Source: Branchiostoma floridae
Lineage: Eukaryota > Chordata > Leptocardii > Amphioxiformes > Branchiostomatidae
Assembly (NCBI RefSeq): GCF_000003815.2
Contig: NC_049988.1
Location: 861,679 to 925,678 of the forward strand
Reading direction: 5' to 3'
DNA: 64,000 nt
In this document: in pieces, positions 1-64,000 of the stretch
Layout of the letters: each line of letters begins with the position of its first letter
Numbering within the stretch: the first letter of the stretch is position 1
The notes under the pieces: generated by a model
What the model was told of the DNA's origin: nothing
Databases searched by the model: none
The model's input: the letters and a program-made list of their open reading frames with translations, nothing else
Translations under genes and position numbers: made by a program

Positions 1-2
1 TT

Positions 3-1028
3 TTAGTTGTTGGTGGAAGGAAGAGAGAAGCCACTGGATGGAAGCCCGTCCTTGAGATGAGATGTTATGATCTCTCGATAAAAAGGGAGGCCGTGAGGAC
101 CAGAAAGTCCTTCCTGTCGTCTAACAGGACAGACGTTGTCACAAGTAACACTACTCCAGTTGTGTCACATTGCACGATATCAACCCTGCCCTCCCCCGTA
201 CAGATGATGGGTGTAGTGGTCCATGAGCATCACATCTACATCACGGGCGGGAAGATCAAACGAAAATCTCTCAGTCAAGTTCTGAGGTACAACCTGTTCG
301 CTTCCACGTGGGAAACCCTAGCGCCAATGCAGCAGCCCAGACGGGCGCATGGGTGTGGAGTTGTGGAAGGACAGGTGTATGTTCTAGGGGGCAGAGCAGG
401 TCCAATCATTGTTGATACAGTTGAACGTTATCACCCAAGCAAGAACGAGTGGCAGTGGTGCGCCCCACTTCCCCAGCCAGTTCGAGTCCCCAGTGTTGCC
501 TCCCTTCATGGAAAGTTGTACGCCATCTGTGGCAGCCTGGGTGCCCATCACCCGTGTCCTTATATCCAAATCTACACCCCTTCTACTGACTCATGGACTC
601 TCCTGACCTCCCTCAGACTGGATCACATTGCTGCACCTGCCGTGGTTCTGGACGACACCATCTATATTCTGGGAGGAGAACTCAGCAAACAGGTCACAGT
701 CTTCAAACCGAAGGATGGATCGATCTCGTCTGCTGCAGATATGAACTTTAAACGTGCTGACCATGCCGCGGTACTGATAGACAATAAGATTTATGTGATG
801 GGGGGTATGCAGGACCCCGGGGCCCGACTCATGGGTGCGGTGGCGCATGACAGTATCCACTGTTACAATCCCTTAGGTGACGTCACGTCCGGAGAATGCT
901 GGACCGAGATAGGGAAAATGCCGGAAGCCATAGCCATGCATGGAGCTGTGGCTGTGTACGAAGGTTATTTACAAGGTGGAAGTGATGTCACTAACTGTAA
1001 CAGAGAGGTCTTTGGAGATGAACCTTAG
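3..1028 (+). CDS. Kelch-repeat protein, C-terminal exon (5' truncated by window edge)
   Basis: An open frame runs from the window edge to TAG at 1026-1028, so the start lies upstream; the internal ATG at 57 is not a believable start because the frame before it already reads LVVGGRK, the first Kelch strand. At least six Kelch blades are visible by their double-glycine signatures (VVGG, ITGG near 240, VLGG near 385, ICGS near 530, ILGG near 670, VMGG near 800, and a degenerate LQGG near 970), each followed by the usual Y..W pattern (TWETL, EWQWC, SWTLL). A beta-propeller that starts at the beginning of a terminal exon is typical of BTB-BACK-Kelch adaptors of cullin-3 ubiquitin ligases, but the BTB and BACK parts are outside the window, so the subfamily is not assigned. 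An AATAAA at 2387 could end its 3' UTR. Confidence 0.85.
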   Translation, partial: LVVGGRKREATGWKPVLEMRCYDLSIKREAVRTRKSFLSSNRTDVVTSNTTPVVSHCTISTLPSPVQMMGVVVHEHHIYITGGKIKRKSLSQVLRYNLFASTWETLAPMQQPRRAHGCGVVEGQVYVLGGRAGPIIVDTVERYHPSKNEWQWCAPLPQPVRVPSVASLHGKLYAICGSLGAHHPCPYIQIYTPSTDSWTLLTSLRLDHIAAPAVVLDDTIYILGGELSKQVTVFKPKDGSISSAADMNFKRADHAAVLIDNKIYVMGGMQDPGARLMGAVAHDSIHCYNPLGDVTSGECWTEIGKMPEAIAMHGAVAVYEGYLQGGSDVTNCNREVFGDEP

Positions 1029-3445
1029 GACTATGTTTTCGGTTTTGCGTTGTACGGATGTTTTCAGTATTGCGTAGTACTGTCCATCCTCCTATGCAGG
1101 GACATCCAACAGCGAAACCGCCTGTCTGGATGTACCCTGCTTTCTCAACTGTCACCCTTAGTTCCTGACCACCCTGCTTAATGAATATTAATGAGCTTAC
1201 CCTTTAATATACGAGACCCCTTTTGAAAACTGAAAGACCTATTCTGTGATTGGCTGGCAGCTGGTTTTGGGGGACGTCCACGGGAACTAAGAGTGACAGT
1301 TGAGAAAGCAGAGTACATCCAGACAGGCGGTCTCCCTTGGATGTCCCTGCGTAAGAGGATGGTTGTACGGATGTCTTCGGTATTGCGTGGTGATGTCATT
1401 CACTTTGACAAAGAGATGATTGAAGATGAAAACGTTACCAAAACCCTTCAAAAGTAAGGCAAGAAATTTACAAAAACGCTCTAAACATTTCCGCAGTAAT
1501 TTTTTTTCGAGAAGTGGATACCGGGTATCTGGTTTGGCTCTGCTCCAATGTTGTAGGCACACAGGAAGTGATGACTAATAACAACACCCACTCACCCGGG
1601 TGTTCGCAACAATCATTTGCAGTGAAGAGAGTCTTTCATATGGCTTTACAGCTGGTATGTCACTTGTTTATCCAAAGTCGATATGATATTTTGCGTGCAT
1701 GGATCATTGGTATGTTTTGCTGTGTCTGTTAATTTTAGTACCTGCCAAATGTATGTTTTGCTGTGTCTGTTAATTTTAGTACCTGCCAAATTTGAATACA
1801 CTGTCAGTAGATCGAAGATGACCCCAAAGGTCATATTTATCAGTGTTGAAGGAAATAGAGGTCAAGAGTTGGTACAAATAGTCATTAACTACGCTTCACA
1901 AAGAGGTTTTTGACACGCGGCTGGCGGACGAAACCTGACAATTTTGGAAGCCTGACAAAAACGTCCAAAAGACATCAAAACAGACCGGAGCCCAACCTCT
2001 ACTTGGAGACTTGTCATCAATAAGATATGACAGAGTCTCCATGGAGGAGACTACTAATTCATGAGGAGGCCTTTTTCGTCTATCTTCTTATATTTAAAAA
2101 TAATCACAATCATATTCCCCAGCTTTTCCACATTTACGGACGAACAGACAGTGCTTTCCTCTTCAAATGACAAAACCCAGAAATTGTAGAAAAAGTGGGA
2201 CTGTTCCTTTTCCTCTGCTTCCGAAAAAAGAAGTCAAACTCAAGCTATCTAAAGTAGATATAGTCAACACTAGTATTCCAGTAGTCCCTTTGTATAATAA
2301 TATTTATCACAGTGCATTGTTACATTTATATTCCCTATCTTGTTAGTACCATGTACTTGGAATTAGCCTATGGGCATGGACTTGCAAATAAACTTTCTTA
2401 TATTGTCTGAGTTGTGTTAAGTCCTGATGTAGCCCTTAGCTTTTTTTAAATACAGAGATAGCGGGACGGATGGGAATATTAGGGACATTAAGATAAAGTT
2501 TACAAAACCTGTAGATATATCAGGAAGTAGGAGGTCTCCGAAATATTGTTGATATATGCAAATGTTTGCAAATTTATGCTAAATTTATGCTAGATTTTCA
2601 TTGAAGAGCTCATCAAGAAAGGGTGATGAAACTTCTTATTTCTTGTCTCCAGTCATATAGAAAAATGTCTATCAGGCGGTTCTATTTTTTAAAACTTCAT
2701 TTGTAAACTTTCTTCATTAATTATGCAATTAAGATTTGGTTGCATGAATCATCACTCAAGGGGTAATCATAACTCAATCACATACCAAGTATTATGACAA
2801 TCCGTCGACCCTTTCCTGAATTATTCTCTTTCAAAGTCAAGGACAAAATCGGCCCTGCATTTCAAAACAAGTCGCTAGAGGGCCCACACCTACATCACTT
2901 AATCCCAGTTCTAACACCTGTCAACCACTAAAAAAATCATTAACCTGGCATTTGCAGAAAATTTGACCTCCAACAGGTGGATCCGACAAGGAATCCGAAA
3001 CATACACATGTATCCGAACGTCGGACACAGCTATATACGACAAAATCCGAAAAAAATGGTTTTCAACAGATACGTTAAAAACTTAATATGTTAACTTAGT
3101 AATACTATACATTTGCCATGGATTACGAACTCTTTAGAATCTTTGACATATTCCAACCCAGACTATGTTTACATTTGCCACAAATACGTACAGATCCGAT
3201 CCAACACACGAACTTTGATGAAATAGTTTATCATTCATACAAAATCTTACACATACACAGTTTCACGACACCCCATACATAATATGATAGGAAGTTTGAA
3301 AAATTCTTTCCAGCACGTATGTCACATCTTTGAGTGATACAATGACAGGGATTTTGTTGTGTTTTATGACAACATGAACAGTCAAGAGTCACCCTGGACG
3401 TACACTCGGCTGCCATACAGCCCAAGTCTACAATGATACATTTGA
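1029..3445. other. 3' UTR and intergenic region between Kelch and LRR genes
   Basis: No coding exon recognised. It holds an inverted-repeat element (separate entry), a 41-bp direct duplication at about 1712-1795 starting ATGTTTTGCTGTG, and a possible poly(A) signal at 2387. The rest is AT-rich and featureless by eye. Confidence 0.5.
1099..1350. repeat. Foldback/MITE-like inverted repeat
   Basis: Arms at 1099-1165 and 1282-1350 are imperfect reverse complements of each other over about 68 bp (GGGACATCCAA at the outer edge, CTTAGTTCC at the inner edge). A word outside the left arm, TGTACGGATGT at about 1054, reappears directly outside the right arm at about 1364, consistent with duplicated flanks. 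There is no open frame inside. Confidence 0.7.
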
Positions 3446-6400
3446 TTACTCTTCTAACAGCTTGATTTTTAAAGACATCTTTATATGTCCCTTTGATATG
3501 TAAACCCCAGTGGTCAAAACGTGCTCTACTCTTTTCCACGCCATTCCCAAAGTACCAACTCTGCTTCCAGTTGAGCCATCATATAGCAAAACGTTCCGAG
3601 TGTTGCGTACTTGGCCCTCAAGCCTGTGGACGGCGTCATGTACTTGTTGCGCCGCCATGCGGAAGGAGGCCGCCCTACACGTGATGGGCCACAAGCGGAC
3701 AGACCGCAGTTGTGTCATGTTGACAAACGCCTTTGTCAGTGAGGAGAGACTGAGCGCCAGCTCATTGTCCTTCAAGTTGAGACTCTGTAGCTCCTGCAAG
3801 TGACCCAGCCTTTTAGCCATGGCTCTTCCTCCCACATTTGTTATCGAGTTGTTAGCGATATATAATCTCATGAGAGCCTTTAGGTGAGGAAAGGCCTCTG
3901 ACATGGCCTCCACCCCGTCATCTCCGATCTTGTTCGAGCTGAGAAATATGATTGTCACTGTACGCAGCAGAGGAAGCTGTCCGGCTATCGTGGCTGCTGC
4001 TTTCCCAGAAAGTCCGCAGTTTTGAAGGAAAAGCCCCTTCAGTCCTTTCAGGTATGGGAAAAGGTTGACCAACGCCTCAGCATCATTGTTAGACAGAGTA
4101 CGTTCTGACAACGATATGTACCTGTTGTCGCTGCTTTGGGAAGATTGTGTGATATTTGGCAGTGCATTCAATGCACCAAGCATGGAGGAGAAGAATTCCA
4201 TGTATGTGGAGAAGCCGTGTGACTCCATGTACTTACTTTCGGTTCCATCCACTATGCAGGAGGTTACAGCATCTAACATGGTGTGAGGGAGGGCGGTTTT
4301 GTGCTCCCAGTACAGACACACCCAGGGCCAGAAGAACCGGTCTTCCAGTAGGGCTATCACAACCTCATTTTCAGAATAGCGCTCTTCCAAACCCATGGCG
4401 GCATCACTGTCCTGTTGGAAATACTCTCTGATGTAGAGTGTCCACTCAGTTCTCCAATCTGCAAAATGTTGAAAAACATTTTACCACCTTGAAAAACTAA
4501 GTTTGACAACATGTAAAGGAGGTGGTGTAACAGAATAGCTGAAGAATTGAGAGTCAGGTGTGGTTTGGCTCGTGTCCAATGTTGAGAGCTACACGGTAGT
4601 TGCTTAGACAGAATTGAAGCAAGTGTTTTGTTGAAATGGACCTGTTTGAATCACATCGTTTAGTTTATTGTGATAGTAGAAATAGCAGAAATAAATAGAG
4701 CGTACGTTGTTACAACATACAGATTCAGCTGTTTAGCCAATGAGATTGAGGAATTTTTAGACGTCAGGAACGATCTAATACCTGATGTCTCGGAAGTAGC
4801 TGGTGACGTCACAGCCAGGTGTGCACACGATGTTGTGTAGACGGTTGAAAGTGTTGTATGGTTCAGCTAGGAACGAGAAAAAAAAAACATTTTAGAGACA
4901 TAAACAATTAACAATTTCATTGCGATATCACAAATCACATTCAGTAAATTTTCAGTAATTCTGTCACTCATTTCTGTGTTCTATTGTACCGTAACCTTGG
5001 GTGAATGAACTTTATTGCGCGACATTTGTACATGGTACAATTGTAAGGCAACAGTAATAAGTCAATTAATACAATCATACTCGTCTAAGGCAGTATATAA
5101 CTACATACATGTATAGTTCAGGAATGTGAACATAAATGGCGTATTGACATTGTGTAATACACAAGTTAAACAAGTCGGCCTGTTACTGTACAATAGATTC
5201 TCTCTTTTTAGAGCATTACATATGTATTGGCATAAATACGAAGATATGCAGTCTGGATATGGCATAGGTAGATTGAAAGTACATGTCTTTGGTAAAGGTG
5301 TGCTAGATTTACATGTGATCATATCCATTAATTTTTGTCCATCTACGCTATATGTAGGGCATGTCATTAGAAAATGATGCTCATCTTCAACACCATCTTA
5401 CATGAAGGACATCGCCTCAGGTTGGCTGGTACATTACGGTACCGACCTTTTTCTATTTCCAAACAGTGAACTGGTTCTGTTGATGAGTATGTAAAAAACA
5501 TACCACCGGGCTTTCGTTGTGGTGGAATCTCAGTCTGCTGTGCTGGTTGAAGATGACGGCCACCACTGTTGCAGCAGTCACGGCAATGATGACACCAACA
5601 CAGACAGCCAACACGCACCCTGGACGGGACCTGCAGAACTCACGGCAGTTCTGACTGCACCTCTGGTCAGCGCCATCTGTCGAGAAACAAACAAGTTGCA
5701 ATGTAAGAGAAGAACAGTGTGGAATGTTACCCTCTTGTTTATCTATTTCAACCTCTAAAACTGGTGTAGTATGTGCGTTTGTCATTCATTATGCAAATAT
5801 GGTCCTCATTTGCATAAATCATATTAGTTGATCGTCTCCACCCAAATAACAGACGCACATCTCTTAACAAAGGCTGTAACAGCGTTTTCTGATAACTTAT
5901 GCAAACAAGCATAAGTAATGTGCAATGATGTTCACCAGTTCACTTGCAAAGGCCACAAGTAAGAAATTTCCGTCATTTACCACAATGGGAGTATAGCATT
6001 TACTCATTAATCATACAAATTAGGTCTATTTGCATAATGTATATCTATCAATTTTCAATGTTGCAAGGGTCCTATGATAGAGCAGTGCGGGATTAGGCAA
6101 TTTTCTCGTTAACTATGGAAATTGGATTACGATTTGTATATGCCTGTTACTCACCCCTGCTGTCTTCCCTGACTCGGTGTCTCATGCACACTGCATCTTG
6201 TGCTGCCACAAACTCAGCATCCAAATCTGCATACACGTTATCTGGTGTTGGCTGGCCCAGCTGGTTATCGTCCATTTTGTAGAAAGGCTGTTGTTCGTTT
6301 TCCCCATCAGCTGAGGCAGCTTTCATCTCGTAAAAAGGCTGTTCTTCTTCCACTTTGTCTTTGGCAGCGGTGACGTCCATCTTGTAAAATGGCTGTTCTT

Positions 6401-6994
6401 GTTCTTCATCAGCAGGGGAGATGTCCATCTCATAGAATGGCTGAGCTGAGGCATTTTGGATCGCGTCTTGTACTGCCAGGAAGTCTGGGTCTAAATCGGC
6501 ATAGACGTGCATGGATAAGTTGGAATTTTCCTCATCGTTCTCGTGATGTCTACCATTGTCGTGATGCCTGGCAGTGTGTTCTTCATCGTTCTCGTAATGC
6601 CTGGCAGTGTGTTCTTCATCGTTCTCGTAATGTCCATGATTTTTATCGTACTGGAAATATTTGTGTTCTTCATCGTTCTCATAATGTCCGTGATTTTTAT
6701 CGTACAGGAAATATTTGTGTTCTTCATAATTCTTGGGATGTCCGTGATTTGCATCGCTCTCTCCGTTTTCAGCGTTCTGCAATTTTGGCTCCTCCCCATA
6801 TTCTCTAACAGGCTTCAAAAGTGCTTCTGGGTCTTCCATTGCACGCAGTGCCTGTCTCTGCCAGTCGAGGATCCGCTTGGTAGACCAGAACCTCTGTCCC
6901 ACCCGCCTGACGTAGAGCGGGTCCGGCGGGCGGCAGGGCACATCGGCCGGCTGAGGTGGTGGCTCCTTCGGTCGAACAGCAGCAGGTGGAAATA
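3446..6994 (-). CDS. Predicted single-pass membrane protein with Tyr-motif tail and leucine-rich repeats (4 exons, 5' end missing)
   Basis: Exons on the minus strand are 6994-6155, 5676-5504, 4866-4782 and 4458-3446 (stop 3448-3446). Each has a good AG/GT border and the phases agree throughout, giving about 702 residues. Residues 1-280 are acidic and disordered. They contain tandem HYENDEEH-type repeats, two VYADLD motifs and five PFYEM/PFYKM motifs, which look like phosphotyrosine docking sites (YEND fits the Grb2-type pYxN pattern). Residues ~300-322 form one hydrophobic membrane helix after a Cys-rich stretch. Residues ~480-616 form several 28-residue RI/NLR-style LRRs (LFLQNCGLSG, LSSNKIGDDG, LYIANNSI, LNLKDNELA). 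A cytoplasmic N-tail before one TM segment suggests type II topology, as in many amphioxus lectin-like receptors. RI-type LRRs are usually intracellular, so a fusion of two neighbouring genes remains possible. More 5' exons may lie at or beyond the gap at 7282-7381. Confidence 0.58.
6155..6994 (-). CDS. Tyrosine-motif repeat exon of the LRR membrane protein
   Basis: This 840-nt exon encodes a proline-rich start (KEPPPQPAD), a short basic segment, then repeats: three to four units around HYENDEEHK/HGHYENDEE, two VYADLD units and five QPFYEMD/QPFYKMD units. Every repeat centres on a tyrosine in an acidic context. The spacing looks like recent internal duplication of 30-60 nt units. Acceptor at 6995-6996 and donor GTGAGT after 6155. 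Confidence 0.65.
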
Positions 6995-7281
6995 CTGTAT
7001 AGAAATGAGGAATTAAATAGAAATTGGGAACATGTACACAATCACGACTTCGAGACATTTGGGGGACACCTTTGTCGAAAGTGTTCACCACAATGCATAG
7101 ATTATGTAAATGTAGACGGTATTTGCATAATTTATGATAGGATTTATGCATAAAAGTTTGCCAAATTTGAAACGAGAAGACGTCTCCAGGAGAATATATG
7201 TATTTTTGCTTAAGAAAACCGATTTGAATAAAATAAATTATGTTAATTACAGTGTAAGTTGCATGATCAATTAGAAAAACA

Positions 7282-7381
7282 NNNNNNNNNNNNNNNNNNN
7301 NNNNNNNNNNNNNNNNNNNNNNNNNNNNNNNNNNNNNNNNNNNNNNNNNNNNNNNNNNNNNNNNNNNNNNNNNNNNNNNNN
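7282..7381. other. Assembly gap (100 N)
   Basis: Exactly 100 Ns, the usual placeholder for a gap of unknown size. The 5' end of the minus-strand LRR gene may be hidden here. Confidence 0.99.
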
Positions 7382-8096
7382 ACAAGCATATATATTAAGC
7401 TTTAGAACAAAAGAATAGAGAAATTTTTCCCGCATCAGTCGGCCAAACGAAAAGTAACATTTGCTATTTAGTAATACATGTACATGAATAAGACCTTAAA
7501 GTCTTAAATAAAGGCATGATTATTTGGCGAAGAGATGGGTTCGTTGAACTCTAGTATTGTAAATAATATTGTTAGTAATAAATAGCTTTGTTTTCCTAGT
7601 ATTGATTAACTGGTCCCAGAGGTTTATAACACTTGTGTCTCAGAGCCTTGTTTGTAAATTGGGCACTGAAGTGAGTTGAATCAAGATCCATATTTGCAAA
7701 AAATTGCTAATTTCCTCAAACCTGGGTAAGAATGACACAGGAAAAAGACCGCAATGTAAATATCAGTCAGATGATAGCACTATAAATTGAAAATCTTGTG
7801 CAGAATTCACTCTAAAATGGTTGCATGATAAGCTATGCTACAACAGTCCCTCCCGCGATACTTATAGAACAGTCCCGCAATGAGGTCACGTGACTAGTGC
7901 CCGCCATTTTGAATTGTTATTGTTATTGTTAATGTATGGGGGTATCGGCGCCGTACATTTTGACCAAAAACAGGGACTTAAAATGATTGTAAAGCACGGA
8001 AACTCCGTACACATCAATGGGACACATTCTTGAACATGTTTTTGGTGGTAGGTGTCGGTGCCGTTGCGCCGCGGCCGATATTTTTGTGGATAAAGT

Positions 8097-8314
8097 GGGC
8101 ATTCGCTAAAAAGTCTTTTTTTCTGGGCGTTCGCTAAAAAGACCATTGAAAATCGTCAACTTTGATTTATGTCACTTCGGGTGGATGGATTGACTTGAAA
8201 CTCAGCATTAATGCTTGGGAGCACAACGTGGACATACTCCAAGCAAAAAAAATGAGATTCGTGCAGCGCGGACTTCTCTAGAGTGGGTGTTTGTGGGCAT
8301 TCGCTAAAAAGACT
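8097..8314 (+). promoter_or_regulatory. Three copies of a 19-20 bp motif upstream of the AKAP9 start
   Basis: GGGCRTTCGCTAAAAAGWC occurs at 8097-8115, 8125-8144 and 8295-8314, always on the plus strand, 160-380 bp before the start codon. The spacing is irregular, so this is not a simple tandem array. A shared control site or remnants of a short repeat are both possible. Confidence 0.4.
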
Positions 8315-8400
8315 ATGCGACCTTGTCCCACCCAACATCTGCTTGTAGATTCCATGAAAACGTCGATGCGAGACCACCATAGACGTGTCCTGAGGCGGGA

Positions 8401-8410
8401 CGCCATTTTG
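8401..8410 (+). promoter_or_regulatory. YY1-like element near the AKAP9 transcription start
   Basis: CGCCATTTTG, 64 bp before the start codon at 8474. GCCATTTTG downstream elements near the start site are typical of YY1-bound TATA-less promoters. The same word at ~7904 supports a real promoter region. No TATA box is seen. The transcription start is inferred. Confidence 0.4.
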
Positions 8411-8473
8411 TCTGTTTACTACAGTAAAAACGGTGTTCTGTTGGACTTGTAGGGCTGTGTTTTCTTTTACTCG

Positions 8474-8521
8474 ATGGATGAAGAGGAGCGCAAGAAGAAA
8501 TTGCAGACAGGGAAAGAGAAG
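8474..8521 (+). CDS. AKAP9: AKAP9/pericentrin exon 1 (48-nt start exon)
   Basis: ATG at 8474 with G at +4 opens 16 codons, MDEEERKKKLQTGKEK, then a GTATTC donor. The exon is too short for an ORF scan and was found by resemblance to the conserved AKAP9 start (MEDEERQKKLEAGKAK in human, from memory). Joining it in phase 0 to exon 2 at 10147 gives the family pattern K-LAxFRxRK. This sets the true start of the gene. Confidence 0.88.
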
Positions 8522-11500
8522 GTATTCTTTTCAATCGAACAGAGAGAGCTCCCATATTGCATTTGTGTGCATGTTGCCCATGCACATGCATGCAGACAAA
8601 TATTTGTCGGCAAAATTCCCTGACCAGGCTTAGCGCTCAGGTATAATTTTGATACAGTAGAGCTTGGGTCGTAGATGATATAGTCTCCAGTTTTATGCTG
8701 TTTAGTTGGGTTAAGCGTCGCATAGCACAACAGTAGGTGTTTGGCTCATAGCCCAGATGTTTTAGGTACGAGTCCCTAGATATGTTCCGACGTCGTGCCC
8801 TTGGGAAATTTTGTCGCTTGATCAAGTTGATGTAGTTTCGGTTGGGGACGCCCCCAGATAGGACGTTCAATGGTGGTCCCTTGTTTGAGGAGGGCCACAC
8901 CTTGAATGAATAACCCACCACAGTTATCGAAAGCAGTAGGTCAGAATGGTTCAATTAAAATAATAAATAGTCTTGTGTTCTTCATTGCTAGCTGCTAAGC
9001 AGGTGTGTTCCTGGTAAATTGCTCCTTGCGTACATGTACGTGTGAATTACCCTCGACACCTAGCATTAGCAAACTTCTGGGTGCGACAAAACTCAGGATT
9101 TCTTCCCTGGCATAGAGTTTCTAACCTTAGCCCATGTTAAAAGTGGTGAATCAGTGATCCACCTAAAATAAATGCCACTGCTCAAGAGGTCTGGAAAGAA
9201 GAATGGAGGACCCATGTTTACTATTGGGTTAACCAGGATGTGTGGTTGGGCCAAGTAGGCCAGATTAGCTACGGGCTGGGTTAATTTAGGGTTCCATCCT
9301 GTTGTGAGCGAATCAAATCTATGAGTCTGGTATTACTATTAGATACTTTAAATGTATTAAAGTTCGCAGGGATTTCATTTCACGGCAGCGGGAAAAAGGA
9401 CTTTTCGCGGTGATTTTAATTTCGCAGTAGCACCATGATTTGAAGTCTCTTACTGCCATTAAAAAAAACGTTCGCGGTGGTTTTAAGTTTGCGGTGAAAC
9501 AGCCGCCGCGAATATCAAACCACCCCAAAAGTTTCTGCATTTACAGTACTTTGTACCTGCTTTGGAAGTTTCAAAATTGATGGCTAAAATGCAAAAATAC
9601 GTAGCTACCCTGGTCACCAGACTTGATACCCAGGCCAAGAAAGGGGCAGCCCAAACCTCCCTCTGGCTAAAATCCCTGGAGCGTGTATTTAGATTGATGG
9701 GAAAACTGTCATGGGGCCCCGGATGAAACCAGTTAGAGAGCCATTTGTCGGTCCGGTGCCCAGGGTAAAACATAGTCTCCTTTGAAGCCTTTAATAATAA
9801 TAATGATACAACAATGTATTGATAATAATATGGTCTGGTAATATTATTGCAGCCAGTAGGTACCCAATTATAAGGATTGCTGTCATTTTTTTAGGGGGGA
9901 GGGGCACTTTTATTCGCAATTTTTAACATATGGGTCAAGTTCCAAATTCTTCCAATGAATTTTGAACTGTGTACTAGACTTTAAGTAAGTGTGCTCAAAA
10001 GTCATGATCATCTCAGACTAAGTTAGAGGGAATGTGGACCCTTCCTGTAACACAAAGTTGTTTCTGGGATTATTTACCTCGCCTGGAGAGAATGAATGAA
10101 ACGTGAGCTTTGCATTCGTCTGATGTGCTGTCTTGTTTTTACCCAGCTTGCTGCATTCCGGAGGAGAAAGGCAGCTAAAGATGATGACCCAAAGAAGAAG
10201 AAGAAGAGAAAGAAGAAGGAAGAGGCGGGTGCAGCAGGGGGAGGGGGGGCGTCCCCAGAAGACCTGTCTCAGTCTGAGTCCCTGGACATCAGCACGGCGA
10301 GTAACAGCAGCCTGGACCTAACGTATCACTCCTCCGAGTCCCTGTCTGCATATGATGTGAGTAACGTATTAGCCTAGAGCTGTGTACCTAAACAAATTTA
10401 AGGCACAGGTCGTGGGTTTAGGTACAGGTCAGGACCTGAACCTGTACCTGAACTAATTGTTAAAGTGAAAGTTAATCTTCAATAAGGATAGAAGCATGTT
10501 TGAACCAATAAAAACATGCTTCATTGTGGTAGACACATGATGCAACAAATTTTGGCTCAGAGACTGCTCATGGTCATTTCACGGTAATTTTATCTGTCAA
10601 AGTGGCCATCCTCTGACCTGTTATCCTGCCTGGCTTGTACTTATTAGATACAGGTCCAGTACCTGTACACCAGGATTCCGGTATTTTGGGCCTGTACCTA
10701 ATTGATTGTACTGGTACTGTATCGGTAAACTGGACCGGTACACAGCTCTATATCAGCCTAGCATAGTTTATATCACACCAATCATGTGACGTCATCATCA
10801 GAAGTCTGGGCCTTCAGTATAAAAGACAAAAACAGCTGACACTAGTAACAGTCAGGCCTGCAGATGTCAAGTCATGCTGCTTTCAGTTAGGGGTGGGTAC
10901 TGGTACAGAAAATTCAGGTACAGGGTACTACAGGTCAGCTTCAGGTCCAGAGGATCATGTCCCAGTCCTAGCCTGAACCTGGACCTAGTTGTCAGTGAAA
11001 ACTTGTGAATGGGCAATGCTCAAAACAATGGTCCATTTCGCTACAAAGGAATCTGTTTGATGGAGTATCAGCTTCCACCGACATTTAAAAATCCTATTTT
11101 CATGTAAACTACTCTAAATGCCTAGTGTTGTGATATCAGTAAAATCATCAATAAGAGACCCCCCCCCCCTCACACACACACACACATACTTCCATGTGTT
11201 TTAGTCTAGACTAGATTTGAATATTAAGCAGCTCAGTCCTTTTGAGTAATACAACACTGGACTTCCACCTCTTTGCATGGAGACCTGCACTGAACACACA
11301 TGTATGGCATCTATCTACTTACCTTATGGAATTTAAAGTAGCTACGAGAGTACTTCAAGTTCAAGTCTCCATCCAAGTTCCTCTCAAAGTCAAGACCATC
11401 AACTGGTCATACAACACGTAGTAGTAAGGTTGGTAGTAAAGGCTTGGTAGAAATGACTATATTTACACTACTTTATTTCTTTCTTGTTACCCAAACACAC

Positions 11501-14500
11501 GGACGCCTGTTGATGTAGTGTGTTCATTTTGTAATCGGTAATTGTTTTCCACATGTCCTGTTATAATCTTTTTCTTTTAACACAACTTTTATCTTTATCA
11601 TTTTTTCATTTCAACACACCTGTCATCTTTCATCATCTTTTCCTTTCAACACACCTGTTATCTTTTATCATCTTTTCATTTGAACACACCAGTTATCTTT
11701 ATTATCCATTCCTTTTAACTCACCTGTTATCTTTTATCATCTTTTCCTTTTAACACACCTGTTATCTTTTATCATCTTTTCCTTTTAACACACCTGTTAT
11801 CTTTTATCATCTTTTCATTTCAACACACCTGTTATCTTTTATCATCTTTTCCTTTCAACACACCTGTTAATAATCAGGGCTTTTTTTAAACCGGGGAACA
11901 GGGTCGCCGCACCCCGATACTGTCTACCTGCACCCCCTCAAATTACCGATTGTACTTTCTCTTTCAATGTAGCATTACTTTACCATATTCACAACATGCA
12001 GTCTGTTTCAAACTGATCCTTTTTCCAGTGAACATGTAACAAAAACAACATACAATAATGTATCTTATTATTACAAGCTTCATTACTCTCAAAATATCCC
12101 AAAACATATTAATAAAACCACAAAAATAACAATTTCTGGCTTTGAGTAAAGCACACAGCAGCATGCCCACGTTCTCATTGATAAGTTCATGGGAGGTTGG
12201 AAGAGTTCATTTTAAGTAGTAACAGGGAAAACATCTTTTTCATGGACTGTAAATCAAACATCCTTTCTTGGAAATATTTGAATCCATATTGCACATTAAA
12301 TTCAGATGGGTAAATCACTAGACAAAAGTAGTTAAAAACATAGTAATCTATACTAATTATCACATCAAAATGTTGTAAATAAAATCTTTCCCCCAATAGA
12401 TTTCTAAGAACTGCAACATCCTTCTGTTGTTAGCTCCTCCCCTTTCTGTCTGGCCCCACCTACCTGACTCCACACACTGGCTACAACTCTTTTGATGTGA
12501 AACATGATATCCCTGTGACACACTGATACAGCAGAGATTGTAGCAAACTTGAAAAAGTGTGAATATAACAGATCAAGTCTGCAATTTCTCACAACATTGT
12601 AACAAAACATTTGTTGACGATTTAGCTGTACAAAATGAATATTTTATCTGCATATAACATATAAGGCTCAACATAGTGGTACAGAATGTAGTGTGACTGT
12701 TGCCTTGGGAGAAAAAGCAAATAGTATGCAAAAATAAAATAAATGGTTGCTTATGATAGCCATGCATAAGAATGGTGTAAGCTTATTAACAAACCAAACT
12801 ATTTCTTCTCATAACATAGGGTTTAGATTTATCATTAATTCTTAAAACATGTGCACATATAAAGGGTGAGTTGTGGATAGTTTGCCAAGTTAAATTCAGT
12901 TTATATAGATAAAAGAAAAGTTGGTTTATATAAAAAACTTGACTTGACTTGTATATAAATCTTTTGACTATTTTAAGATTTGTATACAAATGTTTATATT
13001 GAGAAACATTCTTATTAAGTGCTAAATGTTGATATTAAGAAAGAAGAATAGCCTTTGAAGGTGTTGCACAATCCAAAAGAACTACAAAAATGTAACAAGT
13101 TTAGCCAGTTTTTTCATTGTGTTAATTGTATCTTACAGGCTACAAAATATGCCTTCTTGTAGTTTTACATGGTAAGGATAAACACACATTCAAGCTATGA
13201 TTTTCCCCTTGAAGTAGCCTCAAAATGTCCCATTTTTACCTCATATTTTCAAAGGCTTCGCACAGCGGAAGGGGGAAACCAACCCCCCGCTTGGTCGCTC
13301 CGCTCCCTCGCCACACTGACCAAGCTCCCTCATACTAATTTTTTCTAGAAAACCCCCTGCTGTTATCTTTTATCATCTTTTCATTAAAACACACCTGTTA
13401 TCTTTATCATCTTTTCCTTTAAACACACCTGTTATCTTTTATCATCTTTTCCTTTCAACACACCTGTTATCTTTTATCATCTTTTCCTTTTAACACACCT
13501 GTTATCTTTTATCATCTTTTCATTTCAACACACCTGTTATCTTTTATCATCTTTTCCTTTCAACACACCTGTTATCTTTTATCATCTTTTCATTTGAACA
13601 CACCTGTTATCTTTTATCATCTTTTCCTTTCAACACACCTGTTATCTTTTATCATCTTTTCCTTTCAACACACCTGTTATCTTTTATCATCTTTTCCTTT
13701 TAACACACCTGTTATCTTTTATCATCTTTTCATTTGAACACACCTGTTATCTTTTATCATCTTTTCCTTTCAACACACCTGTTATCTTTATCATCTTTTC
13801 CTTTTAACACACCAGTTATCTTTTATCATCTTTTCCTTTTAACACACCAGTTATCTTTATTATCCTTTCCTTTTAACACATCTGTTATATTTTATCATAT
13901 TTTCTTATAACCCTGTTATCTTTTATCATCTATTTCTTTGAACACACCTGTGGTCTCACCTGTGAGCATACCTGTGTGAGTAGGTCTGACGTCTGTTTTT
14001 TCTCCCCCAGAGTGATCAACAGTCCACCAGTGCTGAGGAGCTGTCGGAGGTAGGAAGCTTATCCAGGGCTCGAAATACTTTTTTCTGCATACCTGCTCTG
14101 GTGCAGGTAACATTGAAAATTACCTGCACCTGACAAATTTTTCCTGCACCACTCTGAATTTAGGAAGTATGGATCATACTAAAATTGTTGAGGAACCGTT
14201 ATTTTAACAGTCAATGTAGCTGATAACAATTCACATACACCTACATGTACCTAGTACATGGACCTGGTCCCCAGTGCAGGTTATGTGCAAATAGACACAA
14301 GAAATACCTGCACAGGTCCAATTTTACCTGCACTAACCTGCATATGCAGGTGGCATTTTGAGACCTGTTATCTATCAATATGTTCAGCAATTTGGATGCA
14401 TTAGTTGTTGCACCATTAGGTAAATGTGATAAATGCATTGTGTCAGGGCAGTTTGAGTGTAGTATTGTCACATTTGTGTGTACTGACAGGAAGGGGAGGA

Positions 14501-17500
14501 CAGTGTTGCGTTGGATGTGTAGTTTGAGTGTAGTTTTGTGTGTACTGACAGGAAGGGAAGGACAGTGTTGCCCTAGATGTGAAGTTTGAGTGTAGTTTTG
14601 TGTGTACTGACAGGAAGGGGAGGACAGTGTTGCCCTGGATGTGAAGTTTGAGTGTAGTTTTGTGTGTACTGGCAGGAAGGGGAGGACAGTGTTGCCCTGG
14701 ATGTGAAGTTTGAGTGTAGTTTTGTGTGTACTGACAGGAAGGGGAGGACAGTGTTGCCCTGGATGTGAAGTTTGAGTGTAGTTTTGTGTGTACTGGCAGG
14801 AAGGGGAGGACAGTGTTGCCCTGGATGTGAAGTTTGAGTGTAGTTTTGTGTGTACTGACAGGAAGGGGAGGACAGTGTTGCCCTGGATGTGAAGTTTGAG
14901 TGTAGTTTTGTGTGTACTGACAGGAAGGGGAGGACAGTGTTGCCCTGGATGTGAAGTTTGAGTGTAGTTTTGTGTGTACTGACAGGAAGGGGAGGACAGT
15001 GTTGCCCTGGATGTGAAGTTTGAGTGTAGTTTTGTGTGTACTGACAGGAAGGGGAGGACAGTGTTGCCCTGGATGTGAAGTTTGAGTGTAGTTTTGTGTG
15101 TACTGACAGGAAGGGGAGGACAGTGTTGCCCTGGATGTTGCCCGTGTGGAGTTGAAGCAGGCTAAAGCTCAGATCCATGCCCTGGAGGAGAAACTTTACG
15201 GGAAGCAGGCAGCGCTGGAGGCACTAACTCTGGACTGTGAGAAGCTGAAAGCTCAGGGTCATCACCATACACAGGTATGAAGGATCTGGCAGTTACATTG
15301 TATGCATTTTCATATTTGATATAAGTACTTATGTGTAGTGCCACACCCATCATAAGTATTATGTCAATCAACAAAGATGTTTGCACAAAAGATTCACCCT
15401 TCTAATTCTATTGAACATCAAAATACTGCAAATGCAGAAACTTTCACGGTGGTTTGATGTTTAAATTTTTCCATGGCAGTAAGAGACTACAGTGCATGGT
15501 GCTACCGCTAAATTAAAACCACTGCGAAAAGTCATTTTTTCCACTTTCACGAAATTAAATCCCCGCAAACTTAGATGCATTTACAGTACTTCCAACTCTT
15601 GATTCCTCCCACCAGGAATCAAGAGCTGGAAGTATCCAAGTTGATTTTTGCCTGGAAATGAGGTTTGGGGGCTTGGCTATGAATAAGCAAGTTTAGTGGT
15701 ATGTGCTGTATGTCACAATAGATGACAACCCTGCTTTGGCTTTATTAATGATTTTTGTTTGTTTTGGTTTTTGTAGGCAGACCAAAGTGGAATTGAAAAG
15801 ACAGTTGAAGTGACCACACAGAAGACCAGTGTTGCAGAGTACAAAGAGAAAGTATGGACAGATTCTGACTCGAACATCATTCTGATATAAATTCTTATAG
15901 ACTGCAGTTGTTTATGATTTGCAATTTCGGAATGGGTGATGTAATACATGTATATAGTGTATAGAAAATACATGTGTGTAGGTAGATTTTTGTGTGTACC
16001 ACCTCTTCATCTTAACGACAACAAAAATTGAAATTTTGTACCTCCGAATCCCAAATTCTTTATGCTTGCCTTTGAACAAGTCATTCCTTTCATTGGTTCA
16101 AGAGGAATTGGAGGCATTTAAGACATCTTGGTGTAAAAGTGTTAATATGGACTTTTAGAGTCTCCTTTGTCCCACATTTGGGGTGGTACCGGTACAAAAC
16201 CATTTTTCCTTGTTGGACCTGTCCAGAAAAAAAACAGACCTGAAAAAAAAATCAGTGGACCAGATCTTGAACCGATTAGAAAATGAACAGATTATATGGG
16301 CAGGTGGTGGAAGTTATTGTTGTTTACATGAAGATAGGATTTTAAAATGCCAGTCAAGTAGAGAGTATCTATTAGGCATTTCTACCAAGATTTTACTGTC
16401 AAATGCTAACGGAAGTCTGATACTCCACCAAACGGAATCCTTAGTTGCAAAATGGACTATAATTTGTATCACCCATTTACAACTTTCACAATCAGGTCCA
16501 GGTACAAAATGATAAAGAGGTTCTAACTGTACATGTTACTATGAAGCATACATTCTCTCTTTCATCCCCAGCTACAGGAGTTCCAACAGGCTATTACACA
16601 AAGAGATGACATCATCAAGCAGCTGTCAGTCAATCTGCAGATCAGTGTACAGGAGCGTGACTCTGTACAACAGGAGGCTGGGCATCAGGTGGCACAGCTG
16701 ACACAACAGATCCAGACGTTACAGCTGCAGCTGCAACAGGTGCGGACACTGCAAAACCAACTCTTAACCAGTGTTCTAGCCAGCCTGAATTTTTTTTTCG
16801 TCCCCTGGATTTTGAATGGAAATCCTGTCGAAGATGCAACAATCCTAGGGGGTCCAGTGGTACATGTATGCTCCGGGCAAAATGTTGATATCTAGACCCT
16901 TTATAACGCTATTTCCTTTATTTTGAGCGGCGAATTTTGCTGGTAAACTCAGCTTGGTTCAATTAGTATCTTAACATGCCGATTTTTGTCCATCATAGAG
17001 GATGGAATGGGCTTTGACCATCCCCAGCAGCAAAATTCTGTCAAAGGACGAATGGACGGGCGCTGGCTAAAACCCAGTTATTAACAGTCTCCAATAATGA
17101 TTTTCTTTCCATGCTGACTCCATTACATTGATACCTGCATGCACATTAATTTTTGTTTGTTTCCAAAAAGTTTCCCCTGTGGTCAGTTGTATTTTGGGTG
17201 CAAAGTAGTGGGTCACAGCACTTAAAAGAGTGGTAGAGATTCTTCTGTTTATGTTTGTAGGTTTACTAGCCTATGGCTGGAACTGGTGAACGTTAGAGAT
17301 ATATGTCAGTTTTGAGACGGATTAAGATGTGTATTTTGAGGTACCGAGCCTTACTGTTTTAAATCACAATTGGCAAAATACTGTGTTCTGCTACTTTGTG
17401 GCGTAACAATGTTACCCAAAGGGAAAACATACAATGTTTTCTTCTGTCGCAAACCAATCAAAGCTTGGAACTGTTGGTTACAGCAAATAGGTAAAATGTA

Positions 17501-20500
17501 TTAATTACATGTATTACACCAAATTTGAACAACATAGTAGCTGACTGGCTGTTACAGAAAATATGGTAATTACAGGTTAGCAAAACCTGTATCTGGTAAT
17601 TACAGGTTTTAGTTTTTACAGGTTTTAGTTTCGTAAAAGGCCAATTACTGGTTAGGAAACGCCCTGCATTTTGTAGAAAAATGTTGCCCTGCCAGTTCAT
17701 GGCTCGAAATTCATTTTTGGGATGTGCACCCTAGAAAATTGGGTGCACCGAAAAGTTTTTGGGTGCACCACATAAAATGAAGTAGAATATCAGAATAACC
17801 TAATCGCAAACCTACTAAATTAGTAATTTGAACAGAGCTCTTCAGAAATCAGAACAGCAGTTATCATAAGAAGTACCAACACTCAGTGTTCTCATGTCTA
17901 GAGTTACCAGTGAAACCCGAAAGTCGGTTAGTGTGCGGCACTCAATGTTGGCTTGGCACGCACACAGATTTTGAGCATTGAAAATATTGATTCACACAAA
18001 TGCCAACTTCAAATTCTTAAACAATCTTTCATGTAGATGTCAAGAAAATGGTGTTTACTAGACTGACATCTTTACACCCATAAGCCTTTAAAAACTTCCT
18101 TTGTTTACCTCTGCTACCTTGTGCACTCAGACCAGTTAGGGACCGACCTACTTATAAATATTAATGAGCTTGCCCTTATATGGGCAGTCAGCCGTTGGGG
18201 AACGGGCGTAGGAGGATGGAGCTATGTAATACGTAACATGATTGGCTGATAGCTTCCCAGCGGCCTTTGCAAGACAGCTTGCAACAACAACAAGCCCAAG
18301 AAATGCTTATTCTCTGATTGGTTGACAGCTTGTTTGTGGCAACAATCATAATAACCAGTGATAGGGCATGAGATAGCAGGGCCCCATAGGCTAATGCCGT
18401 GCACCTGTGCACCCACAGAAAAACATTGGGTGCACAGCTCCAATTTTGGGTGCACAAAGTATCTGAAGCCCTGCAGTTTGTTTGTGGAAGAACAAATGTG
18501 TACATGTCCTCTTGTTTCTTTACCAGGCTGGTGAGATGCTGAAAGGGCAGACAGGACAGCAGGGTGTGTCAGTAGAGGAGCTGTTCACCACACAGCAGCA
18601 GGTCATCACGTTACAGCACAAAATTCAGGAACAGGACACGATGTTACGTCAGAAGGATCTGCTAATACAGCAGGGGGACACAGCTATGCGGGAAAAAATC
18701 GACATCCTTGAACAGAAAGAATCAGCCTTGACCGCGGTAGCGCAGAAAGCTGCCCGCCAATCAGAAGAGCTTCTAAATCTACGGGAGGAAATAGCGTCGG
18801 TGGAAACAGTAAAGCAGCAAATGGAACTGCTGAAACAACGGTCGTCTGAGGAGATTCGCTCTCTGATGCAAACTGTTGAGGAACTTCAGAAGAAGGTACA
18901 TATTTCTGAGGGAAGAGACAGTGGGGAGGTGAATGTCCGAGCTCTGGAGGCCCAGCGGGCGGAGCTAGAGGAACTCCATGGGAAACAGATACAGGAGATG
19001 AAGGAAACTCTCAGAGAGCAATATCAAATCCAACATGAGAAACTTCGGCTGGAAAACGAAACCCTCCAACAACAGGAACGTAAACAAATGGAAGAACTCC
19101 GTCAGGAGCTGGTTTTAGCGACAGCCAAGCGTGAAGAGGTAGAGCAACAGTGGTCAGAGCAGAACGAGCTTGTCCAGTCGCTAACTCAAGAGGTGTCCAG
19201 ACTAACCGCTGCAACAGAAGACTCTGCTGCCTACCTGAACGTTGTGACGGAGTTGAAACGGGAGTATGACTCAAAAATACAACAACTGGACGAGTCTGTG
19301 CAATCTTCCGCTGCAGAGAATGAACAGCTGAAAAGAAGAGAGGAGGAAACTAGTTTAAGAATCAATGAACTATCACAGCAGCTGAATGCTGTTTCAGAAG
19401 AAAATCTTCAACTCAGAACCCAAATTGAAGAGCATGTGGCTGCATTAGATAGCTCCTCTCAACAGAAAGTGCCTGATACAGAGATGCAAGATGAGCTGGA
19501 GAAGTTAAGTGAGCAGCTGAAAGATGTTAGGGACGAACTTGAAGAGGCACAGTTTGAGAAAGAAAGTCTTCAACAGTCGCACCATTCAGAAATGACACGC
19601 TTGAAATCAGAACTTATGTATGAGCACGAAAACAAAATGAAAGTTCTCAAGGGCAACCTGGAAGCAACATTCCAGCAGAAGGTGGAATCCATCAAAGCTA
19701 AGAAAGATCGAGAGTTTGTCGAGCAACTACAACAAGCTCGTGCCGAGATGGAAGAGACCCACATGAGGGAACTTGAGGAACAGAGAAAGCAATATTCCAT
19801 AGAGTCACTTCACTTTTCTGAAGAAACAGCGCCAGAGGTTTCGGAGCTGTTGTCGTCACTGCAGCAGGAAAACAAAGACTTGTCAGAGGCGCGTGATGCG
19901 CTCTTGGAACAGATTGATCAATCACACCATGACCTGGAAGAAATGCAAGAAGAACTCTTAAAGGTAGCCAACGCCAAAGATAAAATCATAGCTGAGAACG
20001 AGTCCCTAAAGCAGCAACTTAACGCCGGAGACGAGGCGGGGCAAGACACGTCTCAGAAGATCTTAAACCTGGAGAGGGAACTGCAGGAACAAAGACAAAC
20101 CTTCTCATTTGCAGAGAGGAATTACCAGGTCAACTTGGAGGAAATGCAGGCGGAGTGTACGCAGTTGCTACAAGCCAGACAGGACCTAGAGGAAAGACTT
20201 GATGAGCTACAAGCAGCAAAAGGATTCCCAGCTGCTAGTGAGTTTGGCCCAAGTGGAGACGTCCCACCTACAGCAACTAGCCCTACAGAAGACAAACAGA
20301 CCAATTCTGAACTGGTACAGGAGATTCAGGAATTGAAGGAACAACTCAAGAAACATGAAGAGCTTGTGAGTCAGGTGGATTCTCTCAAGCAAGCTTTGGA
20401 ATCGGAGAAGCAGATTAAAGTGGTTCTTGAAGAGAAGGCGATGAACCAGATGAACTCATTTGAAGTTGAGAAGAATGCTCTACAAGATGAAATAGCACGT

Positions 20501-23500
20501 CTGCAACAACTGACCGCAGAAAGTGAGCAGGCTCTTCAAGAGACAAGACAGAACGGTTCTGACAGTGACTTCGACAGGATCTTTAAGGAAAACCAAGAAC
20601 TAAGGAAAGCAATACAAAGCGAACAGGAGGAAAGGAGAAATACAGACGCATCGTTGTCCACATTACAAGAAACTCTGGAATCTTTGAAGACTGAATTAAA
20701 GGCCAGAGAAACAGAACAGTTAGAGTTAAGGAAAGAGTTGACTGATGCTATGAAAGACAAAGAAGATGCTATTCGCAAAAGGGAAGAACTAATACAGCAA
20801 AACGAAGTCTCCACTACTAAAAGTGAGCTGGCATCATTACGAGAAAGCTTAGCTTCCAAGGATGCAGAATTACAAAATCTGAAACGGGAAGTACAAATCC
20901 TTCGTACTGCATCAAGCAGTCCGGGAGAACACGACAAATCAACCGATGACGAAACTTTTGGTCTACCACAGTCGGACAGTCTCCTGAAGGAATTAGAACA
21001 GGTGAAAAAAGAGTTGAAGGAGACGCAAGATATATATTCCAAGGAAAACAAACTACTTAAAGAAGCACTAGAGTATGAGAGGAAGGAGAGTGGTGTTACG
21101 GAGCCGGGGCAGGTACAGAGCAGGGTTGGTCAGCTTCAGGAGGAGGTGTCCAGGAGAGAACAGAGGGAACAGCAGCTTATAGAGGAGAAGAACCAGCTGG
21201 TAGCACTGCTCAAGGTAAGGCTTTTTGTTAGGATTTTATTATAGGGAGTCCAAATTTATTGGGGAGTCGTGGTAAGTGACTATTGTAGGGGGGGGGGGGG
21301 CGAGGGCATCCACCTTCAATTTTCAGAGTTTTTGATGATTTCAAGCTAAAATAGTGCATTCTAAGGTATCCTATGAGGCAAAAATACCTGGTAGCATCCC
21401 TGGTCAATCAGAATTTCATGCTTGTCAGAGGATTTTCTCCCCAGTGTAAGGGCATCCAGTGCATAAAATTTCTTGTTATTCTAAGAAAAGTGGATGACAC
21501 CTTGACACCTGCCTGGCTAAAAGCCTGCTTGAGGTACTCAAATATTAATGCGTGCTGTCATAGAATTTAAAGTGCTTATGGCACCAAAATACAACATTTT
21601 CAGATTAGACCTAGGAAAAAATGTTTCCTGTTTCAGTCTTGAAACAATTAGGGTTGGTAGGTAGGTCGGGATTTTCTTTTTTTTCTTGTAATCTTTTTTA
21701 GGCTGACCAAAACTCTAGTGTGACGTATTACAATTTATTTAAAAATTCTCCTGTTGATTCAACAGATGAGCAGGCAGACTGGCATTTTGCCGGTGGGTTC
21801 GGCAACCTGTTTACTTGACCTGCACATGACTTTTTATGATGAAGGAAGGGTGTGCAATTCCTTCTCTGCCCTCTCGTCTACTAGAGCACTAAGTCCATAT
21901 TACAATACAAAAAACAAACAATACAGTAAACAAAGTAAACTGAAATGCACAAGGACACAAGTGTCTTTCGATGTCAAACTTGAATGCTGTGCATAATGAA
22001 TAGATACATTTATCCTTCATAAGATGGAACGAGCAGTATTTTACTTTTACGTTAATAGGAAACAGGCTGAATAAAAAAAATTCTAACTGGCAGCTATGTG
22101 ACTCCACTGCCCACCCCAAAAAAAGTCTAGGGTCGGCAGGTTTTTTTTTTGGGGGGGGGGGTGAAACTGAAAACTTCAGTTTGAATATTGCACTGATAAC
22201 ATTATGGATAAGTTTTAACACATGAAATGTTGTGTTCCTGAAGGAGAGGACAGCCCAGCTGCAGCAGGACAAAGATGCTGTGCAGCAGCAGCTCAGACAA
22301 CAGGAAGACCTGGTCCAGACCTTCCAGACTCGCATGCAGACCTCAGACTCTGTTAGTGCAGACGTGCAGCAGGTAGGACAACTCTCGCGCTATGTACTTG
22401 TTATCAAAAAGGGTAGTACTAGTCTCTCTATGCAGCCACGGTCTGAAATGCCAGGAGCCTACAATAGGAAGGGCTGAATTGCAAGGGTCTAGAGTGGCTG
22501 CCATTTGGCGCTAACTCAGGTGACCTCAATAGGGTCGTCCCTCGGTTAGGACATTACATGGAGGTCCCGTGTATAGGCAGAGCCATACCCCAAGCATCTT
22601 GTAATTAGCCAGCGAAAGGGTATGTCACCCCGTAAGAGGCGGTATAAGCCTGTCGTGTGTAAGCATGTTGACCAATGATGATGATGAATGTGTCCCTGTC
22701 CAGGTGTTTGGTCGTCAGCTGTCAGCCCTACAGGCCCAGAGAGACGAGCTGCTGCGCCAGCTGGAGACACAGAAACAACAGCAGGGTTCCCTCTCCAACA
22801 TCCTGATGGAGAAAAATGCACTGGAAGAGAACCTCCAGAAAGAAAAAGAGCTGCTGAGGACCAAACTACAGGAGAAGGATGAGCTGGAGAAAGGACTGCA
22901 GGAAGAGAGGAGGAGGCTGGAACAGCAGGTGCATGAACAGAGGAGACTGGAGGCAGTTCTGGAAGAGAAAAACAAGCTGGAGCAGGAGCTGGCCAAACAG
23001 GTAATTAAAGAGGAAAATGCTATCAATTTTCTCATTTTTTTTTGTACTGCCTGTGTTACCAAAGTGCCAAACAAAGAATGTTTTAAAAGGAAAGATAAAT
23101 CTTAGAAATGAAAAGCCTACTATAACATGGTGAATATACCCCAAAGCTAAGTTATCACTTGTTTACAGAAGTCTGTCGTACATTGTGGTTCGGTACTCTC
23201 CACATGAGACCTTGAATTAGCATAGTATTGAAAAAGTAGGCTTTTCAATTCTAAGTTTAGCTTTACTTTAATAGCAATATACTGTGTAGGTTGAACCACT
23301 TCAACACAGGCATGTACTGATGTTTGAATGAAGACTCATCTGTGTTGAATCCATAGTTGAAGAAGGTTGTCGAGTTTGACAGAAATTTATTTCTGAGTTC
23401 CTTTCTTTGTGTTGGAACCAGGGTTTTAGCCAGCCTGAAATCATTTTTTGTCCCCTTTATTTTGGGCCGAAGGTGCTACGTACCTAGGAGGGTCCGGGGG

Positions 23501-26500
23501 CATGTTCCCCCGTCAAATTTTGAAAGCTAGACCCTCTGAATCGCTAATTCCTGCATTTTGAGGCATAAATTATGCTGGTAAACTAAGCTGTTCAATGTTT
23601 GGTAAAAATCCGTTTTGGTAAAAAATACACAAGGAAGAAAGTTTTTTTTATATTACATATCGATTTTTGTCCGGCACAGAACGGAATGAGCAAATTTTTT
23701 TCCGTCCCCAGCTGCAAAATTCTGTCAAAGGACGGAAGGATGGGCGCTGGCTACAGCCCTGGTTGGGACAAAGCTCAAACTTTACAACCATGTACTGATG
23801 TTCGGGATGTGTTTATAGAAACGTGAGCTGGAGGCCCAGTTGCGGGAGATAGAAGAACGTCTGCATGAGAAGGAGGCCCAGCTGGCAGCAGAGAAGGAGA
23901 TGTTGGTACAGGAGATGAGGATCAAGGATGTGGAGATCAGGAAGTGGCAGGCGGATCTCAAGGTGATACATTGTGTACATGTACAAGGGATGAGTAGGCT
24001 TTCAGCCAGGCATACATTATGGTGTCATCTGGACACAATTTTAGCACAAGATGCCCTTACACTGGGGAGCAGATCCTTTGACAAGCATGAAATTCTGATT
24101 GACCAGGGATGCTAAGAGGTCATTTGTGGTCTATGGTGACCTCTCTGAGAGTAATTTTGTCCCTCAGGATACCATACAATACACCATTTTAACTTAACAT
24201 TCTCGTAAACTCTGCACCATGGAAGGTGGATGCCCCCGAATCCCCCTACAATAGTAGTGCCTATATCACTTACCTTGACTCACCAAGAAATTTGGACCCT
24301 CTTTAATAAAATTTTAGCTAAAAGCCTGGTAATAGTCAATATTCACCAAATTTTAAATCATTACTTCTTAGTCATATGAAAATTCGTAGGCTCATAACGT
24401 GTAAGAAGCAAGAAATAAAACTTGTAGGGTGAACTGGGTGGGGTGTTCCTTTCCTCTCTGTCAGTTTATTCATCCCTAACATTAGTGTTGCCAGCGAGTG
24501 ACTAACTTTTTTTTGTGTCTATCTCCAGGAGAAACAGTTGGAGTACCGTGACCGGGAGGCCCAGCTGAAGAATCAGTTCTCCACTCAAATCCACAAAGTC
24601 CAGTCCAGCACAGAGGAGAGTAACCTTAAGAAGATCCACCTCCTGCGTGTCGAGATGGAGGGGCGGCACAAGGACGCCATCGAGCGCCTGAGAAGAGACC
24701 TGGACCAAGATTACAGTGTCCGTGAGAAGCGCCTTCGAGACGGGCACACGTCTGCTGTATCCGTTCTGAAGAAACAGCACCAGCAGCAGGTGTGGCCTTC
24801 TTTTTAGATTTCTGGTTTGCCGTGAGTAGTCTGGCCATTTGGTAAAAAACACCGTATTGAAAGCCTTGGTGATGAATAAAGAGACTCTTTTTACACAGCC
24901 AATGCTTTAGTCTCACCGACATTTCGGTGTCCCAGGGTTAGACAAGTCCACTAGCCCTATTGTCCAGGGCAAGTGAAAGTGCTGTTCGGGCAAGTGCATG
25001 TCCTACCCCACTTGTCCGATCGGGCAAGTAAGATCTTTCCATTGATTGAGTGCAATTCTGATATACTTATTACTTTTTACAATCATGAAATCAAGCAATG
25101 GTCAACAGAAAATTCCATTGCTGGAAGTGAAAATGCATCAGCTAGTAACAGTGACATTTGACTTTTGGGCAAGTGAAAAATTGGTTCGGACAAGTAAATT
25201 TTTTATGTGCTTGCCCGATAGGACAGGTGAATTTTAGGAAACTTGTCCAACCCTGTGACCGTCTGTCACCTTTTTCATGGCAATTCTGACTGGTTCACAT
25301 TGTACTGCAGGACAGATGTCGCTGCTCACAGTTCAGATGCGGTCACAAAATGTAATTTATTTAGATATGTACCGTAAGCTTTATGCAGAAATATTTACAA
25401 TGCTGTCCCAAACACAAAAGAGTGTAAAACATCCATAACAGTTGTGAAATAGGTCATTGAAACGTCGGTGAGAATAAAGCTTTGTTTGTGTAAAAAGAGT
25501 ATTCAGTGACGTACCAACCTGATGAAACTATTCACGGAAGCTTTGGTGATATTTGTGGTCAATAGATTTTAGTTAACTGTTTGCAGTCATTTGATGGAAT
25601 TAATGTCAACGTTGTGCCGTGAAGAGTGATTTTGAAGTTACAGAGTGTTTATTAACCACGATAATATAATTGAGAATTTTCTATGCACCAATTTTGGGTG
25701 ACTAGAGTAGTCCCTTTATACTTGAGTCAGCCACTATATTAAACATATGCAACCTTGTTGCATATAGAAAATGTTAAAATAACCTTTTCTGACAACCACT
25801 CAGGACAGGCAACTACTTCATCCTTAGTATAGCTAATGGTAACCTTTTACATGTGCCTTGAAGTTAGCACATTTTCGTGCAAAATATATGTACATGTAAG
25901 TCTTAACTTTGTCAGGAAACTATAAAATTCAAATGGGACCAATACGTAACATTCCAAAGATACATTTTACATGTAGGGCTTGAAATGGCCACATGCAACA
26001 TGCAAATGGTACATTGTATTTAAAAGATTTGCATGTAAAAATACTCTGAATGTGCAGTAACTGTTATGCATTTGTGAAAAATTACTAGTTAGTAGTTTCA
26101 CTGCAAAGGTCTATACTTTAACAGTGTCACACTGCATCCGAAGGCTTGCATTTCACTATTTTTCTCATCTCCAAAATAATACTGTTCTTGTTAACAGTAA
26201 GTTATTAATGTGAGGTTTTGACATAAAGTTAACATTAGATGTAGAATGAATGGGGCCAAAATGTTGTAATTCTATACAGTTTAAGAGCTTTTGTGTTAAT
26301 AGCTGAATTATAAGTATTTGTTTCAAATTGTTTGTAAAATGTTCGGCAACATGAAATTGTGCATGTTACCAAAAAAAAAAAAAGTATTTCGAACACTTAC
26401 AAAATTTTCCATTCCTCCAATTGTTACCATAGGACTCTATCTAACATATCAACAGTTACAGGATAAAATAACAAGCTGTAGCTAAGACTGCTATTTAGAG

Positions 26501-29500
26501 ACTATATTTCAAAGATATTCCACTAACAGTTTGATTCAGTAAGAAACAACAGAGAAGTTGTAGTCTAGAATTTGAAAAGAGTTATAGTTTTATCACCTAA
26601 CCTAACCCAAGTGACCTAAAAATCTAACCATCTCCAGTGTTTTCTATCAGTGTAATGTACATTGTTTCTGTGAATCGGTATGTAGTGCTGCGTCCCTGTA
26701 CACTGGACTATTAGAAATGTTCAGTTTAAAAAAAATCTACTAGTTATGGACTTGCCAAAAAAAAAACTATTAATCTATGGAAATGTATTCTTTTTGTTCT
26801 TAACCATCTACGACCTTCCATAGATTGCAAAATTTGCACTGGAAAAGCAACCAAAAATTTCCTGTTTTTAAAAAAATGTTTATTACTTATCTTTTGTGTT
26901 TAGTACTGCCTGTATATAATCTTGCCTGTATATTGTTCAAATATATGTCATTAGTGCAATTTGTATACTAACTGAAGAAAAGATTTATAGCACACATCTT
27001 GCCATGAGTTTAGGTAAAGATTTAAAAGTCCAGACCTGATCCTCTGGACCTGAATCTAGACATGAACCTGAACATGAGTTTAGGTACGCAGCACTAATGT
27101 TGTGAGGCAACACAGCAATGTCTTAGTCTACTTGTCATCTCGGAAAGTTGCAAGTCATATGTTCAGTTGTAAGTCTCTCGAAGGGTGGGCAAAAAATATA
27201 GATGTTTTAGCTTCTACATTAGGCGCCTTGCTTTTATGTGATATGTTAAAAGTTCACTTTTATCCCTTGTATGCAAAATAGGGTATGTAGGGATATCAAG
27301 TCAATTGCAATAATTTCATGATATTGCAATTTGAAACTACCGTCCATTAACTTCATATCCCCAAATACCCTATTTTAGTTACAACGGATAGTTTCATTGG
27401 GAACCAGTTGAGGACTTGCAGCAAAAATTTCTTTCGCTCATATATTCTCCTTTTTTGTTTTGAAATTTGTGTTTAGAGTCTGGTATTTTACTTTCCATGC
27501 ATGTTTTGTGATGCCAAAGGCAGAGTAATATTCAAATTCAGTTGCTTAATATTGTAATGCACATATGCCTTGGTAACCATTCAATGGGAATTCCTGGTAT
27601 ATCTTTGGTGCTAGAAGTGTTGTCCTTGCACACTTTTGTTAGCAGACACTACAGAATTTTTACAGTGTTATCATCAGTTACTTCAAGTTGTATAATATGT
27701 TAGTAAACAGAAAGTCAGTCAGAAAATGCTTAGTTGGACTGGGGCTGGTACAACACCCCTCCCAGTCCCCCTGAAATGGTTACCTGGCTGAATGCACACA
27801 AAACATCCGTCTGACAGATAACTTGGCAATAAACATTGCAGATGAGAAAGGATGCTTCTGTTTGTGTTTTTTTGCCTCTGTGCTTGTTTTATTATTCGTA
27901 TAAATTCCTTTGGCTGTTTCTAATTTCTTTTGATAATTTAGAACATACTATTAGATATTGTAGCCTATAGATAATGTTACAAAATGTGTATGTTAAGACT
28001 GTCAAACATACTTGTTGTAGGATTAGGAAAATTTACTAATAAGTCACTTTTTCTAAGAAAGTACATCCAATCTCATGAGTGAGAAATGAATAAGCTAGTC
28101 AGAAGGTACTGCAGTACGCTCAGGTAAAGTAAGATCGGTATGCAGGGCACATTTAGACCAGTTGTTAACTACTAAAACCATCTGGTAACCTCAAAATTAA
28201 ACTTGACAATGTATGAAGTATAGGTCAAGTGAATGAAATGCAAATACAAAATTTGCTCTCCATCTAAAGCAATAGTACATTGACAAGAACTACATTGTAC
28301 TTGTAATATGTCAGCTTAATTCCTATTGGAGGAGGAATTGAAAAGAATAACTGTCAGCTGTTATGGGCAGGTATATATAAATTTTTTATCTTATTCTCAT
28401 TGAGGTTGTAGGAAAGGACTTATACTGTATCTGCAGCAGCTTTACATGGAGGTTGCACACATGGAAATGAAATTGTTAAACCATGCAGTTCCTTCGTTTG
28501 GTTAAAGCTTCAGACAGGTTAGGGAGGCACCATGCAATGGCAACTAAACAAATAAACTAACAAAACTTATTATATAATAAGAAATAAGCAAGCAACAGTT
28601 GAAGATTGCAGATTTGAGAAACAAAAGGTAAACAAGCATCTAAGTCAAAAATGTATATTCTGTTTCAAAGTTGAACTGTAATTTCAAAGACAAGAATTCC
28701 TCAAGTTTTTGATTGTCCAACTCCAGTCTTCAACAAGGAATGAGCAATCCACTGCTTCCATGATGTCATAATGTACATGTAAATAGTACACGTGAGTCAG
28801 TCAGCAGTAAATCATAACTGGCATAAATGTAAGTTGCTGAAAATCTATGGTGCCCCCTGTCTCTTGTGAGGAATGATTTTAAAGCCCTGACGTCGATAGC
28901 TTCTTGCAAAAAAGTGAATCTGCAAAGAAATTTATCGTTAACAGAACTACTAAATATACTGTATATATGAATGTGATAACAGAAAGTAGAAAAACAAATG
29001 AATGATTAAAATGCATGATAATACATACATTTTATAACAAAGGTAATGAAGGATGTAGGAGAACTCTTTTCACACCACCAGCAGGTACTTACATTGCTTA
29101 CGTTTCAATGTCTCTCAGACACCTTCGTCAGAGCTTCTAACTGGAGTTCTGCTTCTCACCGCTATACATGTATGTAGACGATGTAGGTGGCGCTTTTGCG
29201 GTGAGAACGTGGCCACGTTTGGGATTGTTTTGTCACTGCAAAAGTACCACCTCTGATGAAGGTGTCTGAGGTGTCTGTAAGCAATGTAAGTACCTGCTGG
29301 TTGTGTAAAAAAAATTCTCCTGTATCCTAGATTCTATGGACCTGATGAAACTATTTTCCAATGGTAATGAAGGTAACTTATGTTGCAGCTCGCTGAGGTT
29401 CAGTTACAGTGTGAGCACAGCCTGCAGAAACTCCGGCAGGAGATGGAGGACAATCGGAGAGAGCAGCTTCAGGCAGTGAAGACTGTTCATGAGAGGGATA

Positions 29501-31340
29501 GGTGAGCTAGCTTCATTCAGCCTTTTTTTACATGGTGTAACTGTCTGCCAATGCATCTGGTACAATGGCCAGATACATACTGCTTTCTCTGCCTAACTCT
29601 CAACATTTGGGAAAGAGTATAATCATGATGCAATGTAGTTGAACACACATGCCACTACTAGTGGACTAGCCCCCTATTGTAGTTATTGCACAAAGTTGTA
29701 TAGCCCAGGGCTACAAAGAATGTCAACTTTGACTGCCTGAAGGGTCAAACCAGGAAGTTGACACTAGATGAATTTCAATACATTGTATGTACAATGATGC
29801 AGAAACATGTATACACAGTCATGCAAACAAGGCTCAAACTTAACTTAACTTAACTTATTCTCTGTCCCAAAAGCTATTTACCACAAAAATCACTACCATA
29901 GCACTGCCAGAATGCACAATCTCAAACCCAGAAGTCTACATACATTAAAGCTACATGTACAAGTAACAGGAGGAAAAATTTAGCAAACTCAAACCCAACA
30001 CCTACATTAATTTTGTAGGTCCCAGCCCTCCTGCGGGTAGAATCGGCCTTCGGCCGTCGGGAGATCCTACCCGTGGTCGGGCTGGTACCTCGGGTGATCC
30101 GGAATGCACCATGTTGTATTCTATATGTACAGTATTATGTCCTTTTCATTTGGCACAGCATTTAAACAGCACATAAAACACTCACTGACGATGTGAATAC
30201 CTAACATTTTGTGACTGCATCAATTTTATCAAGTGACACCTATCACTGCAGTACAATGTGAACCAATCAGAGTTGCCCTGAGGAAGGGCAGGTGTCACCA
30301 ATCATTATGATGGGTGTTAAACTCAGATATTTAGTCATCATCATCATCATACATCCGGTTCACCAGTGAGGTACAACGGGTGAGGGACAATAAGTTTTTC
30401 CAGTATGATCTGATTGCTCAAGCTTGGAGTTCTCTTTATTCTCTACATTCAGTCAAATTGTAAGTAAACTAGGACTGGTTATTGGTATGGTGTACAGGTT
30501 TTTTTTCTTATTGGACTGGTCCGGGTCTGGAAAAAAACAGACCTGAAAAAAATCAGTGAACCGGATGTTGGACCTATTGGAATTAATGAACGGATTATAT
30601 GATTATCCACCCCTAAACTAAACCGTCTCCCCGCCCTGCAGGGAACGTGAGATTGAGGACCTGAAGCTGCAGTACACCCGCACCCTGCAGGCTGTCCGGG
30701 AGGACCTGGATGTCAGGCACCAGAACGCCTTCGATCTGATGCAGCAGAAACTCAACTTTGTGCATGAAGAGGAATTAAAACAGGCGGCAATGGAGGCAGA
30801 GGTACGAGTTCACTCCATCTGACTTTTTGTAAATTTTTCTGCGCCCTGTTGCTCCATATTTTACTGGAAAAAAATCAGACAAGCCACAAATTGAATTAAC
30901 TTGAAAGTTCATCTGTGTTGGTAGAAGTCATTCTTGAAATAGTTGAACTGTAATTTCCAACACTGATGCTGTGCAGTCGAAAATTTGGTTGAGTCCAAAT
31001 TTGTGTTGGACATTACAGTCACTGTAGTTCAACTATTTCCAGAACAAATTGAATTGTTGTGCACTTACATGTACATATGTGTATGCTTAACAGGAGAAAT
31101 TACAGCAGAGCCTGGAAGCACAGCAGGTACAGCTTGAACAGCTCCATACAGGGCAGCTGGAGATCCTGTCAGCTGAGGCCAGGCACGAGAAGGCACAGCT
31201 GCTGGCCAGTCTGGAGGCCAGCCTAGTCCAGGCACACCAGCTGGAGCTGGAACAGCAGGCACAGCAGCTGGAGGCCAAGTGGACAGCACAAGTACAGCAG
31301 CTGGAGACAGAGCACCAGCAAGAACTACAGGAGCACAAGG
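8474..31340 (+). CDS. AKAP9: AKAP9/pericentrin-family centrosome and Golgi scaffold, N-terminal part (14 exons; 3' part not found)
   Basis: Giant coiled-coil scaffold that, in vertebrates, anchors protein kinase A and gamma-tubulin complexes at centrosomes and Golgi. Exons: 8474-8521, 10147-10356, 14011-14049, 15110-15274, 15777-15851, 16572-16739, 18527-21214, 22244-22372, 22704-23000, 23819-23962, 24529-24789, 29389-29501, 30642-30801, 31094-31340. All phases agree and the 1,581 codons are open. The N-terminus MDEEERKKKLQTGKEK, then LAAFRRRK and a lysine-rich run, matches the vertebrate AKAP9/PCNT start. Family blocks recur in order: LQEFQQAITQRDDIIKQL (exon 6), SSEEIRSLMQTVEELQK, and EQRQTFSFAERNYQVN (exon 7). 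The rest is heptad coiled coil. The C-terminal PACT domain is absent. Exon 14 ends in phase 1 at a strong GTAAGC donor, and no continuation is seen before the next gene. A non-vertebrate chordate would be expected to carry one co-orthologue of AKAP9 and PCNT, so the symbol is provisional. Confidence 0.85.
9356..9545. repeat. Dispersed MITE-like repeat, copy 1
   Basis: Rich in TTCGCGGTGGTTTTAA and CGCGAA words and bounded by AAATGTATTAAAGTTCGC and GTTTCTGCATTTACAGTA. A second copy lies reversed at about 15423-15594. The two copies share the outer AAATGCAGAAACTTTC word and the internal CTTACTGCCAT/ATGGCAGTAAG word. Confidence 0.65.
10147..10356 (+). CDS. AKAP9: AKAP9/pericentrin exon 2 (basic/acidic N-terminal segment)
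   Basis: Begins after TTTTTACCCAG with LAAFRRRKAAKDDD, then a run of lysine/arginine (a possible nuclear or microtubule-binding patch), a glycine stretch and a Ser/Glu-rich segment. It ends at GTGAGT. It is phase 0 at both ends. The ATG at 10096 lies in the intron and is not a start. Confidence 0.85.
10890..11134 (+). repeat. Dispersed repeat 'GGTACCGGTAC', 5' part
   Basis: Starts GGTGGGTACTGGTACAGAAAATTCAGG and continues through AACTTGTGAATGGGCAATGCTCAAAACAATGGTCC-like sequence. The most complete family member is 56823-57548. Other members are at 16181-16512 (reverse), 30474-30618 (reverse), 31360-31472 plus 36330-36672 (split by a DIRS insertion) and 54722-54806 (fragment). The ends are mirror-like (GGTACCGGTAC near one end, GGACCGGTCC and AAAACCGGTTTTGTACC near the other), which suggests a non-autonomous DNA element. 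Confidence 0.7.
11590..11871 (+). repeat. 35-bp minisatellite, left block
   Basis: About eight units of CACCTGTTATCTTTTATCAT + CTTTTCCTTTNAACA (35 bp) within AKAP9 intron 2. The open frames over it come from repetition and are not genes. The array is interrupted at 11872 by a 1.5-kb insertion and resumes at 13362. Confidence 0.9.
11872..13361. mobile_element. 1.5-kb insertion inside the 35-bp minisatellite
   Basis: The minisatellite stops with CACCTGTTA and resumes with CTGTTATC, so CTGTTA appears on both sides. The inserted segment begins AATAATCAGGGCTTTTTTTA and ends AAAACCCCCTG, so both ends carry a CAGGG/CCCTG terminus of the hAT style. No transposase frame is visible; the interior is AT-rich with stops in all frames. 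Confidence 0.5.
13362..13930 (+). repeat. 35-bp minisatellite, right block
   Basis: About sixteen further units of the same 35-bp repeat (CACCTG at 13461, 13496 and so on), mostly clean, ending in degenerate copies shortly before exon 3 at 14011. Confidence 0.9.
14068..14366. repeat. MITE-like element rich in ACCTGCAC words
   Basis: Bounded by GGCTCGAAATACTTTTTTCT and by GGCATTTTGAGACCTG, which are imperfect reverse complements. The interior is built from short alternating ACCTGCAC and GTGCAGGT words. The element at 17701-18473 has the same architecture with GTGCACCC words. Confidence 0.6.
14490..15109 (+). repeat. 62-bp tandem array duplicating the splice acceptor of AKAP9 exon 4
   Basis: Ten units of exactly 62 bp start at 14490, 14552, 14614, 14676, 14738, 14800, 14862, 14924, 14986 and 15048, and run into the real exon start at 15110. 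Each unit holds the first 29 nt of exon 4 (GAAGGGGAGGACAGTG...) followed by the last 33 nt of intron 3, ending TGTGTGTACTGACAG. Eleven near-identical acceptors therefore sit in a row. Because 62 is not a multiple of 3, using an upstream copy shifts the frame and meets TGA within two units. The 201-codon minus-strand open frame over the array is an artefact with a 62-residue period. Confidence 0.95.
15110..15274 (+). CDS. AKAP9: AKAP9/pericentrin exon 4
   Basis: Encodes EGEDSVALDVARVELKQAKA followed by coiled coil, phase 0 at both ends, donor GTATGA. It is identified as the functional exon because only this copy continues past the 29-nt repeated segment (GATGTTGCC in place of GATGTGAAG) into family-like coiled-coil sequence. 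Exons 5 and 6 then restore the conserved LQEFQQAI block. Confidence 0.85.
15423..15594. repeat. Dispersed MITE-like repeat, copy 2 (reverse)
   Basis: Reverse-oriented relative of 9356-9545: AAATGCAGAAACTTTCACGG at the left, ATGGCAGTAAGAGAC in the middle and GATGCATTTACAGTACT at the right. Confidence 0.65.
16181..16512 (-). repeat. Dispersed repeat 'GGTACCGGTAC', reverse copy
   Basis: Starts GGGTGGTACCGGTACAAAAC and ends AATCAGGTCCAGGTACAAAA. The interior matches the 57.2-57.5 kb copy in reverse. The 109-codon frame over it is chance. Confidence 0.7.
16766..17082. repeat. MITE-like 'TTTTAGCCAGC' element, copy 1
   Basis: Begins ACCAGTGTTCTAGCCAGCC and ends GGGCGCTGGCTAAAACCCAG, an inverted terminal pair. 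A second copy at 23419-23764 has ACCAGGGTTTTAGCCAGCC and GCTGGCTACAGCCCTGGTT. It begins about 27 bp after the donor of exon 6. Confidence 0.7.
17701..18473. repeat. MITE-like element rich in GGGTGCAC words
   Basis: Left end GGCTCGAAATTCATTTTTGG with repeated GGGTGCACC words; right end GGGTGCACAAAGTATCTGAA then GCCCTG. Its organisation parallels 14068-14366. It sits directly in front of AKAP9 exon 7. Confidence 0.55.
18527..21214 (+). CDS. AKAP9: AKAP9/pericentrin exon 7 (2.7-kb coiled-coil exon)
   Basis: A single 896-codon exon, phase 0 at both ends (acceptor CTTTACCAG, donor GTAAGG). It is nearly uninterrupted heptad coiled coil rich in E, Q, K and L. The strongest family signatures in the window lie here: TTQQQVITLQHKIQEQD near the start, SSEEIRSLMQTVEELQK and ELHGKQIQEMKETLREQ, and EQRQTFSFAERNYQVN around 20090-20135. 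Human AKAP9 also has one outsized exon in this region, so the exon structure looks conserved. The frame opens 45 nt upstream in the intron (ATG 18482), but the acceptor fits the protein family better. Confidence 0.9.
21244..21500 (+). repeat. Dispersed repeat with inverted partner at 24015-24300
   Basis: Contains GGTAAGTGACTATTGTAGGG, GGCATCCACCTTC and TAGCATCCCTGGTCAATCAG in this order. The same blocks appear reverse-complemented at 24015-24300. The copies lie in introns 7 and 10. Confidence 0.75.
22244..24789 (+). CDS. AKAP9: AKAP9/pericentrin exons 8-11 (coiled coil)
   Basis: Four exons, all phase 0: 22244-22372 (ERTAQLQQDKDAVQQQ), 22704-23000 (VFGRQLSALQAQRDELLRQL), 23819-23962 (KRELEAQLREIEERLHEKEA) and 24529-24789 (EKQLEYRDREAQLKNQFS). 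The phase agreement and continuous heptads support joining them. The acceptor of exon 8 (GTTCCTGAAG) has a weak pyrimidine tract, so alternative use is possible. Confidence 0.8.
23419..23764. repeat. MITE-like 'TTTTAGCCAGC' element, copy 2
   Basis: Terminal inverted pair ACCAGGGTTTTAGCCAGC and GCTGGCTACAGCCCTGGTT, same orientation as 16766-17082, with shared interior AAATTCTGTCAAAGGACG. Confidence 0.75.
24015..24300 (-). repeat. Reverse copy of the 21244-21500 repeat
   Basis: Reading the minus strand gives TAGCATCCCTGGTCAATCAG, CTCCCCAGTGTAAGGGCATC, ACTATTGTAGGGGGATTCGG and GGCATCCACCTTCCATGG, matching the plus-strand copy in the intron before exon 8. Confidence 0.75.
24876..25507. repeat. 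MITE with a second MITE nested inside
   Basis: Outer ends are inverted: GAGACTCTTTTTACACAGCC followed by TTTAGTCTCACCGACATTTC at the left, and GTCGGTGAGAATAAAGCTTT followed by GTGTAAAAAGAGTATTCA at the right. The inner element at 24933-25255 has its own inverted ends (CAGGGTTAGACAAGT and ACTTGTCCAACCCTG) and an interior rich in GGGCAAGTG. Confidence 0.75.
25508..29046. other. Intron 11 interior
   Basis: No exon or clear element seen in this 3.5-kb AT-rich stretch, apart from a fragment at about 27000-27095 (CTGATCCTCTGGACCTGA words) related to the GGTACCGGTAC repeat family. Confidence 0.5.
29047..29332. repeat. MITE with about 75-bp terminal inverted repeats
   Basis: Left arm reads GGATGTAGGAGAACTC ... 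CCAGCAGGTACTTACATTGC ... CAGACACCTTCGTCAGAG. The right arm is its reverse complement, ending GTATCCTAG. It ends about 55 bp before exon 12 of AKAP9 (29389). The CACCAGCAGGTACTTAC arms contain a usable GTACTT donor-like word. Confidence 0.8.
29389..31340 (+). CDS. AKAP9: AKAP9/pericentrin exons 12-14
   Basis: Exon 12 (29389-29501) ends with two bases of an arginine codon that exon 13 (30642-30801) completes (AG|G), and exon 14 is 31094-31340. They encode coiled coil (LAEVQLQCEHSLQKLRQEME, REIEDLKLQYTRTLQAVRED, EKLQQSLEAQQVQLEQLHTG). Exon 14 ends in phase 1 at GGTAAGC. This is the last AKAP9 sequence that can be recognised. Confidence 0.82.
30010..30125. repeat. GC-rich symmetric dispersed repeat, copy 1
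   Basis: CCCAGCCCTCCTGCGGGTAG, CGGCCTTCGGCCGTC, GGGCTGGTACCTCGGG and ACCATGTTGTATTCTATAT. The second copy at 61664-61795 shares all blocks and also keeps the left AATACAACACATTGTATTCC end, which mirrors the right end. An unusual GC-rich island in AT-rich surroundings. Confidence 0.7.
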
Positions 31341-31702
31341 GTAAGCCATGTGTACACTAAGGCTGGGTACCAGTACAGAAAATTCAGGTCCAGAGGATCA
31401 GGTCATGACCTGAACCTGGACCTGATTCAGTATGTGAGAACTTGTGAATGGATGATACTCAAAAAATGGTCGATTGTCCCTCGACGCTGTCACGTGGTGA
31501 ACACTGCGTGGATTCTCGCTTCCACGCCCATCCTGAAGCTCATTTGTAGTCACCTGAAAGAAGAAGCCCCTCCCCTTTCGGTGACGTGTGCACTCTCGGC
31601 TTGCATAATCCTCAGTTATAATTTTTGCTTCGTAATAGTAAGACCTATTCCGTATAGCTCTGTCACAATTAGTGACCGTAGTTCGAGTTAACATAAGTCT
31701 GA

Positions 31703-32203
31703 GTGGTCACGCAAAAGAAAGTGACCCTCATAAGTCGCGCTCTCGGTAAGTTCAAGAGGACAAGAAACGCGAGCGTAAGAGGAAAACGTCGCGTGAAGAT
31801 AGGGCAAGTACTGCCCCGCCTGCTCCGCCATGCTGGAATGTGTCCGTGCTTGTGTACAACCACGTGCTTCGCCGCCCTCCCCCCTGTCAAAAGTCTGGGG
31901 GAGTTTATGCGCCGTATGGCCGGTCTCCCGGCAGCACAGGGGAGTTCTACGCTCCATGGCGGCGAGTCTACTCCTCGGGAGTCTGAGCAGGAGCATTTGT
32001 CCGGGCAGGAGCAGGAAGATTTTCCGGAAAATTTAGCGGAGTTGCGTGCCACTTTGGGCGTCATCACCACACAGGAAGTTCAGAACGCACTCCGTGCACA
32101 TGTGGCCTTCAGCATGATGTCTGAAGAATTCCTGGGAGTTCAGGAAGTTCTCGGCTCCTTTGCGGCTTCCGTAGGCGCAAAGAGGCATTCAACGTATCCT
32201 TAG
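31703..32203 (+). pseudogene. Gag-like ORF1 remnant of the DIRS element
   Basis: 167-codon frame with a basic start and an acidic middle (PRESEQEHLSGQEQEDFPEN), no conserved catalytic motif. It is assigned to the first ORF of the element by position only. Other frames open over the same stretch suggest a frameshift near 31.8-31.9 kb. Confidence 0.4.
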
Positions 32204-32723
32204 GGATGGTTCTGGCAGGAAGACAAGACTGGAAGGTCGACACATGGTCTCCCTTTTTCCCGGTGCATCGAGTGTTATACACCGGCAATGTTCGTGTGTG
32301 TTAACAGTAGATGCACAGGGGCACATCGAGAGACATAAGTTTTGCACGGGCGCTGTTCCGCGAGTCGGTTACAGGACAGTCCTAGTTGCAAATGTGCCCC
32401 CATCGCTGGAAGACCTTCAGAGAAACTGGTATAATACCAGTTCGGAGATGCCAGTTCTCAGACGCCAAGAGTGTGGACAACGCTGGCGACTACTGGCTAC
32501 ATGGGTCTTCCACGATCGGCACAAGATGGTCGCCGAGTGCGTACCATGCCGTAACGAGTACAACGTGCTGTCCCACTCCGGTAGGTGTGGTTTCCTTCGA
32601 CTTACCTTTTTAGGTAACGTTACTCGTAACGTACCCTTTGCACGTTGTCCTCAGTTCACTTTACTCCGGTTCCACTTAGTTCATGGATGATGGAGTTGTA
32701 TTACGTTTTTGTGCCGCATTAAA

Positions 32724-33003
32724 TGCACCGCTAAGTCGGTTTCCACGCAGCAGAATATAATATTTCCCTGCGTCTGACGCCACATATTTTGATCGCACCG
32801 TTGAGTCGGTTTTGTTTCCTCGCAACAGAATATAACTTTCCCTGCGTCTGACGCCACATATTTTGATTGCACCGTTGAGTCGGTTTCGTTTCCACGCAGC
32901 AGAATTTTATTTTTCTCTGCGTCTGTTGCCACATTATTTTACGCACCGTTGAGTCGGTTTCGTTTACACGCAGCAGAATATATTTTTTCTCTGCGTCTGA
33001 CCA
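32724..33003 (+). repeat. Four ~74-bp tandem repeats inside the DIRS element
   Basis: AGTCGGTTT starts at 32734, 32804, 32878 and 32952. Each unit contains CACGCAGCAGAAT and CTGCGTCTGACGCCACA. Non-coding; probably part of the element's internal control or spacer region. Confidence 0.8.
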
Positions 33004-35001
33004 GTCTCTCCGTTCGTTAGAGACACGTAGTTACGTTTCTACGTTTCTAACTTGGGTAGAAGTTGTTCAGCGGTTATTTGCCTCAGTTTTACCTTGAGGT
33101 TTCAGCAAGGACTCTGTTTGTCCTGAGTTTCAGCCACCGATCGTTTCGCTGCATGCGGTTTCTGCAGCTGAGGCTTCCTTCATAGGTGCCTCCTTTTTTG
33201 CTGTCTTTGAAACAGTTTCAGTCTAGACAGGTGGTTCCCGCTGGTCCGTTTGGGACTTACAGTTTACTTAACCGCGCCCGGCGCCTCTGCTAGCTAGCTG
33301 AGTTTGTTCGGGCAACCTACTGTTTTCGGCGATCGATCAGTAACGTTATTAAACGTTAGCGTCATGTCAGTCACTCAGTGTGTTTTTGTGGCCGCAATGT
33401 CGTCCTTGTCAGGCGCTTGATTTGGCCGATCTTTTATCGGTAATACCCAAATTCCTTTATTAGCATAGTGAGCATGTATGTCAGGGTTGATATCCTTGTT
33501 TTGGGGCTGTTGCTCCGCTAGATGTGCTCACTTTGTGCCTTCGCACAGCAGATTCCTTCTAGAATGTTCACAGCTGTTCACAACAAACTTGTTTACGTCA
33601 CGTGAGCGCCCGTGAGCGCCATTTTGTTTTTCGCTTTTCTCGCGAGATTGCCCGAGTTCTCGACGCCCTCTTGCGGTTTCAGTGTAAACTGCAGTGTTGC
33701 ATTTGCGTTTGCGGTCCGTTTGAGATTTTATTCCTACGTTGTCTGCGGTTTTAGCGGGTTTGCGGTAGTTACCGCTTTTAAATGTCTATTTACTTTTTTC
33801 TCGACCGTTTTTTGCCGTACCTTTATGGTTTTTACCATTCTGAGGGTGTGTGGTACCTATGTCGGTATTTTTTATGGGCAAATTACAGGATTCTTGTGCA
33901 AGTTTGAGGTAACTTTAAATTAGTTACTTAAATCTAGGAGGTTTTATAAAATTTTTAAATGAATAGAAAATGTATTTATATATTTTAAAATTATTTAATC
34001 TTTTTGTGTTTCACACATGTCAGAGTTTTTTTGTGTTCTGAAGTTTTACCAAGTTTTCACCATTTCTTGAAATGATGGTAGTTTTCAGGTTTTGTTGCAC
34101 CTGGTTTGACCTTTGGTTGGTGTCAGTGTTTAGCATCACTTTACTGTAAAGGTTTTTACCTTTGAGTGTTTTTCCTAGTTTAGTCTGGGTCTATGCTAAC
34201 CTTTTGGGAATATTTTTCCCAGTTTTGGTGAATTCCTGAGTTCAGGAGTAGTTCCTTTGAGTAGGATACTAGTTTGTCTTTTGACAAGAACGGGTCTCTT
34301 ATTGAGTTCTCGGTTCGCACTTGTTTTACAAGTTTTGAGCAGTCACAGCAGCGACAGTGTTAGTTCTGCTCAGTTACCTACTTTTTCACCTTCTTCAGGT
34401 TCTCCCTCACTCTACAATATAAGGAGTGTTGGTTTTTACCATAAAGGGCTAGTCAGGACCCCTTTTTGTTGATGGGTCAGTTTACCCCCTTTTTACGTTC
34501 AGTCATATGGCACTTTCCCAGTGTCTCAGGGAGAACATCGCGTTAGATAGAGCAGCAGCTCTCTGTTTGGCCTCCCCAAGAGGCATTCGCACAGGTGGAC
34601 CTTGGGCTCGTTGTAGAGCCTGGCACTCTCAGATGCTGTCCACCTTTCGCAGTGTCACCCTTCTGCTAGGACGCGCGCGTCTCACCGTGTCTGTTTCTTA
34701 GTTTTTCATCTTCCAAGTTTGTCAACTGCCGGGTCAGAAACATGTCTCCAGCCCATCACCTCGCCCTCAGCATGTGTAAGTGCGTGGTGGTGAGTAGTCT
34801 CCACGTGTCAGCCGTCTTCGTGTCTGGCTTTGACATCATGCGAGCACTTCCGCGCCAGATCAGTTCATGCAAGGTTTGCTTTTTTAACTTTTGATCTGTG
34901 ACACCAGTGTGTTCGTGACCTTACACAAGTGTCCCGGCCTCCGCAAATGGGGAGCATTGGACTTAGTGTTTCCCACATATATATTAGATTCTTACCCGGT
35001 T

Positions 35002-35154
35002 NNNNNNNNNNNNNNNNNNNNNNNNNNNNNNNNNNNNNNNNNNNNNNNNNNNNNNNNNNNNNNNNNNNNNNNNNNNNNNNNNNNNNNNNNNNNNNNNNNN
35101 NNNNNNNNNNNNNNNNNNNNNNNNNNNNNNNNNNNNNNNNNNNNNNNNNNNNNN
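35002..35154. other. Assembly gap (153 N)
   Basis: Falls within the DIRS element, probably in or near the reverse transcriptase/RNase H region. Confidence 0.99.
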
Positions 35155-35871
35155 GAGACTCATCCGGTTCGCCCTTTGGTACAGTCCAACTTGCCAACAA
35201 GTCTGCTCTTGTACCAGTAGACTCCCAGGTCCTTCAGACAACTTTCTCTGTGTGGACGTCCCTGGTGACTTTAGTTCTACAGAGAGTGCTAACCTCTGGA
35301 GTAGCGACCATATTGCTCCTAGCGTCTGAAGGCAAGAGCGAAGGAAGTTGCTCCTCTCCACGTAGGGGAAGGTCTCGCTGAGCTGGAGGTAAGTTTATTT
35401 GGGACGTTTCAGTGGTCCTGAAACTCCTGCGTAAGTGGGCACCGGCAAATTGTTTCAAACAGTTGACTCTTAGGTGGCTATGTTAGTAGCCTTAGTGTCA
35501 GAAATCAATCATTGGCATTGTTAGACTCTAGTCATATGACCTCTTCTAAAGAGGGTTTGTCGTTTGAAGTCTACAGACTGACAAAGACTTCTCGACCGGA
35601 CAAACCTTCTTATTCTTTGGTTTCTGTCTTAGTTTGAGCAGAAGGAAGTGTGTCCTGTGTTTTATTTGAAAGCATTTTTAGCCAGGACAGCAAAGTTCTG
35701 TTCTGATTCCGTTTCAAGAGTGTTCCGCGCATTGGCCAAACCGCACAAGGCAGTGTGCTCAGCCGCGATAGCTCGTTGGCTTATATCATTCCTTTCAGAA
35801 GCTAGTTCAGTCACATATAGCTTCATTGGCCATTCTGTCAGAAGTGCGCCTACCTTTGCTGTCTGTCAATC
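35155..35871 (+). pseudogene. Tyrosine recombinase remnant of the DIRS element
   Basis: Characteristic pieces appear in order but in shifting frames: VAMLVALVSEINHW near 35470, FEVYRLTKTSRPDKP near 35560, YLKAFLARTAKF at 35663, then AKPHKAVCSAAIARW and GHSVRSAP near 35740-35850. The last two are the DIRS/Ngaro recombinase C-terminal signature containing the catalytic H-x-x-R. A stop (TAG) after SLVSVLV and at least two frameshifts show it is inactive. Confidence 0.8.
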
Positions 35872-36290
35872 NNNNNNNNNNNNNNNNNNNNNNNNNNNNN
35901 NNNNNNNNNNNNNNNNNNNNNNNNNNNNNNNNNNNNNNNNNNNNNNNNNNNNNNNNNNNNNNNNNNNNNNNNNNNNNNNNNNNNNNNNNNNNNNNNNNNN
36001 NNNNNNNNNNNNNNNNNNNNNNNNNNNNNNNNNNNNNNNNNNNNNNNNNNNNNNNNNNNNNNNNNNNNNNNNNNNNNNNNNNNNNNNNNNNNNNNNNNNN
36101 NNNNNNNNNNNNNNNNNNNNNNNNNNNNNNNNNNNNNNNNNNNNNNNNNNNNNNNNNNNNNNNNNNNNNNNNNNNNNNNNNNNNNNNNNNNNNNNNNNNN
36201 NNNNNNNNNNNNNNNNNNNNNNNNNNNNNNNNNNNNNNNNNNNNNNNNNNNNNNNNNNNNNNNNNNNNNNNNNNNNNNNNNNNNNNNNNN
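35872..36290. other. Assembly gap (419 N)
   Basis: Covers the end of the recombinase frame and the sequence just inside the right inverted terminal repeat. Confidence 0.99.
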
Positions 36291-36867
36291 TCCACGCAGT
36301 GTTCACCACGTTCCACGTCGAGGGACAATTACATTTGTCCGGCACCAAGGTTCGTTGGTACCAAACTTCAATTTTGCAACAAAGAAATATGTTTTGTGGA
36401 GTAGTTGACTCCCACTGCCATTTTAAATTTCTACAAGGCTAACTGTCTCAGTCTGTACTATTGGCTGTAAAACTTGGTAAAATGACTAATATAGACTCTA
36501 CTCTACTTTGCTCTTGTTATTTTCCTCGACCGGTAAGCCCCAAAGCGTGTGAATGCCTGATCATATAATCTGTTCATTTTCCAATATGTCCAACATCAGA
36601 TCCACCAAATTTTTTCAGGTCCGTTTTTCTGGACTGGTCTAATACGAAAAAACAGTTTTGTACCGTTGTGACATTGGGGGGGGGGGGGGGGGGGCGCTAG
36701 CTCTAACTGTTATGAAGTCACTAGATTTCTAGCGAGGTCAACGCCCATGAAGACGGTTCTTTCAAATGCAGAGTAACCAATTAACGCCAGACCGGTGGCA
36801 CGCGAGGGCCAGGGACGAATGTTTCACACCTATTGTCCGTCGATTACTAGCTGTTGAATACCGTCAA

Positions 36868-37735
36868 TACAGTCAAACCTGCCCCAGCGACCACCTCTTC
36901 TCAGCGACCACCTGGCCATTTTGACCGCTTTTTCTCGGTCCCGATTTTTTTCCCCATTGACTTAAGCATTAAGCGACCTTTTCTCAACGACCACCTGGCC
37001 AACGCGACCGGCCCAAATTGGGACCCATAACGACCGCATTATTTTCAAAGTTGAGGTTTTCATCGATTTTTGATGATAACTAGCGCGATTTTGTGCCGAA
37101 ATCGTTGTAAGAAAATCCAAATTTAGTTGTTATAGAAGTTTTAAAAAAAATCTATATCATAATAAAGTGAACGAATGCTGAAACATATATAGCCTCATAC
37201 TTTTTCAAGAAAGATCTGACAGTGTGTAGCTCATACCTTTTTAAGACAGATCTGTACGTGTGAGTGCTTTTGTCCAACTGTACTGTACAATCACCCGTGC
37301 GTAAGTACGCTATATATCGGGACGTACCGGGCATCGAATTCGAAAGGTGCACCGTACTTATTTCAGATCAAGAACATAGCGACGCATGAAGGCTTTGTTT
37401 GGAGTTAACTGACAGCATCAAAGTTCCCGTACTGTCTAAAACGTTAGTGTACAAATACTTGAGCTTTAAAACACTGTATCGTATAAAAACTCGATAAAAG
37501 CTTGGGGTTAAATTTACAATTTACAGTGTGCGTGTTGTATTTGACATCAAAGACCTCGGTTCTTTGCGTGCGTGCAGTGTGCTTGGTATTTGCCATTAAA
37601 CACTGTGACAACGGAAACCATTTATACTTTGCATCGGGCATGTTTTGAGTCGATACTCTTCTCAGCGACCACCTGTCCAAATCGACCGTTTTTTTCCGGT
37701 CCCCCGGGTGGTCGACTTGGGCAGTTTTGACTGTA
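36868..37735. mobile_element. Tigger/pogo-like MITE (868 bp)
   Basis: Terminal inverted repeats TACAGTCAAACCTGCCC at the left and GGGCAGTTTTGACTGTA at the right, with sub-terminal AGCGACCACC / GGTGGTCG repeats. Termini CAGT...ACTG flanked by TA fit pogo/Tigger elements, which insert at TA. Sub-terminal CGACCACCT words recur internally. There is no transposase frame. A lone end of the same family lies near 60851-60897. Confidence 0.82.
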
Positions 37736-39001
37736 CATTACAAAGGACATCTTTGTGGGGCTTCCTTTAGTTTGCAGCATGTATTTTTATGAGCTGGTCC
37801 CTTTGAATGCTGGTTATATAGAATAGAAGGACGGACTGAATAATCAGCAAACAACACAACTTGAGTGCATAACGCATATATTTGATAACTTACTACAGCT
37901 GTTGTACACCGGGTCATCAGAGACGTCTCTTTACCTTGTTACAAGGTACAAGTTGTAAGTTGTACAATTACGTGCTGTTTTTATTTTTGTGAATGCAAGG
38001 AAATAGCACTGAAACATAGGGTGAAACGTACAAAAGTCACAACTTTTTGGGTTGACAACATTTTTGGGGAGTGACAAGAAGCGGAACATTTCAGTTACAA
38101 AAGTACGACCGTATAGTGATACAAAGTAAAATATTCAACAAAGAAAACTTTTTTAAAAAGTTTAAAAAATTGCACCACGTCAGGTTCGAACTCTGGTCCA
38201 AAAGTTACAAATCCAATCACTGGTCAACTACGCCACGAAGCCTTGAGGTTCAAGTTCACGAAAAAATAGAACTAAAGTGACAAAGCGTGTAATAAAAGAG
38301 ACGGAATTAAACTGTAAGGCCGTCATTTCAAAAAGTTTAATGGCACGAAAACTCGCTACAGTCCCGACACCTTTAGATCACCAAAGTAAACTTTTAAAAC
38401 TGATATATAGAGTTGTTTGTGAGCAAGTAAAGCTCCCGCACGGAGATCACTAGCGTTTTCGCCCCCCTTTAGCGTTTTGGCCACCCCCCCCCCCCCCAAG
38501 AGCAACTGGTTACTACATATTACAGGTGCTCTACCTGGTACTATACTACACCTGGGGAGTAACGTATATGGTGTGTTATCTGGTACCTATATGGCACCTT
38601 ATTACCGTACCGTAAGATGTCATACCTCAAAAGTCGATACTATATTGTTCTGTGCAAACATGATGACAATTTTTGCAGTTGAGGTGGCATAAAAACAGTG
38701 CTACTGCGAACGTATACATCAACACCGTCTATGGTACGGAATACGTCAGCTATATGTTTTCAATTTGTCACAGTGTTTTCTTTCTTGTGCTGGAAACATT
38801 TCCAAAGCACTAACAAAAACACACGTGAATAATGGTTTCTCATTATAAACACTATCTACACGCAAGTTGATATAGCTGTTGCTAAATGCTACACAAACAC
38901 TGGTAAAGTACCAGTCTTAAGAAACACGGGTAAATGCATCAGTTCCTAAATACTAGAAAAAAAAGTCATGTTGGAGGTGAAGATATCCCTTGGCCAGGTG
39001 C

Positions 39002-39002
<1 letters not shown>
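37736..39002. other. Region between MITE and LINE tail, with tRNA-like segment and C-rich run
   Basis: No gene recognised. It contains a tRNA-like segment (38170-38242), a C-rich stretch at 38441-38497 that matches the G-rich block at 54095-54255 in reverse (CGCCCCCCTTTAGCG), and at 38972-39002 the 31-bp word AGGTGAAGATATCCCTTGGC..., which recurs at 53715. Confidence 0.45.
38170..38242 (-). repeat. tRNA-like SINE head or tRNA pseudogene
   Basis: The minus strand reads GGCTTCGTGGCGTAGTTGAC (A-box TGGCGTAGTTG), an anticodon-like TTTGTAA loop and AGTTCGAACC (B-box). Stems are poorly paired, so it is probably a SINE promoter or decayed tRNA. Confidence 0.4.
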
Positions 39003-39039
<37 letters not shown>

Positions 39040-39570
39040 TATTCAATATAACTTTCAAATACAGAAAAGAAACCCTGTGGCAAGCCCCCTAATATAACGT
39101 AATATACATAATGAGGAGTAACTTATTACAAAGAATGTTGGTCTCGAAAGTTAATAACAGAAGATTGTGTCACAAAAATAAGGCTTAGTATTCGAAGATA
39201 CATTCTTAAATATGGCATATTTTGCATGTAATAAACATTGATTCAAGTATTTATTCATTTTCTGCTTGTTAACCTTACCATACATAATATCAGTTTTCGT
39301 TAATACAATATGTTCTGAAAAGGTTTTGAGCCACCATGAGCAAAAGTCGTTCCAATAACTAATAACATAGACACAATCTACAAACAGGTGGTTTAGGTTT
39401 TGTTTGTTGTTACAAAAAGGGCATTTATCTGAGTCTGTAACTTTGATTTTCTTTAAATAGCAATTTGTCGGCAAAAATCTATGTATGATCTTATACTGAA
39501 AGTACTGTAGTTTAACATTCTTAGTACATGTGAAAGGTAATAAATAACACTGGTCAGTTTATATTTTGAA
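39003..39570 (-). mobile_element. 5'-truncated non-LTR retrotransposon (LINE) 3' end with poly(A)
   Basis: On the minus strand, 39474-39151 encodes LPTNCYLKKIKVTDSDKCPF followed by CNNKQNLNHLF and CVYVISYWNDF. This is the C..C...H..F.C...W pattern that follows the reverse transcriptase in many LINEs. It ends at a T-run on the plus strand (39003-39037), which is the poly(A) tail. The exact left (5') limit near 39570 is uncertain. Confidence 0.75.
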
Positions 39571-40585
39571 AAACACCAACAATTTGGAAAATCAAGTAAT
39601 CTAAGTTGTAAAGTCTCAAGTAAGATATCAGTCTAAAGCTCTCACCATTAGACACTTAGCCATGTGATTATCAATTGTCAGTGATGCTCATAACTCCAGA
39701 TATGATTGATTGAAAATGCACATGGCCTGGGTGGCCAACAGTTTGGCCTACCAGTCTGGTCTCCCAGTCTGCCTGGCCAGAGATCTGGGAATACTAGGCC
39801 AAAATCTAGGACACCGAGTCTGACCTCATTGGCCCAGAGGGCCAGCGCACTCTAAATCATCACAGACTACCAGTCTAATCCTGGCCTACACAGCCACCTA
39901 GTGGCATGTAACCTGCAATTTTCCACTGTTCCTCTAGGGCTTAACTGACAACCAGGCCTACAAGGCTGAAATTTCAGCCTTAGAGGCCAGAAACAGACCT
40001 ATTGGGCTGAGCGTTCAGACACACATCATCTGACTAACACAGTCCAAAAAGTTACAAATGGAAATGACAGAGTTACACGTAGAATGTATGCATTTACTGA
40101 GCTATAGCAAAAGAAATCTTGCTAAATAATGCAGCCTGTTGATCTACCTGTAAGCATGTAAACTTTGTTCTTTTGTAATAGTTGCAAATTCTTTTCAATG
40201 TGTCCTTTCTGCTTTCAACTCTACATACACTTTTGGAGGTGGAATTTATTGACCCTTACCTGAGATTCAAATAAGCCTGCAAACTAATTTTGAGGTGGAT
40301 AGATTCACATATGTCACAGTTGTTGTTGTATGTTGACTGTTGTGCTAGTGAGTAAGGTTGGTAGTATGCGCACCTCCACCTACAAATTGTGCTGGTCTTA
40401 CGCATTTTACCAGATTGGCACAATCTGGTTTTCTAGATAACTAATTGCACACTCAGAAACTAACTTTCTTTGGCAATTTCCACCACTGGGAAAACAAAAC
40501 AAGAATGGAACTATGAAAGAGCAAATGTCAGTCTTACAATAATAGAAAAACGGGGTCACAAAAAAGGCCCCTTCTCACAAGGGAT
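39571..40585. other. Intergenic region
   Basis: No exon recognised. The part from about 39718 to 40015 is unusually rich in GGCC, CTGGCC and CCAGTCT words compared with both sides. It could be a repeat fragment. Confidence 0.4.
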
Positions 40586-40587
40586 AC

Positions 40588-40812
40588 TATATATATATGG
40601 ACTGGAGAGGATAGGATTACTTCAAAAACATCTCTTCCCAAAACGCAGTCAACCCAGACAGAACAATCAGTTCCGCCTATCACAGGGTGGAGGGAATTTG
40701 AGCGGGAGAATTGGAAACTTTGAGCGGGAGAAATTTGCTTTGACCAGGACAGGAGAATTTTGCAGTTTTTCTACAACAAGAAGACCAGTTTAACTGTCCA
40801 GTGCTACTTTGG
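40588..40812 (+). promoter_or_regulatory. Candidate TATA promoter and non-coding first exon of the 43-49 kb gene
   Basis: A TATATATATAT run at 40588-40598 is followed by a segment with two TTGAGCGGGAGAA words (about 40698 and 40719) and ends at an excellent donor GG|GTAAGTGA after 40812. No later plus-strand exon intervenes before the acceptor-like TTTTTTTTAAG just before the ATG at 43119. The assignment is inferred from position and splice strength only. Confidence 0.35.
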
Positions 40813-43118
40813 GTAAGTGAACTATTCTATTTTCTAATGTTTTTGTATAATGTGATTGTCTGCACATGTGTAACAACCAGTATCCCCTATGACATGGACA
40901 TAATACACAACATGACTTTGTACAAAAAACTGGGACTGATCAGTGCACCATGTTGTAATGCATGCATATGACTTTGGCATCGTGGAATCTGAGATCATTG
41001 TAATAATGTGAAGAAACAAAGCAAAAATGACAGATTTAAAGAGCATTCTTAAGATATGTGCAGGAAAATGCAGGAAATTTAGTAAAGGAAATCAAGTTTG
41101 AGAACTGAGCTCAGGGCTTCAGGGCAATCATAAAATACTTTTGTCACAATAGCTAATTTGTGGCAATCTTTTCCCTTGCTGTGTATAAAATGTATGCCAG
41201 CGTGAACTTGAATGATACTTACATGTAGTTATTAATGTACCTGTTCTCCCACCTTGTGTGGAAACCTAGAAATATTACCCTAGTTAAGTACATCCATTAC
41301 TAGCTTCAAGCCCTTGTAAGTTGTGTAATATATACATGTACATTCATGTACATTGTACATGTACATATATCGTGATCGTCTAAGGTTCTCAACTACTACT
41401 TCAGACCTTTCTTCTCTCTCCAATAAGCCCAATCCCTGGCCCATATTTGTGTTTGTTTGTAAGAAAACTAAAAAAATATTTCCACACATCAACTTGAAGC
41501 TTAACTGGATAAAAAAGATATAATTTTCATTGGGCTTAAACTCCAAACTTGTAAAAGTCGCTCTGGACCTGTTTTGCCCTGATCCCCCTCACTTTGTTAT
41601 GAACTCTAATATTCACAAATTTCATACACCAAGCATGCAGAAACCCTGATCTCAAGACATTCATGAAAATGAATTATGTTAGACATTGTACATGTACATT
41701 GTGTGAAACTGGACAGGTTCCACTCATCGTCAAATCCCCAAAACACAGAAAGACCAACAGACAGATATACAAGGAGGTTATGCACAATGTAATGATTGAA
41801 AAAAAGAATGTGCTCCAGCTGTTGTATAGCTAATATGGAGACAGGAGTGACCTCTTTATGTCAATGAACGGTGAAAGTTCAATCCCAGTGGTCTCCTGGG
41901 CAGATCCCTCAATGAGACCTTGCCTTGCAGCTCAGTGACTTCTATTCTCTCCAGTTCAACATACAACCCATCCCTTAGCGCATAGCCTCAGTACTGAAAC
42001 AACAAGGGAGTAGAAACAGAAAGAAACAACATACCAACACCCAGGATCGAACCTGGGCCGGCAAATCACAAATCTGATGTGCAAACCGTTCAACCAAAAG
42101 GCTTAAGACTATAATACTCACAGACTACATGTATATGACTTCATGTGCCCTTCTAATAGTTCTACATCCTAGAGCTAGTATATCCTTCATGTACATTGTA
42201 TAGAGCACTAAAATGAGAAACATTCAACTGAATGGACATTCTCACATAATTCCAACTGGAGTCATCTAAATTAGAATTAAGCCAACACAGAAAAAGCAGC
42301 AGTTGCTATTTTTTACTAATTTTTAAAGCAAATCTGACACTTCCTTCCATTGTTTATAGTTACATATTTGGCATTTATAGCTCTGTCCATCTACTTATTT
42401 TCAGATAAGTTGTTACTTTAAAAAATTTGGATGTATCATACCCCTACTTTAATGCCCTTTCTAAACTACTATTTATCAATGTCCTAAAAAAGTATACTTA
42501 ATAGAACTGACTCAACCAGGTGATGTCTATCAGAGGAAAGGTCCTGATGTCCTGAATTTTGATTTCCCTACTAAATTTTGAATCTTGAAATACTCTGACT
42601 TAAAAGATTCTCAAATGATTATCATAATATATCTTTATTTAGCAAGCTCTATATACCCCAGATTACAATGTACATGTACCTGTACATAAAGGCAACCAAA
42701 GTGATATAAGCTTGTCCCAGGGCTGTAGAACTTCAATTTTCAAAGTCAATTTTCTGGGCACTTTTCTACATAATAAGCTACTCTATTCTATTCCATACAC
42801 TGTGATACAGACATCCAAAAAGCCAAAATTCACTGTCGCTGTGTCACATGAACACCAAAAACAGTCACTGGCTGGATCAAGGCCTAATTTTGGGAGGTGC
42901 CAATATCTAGGGAATCCTATTCCTACATGTAGGGTGGTTTCATTTCTGTACCATTTTTAACTGTTCAAAGTATGAAACTGTACTGATGAGTTCTGTCAAT
43001 CAATAGATAACTGATGATCAGACAATATTAATCTGATAGATAAAAATTGTTAGTTAGAAAATCAAAATAACCTGACTGACCTGATATTGACCTTATGAAA
43101 TCATTTTTTTTAAGCAAT
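40813..43118. other. Presumed first intron of the 43-49 kb gene
   Basis: No coding exon seen. It holds dense palindromic ACATGTAC words at 41331-41368 and a tRNA-like SINE head at 42035-42104. Confidence 0.4.
42035..42104 (-). repeat. tRNA-derived SINE head
   Basis: The minus strand starts AAGCCTTTTGGTTGAACGG (A-box-like), has a TTTGTGA anticodon-like loop and a perfect B-box GGTTCGATCC inside a paired T-arm (CCCAG/CTGGG). The acceptor stem does not pair well, so a functional tRNA is unlikely. Confidence 0.5.
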
Positions 43119-46100
43119 ATGGTCTACACATGGTGTCTGATTGACAATGGCCCCGATGGCATTGATCTGAAGTTCATTCCTGGTGTCAAGGATGGAAAGG
43201 AGAGACGGTATTCTGAGATTGGGGGGCCTGTAACCAGAGTAGGCATCCAAGAGAATGGCACAGAGACAGAACTTAGGGTAAGGCAGCTTTTGTAATGTTC
43301 AATTCATGCAACTTAGTTGCATACATGTGTACATTTTGTATATCAAGCTTTCTTTGAATTGGCTAAATATAGTTGTATGACTATACTATGAGTACTACTC
43401 ATAGTATTAATTTTTTTCAATTTCTGAAGATCTCTGACTCAACCTCTGTTATCACCCTGTTTAATGCAAAAAATCATATTCCAATCTCTAGTTCCAGGGC
43501 TCATCAACCAAGAAGGTGGTGAAGGTAGACATAAAGAACTACCGTCCTGCTAAGTCCTGTGGGGAAGACGGAGATTGTTTTGACGAGCTCACGTCAAAAA
43601 TGGCCCGACAAGAATTCATCAAGACCTTCAGAAAGATTAAGGATCAATTTTTCAGGGATAGTGTAAGTTATCCAAACAATTACCATGGCCATGCTTATAC
43701 ATGTAGTCCAGGATCTAATTTGCATGATAACAGGAAAGTTCAATATCCATGTACTAGGACAATGTTTTTCTTTTTGTGTTTCTTGCGTGGCTCCACCTAA
43801 CACCAAAGCACAAGGAACTTCGGATGGGAGGGAGAGGAAGTAACTTACAAAGTCAATGTACATTAATAATTTATAGGCTGGCTATAGTTTCACTTTGTCA
43901 GTGCACGCCTTTAATTTTAAAATTGAATGATCAAACTTAGGGTTTACATTTTATTTCAATTATCTAACAGCAGCAGATGCAGTTCCGACAGCCATTACAA
44001 AATCTTGGCAACAAGAGGGCATTTTCAGGGGCAGGTAAGAGGCTATTTTATCCCAGGCCTACAATATGTATTTTACGTAGTTCTGTTTTTATTGCTCTGC
44101 ATTATGAAGAAAAACTGGTGTAATCTTGGATTATCATCAATGATATTAGTTTAGAGTTCATCACAACCAACATTGACTTTATTTGCAGAGATCATTGCTG
44201 TCAAGCCAAAAGCAACAACTGCAACAACTGCAAACAGCAGCACTACTGTCCCTGCAGCAGTTGTGAACAGCAACGCAGGGAAGCCACCACGTACTACAAC
44301 ATCTGCAAACAGCAGCACTACTGTCCCTGCAGCAGTTGTGAACAGCAACGCAGGGAAGCCACCACGTACTACAACAACTGCAAACAGCAGCACTACTGTC
44401 CCTGCAGCAGTTGTGAACAGCAACGCAGGGAAGCCACCACGTACTACAACAACTGCAAACAGCAGCACTACTGTCCCTGCAGCAATTGTGAACAGCACTG
44501 ATGGTAAGCTTTAAAGCCATCATTAAGCTCATCAGCTACTGATATAGTATGCAATATTGAATTGTTAAATCTATCATAGTTGTCGAACTTGTCGTCAGAT
44601 TTTCCCATTGTCAGTAGCCTGCATACCCAAAATTTGGAGGATCGTTAAAGATTTGATTCATAATAATACCTTTTTTCCTGGTATAGAAATGTTTAGCTGG
44701 TTTAAAAAAATGTTTTATTTCTACTTTGCAGATGAGAATCCCACAGAGTCACCGGACCAGACAATTGTAACACTTCAAAACAACTCAGGTAACAACCAGA
44801 CTTGAGTTTCTCTTGCTACACTATGTTTAAAACTGTATTGACATGTACTGTAACAGATGTTCTATATTACATACATGTACAAGTACATGTCACAACCTGT
44901 AAATACTAGCTAATTTAAAGGAATGAATTGATGAATCAATCAAATCAATAACCTTTATTTAGCCTGGATAGCCCTGCCGGGCCATAGCCGCTCTTCCCAG
45001 ATAAATAAATAACGTTACAGAGCTAATTTTATAGGAGACAACACCTGACATGGGCCCTGCCTGCCTTGAAAAATGATATTGTTTGCTGAAAGTTTGCTTC
45101 ATGCATCCATGTTAAACCTGCATCTGGCCCTTCAGCCCCTAGCCACTGTAGGGGTAGGCTGGGACAGAAGGCTGAGAAGCGTAAAATCTGTCCCAGCCAG
45201 GCACAGTGTTAACTACATCATTTTGGCAGGACTTGACAACCAACCTCCCAAACTGCTGGATTGACCTAGAAAGACACACAGTGGTGTTTCCTTTGACACT
45301 TCCAGTCTAGTACAGTGTATCATTTTGACTCTAAACCAGCACTACATGCACATATTATGAATGGAAATGTGCCACTTTTGTACTGTTGTTTCCTAAATAC
45401 TAAATGACTGCTTAGCTTCAGACTGAGTTCACAAAACCTTTGTTTATTCACCTAGAAACAGGCATTCAGTCACTCAGACTATCTACATGTATTCAACATA
45501 TACTTATCTGAAGTTATCAACCTCCTGTTTTATACAATCCTTGAACCTTGAACGTGGACATCAGAGATGCCTTCACGGGTCGCAATGGATCCTTCTTCTC
45601 CACTCCGAGAGTATACAATATATGTTGTCATTCTGTCAAAAGTAATACAAAATGGTATCTTGACTCTTGGACATTGAATAGCACGTAGACCCATACTCTT
45701 TTACTAATTCTTTTCATAAACTTTACTGTCATCTTTTCAAAAAAGGAAAGAAAAAAAGAGACTTCCAACAGACAGTCCTTGCCATGCGCCAGGAATATGT
45801 TTCTGCCATGGGTGAAGCGGCATATGAGGAGCTCGACCACAGCCAGTTGCTCCCCGCGCCAATAAGCCCTCAACTGGCTCAAGTAAAAGCAAGATGGCTG
45901 GAGATCCTTGGCTACACAGATGTAAATATACATACAAATATGTTCTTTAGCTGTAGCAGTTGTAAAGCTGTCCACATCACATATTATAACAATACAGTGT
46001 GAACAATATTATGGAAACAATTTAAACATGTATCTTTTGTGGCACAAAAAAAAACACAATGAAATAACGAATGAATAGTTACAGTACTGTAGTACTGGCT

Positions 46101-49100
46101 TTTGCTCAACTCAAGTTTACTTACTGACCTGACATGTCTTTTTTTCTTCAGTACCATCAGATCCTTCGAAACGCAAAGGAGTACAAGGTCGTTGCTCTAC
46201 TGAGCAAGCGCTGTTGGGCTTTGGTACTACAAGTGTTCCAACTGTGCCAGAGCAATTCAATTGCAACAAAGGACAGGCAAGCAACAGTCCTGATGTTTCG
46301 ACCATTAAAAGGCCTGCTGGAAAAGGACATCTTCCTGTGGCTGTCGAAGTATGCCGCAGTGCCACAGGGAGCAGGGATGAACGTGAAGACATTGGTGGCA
46401 AGTCAAGAAGAAATGGTAATTTAAAGTCAAAATACAACCTGTCAGTGAAATTGCCTGTGTTGTCTTTGACCACTTAACGTTACTGATTTAGTTGTGCATG
46501 AATGTGTATGTTAATATTGTACAACATAGTGAAGGCCAACTAACACTAGCACAAATAGTTCAGGAGTCCAGGGAGATGAATATTACTACCACAAAACATA
46601 TTCTAAGCACTCAGAGTACACATTATGATCATTCCGAAAATCGATGACCTGTGTGGCAAAACTTAAAGATACTTGAAAGGTGCCATTGTGATACTGGGTA
46701 AGACGCTTTCATTGTCCTTTATCATTGTTAAGCTCTGTTTTCTTGGCATTTTGAAAAGGAAGTGGACAGACTGCCACCAATGACACAACTCGTCAAAGAG
46801 TATCGGGAGCTCAAGAGACTGCTGGGAGACCTGCAGCTCCAAGGAATAGGCCCTGAGGTAAGCTGTTTTCATACAGAGTTTTAGATGTGTGTATGTCAGA
46901 AATGCATAAAATAATTTTTGAAAATCATAAAACTGCAATGCTAAAAAAATGACAGTAATAATTGAAAAAAGAAACATTTTTAATGTCACAGGAAGCTTAG
47001 TAATAACTTTTCATACATTTTAACACGAGTGAATAGTGCAAACAAGTTGACTGTTCATTCCTTTCAACAGGCAGCTGCACAGCAGCAAAGTACCATCCGT
47101 AATCAGCTGGCGCAAATACATCAGCTGCGCCAGTTTGCTGTAGATGTGGCCCAGGTGGCAAACAGCTATGACAGCTCTGATGTAAAGATGTTACACATCA
47201 AGGTTTGTTCCTTTTGTAATACAAATGTAGTTCATTGAGGCAAACATTGAGAGCACAGCTCTGAATTACTTAAAAGATGACTAATGTCACGGAATATGGT
47301 CATTTTGCAATGACTTTTTTAAATTGGTGGAACAAGTACATAATTGTGTAGTTGAATGTACATCTTTCAATGATTTTCAGGGGAGGACCAGTAATGATAT
47401 ATTCATTTATTTTATCTATAATCAATACACTATCAAAGCAGGATATGCCAAAGGCCTACAATCACAGGATGCAACATTGCCACACATTTTTGTATATAAT
47501 AAAAGCCCAATAGGACAAATATTAAGCAAAAACATTACTGCCTCTTTGCTCCCACTTGTATGATTCCACAAAATCTAGTATCGTTACGTCTCAAATAAAT
47601 CAATCCAAAATGATATCACTGGGTCTTGAAAGATATGTACATTCATGTATATAAAATTGTCAGCATTTGTGCTATTGTTAACAGTTTTGGTTCAAGATCA
47701 CTGAAGCATTTCAGATTTTGCTATCACTCCAAGAAAAGATCAATTCAACCAAAGCAACTATCATAGCCTCAAACACAGGGTGGGAACAAAAATTAAGATT
47801 AAGTCACTTTCCCTCTCATGCCAGGGTGTCTTCAGAGCAATCTGATTAGTCATCACTAAAAATACATGTCTATTGGCACAATTACACATTTCTTATGTTC
47901 TGAAAGTAAAATATTGCTTCCTGTATTTATTTTCAGACATTGCTGGAGATTGACTCGTACTTGGACACAGAAACAGGTGGTTTCGCTGAGGAAATTTCTC
48001 TGTCCAAAATTGAAGGTGAATGGTAATCTAACATCATTTGTAGCTATCTCAAACCTGTAGGCCGTTTTTGTGACCTATCGTTTAGCATAACAAAGACGTA
48101 TCAAAATTGAAAAGTGTCCCTGAAGCTAATCTTAGCATTTTAATTCTAATGGTCAGCAAGACTGTTTCCTTCAATAGCAACTTTGAATTTATGCCCCACA
48201 AGGCTAAAATCCAACCTATGTACATACTATACTATGTATGATCATTTTTTTTAAATATTGTCACTTTTATGTCTTTATCTACATGCAGTACATGAATTCA
48301 AGTCATGCAATATAATTCTAATTCTTAAAATCATTATCTACTGCAGGTATCCCACTATCGGAAGCTAACTTTGTTCCTGGCCTCAACAGTACATGGCTTG
48401 ATGGTTAGTTTCAGTGCTAGGAAGTTCATGTTGAATTTCAAATATACAGTGATTATCATATACTGTACTGTACAGTAGGTTGATACAACTCTGTCAACTC
48501 AGCATTAATTACACCTACAGTGATTGTACATGACGTACCTACTAACTGTTATCAAAAATCTGGTTTCATTAATACCTGCAGTGCTTACATAAATAACACT
48601 AGCCTACATTTAGATGATGTTGAACATTTTTTACAGATGAAATGGAATCTGAGGATAGCACCGATCAGCAGAGTGCCACCGACCAGCTGAGTGCAGACAA
48701 GATCAAGGTCACCAACCAAGAGGGTGCAGACAAGATCAAGGTCACCAACCAAGAGGGTGCAGACAAGATCAAGGTCACCAACCAAGAGAGTGCAAACAAG
48801 ATCAAGGTCACCAACCAAGAGAGTGCAGACAAGATCAAGCCCAACGGGAAAAGGAAAATAGACAAGGAGGCAGGTGTGCTCAACCCCAAAAAGATGAGAG
48901 GCCAGACGTCTTACCCACCAAAGCCCCTCAAGGCCAAACAGCTGGTGGCCGTGGCCTTTAAGAAGGGGCTATATGTGGGTGCGGTCAGAGATGTGCTGAA
49001 AGGGGGCAAAGCCAAGGTCTCCTTCCTCAGCTACCGTGGGGATGGCTGCTACATCAAGCCAGAGAGAGAGAAAATAGAGACAGTAGACCAGCGTTGTGTT

Positions 49101-49208
49101 ATAGATATTAACTTCAAAACAAAATACATTGGGGGCAAATTCCAGGTAGAAGACCATACAAGTATTGCTAAGCATTACCAGCAGTACCGCAAGATGTATA
49201 AGTTGTAG
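43119..49208 (+). CDS. Uncharacterised 12-exon gene with disordered repeats and C-terminal SH3/Tudor-like barrel
   Basis: Exons: 43119-43277, 43492-43662, 43971-44034, 44189-44503, 44732-44788, 45746-45921, 46152-46415, 46759-46857, 47071-47202, 47937-48015, 48347-48403, 48637-49208 (TAG). The phases agree and no stop interrupts; with all exons it is 714 residues. Exons 1-2 encode a folded-looking segment (MVYTWCLIDNGPDGIDLKFI) of unknown family. Exon 4 holds 25-residue Ser/Thr/Pro/Ala repeats. Exons 6-9 are helical, with a coiled-coil-like QQQSTIRNQLAQIHQLRQF. Exon 12 has 11-residue ADKIKVTNQEG repeats, a basic NLS-like stretch (KRKIDKEAG, NPKKMR), then LVAVAFKKGLYVGAVRD...AKVSFLSYRGDG, the strand pattern of an SH3-like/Tudor barrel (residues ~624-690). 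A nuclear, chromatin- or DNA-associated role is inferred only. An upstream in-frame ATG at 43095 exists, but TTTTTTTTAAG before 43114 looks like an acceptor. Confidence 0.7.
44189..44503 (+). CDS. Exon 4 of the 43-49 kb gene, 25-residue repeat exon
   Basis: Three full 75-bp units plus a partial unit (starts at 44230, 44305, 44380 and 44455) encode ANSSTTVPAAVVNSNAGKPP followed by RTTT. The copies are almost identical at DNA level, so the array is young or is being homogenised. The period is divisible by three, which keeps the frame. It is a symmetric phase 1-1 exon. Minus-strand open frames over it are shadows. Confidence 0.75.
45061..45500 (+). repeat. Dispersed ~440-bp repeat, copy 1 (intronic)
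   Basis: Shares with 63555-64000, in the same orientation, CCCCTAGCCACTGTAGG, GTGTATCATTTTGACTCTAAA, AACAGGCATTCAGTCACT and TATTCAACATATACTT. Lies in intron 5 of the plus-strand gene. Confidence 0.85.
45746..45921 (+). CDS. Exon 6 of the 43-49 kb gene (176 nt, frame-changing)
   Basis: Encodes GKKKRDFQQTVLAMRQEYVS to RWLEILGYTD. It enters in phase 1 (acceptor TTCAAAAAAG) and leaves in phase 0 (donor GTAAAT). Because its length is not a multiple of three, skipping it changes the reading frame of exon 7. Confidence 0.6.
46152..46415 (+). CDS. Exon 7 of the 43-49 kb gene, open in two frames
   Basis: 264 nt, acceptor TTTTTTCTTCAG, donor GTAATT. Entered from exon 6 (phase 0) it reads YHQILRNAKEYKVVALLSKR and so on; entered directly from exon 5 (phase 1) it reads VPSDPSKRKGVQGRCSTEQA and so on. 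Both are open to the donor. The second frame has the disordered, K/R/S/T-rich style of exons 4 and 5, which are also phase 1-1. Confidence 0.55.
48637..49208 (+). CDS. Terminal exon of the 43-49 kb gene: 11-residue repeats and SH3/Tudor-like domain
   Basis: Four complete copies of A(D/N)KIKVTNQE(G/S) and a partial fifth (33-bp period, in frame), a basic linker, then KQLVAVAFKKGLYVGAVRD and a five-strand pattern with SFLSYRGDG, closing with FQVEDHTSIAKHYQQYRKM. The TAG stop at 49206-49208 lies 138 bp before the stop of the converging minus-strand gene. Confidence 0.75.
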
Positions 49209-49318
49209 ATTATTATGTTACGCAATACTTATTGTATACATATGGTCTTCTACATCATCAAACAGAGTGATTGATAAGACAGGTGTGGTCAAACTACACT
49301 GTACATGTACACGTAGGC

Positions 49319-49324
49319 TTTAAT
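49319..49324 (-). terminator. Poly(A) signal candidate (ATTAAA) of the minus-strand gene
   Basis: ATTAAA on the minus strand, 23 bp beyond the TAA at 49347-49349. The 3' UTRs of the two convergent genes must be very short or overlap. Confidence 0.4.
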
Positions 49325-49346
49325 CTGTTTAAAATATATGTCCTGG

Positions 49347-49853
49347 TTATGTTCGCTTTGAATGTCTTGCTCCCCTTGTACTCTGGCCCCTTGTAGTACG
49401 TTGACCTGTTGGCCCTCCACCGCGGCCACGTTGGCTTGCTTGTCCTGGGGTAGAAGCCCCTCTACCGCGGCCACGTTGGCTGGGTTGCCCTGGGGTAGAA
49501 GCCCCTCTACCGCGGCCACGTTGGCTGGGTTGCCCTGGGGTAGAAGCCCCTCTACCGCGGCCACGTTGGCTGGGTTGCCCTGGGGTAGAAGCCCCTCTAC
49601 CGCGGCCACGTCCTTGGCTGGGTTGCCCTGGGGTAGAAGCCCCTCTACCGCGGCCACGTTGGCTGGGTTGCCCTGGGGTAGAAGCCCCTCTACCGCGGCC
49701 ACGTTGGCTGGGTTGCCCTGGGGTAGAAGCCCCTCTACCGCGGCCACGTCCTTGGGTGGGAGCTGCATTATCATCGCATCGTCTTTTTTTGGCAGCACTT
49801 CTCTCCAAGGTCATTTTCCTCTTTTGATAGGCCTCTTTGGAGCCGATGTAGAC
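49347..49853 (-). CDS. RG-repeat tail exon of the transposase-derived gene
   Basis: Starts VYIGSKEAYQKRKMTLERSA, passes a basic AKKRRCDD stretch (possible NLS), then seven to eight units of 15 residues (QRGRGRGASTPGQPS type; 45-bp period, two spacer variants differing by 3 bp). It ends GARHSKRT then TAA. RG-rich tails commonly bind RNA and are arginine-methylated; here this is inference. The plus-strand frame opposite (49362-49865) and the second minus frame are shadows of the in-frame repeat. Confidence 0.75.
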   Translation of the reverse strand, partial: VYIGSKEAYQKRKMTLERSAAKKRRCDDNAAPTQGRGRGRGASTPGQPSQRGRGRGASTPGQPSQRGRGRGASTPGQPSQGRGRGRGASTPGQPSQRGRGRGASTPGQPSQRGRGRGASTPGQPSQRGRGRGASTPGQASQRGRGGGPTGQRTTRGQSTRGARHSKRT

Positions 49854-52800
49854 CTTTTTAGGTAAAGGAAAAAAGTAAAGTAAGAACTGTAAGAGTAATG
49901 TACATTGGACCAATCAGAATACATGAATATGAAATTGATAGTACTGATTAGTTCTCTTATAACCAAAACAAAATTACTGTTACAGTATCACTATGTACTT
50001 TTATGTCACTAGTATTACATGTGCATATTTCGTAGCTGAAAGAGTACATTAATGGGTACCTCAGGTTGCTTGTATTGCTTCTCAAGCATGGTATTGATTG
50101 TGTGTTGCAGGGGCAGCAACTCCTGGTCATTGTCATTACTCTCTGTAGGGTTGCTGTGTTCCTTGATCTTAAGAAGGCCCCAAAGCTCCTGAGTGTCAGT
50201 TGGGACAGCAGGCCTGGCAATCTCCTTGATGTAGTCTGTCCACCACAACTTCTCGTCTGGGGTCAGGTTGCCAACGTCTGACATCTTCTTGATGGTTGCA
50301 GTCAGCTCCTTTACTTTGGCATAGGGGATTGGCTGTAGGAGCTGAGGCTGACCTGCTGGCACCTCATTCAATGGGATCTGAAAAGTAACATTAATGGTAT
50401 CAGGCCTTGACGTAAATGTGTGTGGAGGTCTCTAGAGGATAATGATTTGAAAGTCGATGAGTAAGAAAGGGGTCTCTAGATCTATTCTAACATATTTCAT
50501 CACCTATATCTTGACACTTGGGTCAAAACAAGGTAATGTGTTCTTACTATACTTACTGGAGTGTATAAGAGAAGTCAGTTGACTGTCACAGTTGTTAGCT
50601 GTCACAACTTAGTCTTGGAATGCGCAAGATGAATTTACCTGGTGGTTCACTCCTGGCTTTGGCGTTGGTGTTTGCCATTCCTTATCTGATGTCCACATTT
50701 TGTAGCTTATTGTCGCATCACCATCCTTCTTCACAACCTTGAAGGCGTGTGGAGTGTTGTGGTTCTCCATGTCGTGCATTGTTTGGTCCAGCCAGTCTTT
50801 GATGTTAAACATCTTGTTGGGATTGATGGTACTGGCTGTAGGCCTTGGCGTGTAGCTGTTCTCAATCTCTTTCAGTAGGATCTCCATTGTTGGTGCACTT
50901 GTTCTCCTTAAGTGTTCTCCAATCTGCATATTAAACGTTTTGAGTATGATTAAAATGTACTATCATCTGCATATACCATATGAAAGATACTAGTAACAAA
51001 AACACTAAATGTGAACTTGTGAAGAAAGAGAATACTAGATTTAGAATTATACTGTTGATTAAATTGTACTATCATCTGCATAATTATTACCATATGAAAG
51101 ATACTAGTAACAAAAACACTAAATGTGAACTTGTGAAGAAAGAGAATACTAGATTTAGAAGTACTTTGTTTATCAACGTTTAGCAACTACGAAGCCTTCA
51201 GCCATGTCAAGCTTGCTTTGGTAAAATGTACATATATTACGCCTTTACATAATGCCTACATTTGTTTTCCTGTTCTTACCAAAGATCTTAACATTATTTA
51301 GCTTATCAGATTAAAACAGACGAAGAAGCAATGACATCATGTATCACATGTGGCGTATCTCATACATGTAGCAGTTTGATATAGTAACTAGAAAGGCCGA
51401 CAGTTGCTTGGGAGCAAATACAGTATATTGCAATCCATACATAGGCACAGGAGCCAAAACTTAACATTTTTAGTCTAAAAATGACAAAAAAGCTCCAAAT
51501 TCAACAATTTAAAGTAATATATGCCCAAAGTGAAAATGAAGTACTGTGGGCACTTGCCAGACACACCTTCATGCCGAATTTCTGGTCATTAGGTTTCCAT
51601 ACAAGGGTGTAGGAGCCAAAAAAACCCAAATAACTAATTTTTTAAGTAAAGTATGAAGAAAGTATTGTTGGAGCTCTGTGCTCATATGTCCAATGCACCT
51701 ATGTACCAAATTGCAGGTCATTTGGTTTCCATACAAGGGCATAGGAGCTAAAAAATATACATTTTTCGTCAAAAATGGTCAAACACCCCAAAATAACTAA
51801 TTTTTCAAGTGACCTATGAAGACAGCGTTGATGAGGTCCTGTGCTTATATGCTCAATGCACCTTTGTACCAAATTTCAGGTCATTAGGTTGTAATACCAG
51901 GGCACAGGGACCCAAAATGTACATATTTGGTCTAAAAATGACCAAAAACCCTAAATATCATAATTTCTAAGGCCTCTGTCAAAAAAGTGAAAGAAAACGT
52001 CTAGGGGTATTTGCTATCCCTACCTCCATGCCAAATTTCAGCTCATTTGGCCCCAAAACAAAAAAGTTAATCCCATTTGAAGATCTGACAGGAGGAGGAG
52101 GAGAAGAGACAAAGGAAAAACAATATATTGCAGATCCATACTATGGATTTGCAATATAAATACATACCCTGCTGAACATCTGATCAATATCCTCATGGGT
52201 ATGCCCAACCATAAGGTAGCTTACTTTCACCTGAAAAAAATGGAGTCATAAAAATAGTAAGTATCACACTTATGGATTAAAATCATATAGATTTATACTA
52301 TAGTCCGGTTGCCAAACCCCATTATTTTGGATAACCTTGCAATGCGGTTCATACAAAGTTTTTTTTTGCTGTTTCTATACCTCTGAAGTGTGCTCTATCA
52401 GAATCTGGATGATGCCACTCTGTCATCATTGGGCAATCTGCACAATATGCAAATTAAGGCGGCCATTGAGGAAATTCTTGTTTTCGTCAATATCTCAGTA
52501 ACCACACATGGTATCAAATTTATTTTGGTGTCTATCCCCATGTTTTGAGTGGTTAAGAATCAGATTAAGCCATTTTAGTAATGATCACACCACTATTTTG
52601 GCTAGATATGCATATAATATGCAAATTAAGGCGGTTATTACGGAAAATCTTTCTTTTGTCAATATCTCAGTAACCACACATGGTATCAAATTGATTTTGG
52701 TGTCTATCCCCATGTTTTGAGTGGTAAAGAATCAGATTAAGCCATTTTAGTAATGATCACACCAATATTTGTGCTGAATAGGCATATAATATGCAAATTA

Positions 52801-55800
52801 AGGCAGTTATTACGGAAAATCTTGCTTTCGTCAATGTCTCAGTAAACACACATGGTATCAAATTCACATTGGTGGCCATATTTTGAGGGGCTAAGAATCT
52901 GATGAAGCCATTTCAGTATTTAAGGAAGTAGACTAAGCCATGTCAGTATTGATCACACCAATATTTTATTGAAAATATAAAAAAATCAACTTCAGTGCAT
53001 ATCCAAGTCGTTAAGTTTCCATACCCCCGTAGTGCCAATTCCCTCCTCCCAAGCAGTGTCCATATCTCCAGTAGTGTCCATACCCCCAGTAGTACCAATG
53101 CCTCCTTGGCCAGTAGTGTCCTTACCCCCTGTAGTGTTGTACCCCCAGTATTGGCCGCATACCCAGTAGTGTCCAGTCCGTACCCCCTGTAGTGTCCGCA
53201 TCCCAGTAGTGTCCGTACCCCCAGTAGTGTCCATACCCCCAGTAGTGTCCGTACCCCCAGTATTGGCCGCATCCCCAGTAGTGTCCAGTCCGTACCCCCT
53301 GTAGTGTCCACATCCCCAGTAGTGTCCGTACCCCCAGTAGTGTCCGTACCCCCAGTAGTGTCTGTAGCCCCAGTATTGGCCGCATCCCCAGTGGTGTCCA
53401 TACCCCCAGTATTGGCCGCATCCCCAGTGGTGTCCGTACCCCCAGTATTGGCCGCATCCCCAGTAGTGTCCAGTCCGTACCCCCTGTAGTGTCCACATCC
53501 CCAGTAGTGTCCGTACCCCCAGTAGTGTCCATACCCCCCGTAGTGTCTGTACCACCAGTATTGGCCGCATCCCCAGTGGTGTCCGTACCCCCAGTATTGG
53601 CCGCATCCCCAGTANNNNNNNNNNNNNNNNNNNNNNNNNNNNNNNNNNNNNNNNNNNNNNNNNNNNNNNNNNNNNNNNNNNNNNNNNNNNNNNNNNNNNN
53701 NNNNNNNNNNNNNNAGGTGAAGATATCCCTTGGCCAGGTGCATATCCAAAATGTGCGTAATTCTAATTAATACCTAATATTTCCATAATTAATAAAGACA
53801 ATTTACATAGTTATTTTGTGGTAGAGACTTCATATTGGAGATATATAGGTTGCTTGAGGACAGGTGAATACAATGAAATACATCTTATGTCAAGACTCAG
53901 GTATATGCAATAATTGGAATACAAGGGACCCAACCCTCCTTGCCTGAAACAAGTTCAACTATCTTATTACCATGTAATTACGTTAATATTGATACTATGA
54001 ATGGAGTTATGTATCAAACTCGTGTACTTATATCATTCTGAAACTGCATTTTGTGATTTATACCAATCAACTTCTAAAATGTCATGTAAACCCGTTTTTT
54101 TTGGGGGGGGGCGAAATCGCTAAAGGGGGGCGAGGTAGGGGGGCGAGATCACTAGCCGGGGAGGGCGAGATCGCTAGTGATTTCGCCCCGGGGGGGCGAG
54201 ATCGCTAGTGATTTCGCCCCCGGGGGGGCGAGATCACGGGGGGGCGAGATCGCTGTCACACCGGATCCCCAGCAGTATCCGTATCCCCAGTATTGGTCGC
54301 ATCCCCAGTTGTGTCCGTACCCCCAGCATTGGCCGCATCCCCAGTAGTGTCCATACCCCTAATAATGTCCATACCCCAAGTAGTGCCCGTACCCCCAGTA
54401 GTGTCTTTACCCTCAGTACTGTAGTGCCCGTCCCCCCTAGTAATGCCCGTACCCCATTGGCGTCGATACCCCCAGCCCGTAGTCTCTATTTCCCAGTAGT
54501 GTCCGTACCCCAAGTATAGTTTGAAATTCTGTACATGTAGTGTCAGTACCAGTGTAGTGTCAGTACCCAGGACTCTGTACCCACTGTAGTGTTTGTACCT
54601 ATTGTAGTGTCGATACCCCCTGTAGTGTCCGTATTCCGTATGGTAGTGTACGTACTCCTGTAGTGTCCGTACCCACTGTAGTGTCTGTATCCCCAGTGGT
54701 GTCCATACAGTGAGTTGGCCATCGGGCCAAATTGAATTTTTTCAGGTCCGACTTTTTTTGGACCGGTCCAAGAAGAAAACCTGTTCGTGTACTGGTGGTA
54801 CAGACTGTGCACCCCTACCAAGTAGTGTCTGGGCTGTAACATATAGTAGTGTCAGTACCACCTGTAATGTCAGTTTTCACCGTACCTTGTGTCAGTTTTC
54901 ACTGTACGTGTCCATACTCCCAGTAGTGTCAAATCTGTACCCGCAGTAGTGTCCGTACGTATTGTCCGTTCCCCCTGTAGTGTCCATACCCCCTGTAGCA
55001 TCCGTACCCCCGGTAGTGACTGTACCTCCCGAAATGTCCATTCATCCTGTACCCCCTCTGTTTTCAGTACCCCTGAGCCAGTAGTGTCCGTTCCCTCAGT
55101 CTGTACCCCAGTAGTGTGGCTGCACAGATGCACCTTGACAGCAATGCGTGGATGCTATACAGCTCACTTGCCATGCACATGTTTGTGGATATCACAGAGA
55201 AGCACTGACTGCCAGAATAGGCACACCTGACAGGTTGATGTCTGTGACAATGTTTGTGAAAGTGACTTGTTGGAGGACTGAGTCAAACCAGTAATGGCAA
55301 CATATATAAACATAATTAAAGTGGATGCATCCACTCTGATATACACTGAAGCTGATTTTTAAAACATTTTCAATAAAGTATTTGTGTGATCAATACTGAC
55401 ATGGCTTTGTTTGATTCCTTACCCCTAAAAACATGGTGATGGACGCCAAATTTATTTTGATACCATGTTTATTTTTTGAGATATTAACGAAAACAAGATT
55501 TTCCGTAATGGCCACCTTATTTGCCTATTCAGCACAGAATATTGGTGTGATCATTACTGAAATGGCTTAATCTGATTCTTTACCCCTCAAAACATGGGGA
55601 TAGACACCAAAATTATTTTGATACCATGTGTGGTTACTGAGATATTGACGAAAGCAAGATTTTCCATAATAACCGCCTTAATTTGCATATTACATGCCTA
55701 TTCAGCACAAAACTAGTCTAGTTGGCAGCTTTTATGAAACAAAGTATGGTGTACAAATGTACTGTAACAACATTTCATTGCACATGCCAGATTAAAGCAG

Positions 55801-58800
55801 TAGTAGATAGAAACTTGTTCCATAAAGAAAAAAAGTTAAGTATTTCCTACCTGTCCTATCACACATCTCTATAGTTATATAGTTGTGTGATGTCTTTAGA
55901 TACTAGTATTGATACTATTAGTTTGTTCAGATTGTATTATAATGTAGCAATAATTATTACATATTCAGAAAATAAATGTATGCAAACTAAGTGATACATG
56001 TCCATTTTGTCAAACCATATTGTCCAGGGGTTATGAAAAATGTTTGTGACATAAATACCTTTCTCACAATGTTCAGCTGAACAAGGAGGCAGCAGTATGC
56101 CAACACCCATCTGTTCTTACACTCGCCTGCTTTATTGTCCATTTGGATATACAGAACCGGTGGCAAACGTCCATCTCTCTCCTGAATAAAACACATGCAT
56201 AGAGGTAATTAGAAATAAGGAAACAACACAAAGTACATTTTGTATTGTGATCAATATTTTGGGATCTGCATTGCTTAGCTTTCTATGTGGTAATTCTAAT
56301 TACAGTAACACGTGTGCATGTACACTGTATAGTTTAATAGCTTCGTTAGGAAACGATCAATCATATACATGTAAATGTACATTTACTGAAACTGATTGGT
56401 TGGTTATTTTGGTAATTTCCTACTTGAAACAATTAATACAACAAACAAAAGTTACCTCAGCTGCCTCGACAAGTATGTCTGTTAGGAAGTTTAGGGTGAG
56501 GTTGGTATCGTGTGCATACTCCATATGATCCACCCGGGCAAAGGCCTTGTTCTCTCCGTGTGATATTGCACCAGTTACCTGTGTGTGGAGTCTCCACAAT
56601 CGGTGGTCACCCTAAAATGGCAAAGAACATTGTCATTGTACATGTCAAACAAAGCAGAAGAAGCAGTTGTCAACTTTCAATAAAACCAATAGAGAATCGG
56701 CCTTCATTCTATGGAAGCCAGAGTGTGATAATTAATCTCTATGTGATAACTCACCCATCCAGAACACCAGACTCAAATACCAACACAGCCCAGGTATAGG
56801 TATGACATACATTGTACATGTAAGGGTGGGTACCGGTGCAGACAATTCAGGTACAGGTGCCTGTACAGTCAAGGTTCAGAGGACCTGAAAGCTAAAGCTT
56901 AAGTTGCCCATACATCAGAACAAGGGGGTCAACCCCTCCAATCAGACGATTCATTGGGCCCAGCACCCATCTCTGCTTCTAAGCCCTGGTCACACATATG
57001 TCCAAGCACACTAGTCCACTGGTAGTGTAGTGTGTTTAGCTTCCATACTCTTCCTGTCAGCAGAGAAAGGAGTATGTACCATTTATACATGTCTTTTGCT
57101 ACAGTATCCAGTCTTTCTTAGTGGTCTCCCATCCACTTCGTACTGCAACTGCTTAACTTCTGAGGTTAAGGGATCAGGTTTTTCAATGTGATTTTAACCT
57201 CCTTGATTTGATGAACCTGAACCTAATTGTCTATGAAAACCTGTGAATAGATACTCAAAACAATGGTCAATTTTGTTTATTTTGTGGAGTATCCGACGTC
57301 CACTGGCATTTTAAAATCCTATCGTCATGCAAACAACACTAACTACATAACTGTAGACACTGGATGACACTGGTATCAAAGTCTCCTCTACTTCACTCCC
57401 TTTAAATGTGGACCAGTAAGCCCCAAAAGTGAACGCTAGCCAATATCATCTGTTTATTTTCTAATCAGTTCAAAATCCAGTCCACTGATTTATTTCAGGT
57501 CCAGTTACTCTGGATCGGTCCAACAAGGAAAACCGGTTTTGTATTGTCAGGAGGCGCGAGACTGATGTGGGTTTTTAACTCTTTTTAACCCATGGAAATG
57601 CTACATCTGACACAGGGCCGGACCTCTCTCTGTCCCTGGCTATCCCTGTGATTGAAGCTCTGGTCTCTATCTCAGGTCTATCTAGGTCACTATAGTGGGC
57701 CAGAATAAGTCTGTATCAGTGACCCCGTCACACAACCCCATCACATGGTACACCATAGACCCCTACATACAAATGTACATGTGATACCTCTTATCCATAC
57801 ATGATTTAATCATTATCACAGTGAATGTTGAAGCAATGTTTCATAGTGGTGTTATAGTGATCTTACCTTGGTTGCCTGCGCAAAATGTGGTAGCAATGTT
57901 TTGTCCTGCAACATGAAGTAAAATCTATTTTGAAAAATATTCAACATAATTCATAATATTTATCTTCATATAGTTAAGCTTAGCCAGCGAAACTCTTCAC
58001 TGCAAACTGCCTTTTTAGGCAAAATACCTTTCCTGGTATTAGAGAACCTTACATGTACTAGTAGCCAATTTTGATACTGGCAAACCATCGCTGTTTTCGC
58101 CATTTTGATGGTTTCAAAGTGACAGAAGACAAGGTGCTATTGCTATTACCAATATATGTGACATGACAAAATTTTAGATGACCAATAACTGAAATATTAC
58201 CCCTTACCTGATCCATACCATCAATAATGATGGACATATATTGACTTGGGCTGCGCTTGGCCTTTCTGGAATGCTTATAATACTTCATCCTTTGAAGCCT
58301 GCAAATGAAAAGTTATAGAAACATGATAAATATTATGTATATTGAACTTTATGGTGCAGTATCATAAGATTTGACACTGAGCATAATTTGAGATTATCTT
58401 GCAGTGATTGTGGTTAAATTCATGCAAAGAATTCTGCATAACTGATAACTGTCAGTAACTTTTTTTTTCAAGATGAGGAAAGTAGCAAAAGGAATCTTTT
58501 TAAGAAAATTTAGTTTCTGGAAGTCACAGAGTTTGGGCCTGAAAATATCACAAAACTAAGGCCACTCCAATTTAATAAATTGATTCTGACCAAATTGCCG
58601 GCTCCTACATTTTGTGTTTTAAATAAAAGAATAAAAAATAAATTCACCACACCTCTCATAATCAACTTTTCACCACTAAATTACTAAAACGAGCACCAAC
58701 ATATTTCCTGTATTACATTAGCCTTATCAAAAGTGCTTTTAAATGCTCTTTGCAATGTGGGCTTATTCATCATTGAAAAAAAAAATCAATATATAACTGT

Positions 58801-61800
58801 ACTTTGGATAATTTTTAACAAACAGTTGCAAAATGATCATGAACAAACAGGTTCAGCTCCTGTGTAGTGGTAGTATTTGTCTTATTTTTGACCTGCTGCT
58901 CTGTGGACTTCTCATATATTTTCTGGAAAAATTTGAGAACAAGCAAATTGTTTTAAAGTAAATGCCGAAAGATCATTGAGTGCAATTTATTATTTTAGAC
59001 TACATAGTTGCATGGAAAATATGGAACAAATTCCTCCATTAAATTACATGCATGCACACATATATAACATTAATTGCATGTATAAATGTCACTCACTTCT
59101 GTAGCAAAAGGTGAGCAGATCTTGCTTTACAGAGTTCTTCCCTAGCGCTCTTGGTTCCGGACTGCAGCATAGCCTTCTTCAGATTGTCACAAACAGTGCA
59201 CTTGGCAAATCTGCTGAACTGTGTAACAAAATGACACACTCTGATGTTGACATTTATCATTACTGTTAACTCTATGACATTGCGATAAAATCTCCTGTAA
59301 GAAAAAAAAAATAGAAAAAACTTACACTGTCTAGATTCAATGGCATGATTGTCATATCATGAACAGATTGCATGTACAAAATGTAGTATACTAGCATACA
59401 TGTTCATATATAGTAGGCAATCTTCCACATTTTTCTGACCATCATAGCATTTTACCACATCCTCCCTGTTTTTAAATACATGTACATTGAAATGGCTTCA
59501 AATGGAATTCTGTTGTATGTTTTACTTCCTTCTTGACCACATCTTAAATAAAAAAAGGAATGTTTCGCATTGATCTTATTAAATTCTACAGCAATATTCA
59601 CAATGCACCCGGTGACTTAGTTGTATGAGAAACTAAATACGCACACTTTCCATTTCTGCTAAGTTGTCGAACTTTCTGATGAATGCAGGAACGCATTAGA
59701 ACAAGCTCAAACTCATGAGTTTGAACAGGGAGGTCTTTTGCCACTCTCTTTTTGGTCATTTTTGATCCCACATAAAACATCGAAGATCTCTGACTACAAC
59801 AGTCAATTTGTGAATCTCTTATGTTCTAGATATACGGCTGGCTTATTTCTGTTAGGTTACCAGAAATAAGGGGACTTAAGCTTGATGGCCTCTTACTTTT
59901 GTATTGTTCACCAATGCTTCAAATGTGAGAAAATAATGCACATATGTATAATGATGAAAATAGTTATAAATGTCAATTGGAATGGAGAATTTGAAATGCA
60001 GAATACTTTGTGTTTTCGTACCAAAATTTTACACTATATACCGGTACCTTTAAGCTGTATCATCATTATCTTCCTCTGTGAGGCAAATACTAGGCCGTCA
60101 GAAATGCCCAAACTAATATGTACACATACCCTGGGAATTTTGATGCGTGAGCATTTGGTCCGCCACTCGTTCAGAAACTGTGATCTTTTGAGTGGTTTTA
60201 CCACATCATCCCTGTTTTCTTCTTCATAGAACTTATATACATCATTGACTGTCCAGGATGCTGGGAGGAGAATATTGTCTGAGTCTGGCATTTTATCTCC
60301 ACTTCTCGCCGCCAACTCCTCCAACCAGGCCTGGGCGCGAACACTTCTCTCACCGGGATAAATGTTGTTCTTACGCCCATGTTCTGCATTTTGACGGGTT
60401 CCATGTTTGTGTGCATTAAGATAGTTGTAATACCTGCAACCAAGGATAAAAATGCCATACGTAAGATAAGATGTCTAAGTTGTACATAAGACGAAATGAT
60501 TACTTTCATATAGTCAATTTCCTAGCAACCTTTTTTCCAGATGGTGGGCTTAATTTGGAGGTTCTTGCGCCAATAAATGAGAAAATGACCTCAAGTAGAG
60601 CAAGGTGGCGCTACAGTTCTAGGAAGTTTGCAAACTTTGAGCCATAAATATTGTTTGAATTCATGAAAAACAATAAACCCAGTAGTGGACGAGTGAGTAG
60701 TTTAATTTGTACGCCTTGAGCGTTAGAGAAGTCTTTCTTGACGATTTTACCAAACCGTATAAATGTGCAGTTATTTGTCATGGAAGTTATGGGTGCTGAA
60801 AACATGTGTAACTTATTGCTCGTGACCTATTCATCAGCATTTTCTCTATAGTGGCCACCAGTCCCTTTAGTGGTCGCTATAGGCAGGTTTGACTGTATGT
60901 ACAAGTGATATTAGTAAGTTTAGGGTAACAGTAACATGAAGGAAGGGAATCCTGAAGAGCATCAATGGTGCCTTGTCTACCAAACTTAGGTAGTGCCTGA
61001 TCTGCTTCTGACTCAGTACCCCTTGTGGCCCTGACCCAGTGACCCTGTGTGGCCCACTCAAGCTAGTCCACATGTGGTGTGTCTTTATTAACTCACATAC
61101 ATTTTCAGCCCTGAGCAATTATTAGAAAGCTGTACATTGTATGTGACATTGTGATATTATTCAAACTAATCTTAAGTGTTTGATATGATGATTCAGATGT
61201 GGTTTGAACCCTCAAAATCAAAGTGAACCTGGCCTCTACATACCAGGTTATACACAGGCTTTGTATCATCATATTACATGAATAAATGTATGATTTTAGA
61301 ATGTTACATTAAGTGTGAAGTTTCCAAACTGGCAAAATGATGATGTCCGGGTACCTAAAAAACCAAATCTGTGGTAAGAGTTTTTATGTCATAACTGTGA
61401 CGCGAAAACGTTCGATACGGGTGTTCCGGACTGGGCCATAACTTCCGTATCGCACAGGTTCGAAAGGCGTATCACACGGGCTGCGTTAGAATAAATAGAA
61501 CTGTTTCAAGCGGGCCGTGTGCGGCGCCATCGAAAATTTGAATACCTGATTCGGACATTGTAACATTATTGATGCAACACTTTTTGTTCGAGGACACCAA
61601 ATTTGTTCAACTTCTGGTGCATTTCCCATCAAAACAGGGGTTTTCTCATGTGGGTATGACATAAATAAAATACAACACATTGTATTCCGCATCACCTTCG
61701 GTCCCAGCCCTCCCGCGGGTCGGATCACCCTCCGGCCTTCGGCCGTCTGCGGTCAGGCTTGTACCTCGGGCGATACGGAATACACCGTGTTGTATTCTAT

Positions 61801-63384
61801 ATTTATCATTTAGGATATCAATGATGGACGGCCACTCTCACGAGTTGAAATGTAATGTTAAGTCAAGTTAAAGTTATAGTTCAGTATTTTGTGTCATGGT
61901 AATAAATAATGCCCTACCTACAGTCCAGTGCATATTATATACTAAAAAAAAATATACTAACGTTCCGTGACTTATGCCGTGAAGACTTTGCCAAGCTTTG
62001 GGACAAACAGATTTTCCACAAAGGTTGAGTTGTGGGTGGGCTGCTGATGTGTCTCCCAACCGGAAGCTTGTAAGCATGTAGTTCCTTCCTTCTTTCTGAG
62101 TCTTGTCAGTCCAGTAGGATTTGCGACAAGACTCAGCTTCACTGTAGTTGAACTTCTTCAAACAGTTGTTCTTACAACAGTCCTCTGTCAGGATGGAGGC
62201 GATAGATGCTTCAGATATTCTGTCTTTTGCGATCTTTCCTGTATATGATAAAATCATCATGAATGATTGTACCTTACATTCACTGGCAGGGGAAAGCATG
62301 CAATTCAAGTAAAAATGTTTACTAAATTTAATAGATATGGTAAAACCCCCAATTTCCATATTCTTGATTCAACATGAACAATATATTAAATAAGCAGGCT
62401 AACTATCATGGTTAACAGTGTTTCCGATATACATACATGTAATACTTGTTTAAAAGTCTTGGTAGTAGTAAAACGTATTGCAGCTTTTGAATACAACTTA
62501 AAGGGTCTTCTAGATCTGATACTCATGTGAAAATTGAAATTAGCATGTAATATAATGGACCAGGTATACAATGTACAAGTATAAATGTATACGCTTTAAT
62601 ACCAGTTGTGAATTACATGGAGATCATGATAATATTACACATGTACATAATTTGGTATGCAAATGAACGTTAAAGGTTGCATACCCAGAGGACGCTCCCT
62701 TGTTGTTTCTTCAGAATTCGATGCATCATCTAGATCTGAATCACTCATGAAGACATGGAACAAGTCCTCTGAAGAAAGATATATCAAAAGTAACTTGTAT
62801 TATTTGCATGTCTTTGTAAAGAGAAAAGCAAAAGTAACTTAAAGATTAAACTCAAAGAAGAACTATTCTTCCAATGGTGATGCAGAAGACAGATACCATG
62901 ACTTTTTTATTTTACCGAGGAAATCCCCGTATATTTTATCTACAAGCATATTGACTCTCTGAAGGGCAACTTCCTGCATTTTGACCAATTGGCAAAGTTT
63001 GCTGGTAGACTATTCTACAACTTACGACAATTGGGAGGCCAGACTACGATTTACGGGAAATTTTAAGGCTCATTTACGCTTAACATGAAATTTTTAGGCA
63101 CGATTATGCCTTAAGTCAAATTCACTGGCTACACTTCCCTATCCTCACTACCAATTACATGAAATGAAATAGCTTCCCTGCGAATAATGGGAAATTTAAA
63201 AAGGCCTGCTTACGTCGTACAGAAAAGCGCATACATCCTTCTACAAGCTATTGTACGTCATTTCCATCTGTCAAAAGCTAAGGAATGTTTAGTACCTTCG
63301 TCTGAAGCACAGGTCCCGTCGTTCTGGTCTTCACTGTCATCCTCATACAGGAAATGTGAAAACATGTCTTCAGTGTCATGATGG
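49347..63384 (-). CDS. DUF7869-like transposase-derived protein with RG-rich tail (13 intact exons, 5' end may be incomplete)
   Basis: Minus-strand exons: 63384-63296, 62768-62685, 62238-61962, 60433-60130, 59218-59097, 58298-58208, 57905-57867, 56611-56456, 56181-56059, 52230-52168, 50923-50639, 50377-50060, 49853-49347. All 12 junctions are in phase and the ~818 codons are open. N-terminus acidic. Exon 3 has a CC...C...C Cys-rich module ending NLCGKSVCPKAWQSLHGIS. Exon 5 has FAKCTVCDNLKKAM. The core shows IIIDGMDQ (~315-322), YIQMDNKAGECKNRW (~398-412) and VGHTHEDIDQMFS (~436-448), the acidic signatures of this RNase H-fold-like family widespread in animals, plants and oomycetes. D318, D402 and E441/D442 are candidate catalytic residues (inference). 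The tail carries basic RG repeats. No terminal inverted repeats were found around it, so it is either domesticated or a recently active intron-bearing element. Confidence 0.8.
50950..51180. repeat. ~110-bp tandem duplication in an intron
   Basis: Two near-identical copies of a segment starting TACTATCATCTGCATA and containing GATACTAGTAACAAAAACAC and GAGAATACTAGATTTAGAA, in the intron after the GHTHEDID exon. It explains the mirror open frames on both strands. Confidence 0.85.
51425..52157. repeat. Repeat element with internal ~130-bp degenerate units and a terminal palindrome
   Basis: Several diverged units share ACCAAATTTCAGGTCATTAG and CCAAATAACTAATTTTT words. The right end is a 33-nt near-perfect palindrome at 52125-52157 (ATATTGCAGATCCATA and TATGGATTTGCAATAT); the left end has TATATTGCAATCCATAC. 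A 3' hairpin is reminiscent of Helitron-type elements, but no CTRR end is identified. Confidence 0.5.
52168..52230 (-). CDS. 63-nt exon with the third acidic motif (GHTHEDID)
   Basis: VKVSYLMVGHTHEDIDQMFS followed by R, with a TTTTTTCAG acceptor and GTATGT donor. It is separated from the previous exon by a 3.8-kb intron containing a foldback element, and its donor side lies next to a palindrome at 52125-52157. Confidence 0.82.
53020..53614. repeat. 18-bp minisatellite, left block
   Basis: Dozens of 18-bp units. Because 18 is a multiple of three, every unit encodes six residues (VVSVPP on one strand, YGHYWG on the other) and long open frames arise on both strands; they are not genes. The right block runs from about 54263 to 55110 and is more degenerate. 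Confidence 0.92.
53615..53714. other. Assembly gap (100 N)
   Basis: Placeholder gap of unknown size inside the 18-bp minisatellite, probably an unresolved longer array. Confidence 0.99.
54095..54255 (+). repeat. G-rich short tandem block with internal palindromes
   Basis: Units of GGGGGGCGAGATCGCTAGTG and ATTTCGCCCC. The core GCGAGATCGCTAGTGATTTCGC is a near-palindrome. Multiple runs of five or more Gs could form quadruplexes. A related segment is at 38441-38497 on the other strand. Confidence 0.75.
56059..56181 (-). CDS. Exon with the second acidic motif (YIQMDN)
   Basis: Encodes LPPVLYIQMDNKAGECKNRW then VLAYCCLLVQL. Strand, acidic residue, N-K, and a following helix with a C-x-L-L-V pattern are the most conserved block of this family. 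Confidence 0.82.
56823..57548 (+). repeat. GGTACCGGTAC dispersed repeat, most complete copy
   Basis: Starts GGGTGGGTACCGGTGCAGAC and ends GAAAACCGGTTTTGTATTG. It serves as the reference for the copy split by the DIRS element and for the copies in AKAP9 introns. It lies in an intron of the transposase-derived gene. Confidence 0.75.
57867..57905 (-). CDS. 39-nt microexon of the transposase-derived gene
   Basis: DKTLLPHFAQATK, with a clear TTGCAG acceptor and GTAAGA donor, phase 0 at both ends. It links DGMDQ to GDHRLWRLHTQVTG in the next exon. Confidence 0.75.
58208..58298 (-). CDS. Exon with the first acidic motif (DGMDQ)
   Basis: Encodes MKYYKHSRKAKRSPSQYMSI then IIDGMDQ, ending exactly at GTAAGG. 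The basic stretch before the IIIDGMDQ strand fits the start of the RNase H-like fold. Confidence 0.8.
61664..61795. repeat. GC-rich symmetric dispersed repeat, copy 2
   Basis: AATACAACACATTGTATTCC at the left and GGAATACACCGTGTTGTATT at the right are inverted partners; the centre has CCCTCCCGCGGG and CGGCCTTCGGCCGTC. Matches 30010-30125. Confidence 0.75.
61962..62238 (-). CDS. Cys-rich exon of the transposase-derived gene
   Basis: Encodes DCCKNNCLKKF, ESCRKSYWTDK and LNLCGKSVCPKAWQSLHGIS. A Cys-rich putative zinc module before a G-x-x-V-C-x-x-A-(F/W)-x-x-x-H-G-(I/V)-S motif is the usual N-terminal half of this family. It joins in phase 2 to 60433. Confidence 0.8.
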
Positions 63385-63554
63385 CTTGAACAACCTTGTG
63401 GGAAGAAAAGGAATTGAATTAAAAATTTGTAGCAAATTTTCATGAGAGTAGGTTGAAAATAATCCAATCTTAGGAATTTTGATAAAGGAATAAATAAAAT
63501 CATATTGTGTGACATACATGTTCATACTTCATGTAATAGTAATGTAATCAACAT

Positions 63555-64000
63555 GGCTTAAACCCGCATCTGGCGCTTCAGCCTGAGCGCGGTTTGCCCC
63601 TAGCCACTGTAGGCTCCTGGGAGTAGGCTGTGACAGTAGCGTAAAATCTGGCCCAGACAGCCACAGTGTTAATTACCTCATTCTGGCAGGACATGACAAC
63701 CAACCTTTGAGCCTCCCAAACTGCTAGATTGACCTAGGAAATCACACAGTAGTGTTTTCTTTGATACTTCCAGTCTAAGAATTAGTAAAGTGTATCATTT
63801 TGACTCTAAAACAGCACTACACACATATTATGAATGTAGATGTATCAACTTCTGTACTGTTGGTTCCTGATTAGAAAAAAAGGATCAACTTCGATTCAGA
63901 CTGAGTTCAGACACCTTTACAAACAGGCATTCAGTCACTAGTCTATCTACATTGATTCCCAAGACTATCTAGCACATTTATTCAACATATACTTTATCAG
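63555..64000 (+). repeat. Dispersed ~440-bp repeat, copy 2 (runs to window edge)
   Basis: Same orientation and order of blocks as 45061-45500, with small indels. A direct, not inverted, pair 18.5 kb apart, so it does not define transposon ends around the convergent genes. Confidence 0.85.

Follow-up and report, generated by a model that had tools for sequence, protein, structure and literature searches.

How does splicing find one exon start among eleven acceptors that look alike, and how is such a ladder borne by its gene? Repeated identical acceptors amount to a natural experiment on the choice that the spliceosome makes when local sequence gives no guidance, and the 62-bp array studied here offers eleven copies at exact spacing, the last five with identical local context. 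The first-pass annotation had described this ladder at 14490-15274 of the window (the whole 64,000-nucleotide stretch of DNA that was analysed), and both TRF and reading of the sequence bear it out. On the forward strand, to which all feature coordinates here refer, TRF reports the array at 14473-15138 with a period of 62, 10.7 copies, 98% matches, 0% indels and a score of 1283, against a best of 62 when 100 first-order Markov sequences for this 2-kb segment were scanned. The unit is composed, as had been claimed, of 29 nt copied from the start of the exon and 33 nt copied from the end of the intron. Eleven AG/GAAGGG acceptors (the slash marks the splice boundary) lie at 14490 + 62n (n = 0-10), and only the last, at 15110, is joined to the full 165-nt exon. 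The ten decoys (14488-15047) all keep their AG and have their first exon-like bases at 14490, 14552, 14614, 14676, 14738, 14800, 14862, 14924, 14986 and 15048, while the AG of the presumed productive eleventh copy occupies 15108-15109. Mismatches to the consensus in upstream units 1 to 10 number 3, 2, 1, 0, 1, 0, 0, 0, 0 and 0 bases; acceptors 4 and 6 have TGGCAG in place of TGACAG, and acceptors 7-11 are identical from -15 to +29. The left flank (14450-14472) consists of a partial copy of the intron start of the unit (14450-14463) followed by 9 nt (14464-14472) that separate it from the first full acceptor and are absent from all later units. In the 513-Mb assembly the array was matched at one locus.

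The exons around the array fit one reading frame. Exon 3 in the numbering of the first-pass annotation, which is used throughout (SDQQSTSAEELSE, 14011-14049) ends in the donor GAG/GTAGGA and scores 13.4 for its acceptor and 7.6 for its donor, these and all other splice-site scores being taken from a scoring matrix. Exon 4 (15110-15274; 165 nt, phase 0-0, donor CAG/GTATGA) is flanked by introns of 1060 and 502 nt and shares its frame with exon 3 and with exon 5 (15777-15851), the start of which was set by frame and the end of which, before GTATGG, is a reading. It had been proposed that misuse of any upstream copy runs into TGA. A premature stop does follow in all ten cases; this is TGA for acceptors one to nine units upstream, but TAG for the tenth. 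The genome's only PACT-domain match, a domain of AKAP9 and pericentrin, lies about 109 kb downstream of the array on the same strand, and the host is therefore probably an AKAP9/pericentrin-type gene, encoding a centrosome scaffold protein, which supports the original assignment to AKAP9. Among the window frames covered by a Pfam scan there was no AKAP9-specific match, and a few AKAP9 start motifs, searched for across window positions 1-15000, did not reveal an upstream exon. The host gene carries at least two further splice-site arrays farther on, one of acceptors, unrelated to the 62-bp array, and one of donors.

Several ways in which one acceptor might be singled out locally, or in which the repeat might conceal something else, were considered and set aside. 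Acceptor strength does not discriminate, as all eleven copies score 3.9-4.0 (3.9, which is weak, for the productive copy) and copies 7-11 share the identical context already described. Local RNA accessibility shows no useful difference, with 0.010-0.026 unpaired at -8 to -1 and the last copy marginally highest. An alternative acceptor inside the unit, GGACAG/TGTTG, scores -9.5 and would lose 14 nt and break the frame. Open frames of 306, 241 and 216 amino acids on the minus strand do not point to a hidden gene, because they follow from a stop-free unit with a period that is not a multiple of three. A pattern search suggests a candidate branch-point A in TTGAGT at 15085, 25 nt before the last acceptor and present in every unit; within 70 nt of 15110, yTnAy is matched in full only at -4, which is too close, and at -66, in the previous unit. 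With acceptors 62 nt apart and a separate candidate branch point for every one of them, the array falls outside the class of NAGNAG and close tandem acceptors, in which AGs a few nt apart have a common branch point.

We consider it very probable that the array is a tolerated minisatellite of the amphioxus "mirage" type in which the last acceptor is used; since acceptors 7-11 are identical, the choice would be made by downstream exon context and not by local strength. The unit happens to span the intron-exon boundary, and its expansion would have placed ten further copies of a 3' splice-site module (the candidate branch point at -25, a short T/GT tract and CAG/G), together with 29 nt of exon, upstream of the true site. 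Splicing would most likely occur at the last acceptor, the only one that leads into the complete exon and the one nearest to its donor (165 nt, the others lying 227-785 nt away), and the flanking introns are long enough to make exon definition plausible as the means of choice. Occasional use of a decoy would lead to a premature stop and presumably to removal by decay, and copies may be gained and lost by unequal exchange or replication slippage. Published work touches on this choice from two directions. Beta-globin pre-mRNAs with duplicated 3' sites are reported to be spliced in vitro exclusively at the distal site, in constructs that carried just 14, 55 or 205 nt of exon after the upstream site and that were spliced very inefficiently (PMC5389562). 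Exon definition is reported to favour the sites nearest across the exon, and upstream 3' sites to be preferred overall, less so in exon-defined cases (PMC9225289), so that distal choice is not guaranteed. It also counts against the tolerance reading that use of the acceptor one unit upstream would give a 227-nt exon, which is easily definable, and why this product should lose is not obvious.

The first-pass annotation had offered two readings, a splice-site decoy or expression dial and a neutral array tolerated while the distal acceptor wins, and the second is the better supported, because published mirages are described as leaving regular splicing undisturbed in globin, Adh and TnC genes (PMC3087553, PMC3902484) and no feature of the 62-bp array marks a regulator. 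A dial set by copy number, in which identical acceptors co-bind U2AF/U2 snRNP or divert transcripts to stop isoforms so that more copies mean less AKAP9 output, is unlikely on the same two grounds. That all ten decoys lead to a stop would suit it, as would experiments in vitro in which two identical strong 3' sites could be co-occupied, slowing splicing, and in which weaker duplicated sites showed more double U2AF occupancy, formed little complex A and were spliced very inefficiently (PMC5389562); the acceptors of the array are weak by the matrix. The authors of that work suggest, however, that transcription-linked processes might lessen the extra binding in vivo. The copy number of the Adh3 mirage is reported to differ between haplotypes and even somatically (PMC3087553), and a dial of this kind could be a heritable and possibly somatically shifting rheostat, in which eleven equal weak acceptors would compete for U2AF/U2 and copy number would govern both how long productive splicing takes to occur and what fraction of isoforms carry a stop, with differences between cells or individuals. 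This we regard as quite unlikely. If it were true, the other arrays of the host gene could behave alike.

It is very unlikely that the eleven copies are an artefact of assembly and that the real array is shorter or absent. The literature does hold precedents for such errors: one haplotype of the BflGb6 mirage is aberrant in the draft assembly according to its authors (PMC3087553), and two assemblies disagree on the number of PGBD5 repeats (2 or 7, 3 or 6; PMC3902484). The outer units here, however, carry private variants and one variant is common to acceptors 4 and 6, as in real arrays; the assembly, whose contigs run to tens of megabases, yields one match to the locus, a 666-bp array fits in one long read, and this kind of repeat has been documented independently. 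Least probable is a microexon derived from the unit. The unit junction holds a donor-like GAT/GTGAAG in copies 2-10 (15075-15076 in copy 10) that would close a 27-nt in-frame exon, EGEDSVALD, adding one or more nine-residue repeats before exon 4 as a step towards intron gain, for which a model has been proposed in globin mirages (PMC3087553). This site scores 2.6, which is weak and is equalled by 18% of GTs in the window, as against 7.6 and 8.3 for the donors of exons 3 and 4; its counterpart in unit 1, GAT/GTGTAG, scores -0.35. Neighbouring units would leave an intron of 35 nt, and units would thus need to be skipped. In the AGGT model of intron gain the copy supplies a usable donor and acceptor, and the weak GAT/GTGAAG is the only donor-like site here.

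Comparable ladders recur in other genes of this genome. A globin gene has four acceptors, three of them decoys, at spacings of 154-158 bp and with strong scores (8.5-9.8), an Adh3-type gene has seven acceptors spaced 55-60 bp and ten donors spaced 33 bp, and a sorbitol-dehydrogenase-like gene has an acceptor array. Arrays of period at least 20 cross a matched exon end at 3 of 63 loci (globin 1/9, ADH_N 2/23, PACT 0/1 and, in a sample of 30 of 142 matches, myosin-head 0/30), which is not an unbiased rate, the globin and Adh families having been picked since mirages are published there. One myosin gene has an intronic 43-bp array that crosses no exon boundary. Two apparent rules were dropped. 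Four acceptor periods (62, 59, 158 and 143) equal 2 modulo 3 by eye, but single spacings of 154, 145 and 147 and a published 157 do not; and although 22 of 22 decoys in four arrays stop inside the exon (the end of the sorbitol-dehydrogenase-like exon being set arbitrarily at +150), the second array of the host gene gives only 5 of the 7 evaluated among its 8 decoys, the eighth, 121839, having been missed by the pattern.

The decoys of five acceptor arrays keep their AG in 30 of 30 cases (10/10 in the 62-bp array), and many but not all mirage copies are said to keep the splice signal (PMC3087553). Counting substitutions only, 0 of 70 AG cells are changed against 155 of 3053 others, a naive chance of 0.03 in a test that is weak, as units share ancestry and, outside the 62-bp array, most were found through AG-containing patterns; the decoy numbers so obtained agree with TRF copy numbers. 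Private variants in the exon-derived parts of decoys comprise 16 synonymous and 16 non-synonymous changes against 7.8 synonymous expected (p = 0.0015, ranging from 0.0003 with equal weights to 0.06 with transitions only), an excess noted post hoc among variants that are not fully independent; the second array of the host gene shows none (4/14). Together, AG retention and the synonymous excess hint that the decoys exchange with the functional boundary or formerly served as that boundary, and this hint suggests that functional boundaries have been drawn into minisatellite turnover. Because the array's last unit is itself the functional boundary, this boundary may exchange with the decoys and thereby keep them intact-looking.

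Judged by its sequence, the 62-bp array belongs among the amphioxus mirages and adds a striking new case to a repeat type known in lancelets from the genes for Adh3, globin, troponin C and PGBD5 (PMC3087553, PMC3902484): its unit spans an intron-exon boundary, the splice signal is kept, only the terminal copy continues, and the genome is that of an amphioxus. The first-pass annotation was unaware of the ladder as a recurrent amphioxus structure. The Adh3 mirage (Canestro et al. 2002, as cited in PMC3087553 and PMC3902484) is likewise a tandem minisatellite that straddles an intron-exon boundary and carries copies of the splice signals, its units measuring 10-72 bp (PMC3087553) as against 62 bp here. 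The Adh3-type exon of this genome, unlike exon 4, has arrays on both sides, and somatic length change is reported for the Adh3 mirage (PMC3087553). The BflGb6 mirage, which the globin array above fits by period and place, also repeats the 3' end of an intron together with the 5' portion of the exon that follows, and continues as exon only from its last copy (PMC3087553); it differs in its units of 150-160 bp, in its decoys, of which this assembly has three (the published repeat units number 6 or 3), and in its strong acceptors. Lancelet PGBD5, too, has splice sites overlapped by tandem repeats (60 and 108 bp), but these are imperfect and partly annotated as exon (PMC3902484). Beyond the lancelets, human segmental duplications hold minisatellites at exon-intron boundaries that similarly alter gene structure and sometimes form introns (PMC2812944), but that case concerns recent primate paralogues and not boundary-copying ladders with one productive site.

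The ladder of copied acceptors that the first-pass annotation placed before exon 4 is borne out both by TRF, which returned, with a score of 1283, a plus-strand array of 10.7 copies at period 62 spanning window positions 14473-15138 (98% matches and free of indels), and by register, all eleven acceptors lying at 14490+62n (n=0-10). The best TRF score among 100 Markov sequences of the ladder's 2 kb was 62, and the array has one match in the 513,431,437-base assembly. Consensus mismatches across the ten full units are 3, 2, 1, 0, 1, 0, 0, 0, 0 and 0: the divergent units are those nearest the array's upstream edge, and those of the downstream half are all alike. Exons 3 (14011-14049), 4 (15110-15274, with a length of 165 nt and phase 0-0) and 5 (starting at 15777), all on the plus strand, share one open frame. 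Use of any of the ten upstream acceptors leads to a premature stop, as had been claimed, but the codon named, TGA, is right for n=1-9 added units only, n=10 giving TAG. On the minus strand three frames (14241-15223; 306, 241 and 216 aa) are open across all or most of the ladder because its unit is stop-free and its period not divisible by 3.

Upstream of exon 3 lie two arrays of a 35-bp minisatellite, TTATCATCTTTTCCTTTCAACACACCTGTTATCTT (11561-11869 and 13360-13951, 1.5 kb apart), the second stopping about 60 nt short of the exon 3 acceptor. Tandem repeats of 33, 45 and 75 bp (48689-48839, 49413-49760 and 44218-44497), with periods that are multiples of 3, lie within open frames and are probably coding repeats. 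Several blocks of dense 18/36-bp arrays of CCCCAGTAGTGTCCGTAC type occupy 53014-55026.

Scored with a splice-site matrix, all eleven ladder acceptors reach 3.9-4.0, the acceptors of exons 3 and 5 reach 13.4 and 9.0, and the exon 4 donor, CAG|GTATGA, is strong at 8.3; introns 3 and 4 measure 1060 and 502 nt. Since the eleven score alike, the last has no local advantage, and whatever selects it must lie downstream. No other copy runs on into the full exon 4, and none lies closer to the donor. Where introns are long, PMC9225289 reports a preference for sites nearest across the exon, though for 3' sites it words this as a reduced upstream preference. A duplicated 3' site followed by a truncated exon resulted in exclusive use of the distal site and very inefficient splicing, according to PMC5389562, and this exclusive use supports distal choice at the ladder. 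The same paper reports that joint occupancy of two 3' sites slows splicing and that weaker duplicated sites show more double occupancy by U2AF, which makes it slightly likelier that more ladder copies lower gene output; we nevertheless consider that unlikely. These results likewise slightly raise the odds that the ladder is a rheostat in which splicing time and the share of stop isoforms scale with copy number and differ between cells or individuals, a reading that is about equally unlikely.

With regard to the host gene, the single PACT_coil_coil (PF10495) match genome-wide (E 0.001 or better) lies on the ladder's strand about 109 kb past the array (69.7 bits; C10:985246-985410, where the window itself covers C10:861679-925678). 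The two fit one AKAP9/pericentrin-type gene, which probably spans both; the exon numbers follow the first-pass annotation. We take the window exons to resemble human AKAP9; Pfam searches of the scanned window frames gave no AKAP9-specific match. TRF was run on the window, the downstream 58 kb (L070) and L034, a stretch beyond it, joined, and showed two more arrays in that gene. A second TRF acceptor array is present at C10:983399-984282 (L034 1-537 and L070; 102-bp unit, 8.9 copies), its units carrying TTTTCC(C/T)(C/A)CAG|A acceptors with strong T/C tracts ahead of exon ISVPQKPAEPQSSSWQQEKAELL..., nine in number (eight by pattern and one, at 121839 in the joined sequence, by eye). All eight decoy units, those other than the terminal copy, close with ACTCAT|GTAAGA (donor score 7.8) and therefore look like complete small exons. 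A TRF donor array at C10:977509-977646 (L070; 51-bp unit, 2.7 copies, 100% identity) holds the donor CAG|GTA three times within an open frame, and donor 1, 2 or 3, if used, would add 0, 17 or 34 residues.

Genes with published mirages, lancelet minisatellites that copy a splice boundary, were sought in the same genome as controls. The globin match (L010) has a 158-bp array of 4.2 copies with four acceptors, three of them decoys, and fits the published description of BflGb6 by period, place and number. In the ADH match (L012, 1122-2035) an Adh3-type exon lies between seven acceptors, 55-60 bp apart, and ten donors, 33 bp apart, on its other side, with an N at 2036 just after. The genome is taken to be that of Branchiostoma floridae or a close relative. 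A sorbitol-dehydrogenase-like (SORD) gene (L029, 1571-2125) carries four acceptors in a 143-147-bp array; no array was found in the nearby similar match L031. Between two myosin exons (L036, 75-361) there is an intronic 43-bp array of 6.9 copies with AAGGACAGGTATGT-like motifs, which crosses no exon boundary.

Counts were pooled over five acceptor arrays, namely the ladder, the second of its gene, Gb6, Adh3 and SORD. The AG is intact in 30/30 decoys, the acceptor read by eye being included in the tally. Counting substitutions only, 0/70 AG cells and 155/3053 remaining cells are changed (naive chance 0.03); with gaps also scored as changes, the non-AG figure is 247/3217. Distinct differences between decoy exon parts and the true exon comprise 26 synonymous and 24 non-synonymous, where 12.1 synonymous are expected (p 2e-5), and variants private to a single decoy comprise 16 and 16, with 7.8 synonymous expected (p 0.0015, becoming 0.06 under an all-transitions assumption). 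By array, distinct synonymous/non-synonymous counts are 3/1 in the ladder, 9/4 in Gb6, 2/1 in Adh3 and 8/8 in SORD; the excess was not found in the 102-bp array of the ladder's gene (4/10). We read this, post hoc and from variants that are not fully independent, as suggesting that decoys once were a functional boundary or exchange with one.

No AKAP9 mirage was found among the papers listed by the literature search, subscription papers lying outside its coverage, and amphioxus and AKAP9 occur together in none of the best 10 of 189 matches. The tandem splice-site repeats of lancelet PGBD5, as presented in PMC3902484, are of the mirage kind and serve as comparison for the ladder, which is a newly found case of this already described amphioxus type.
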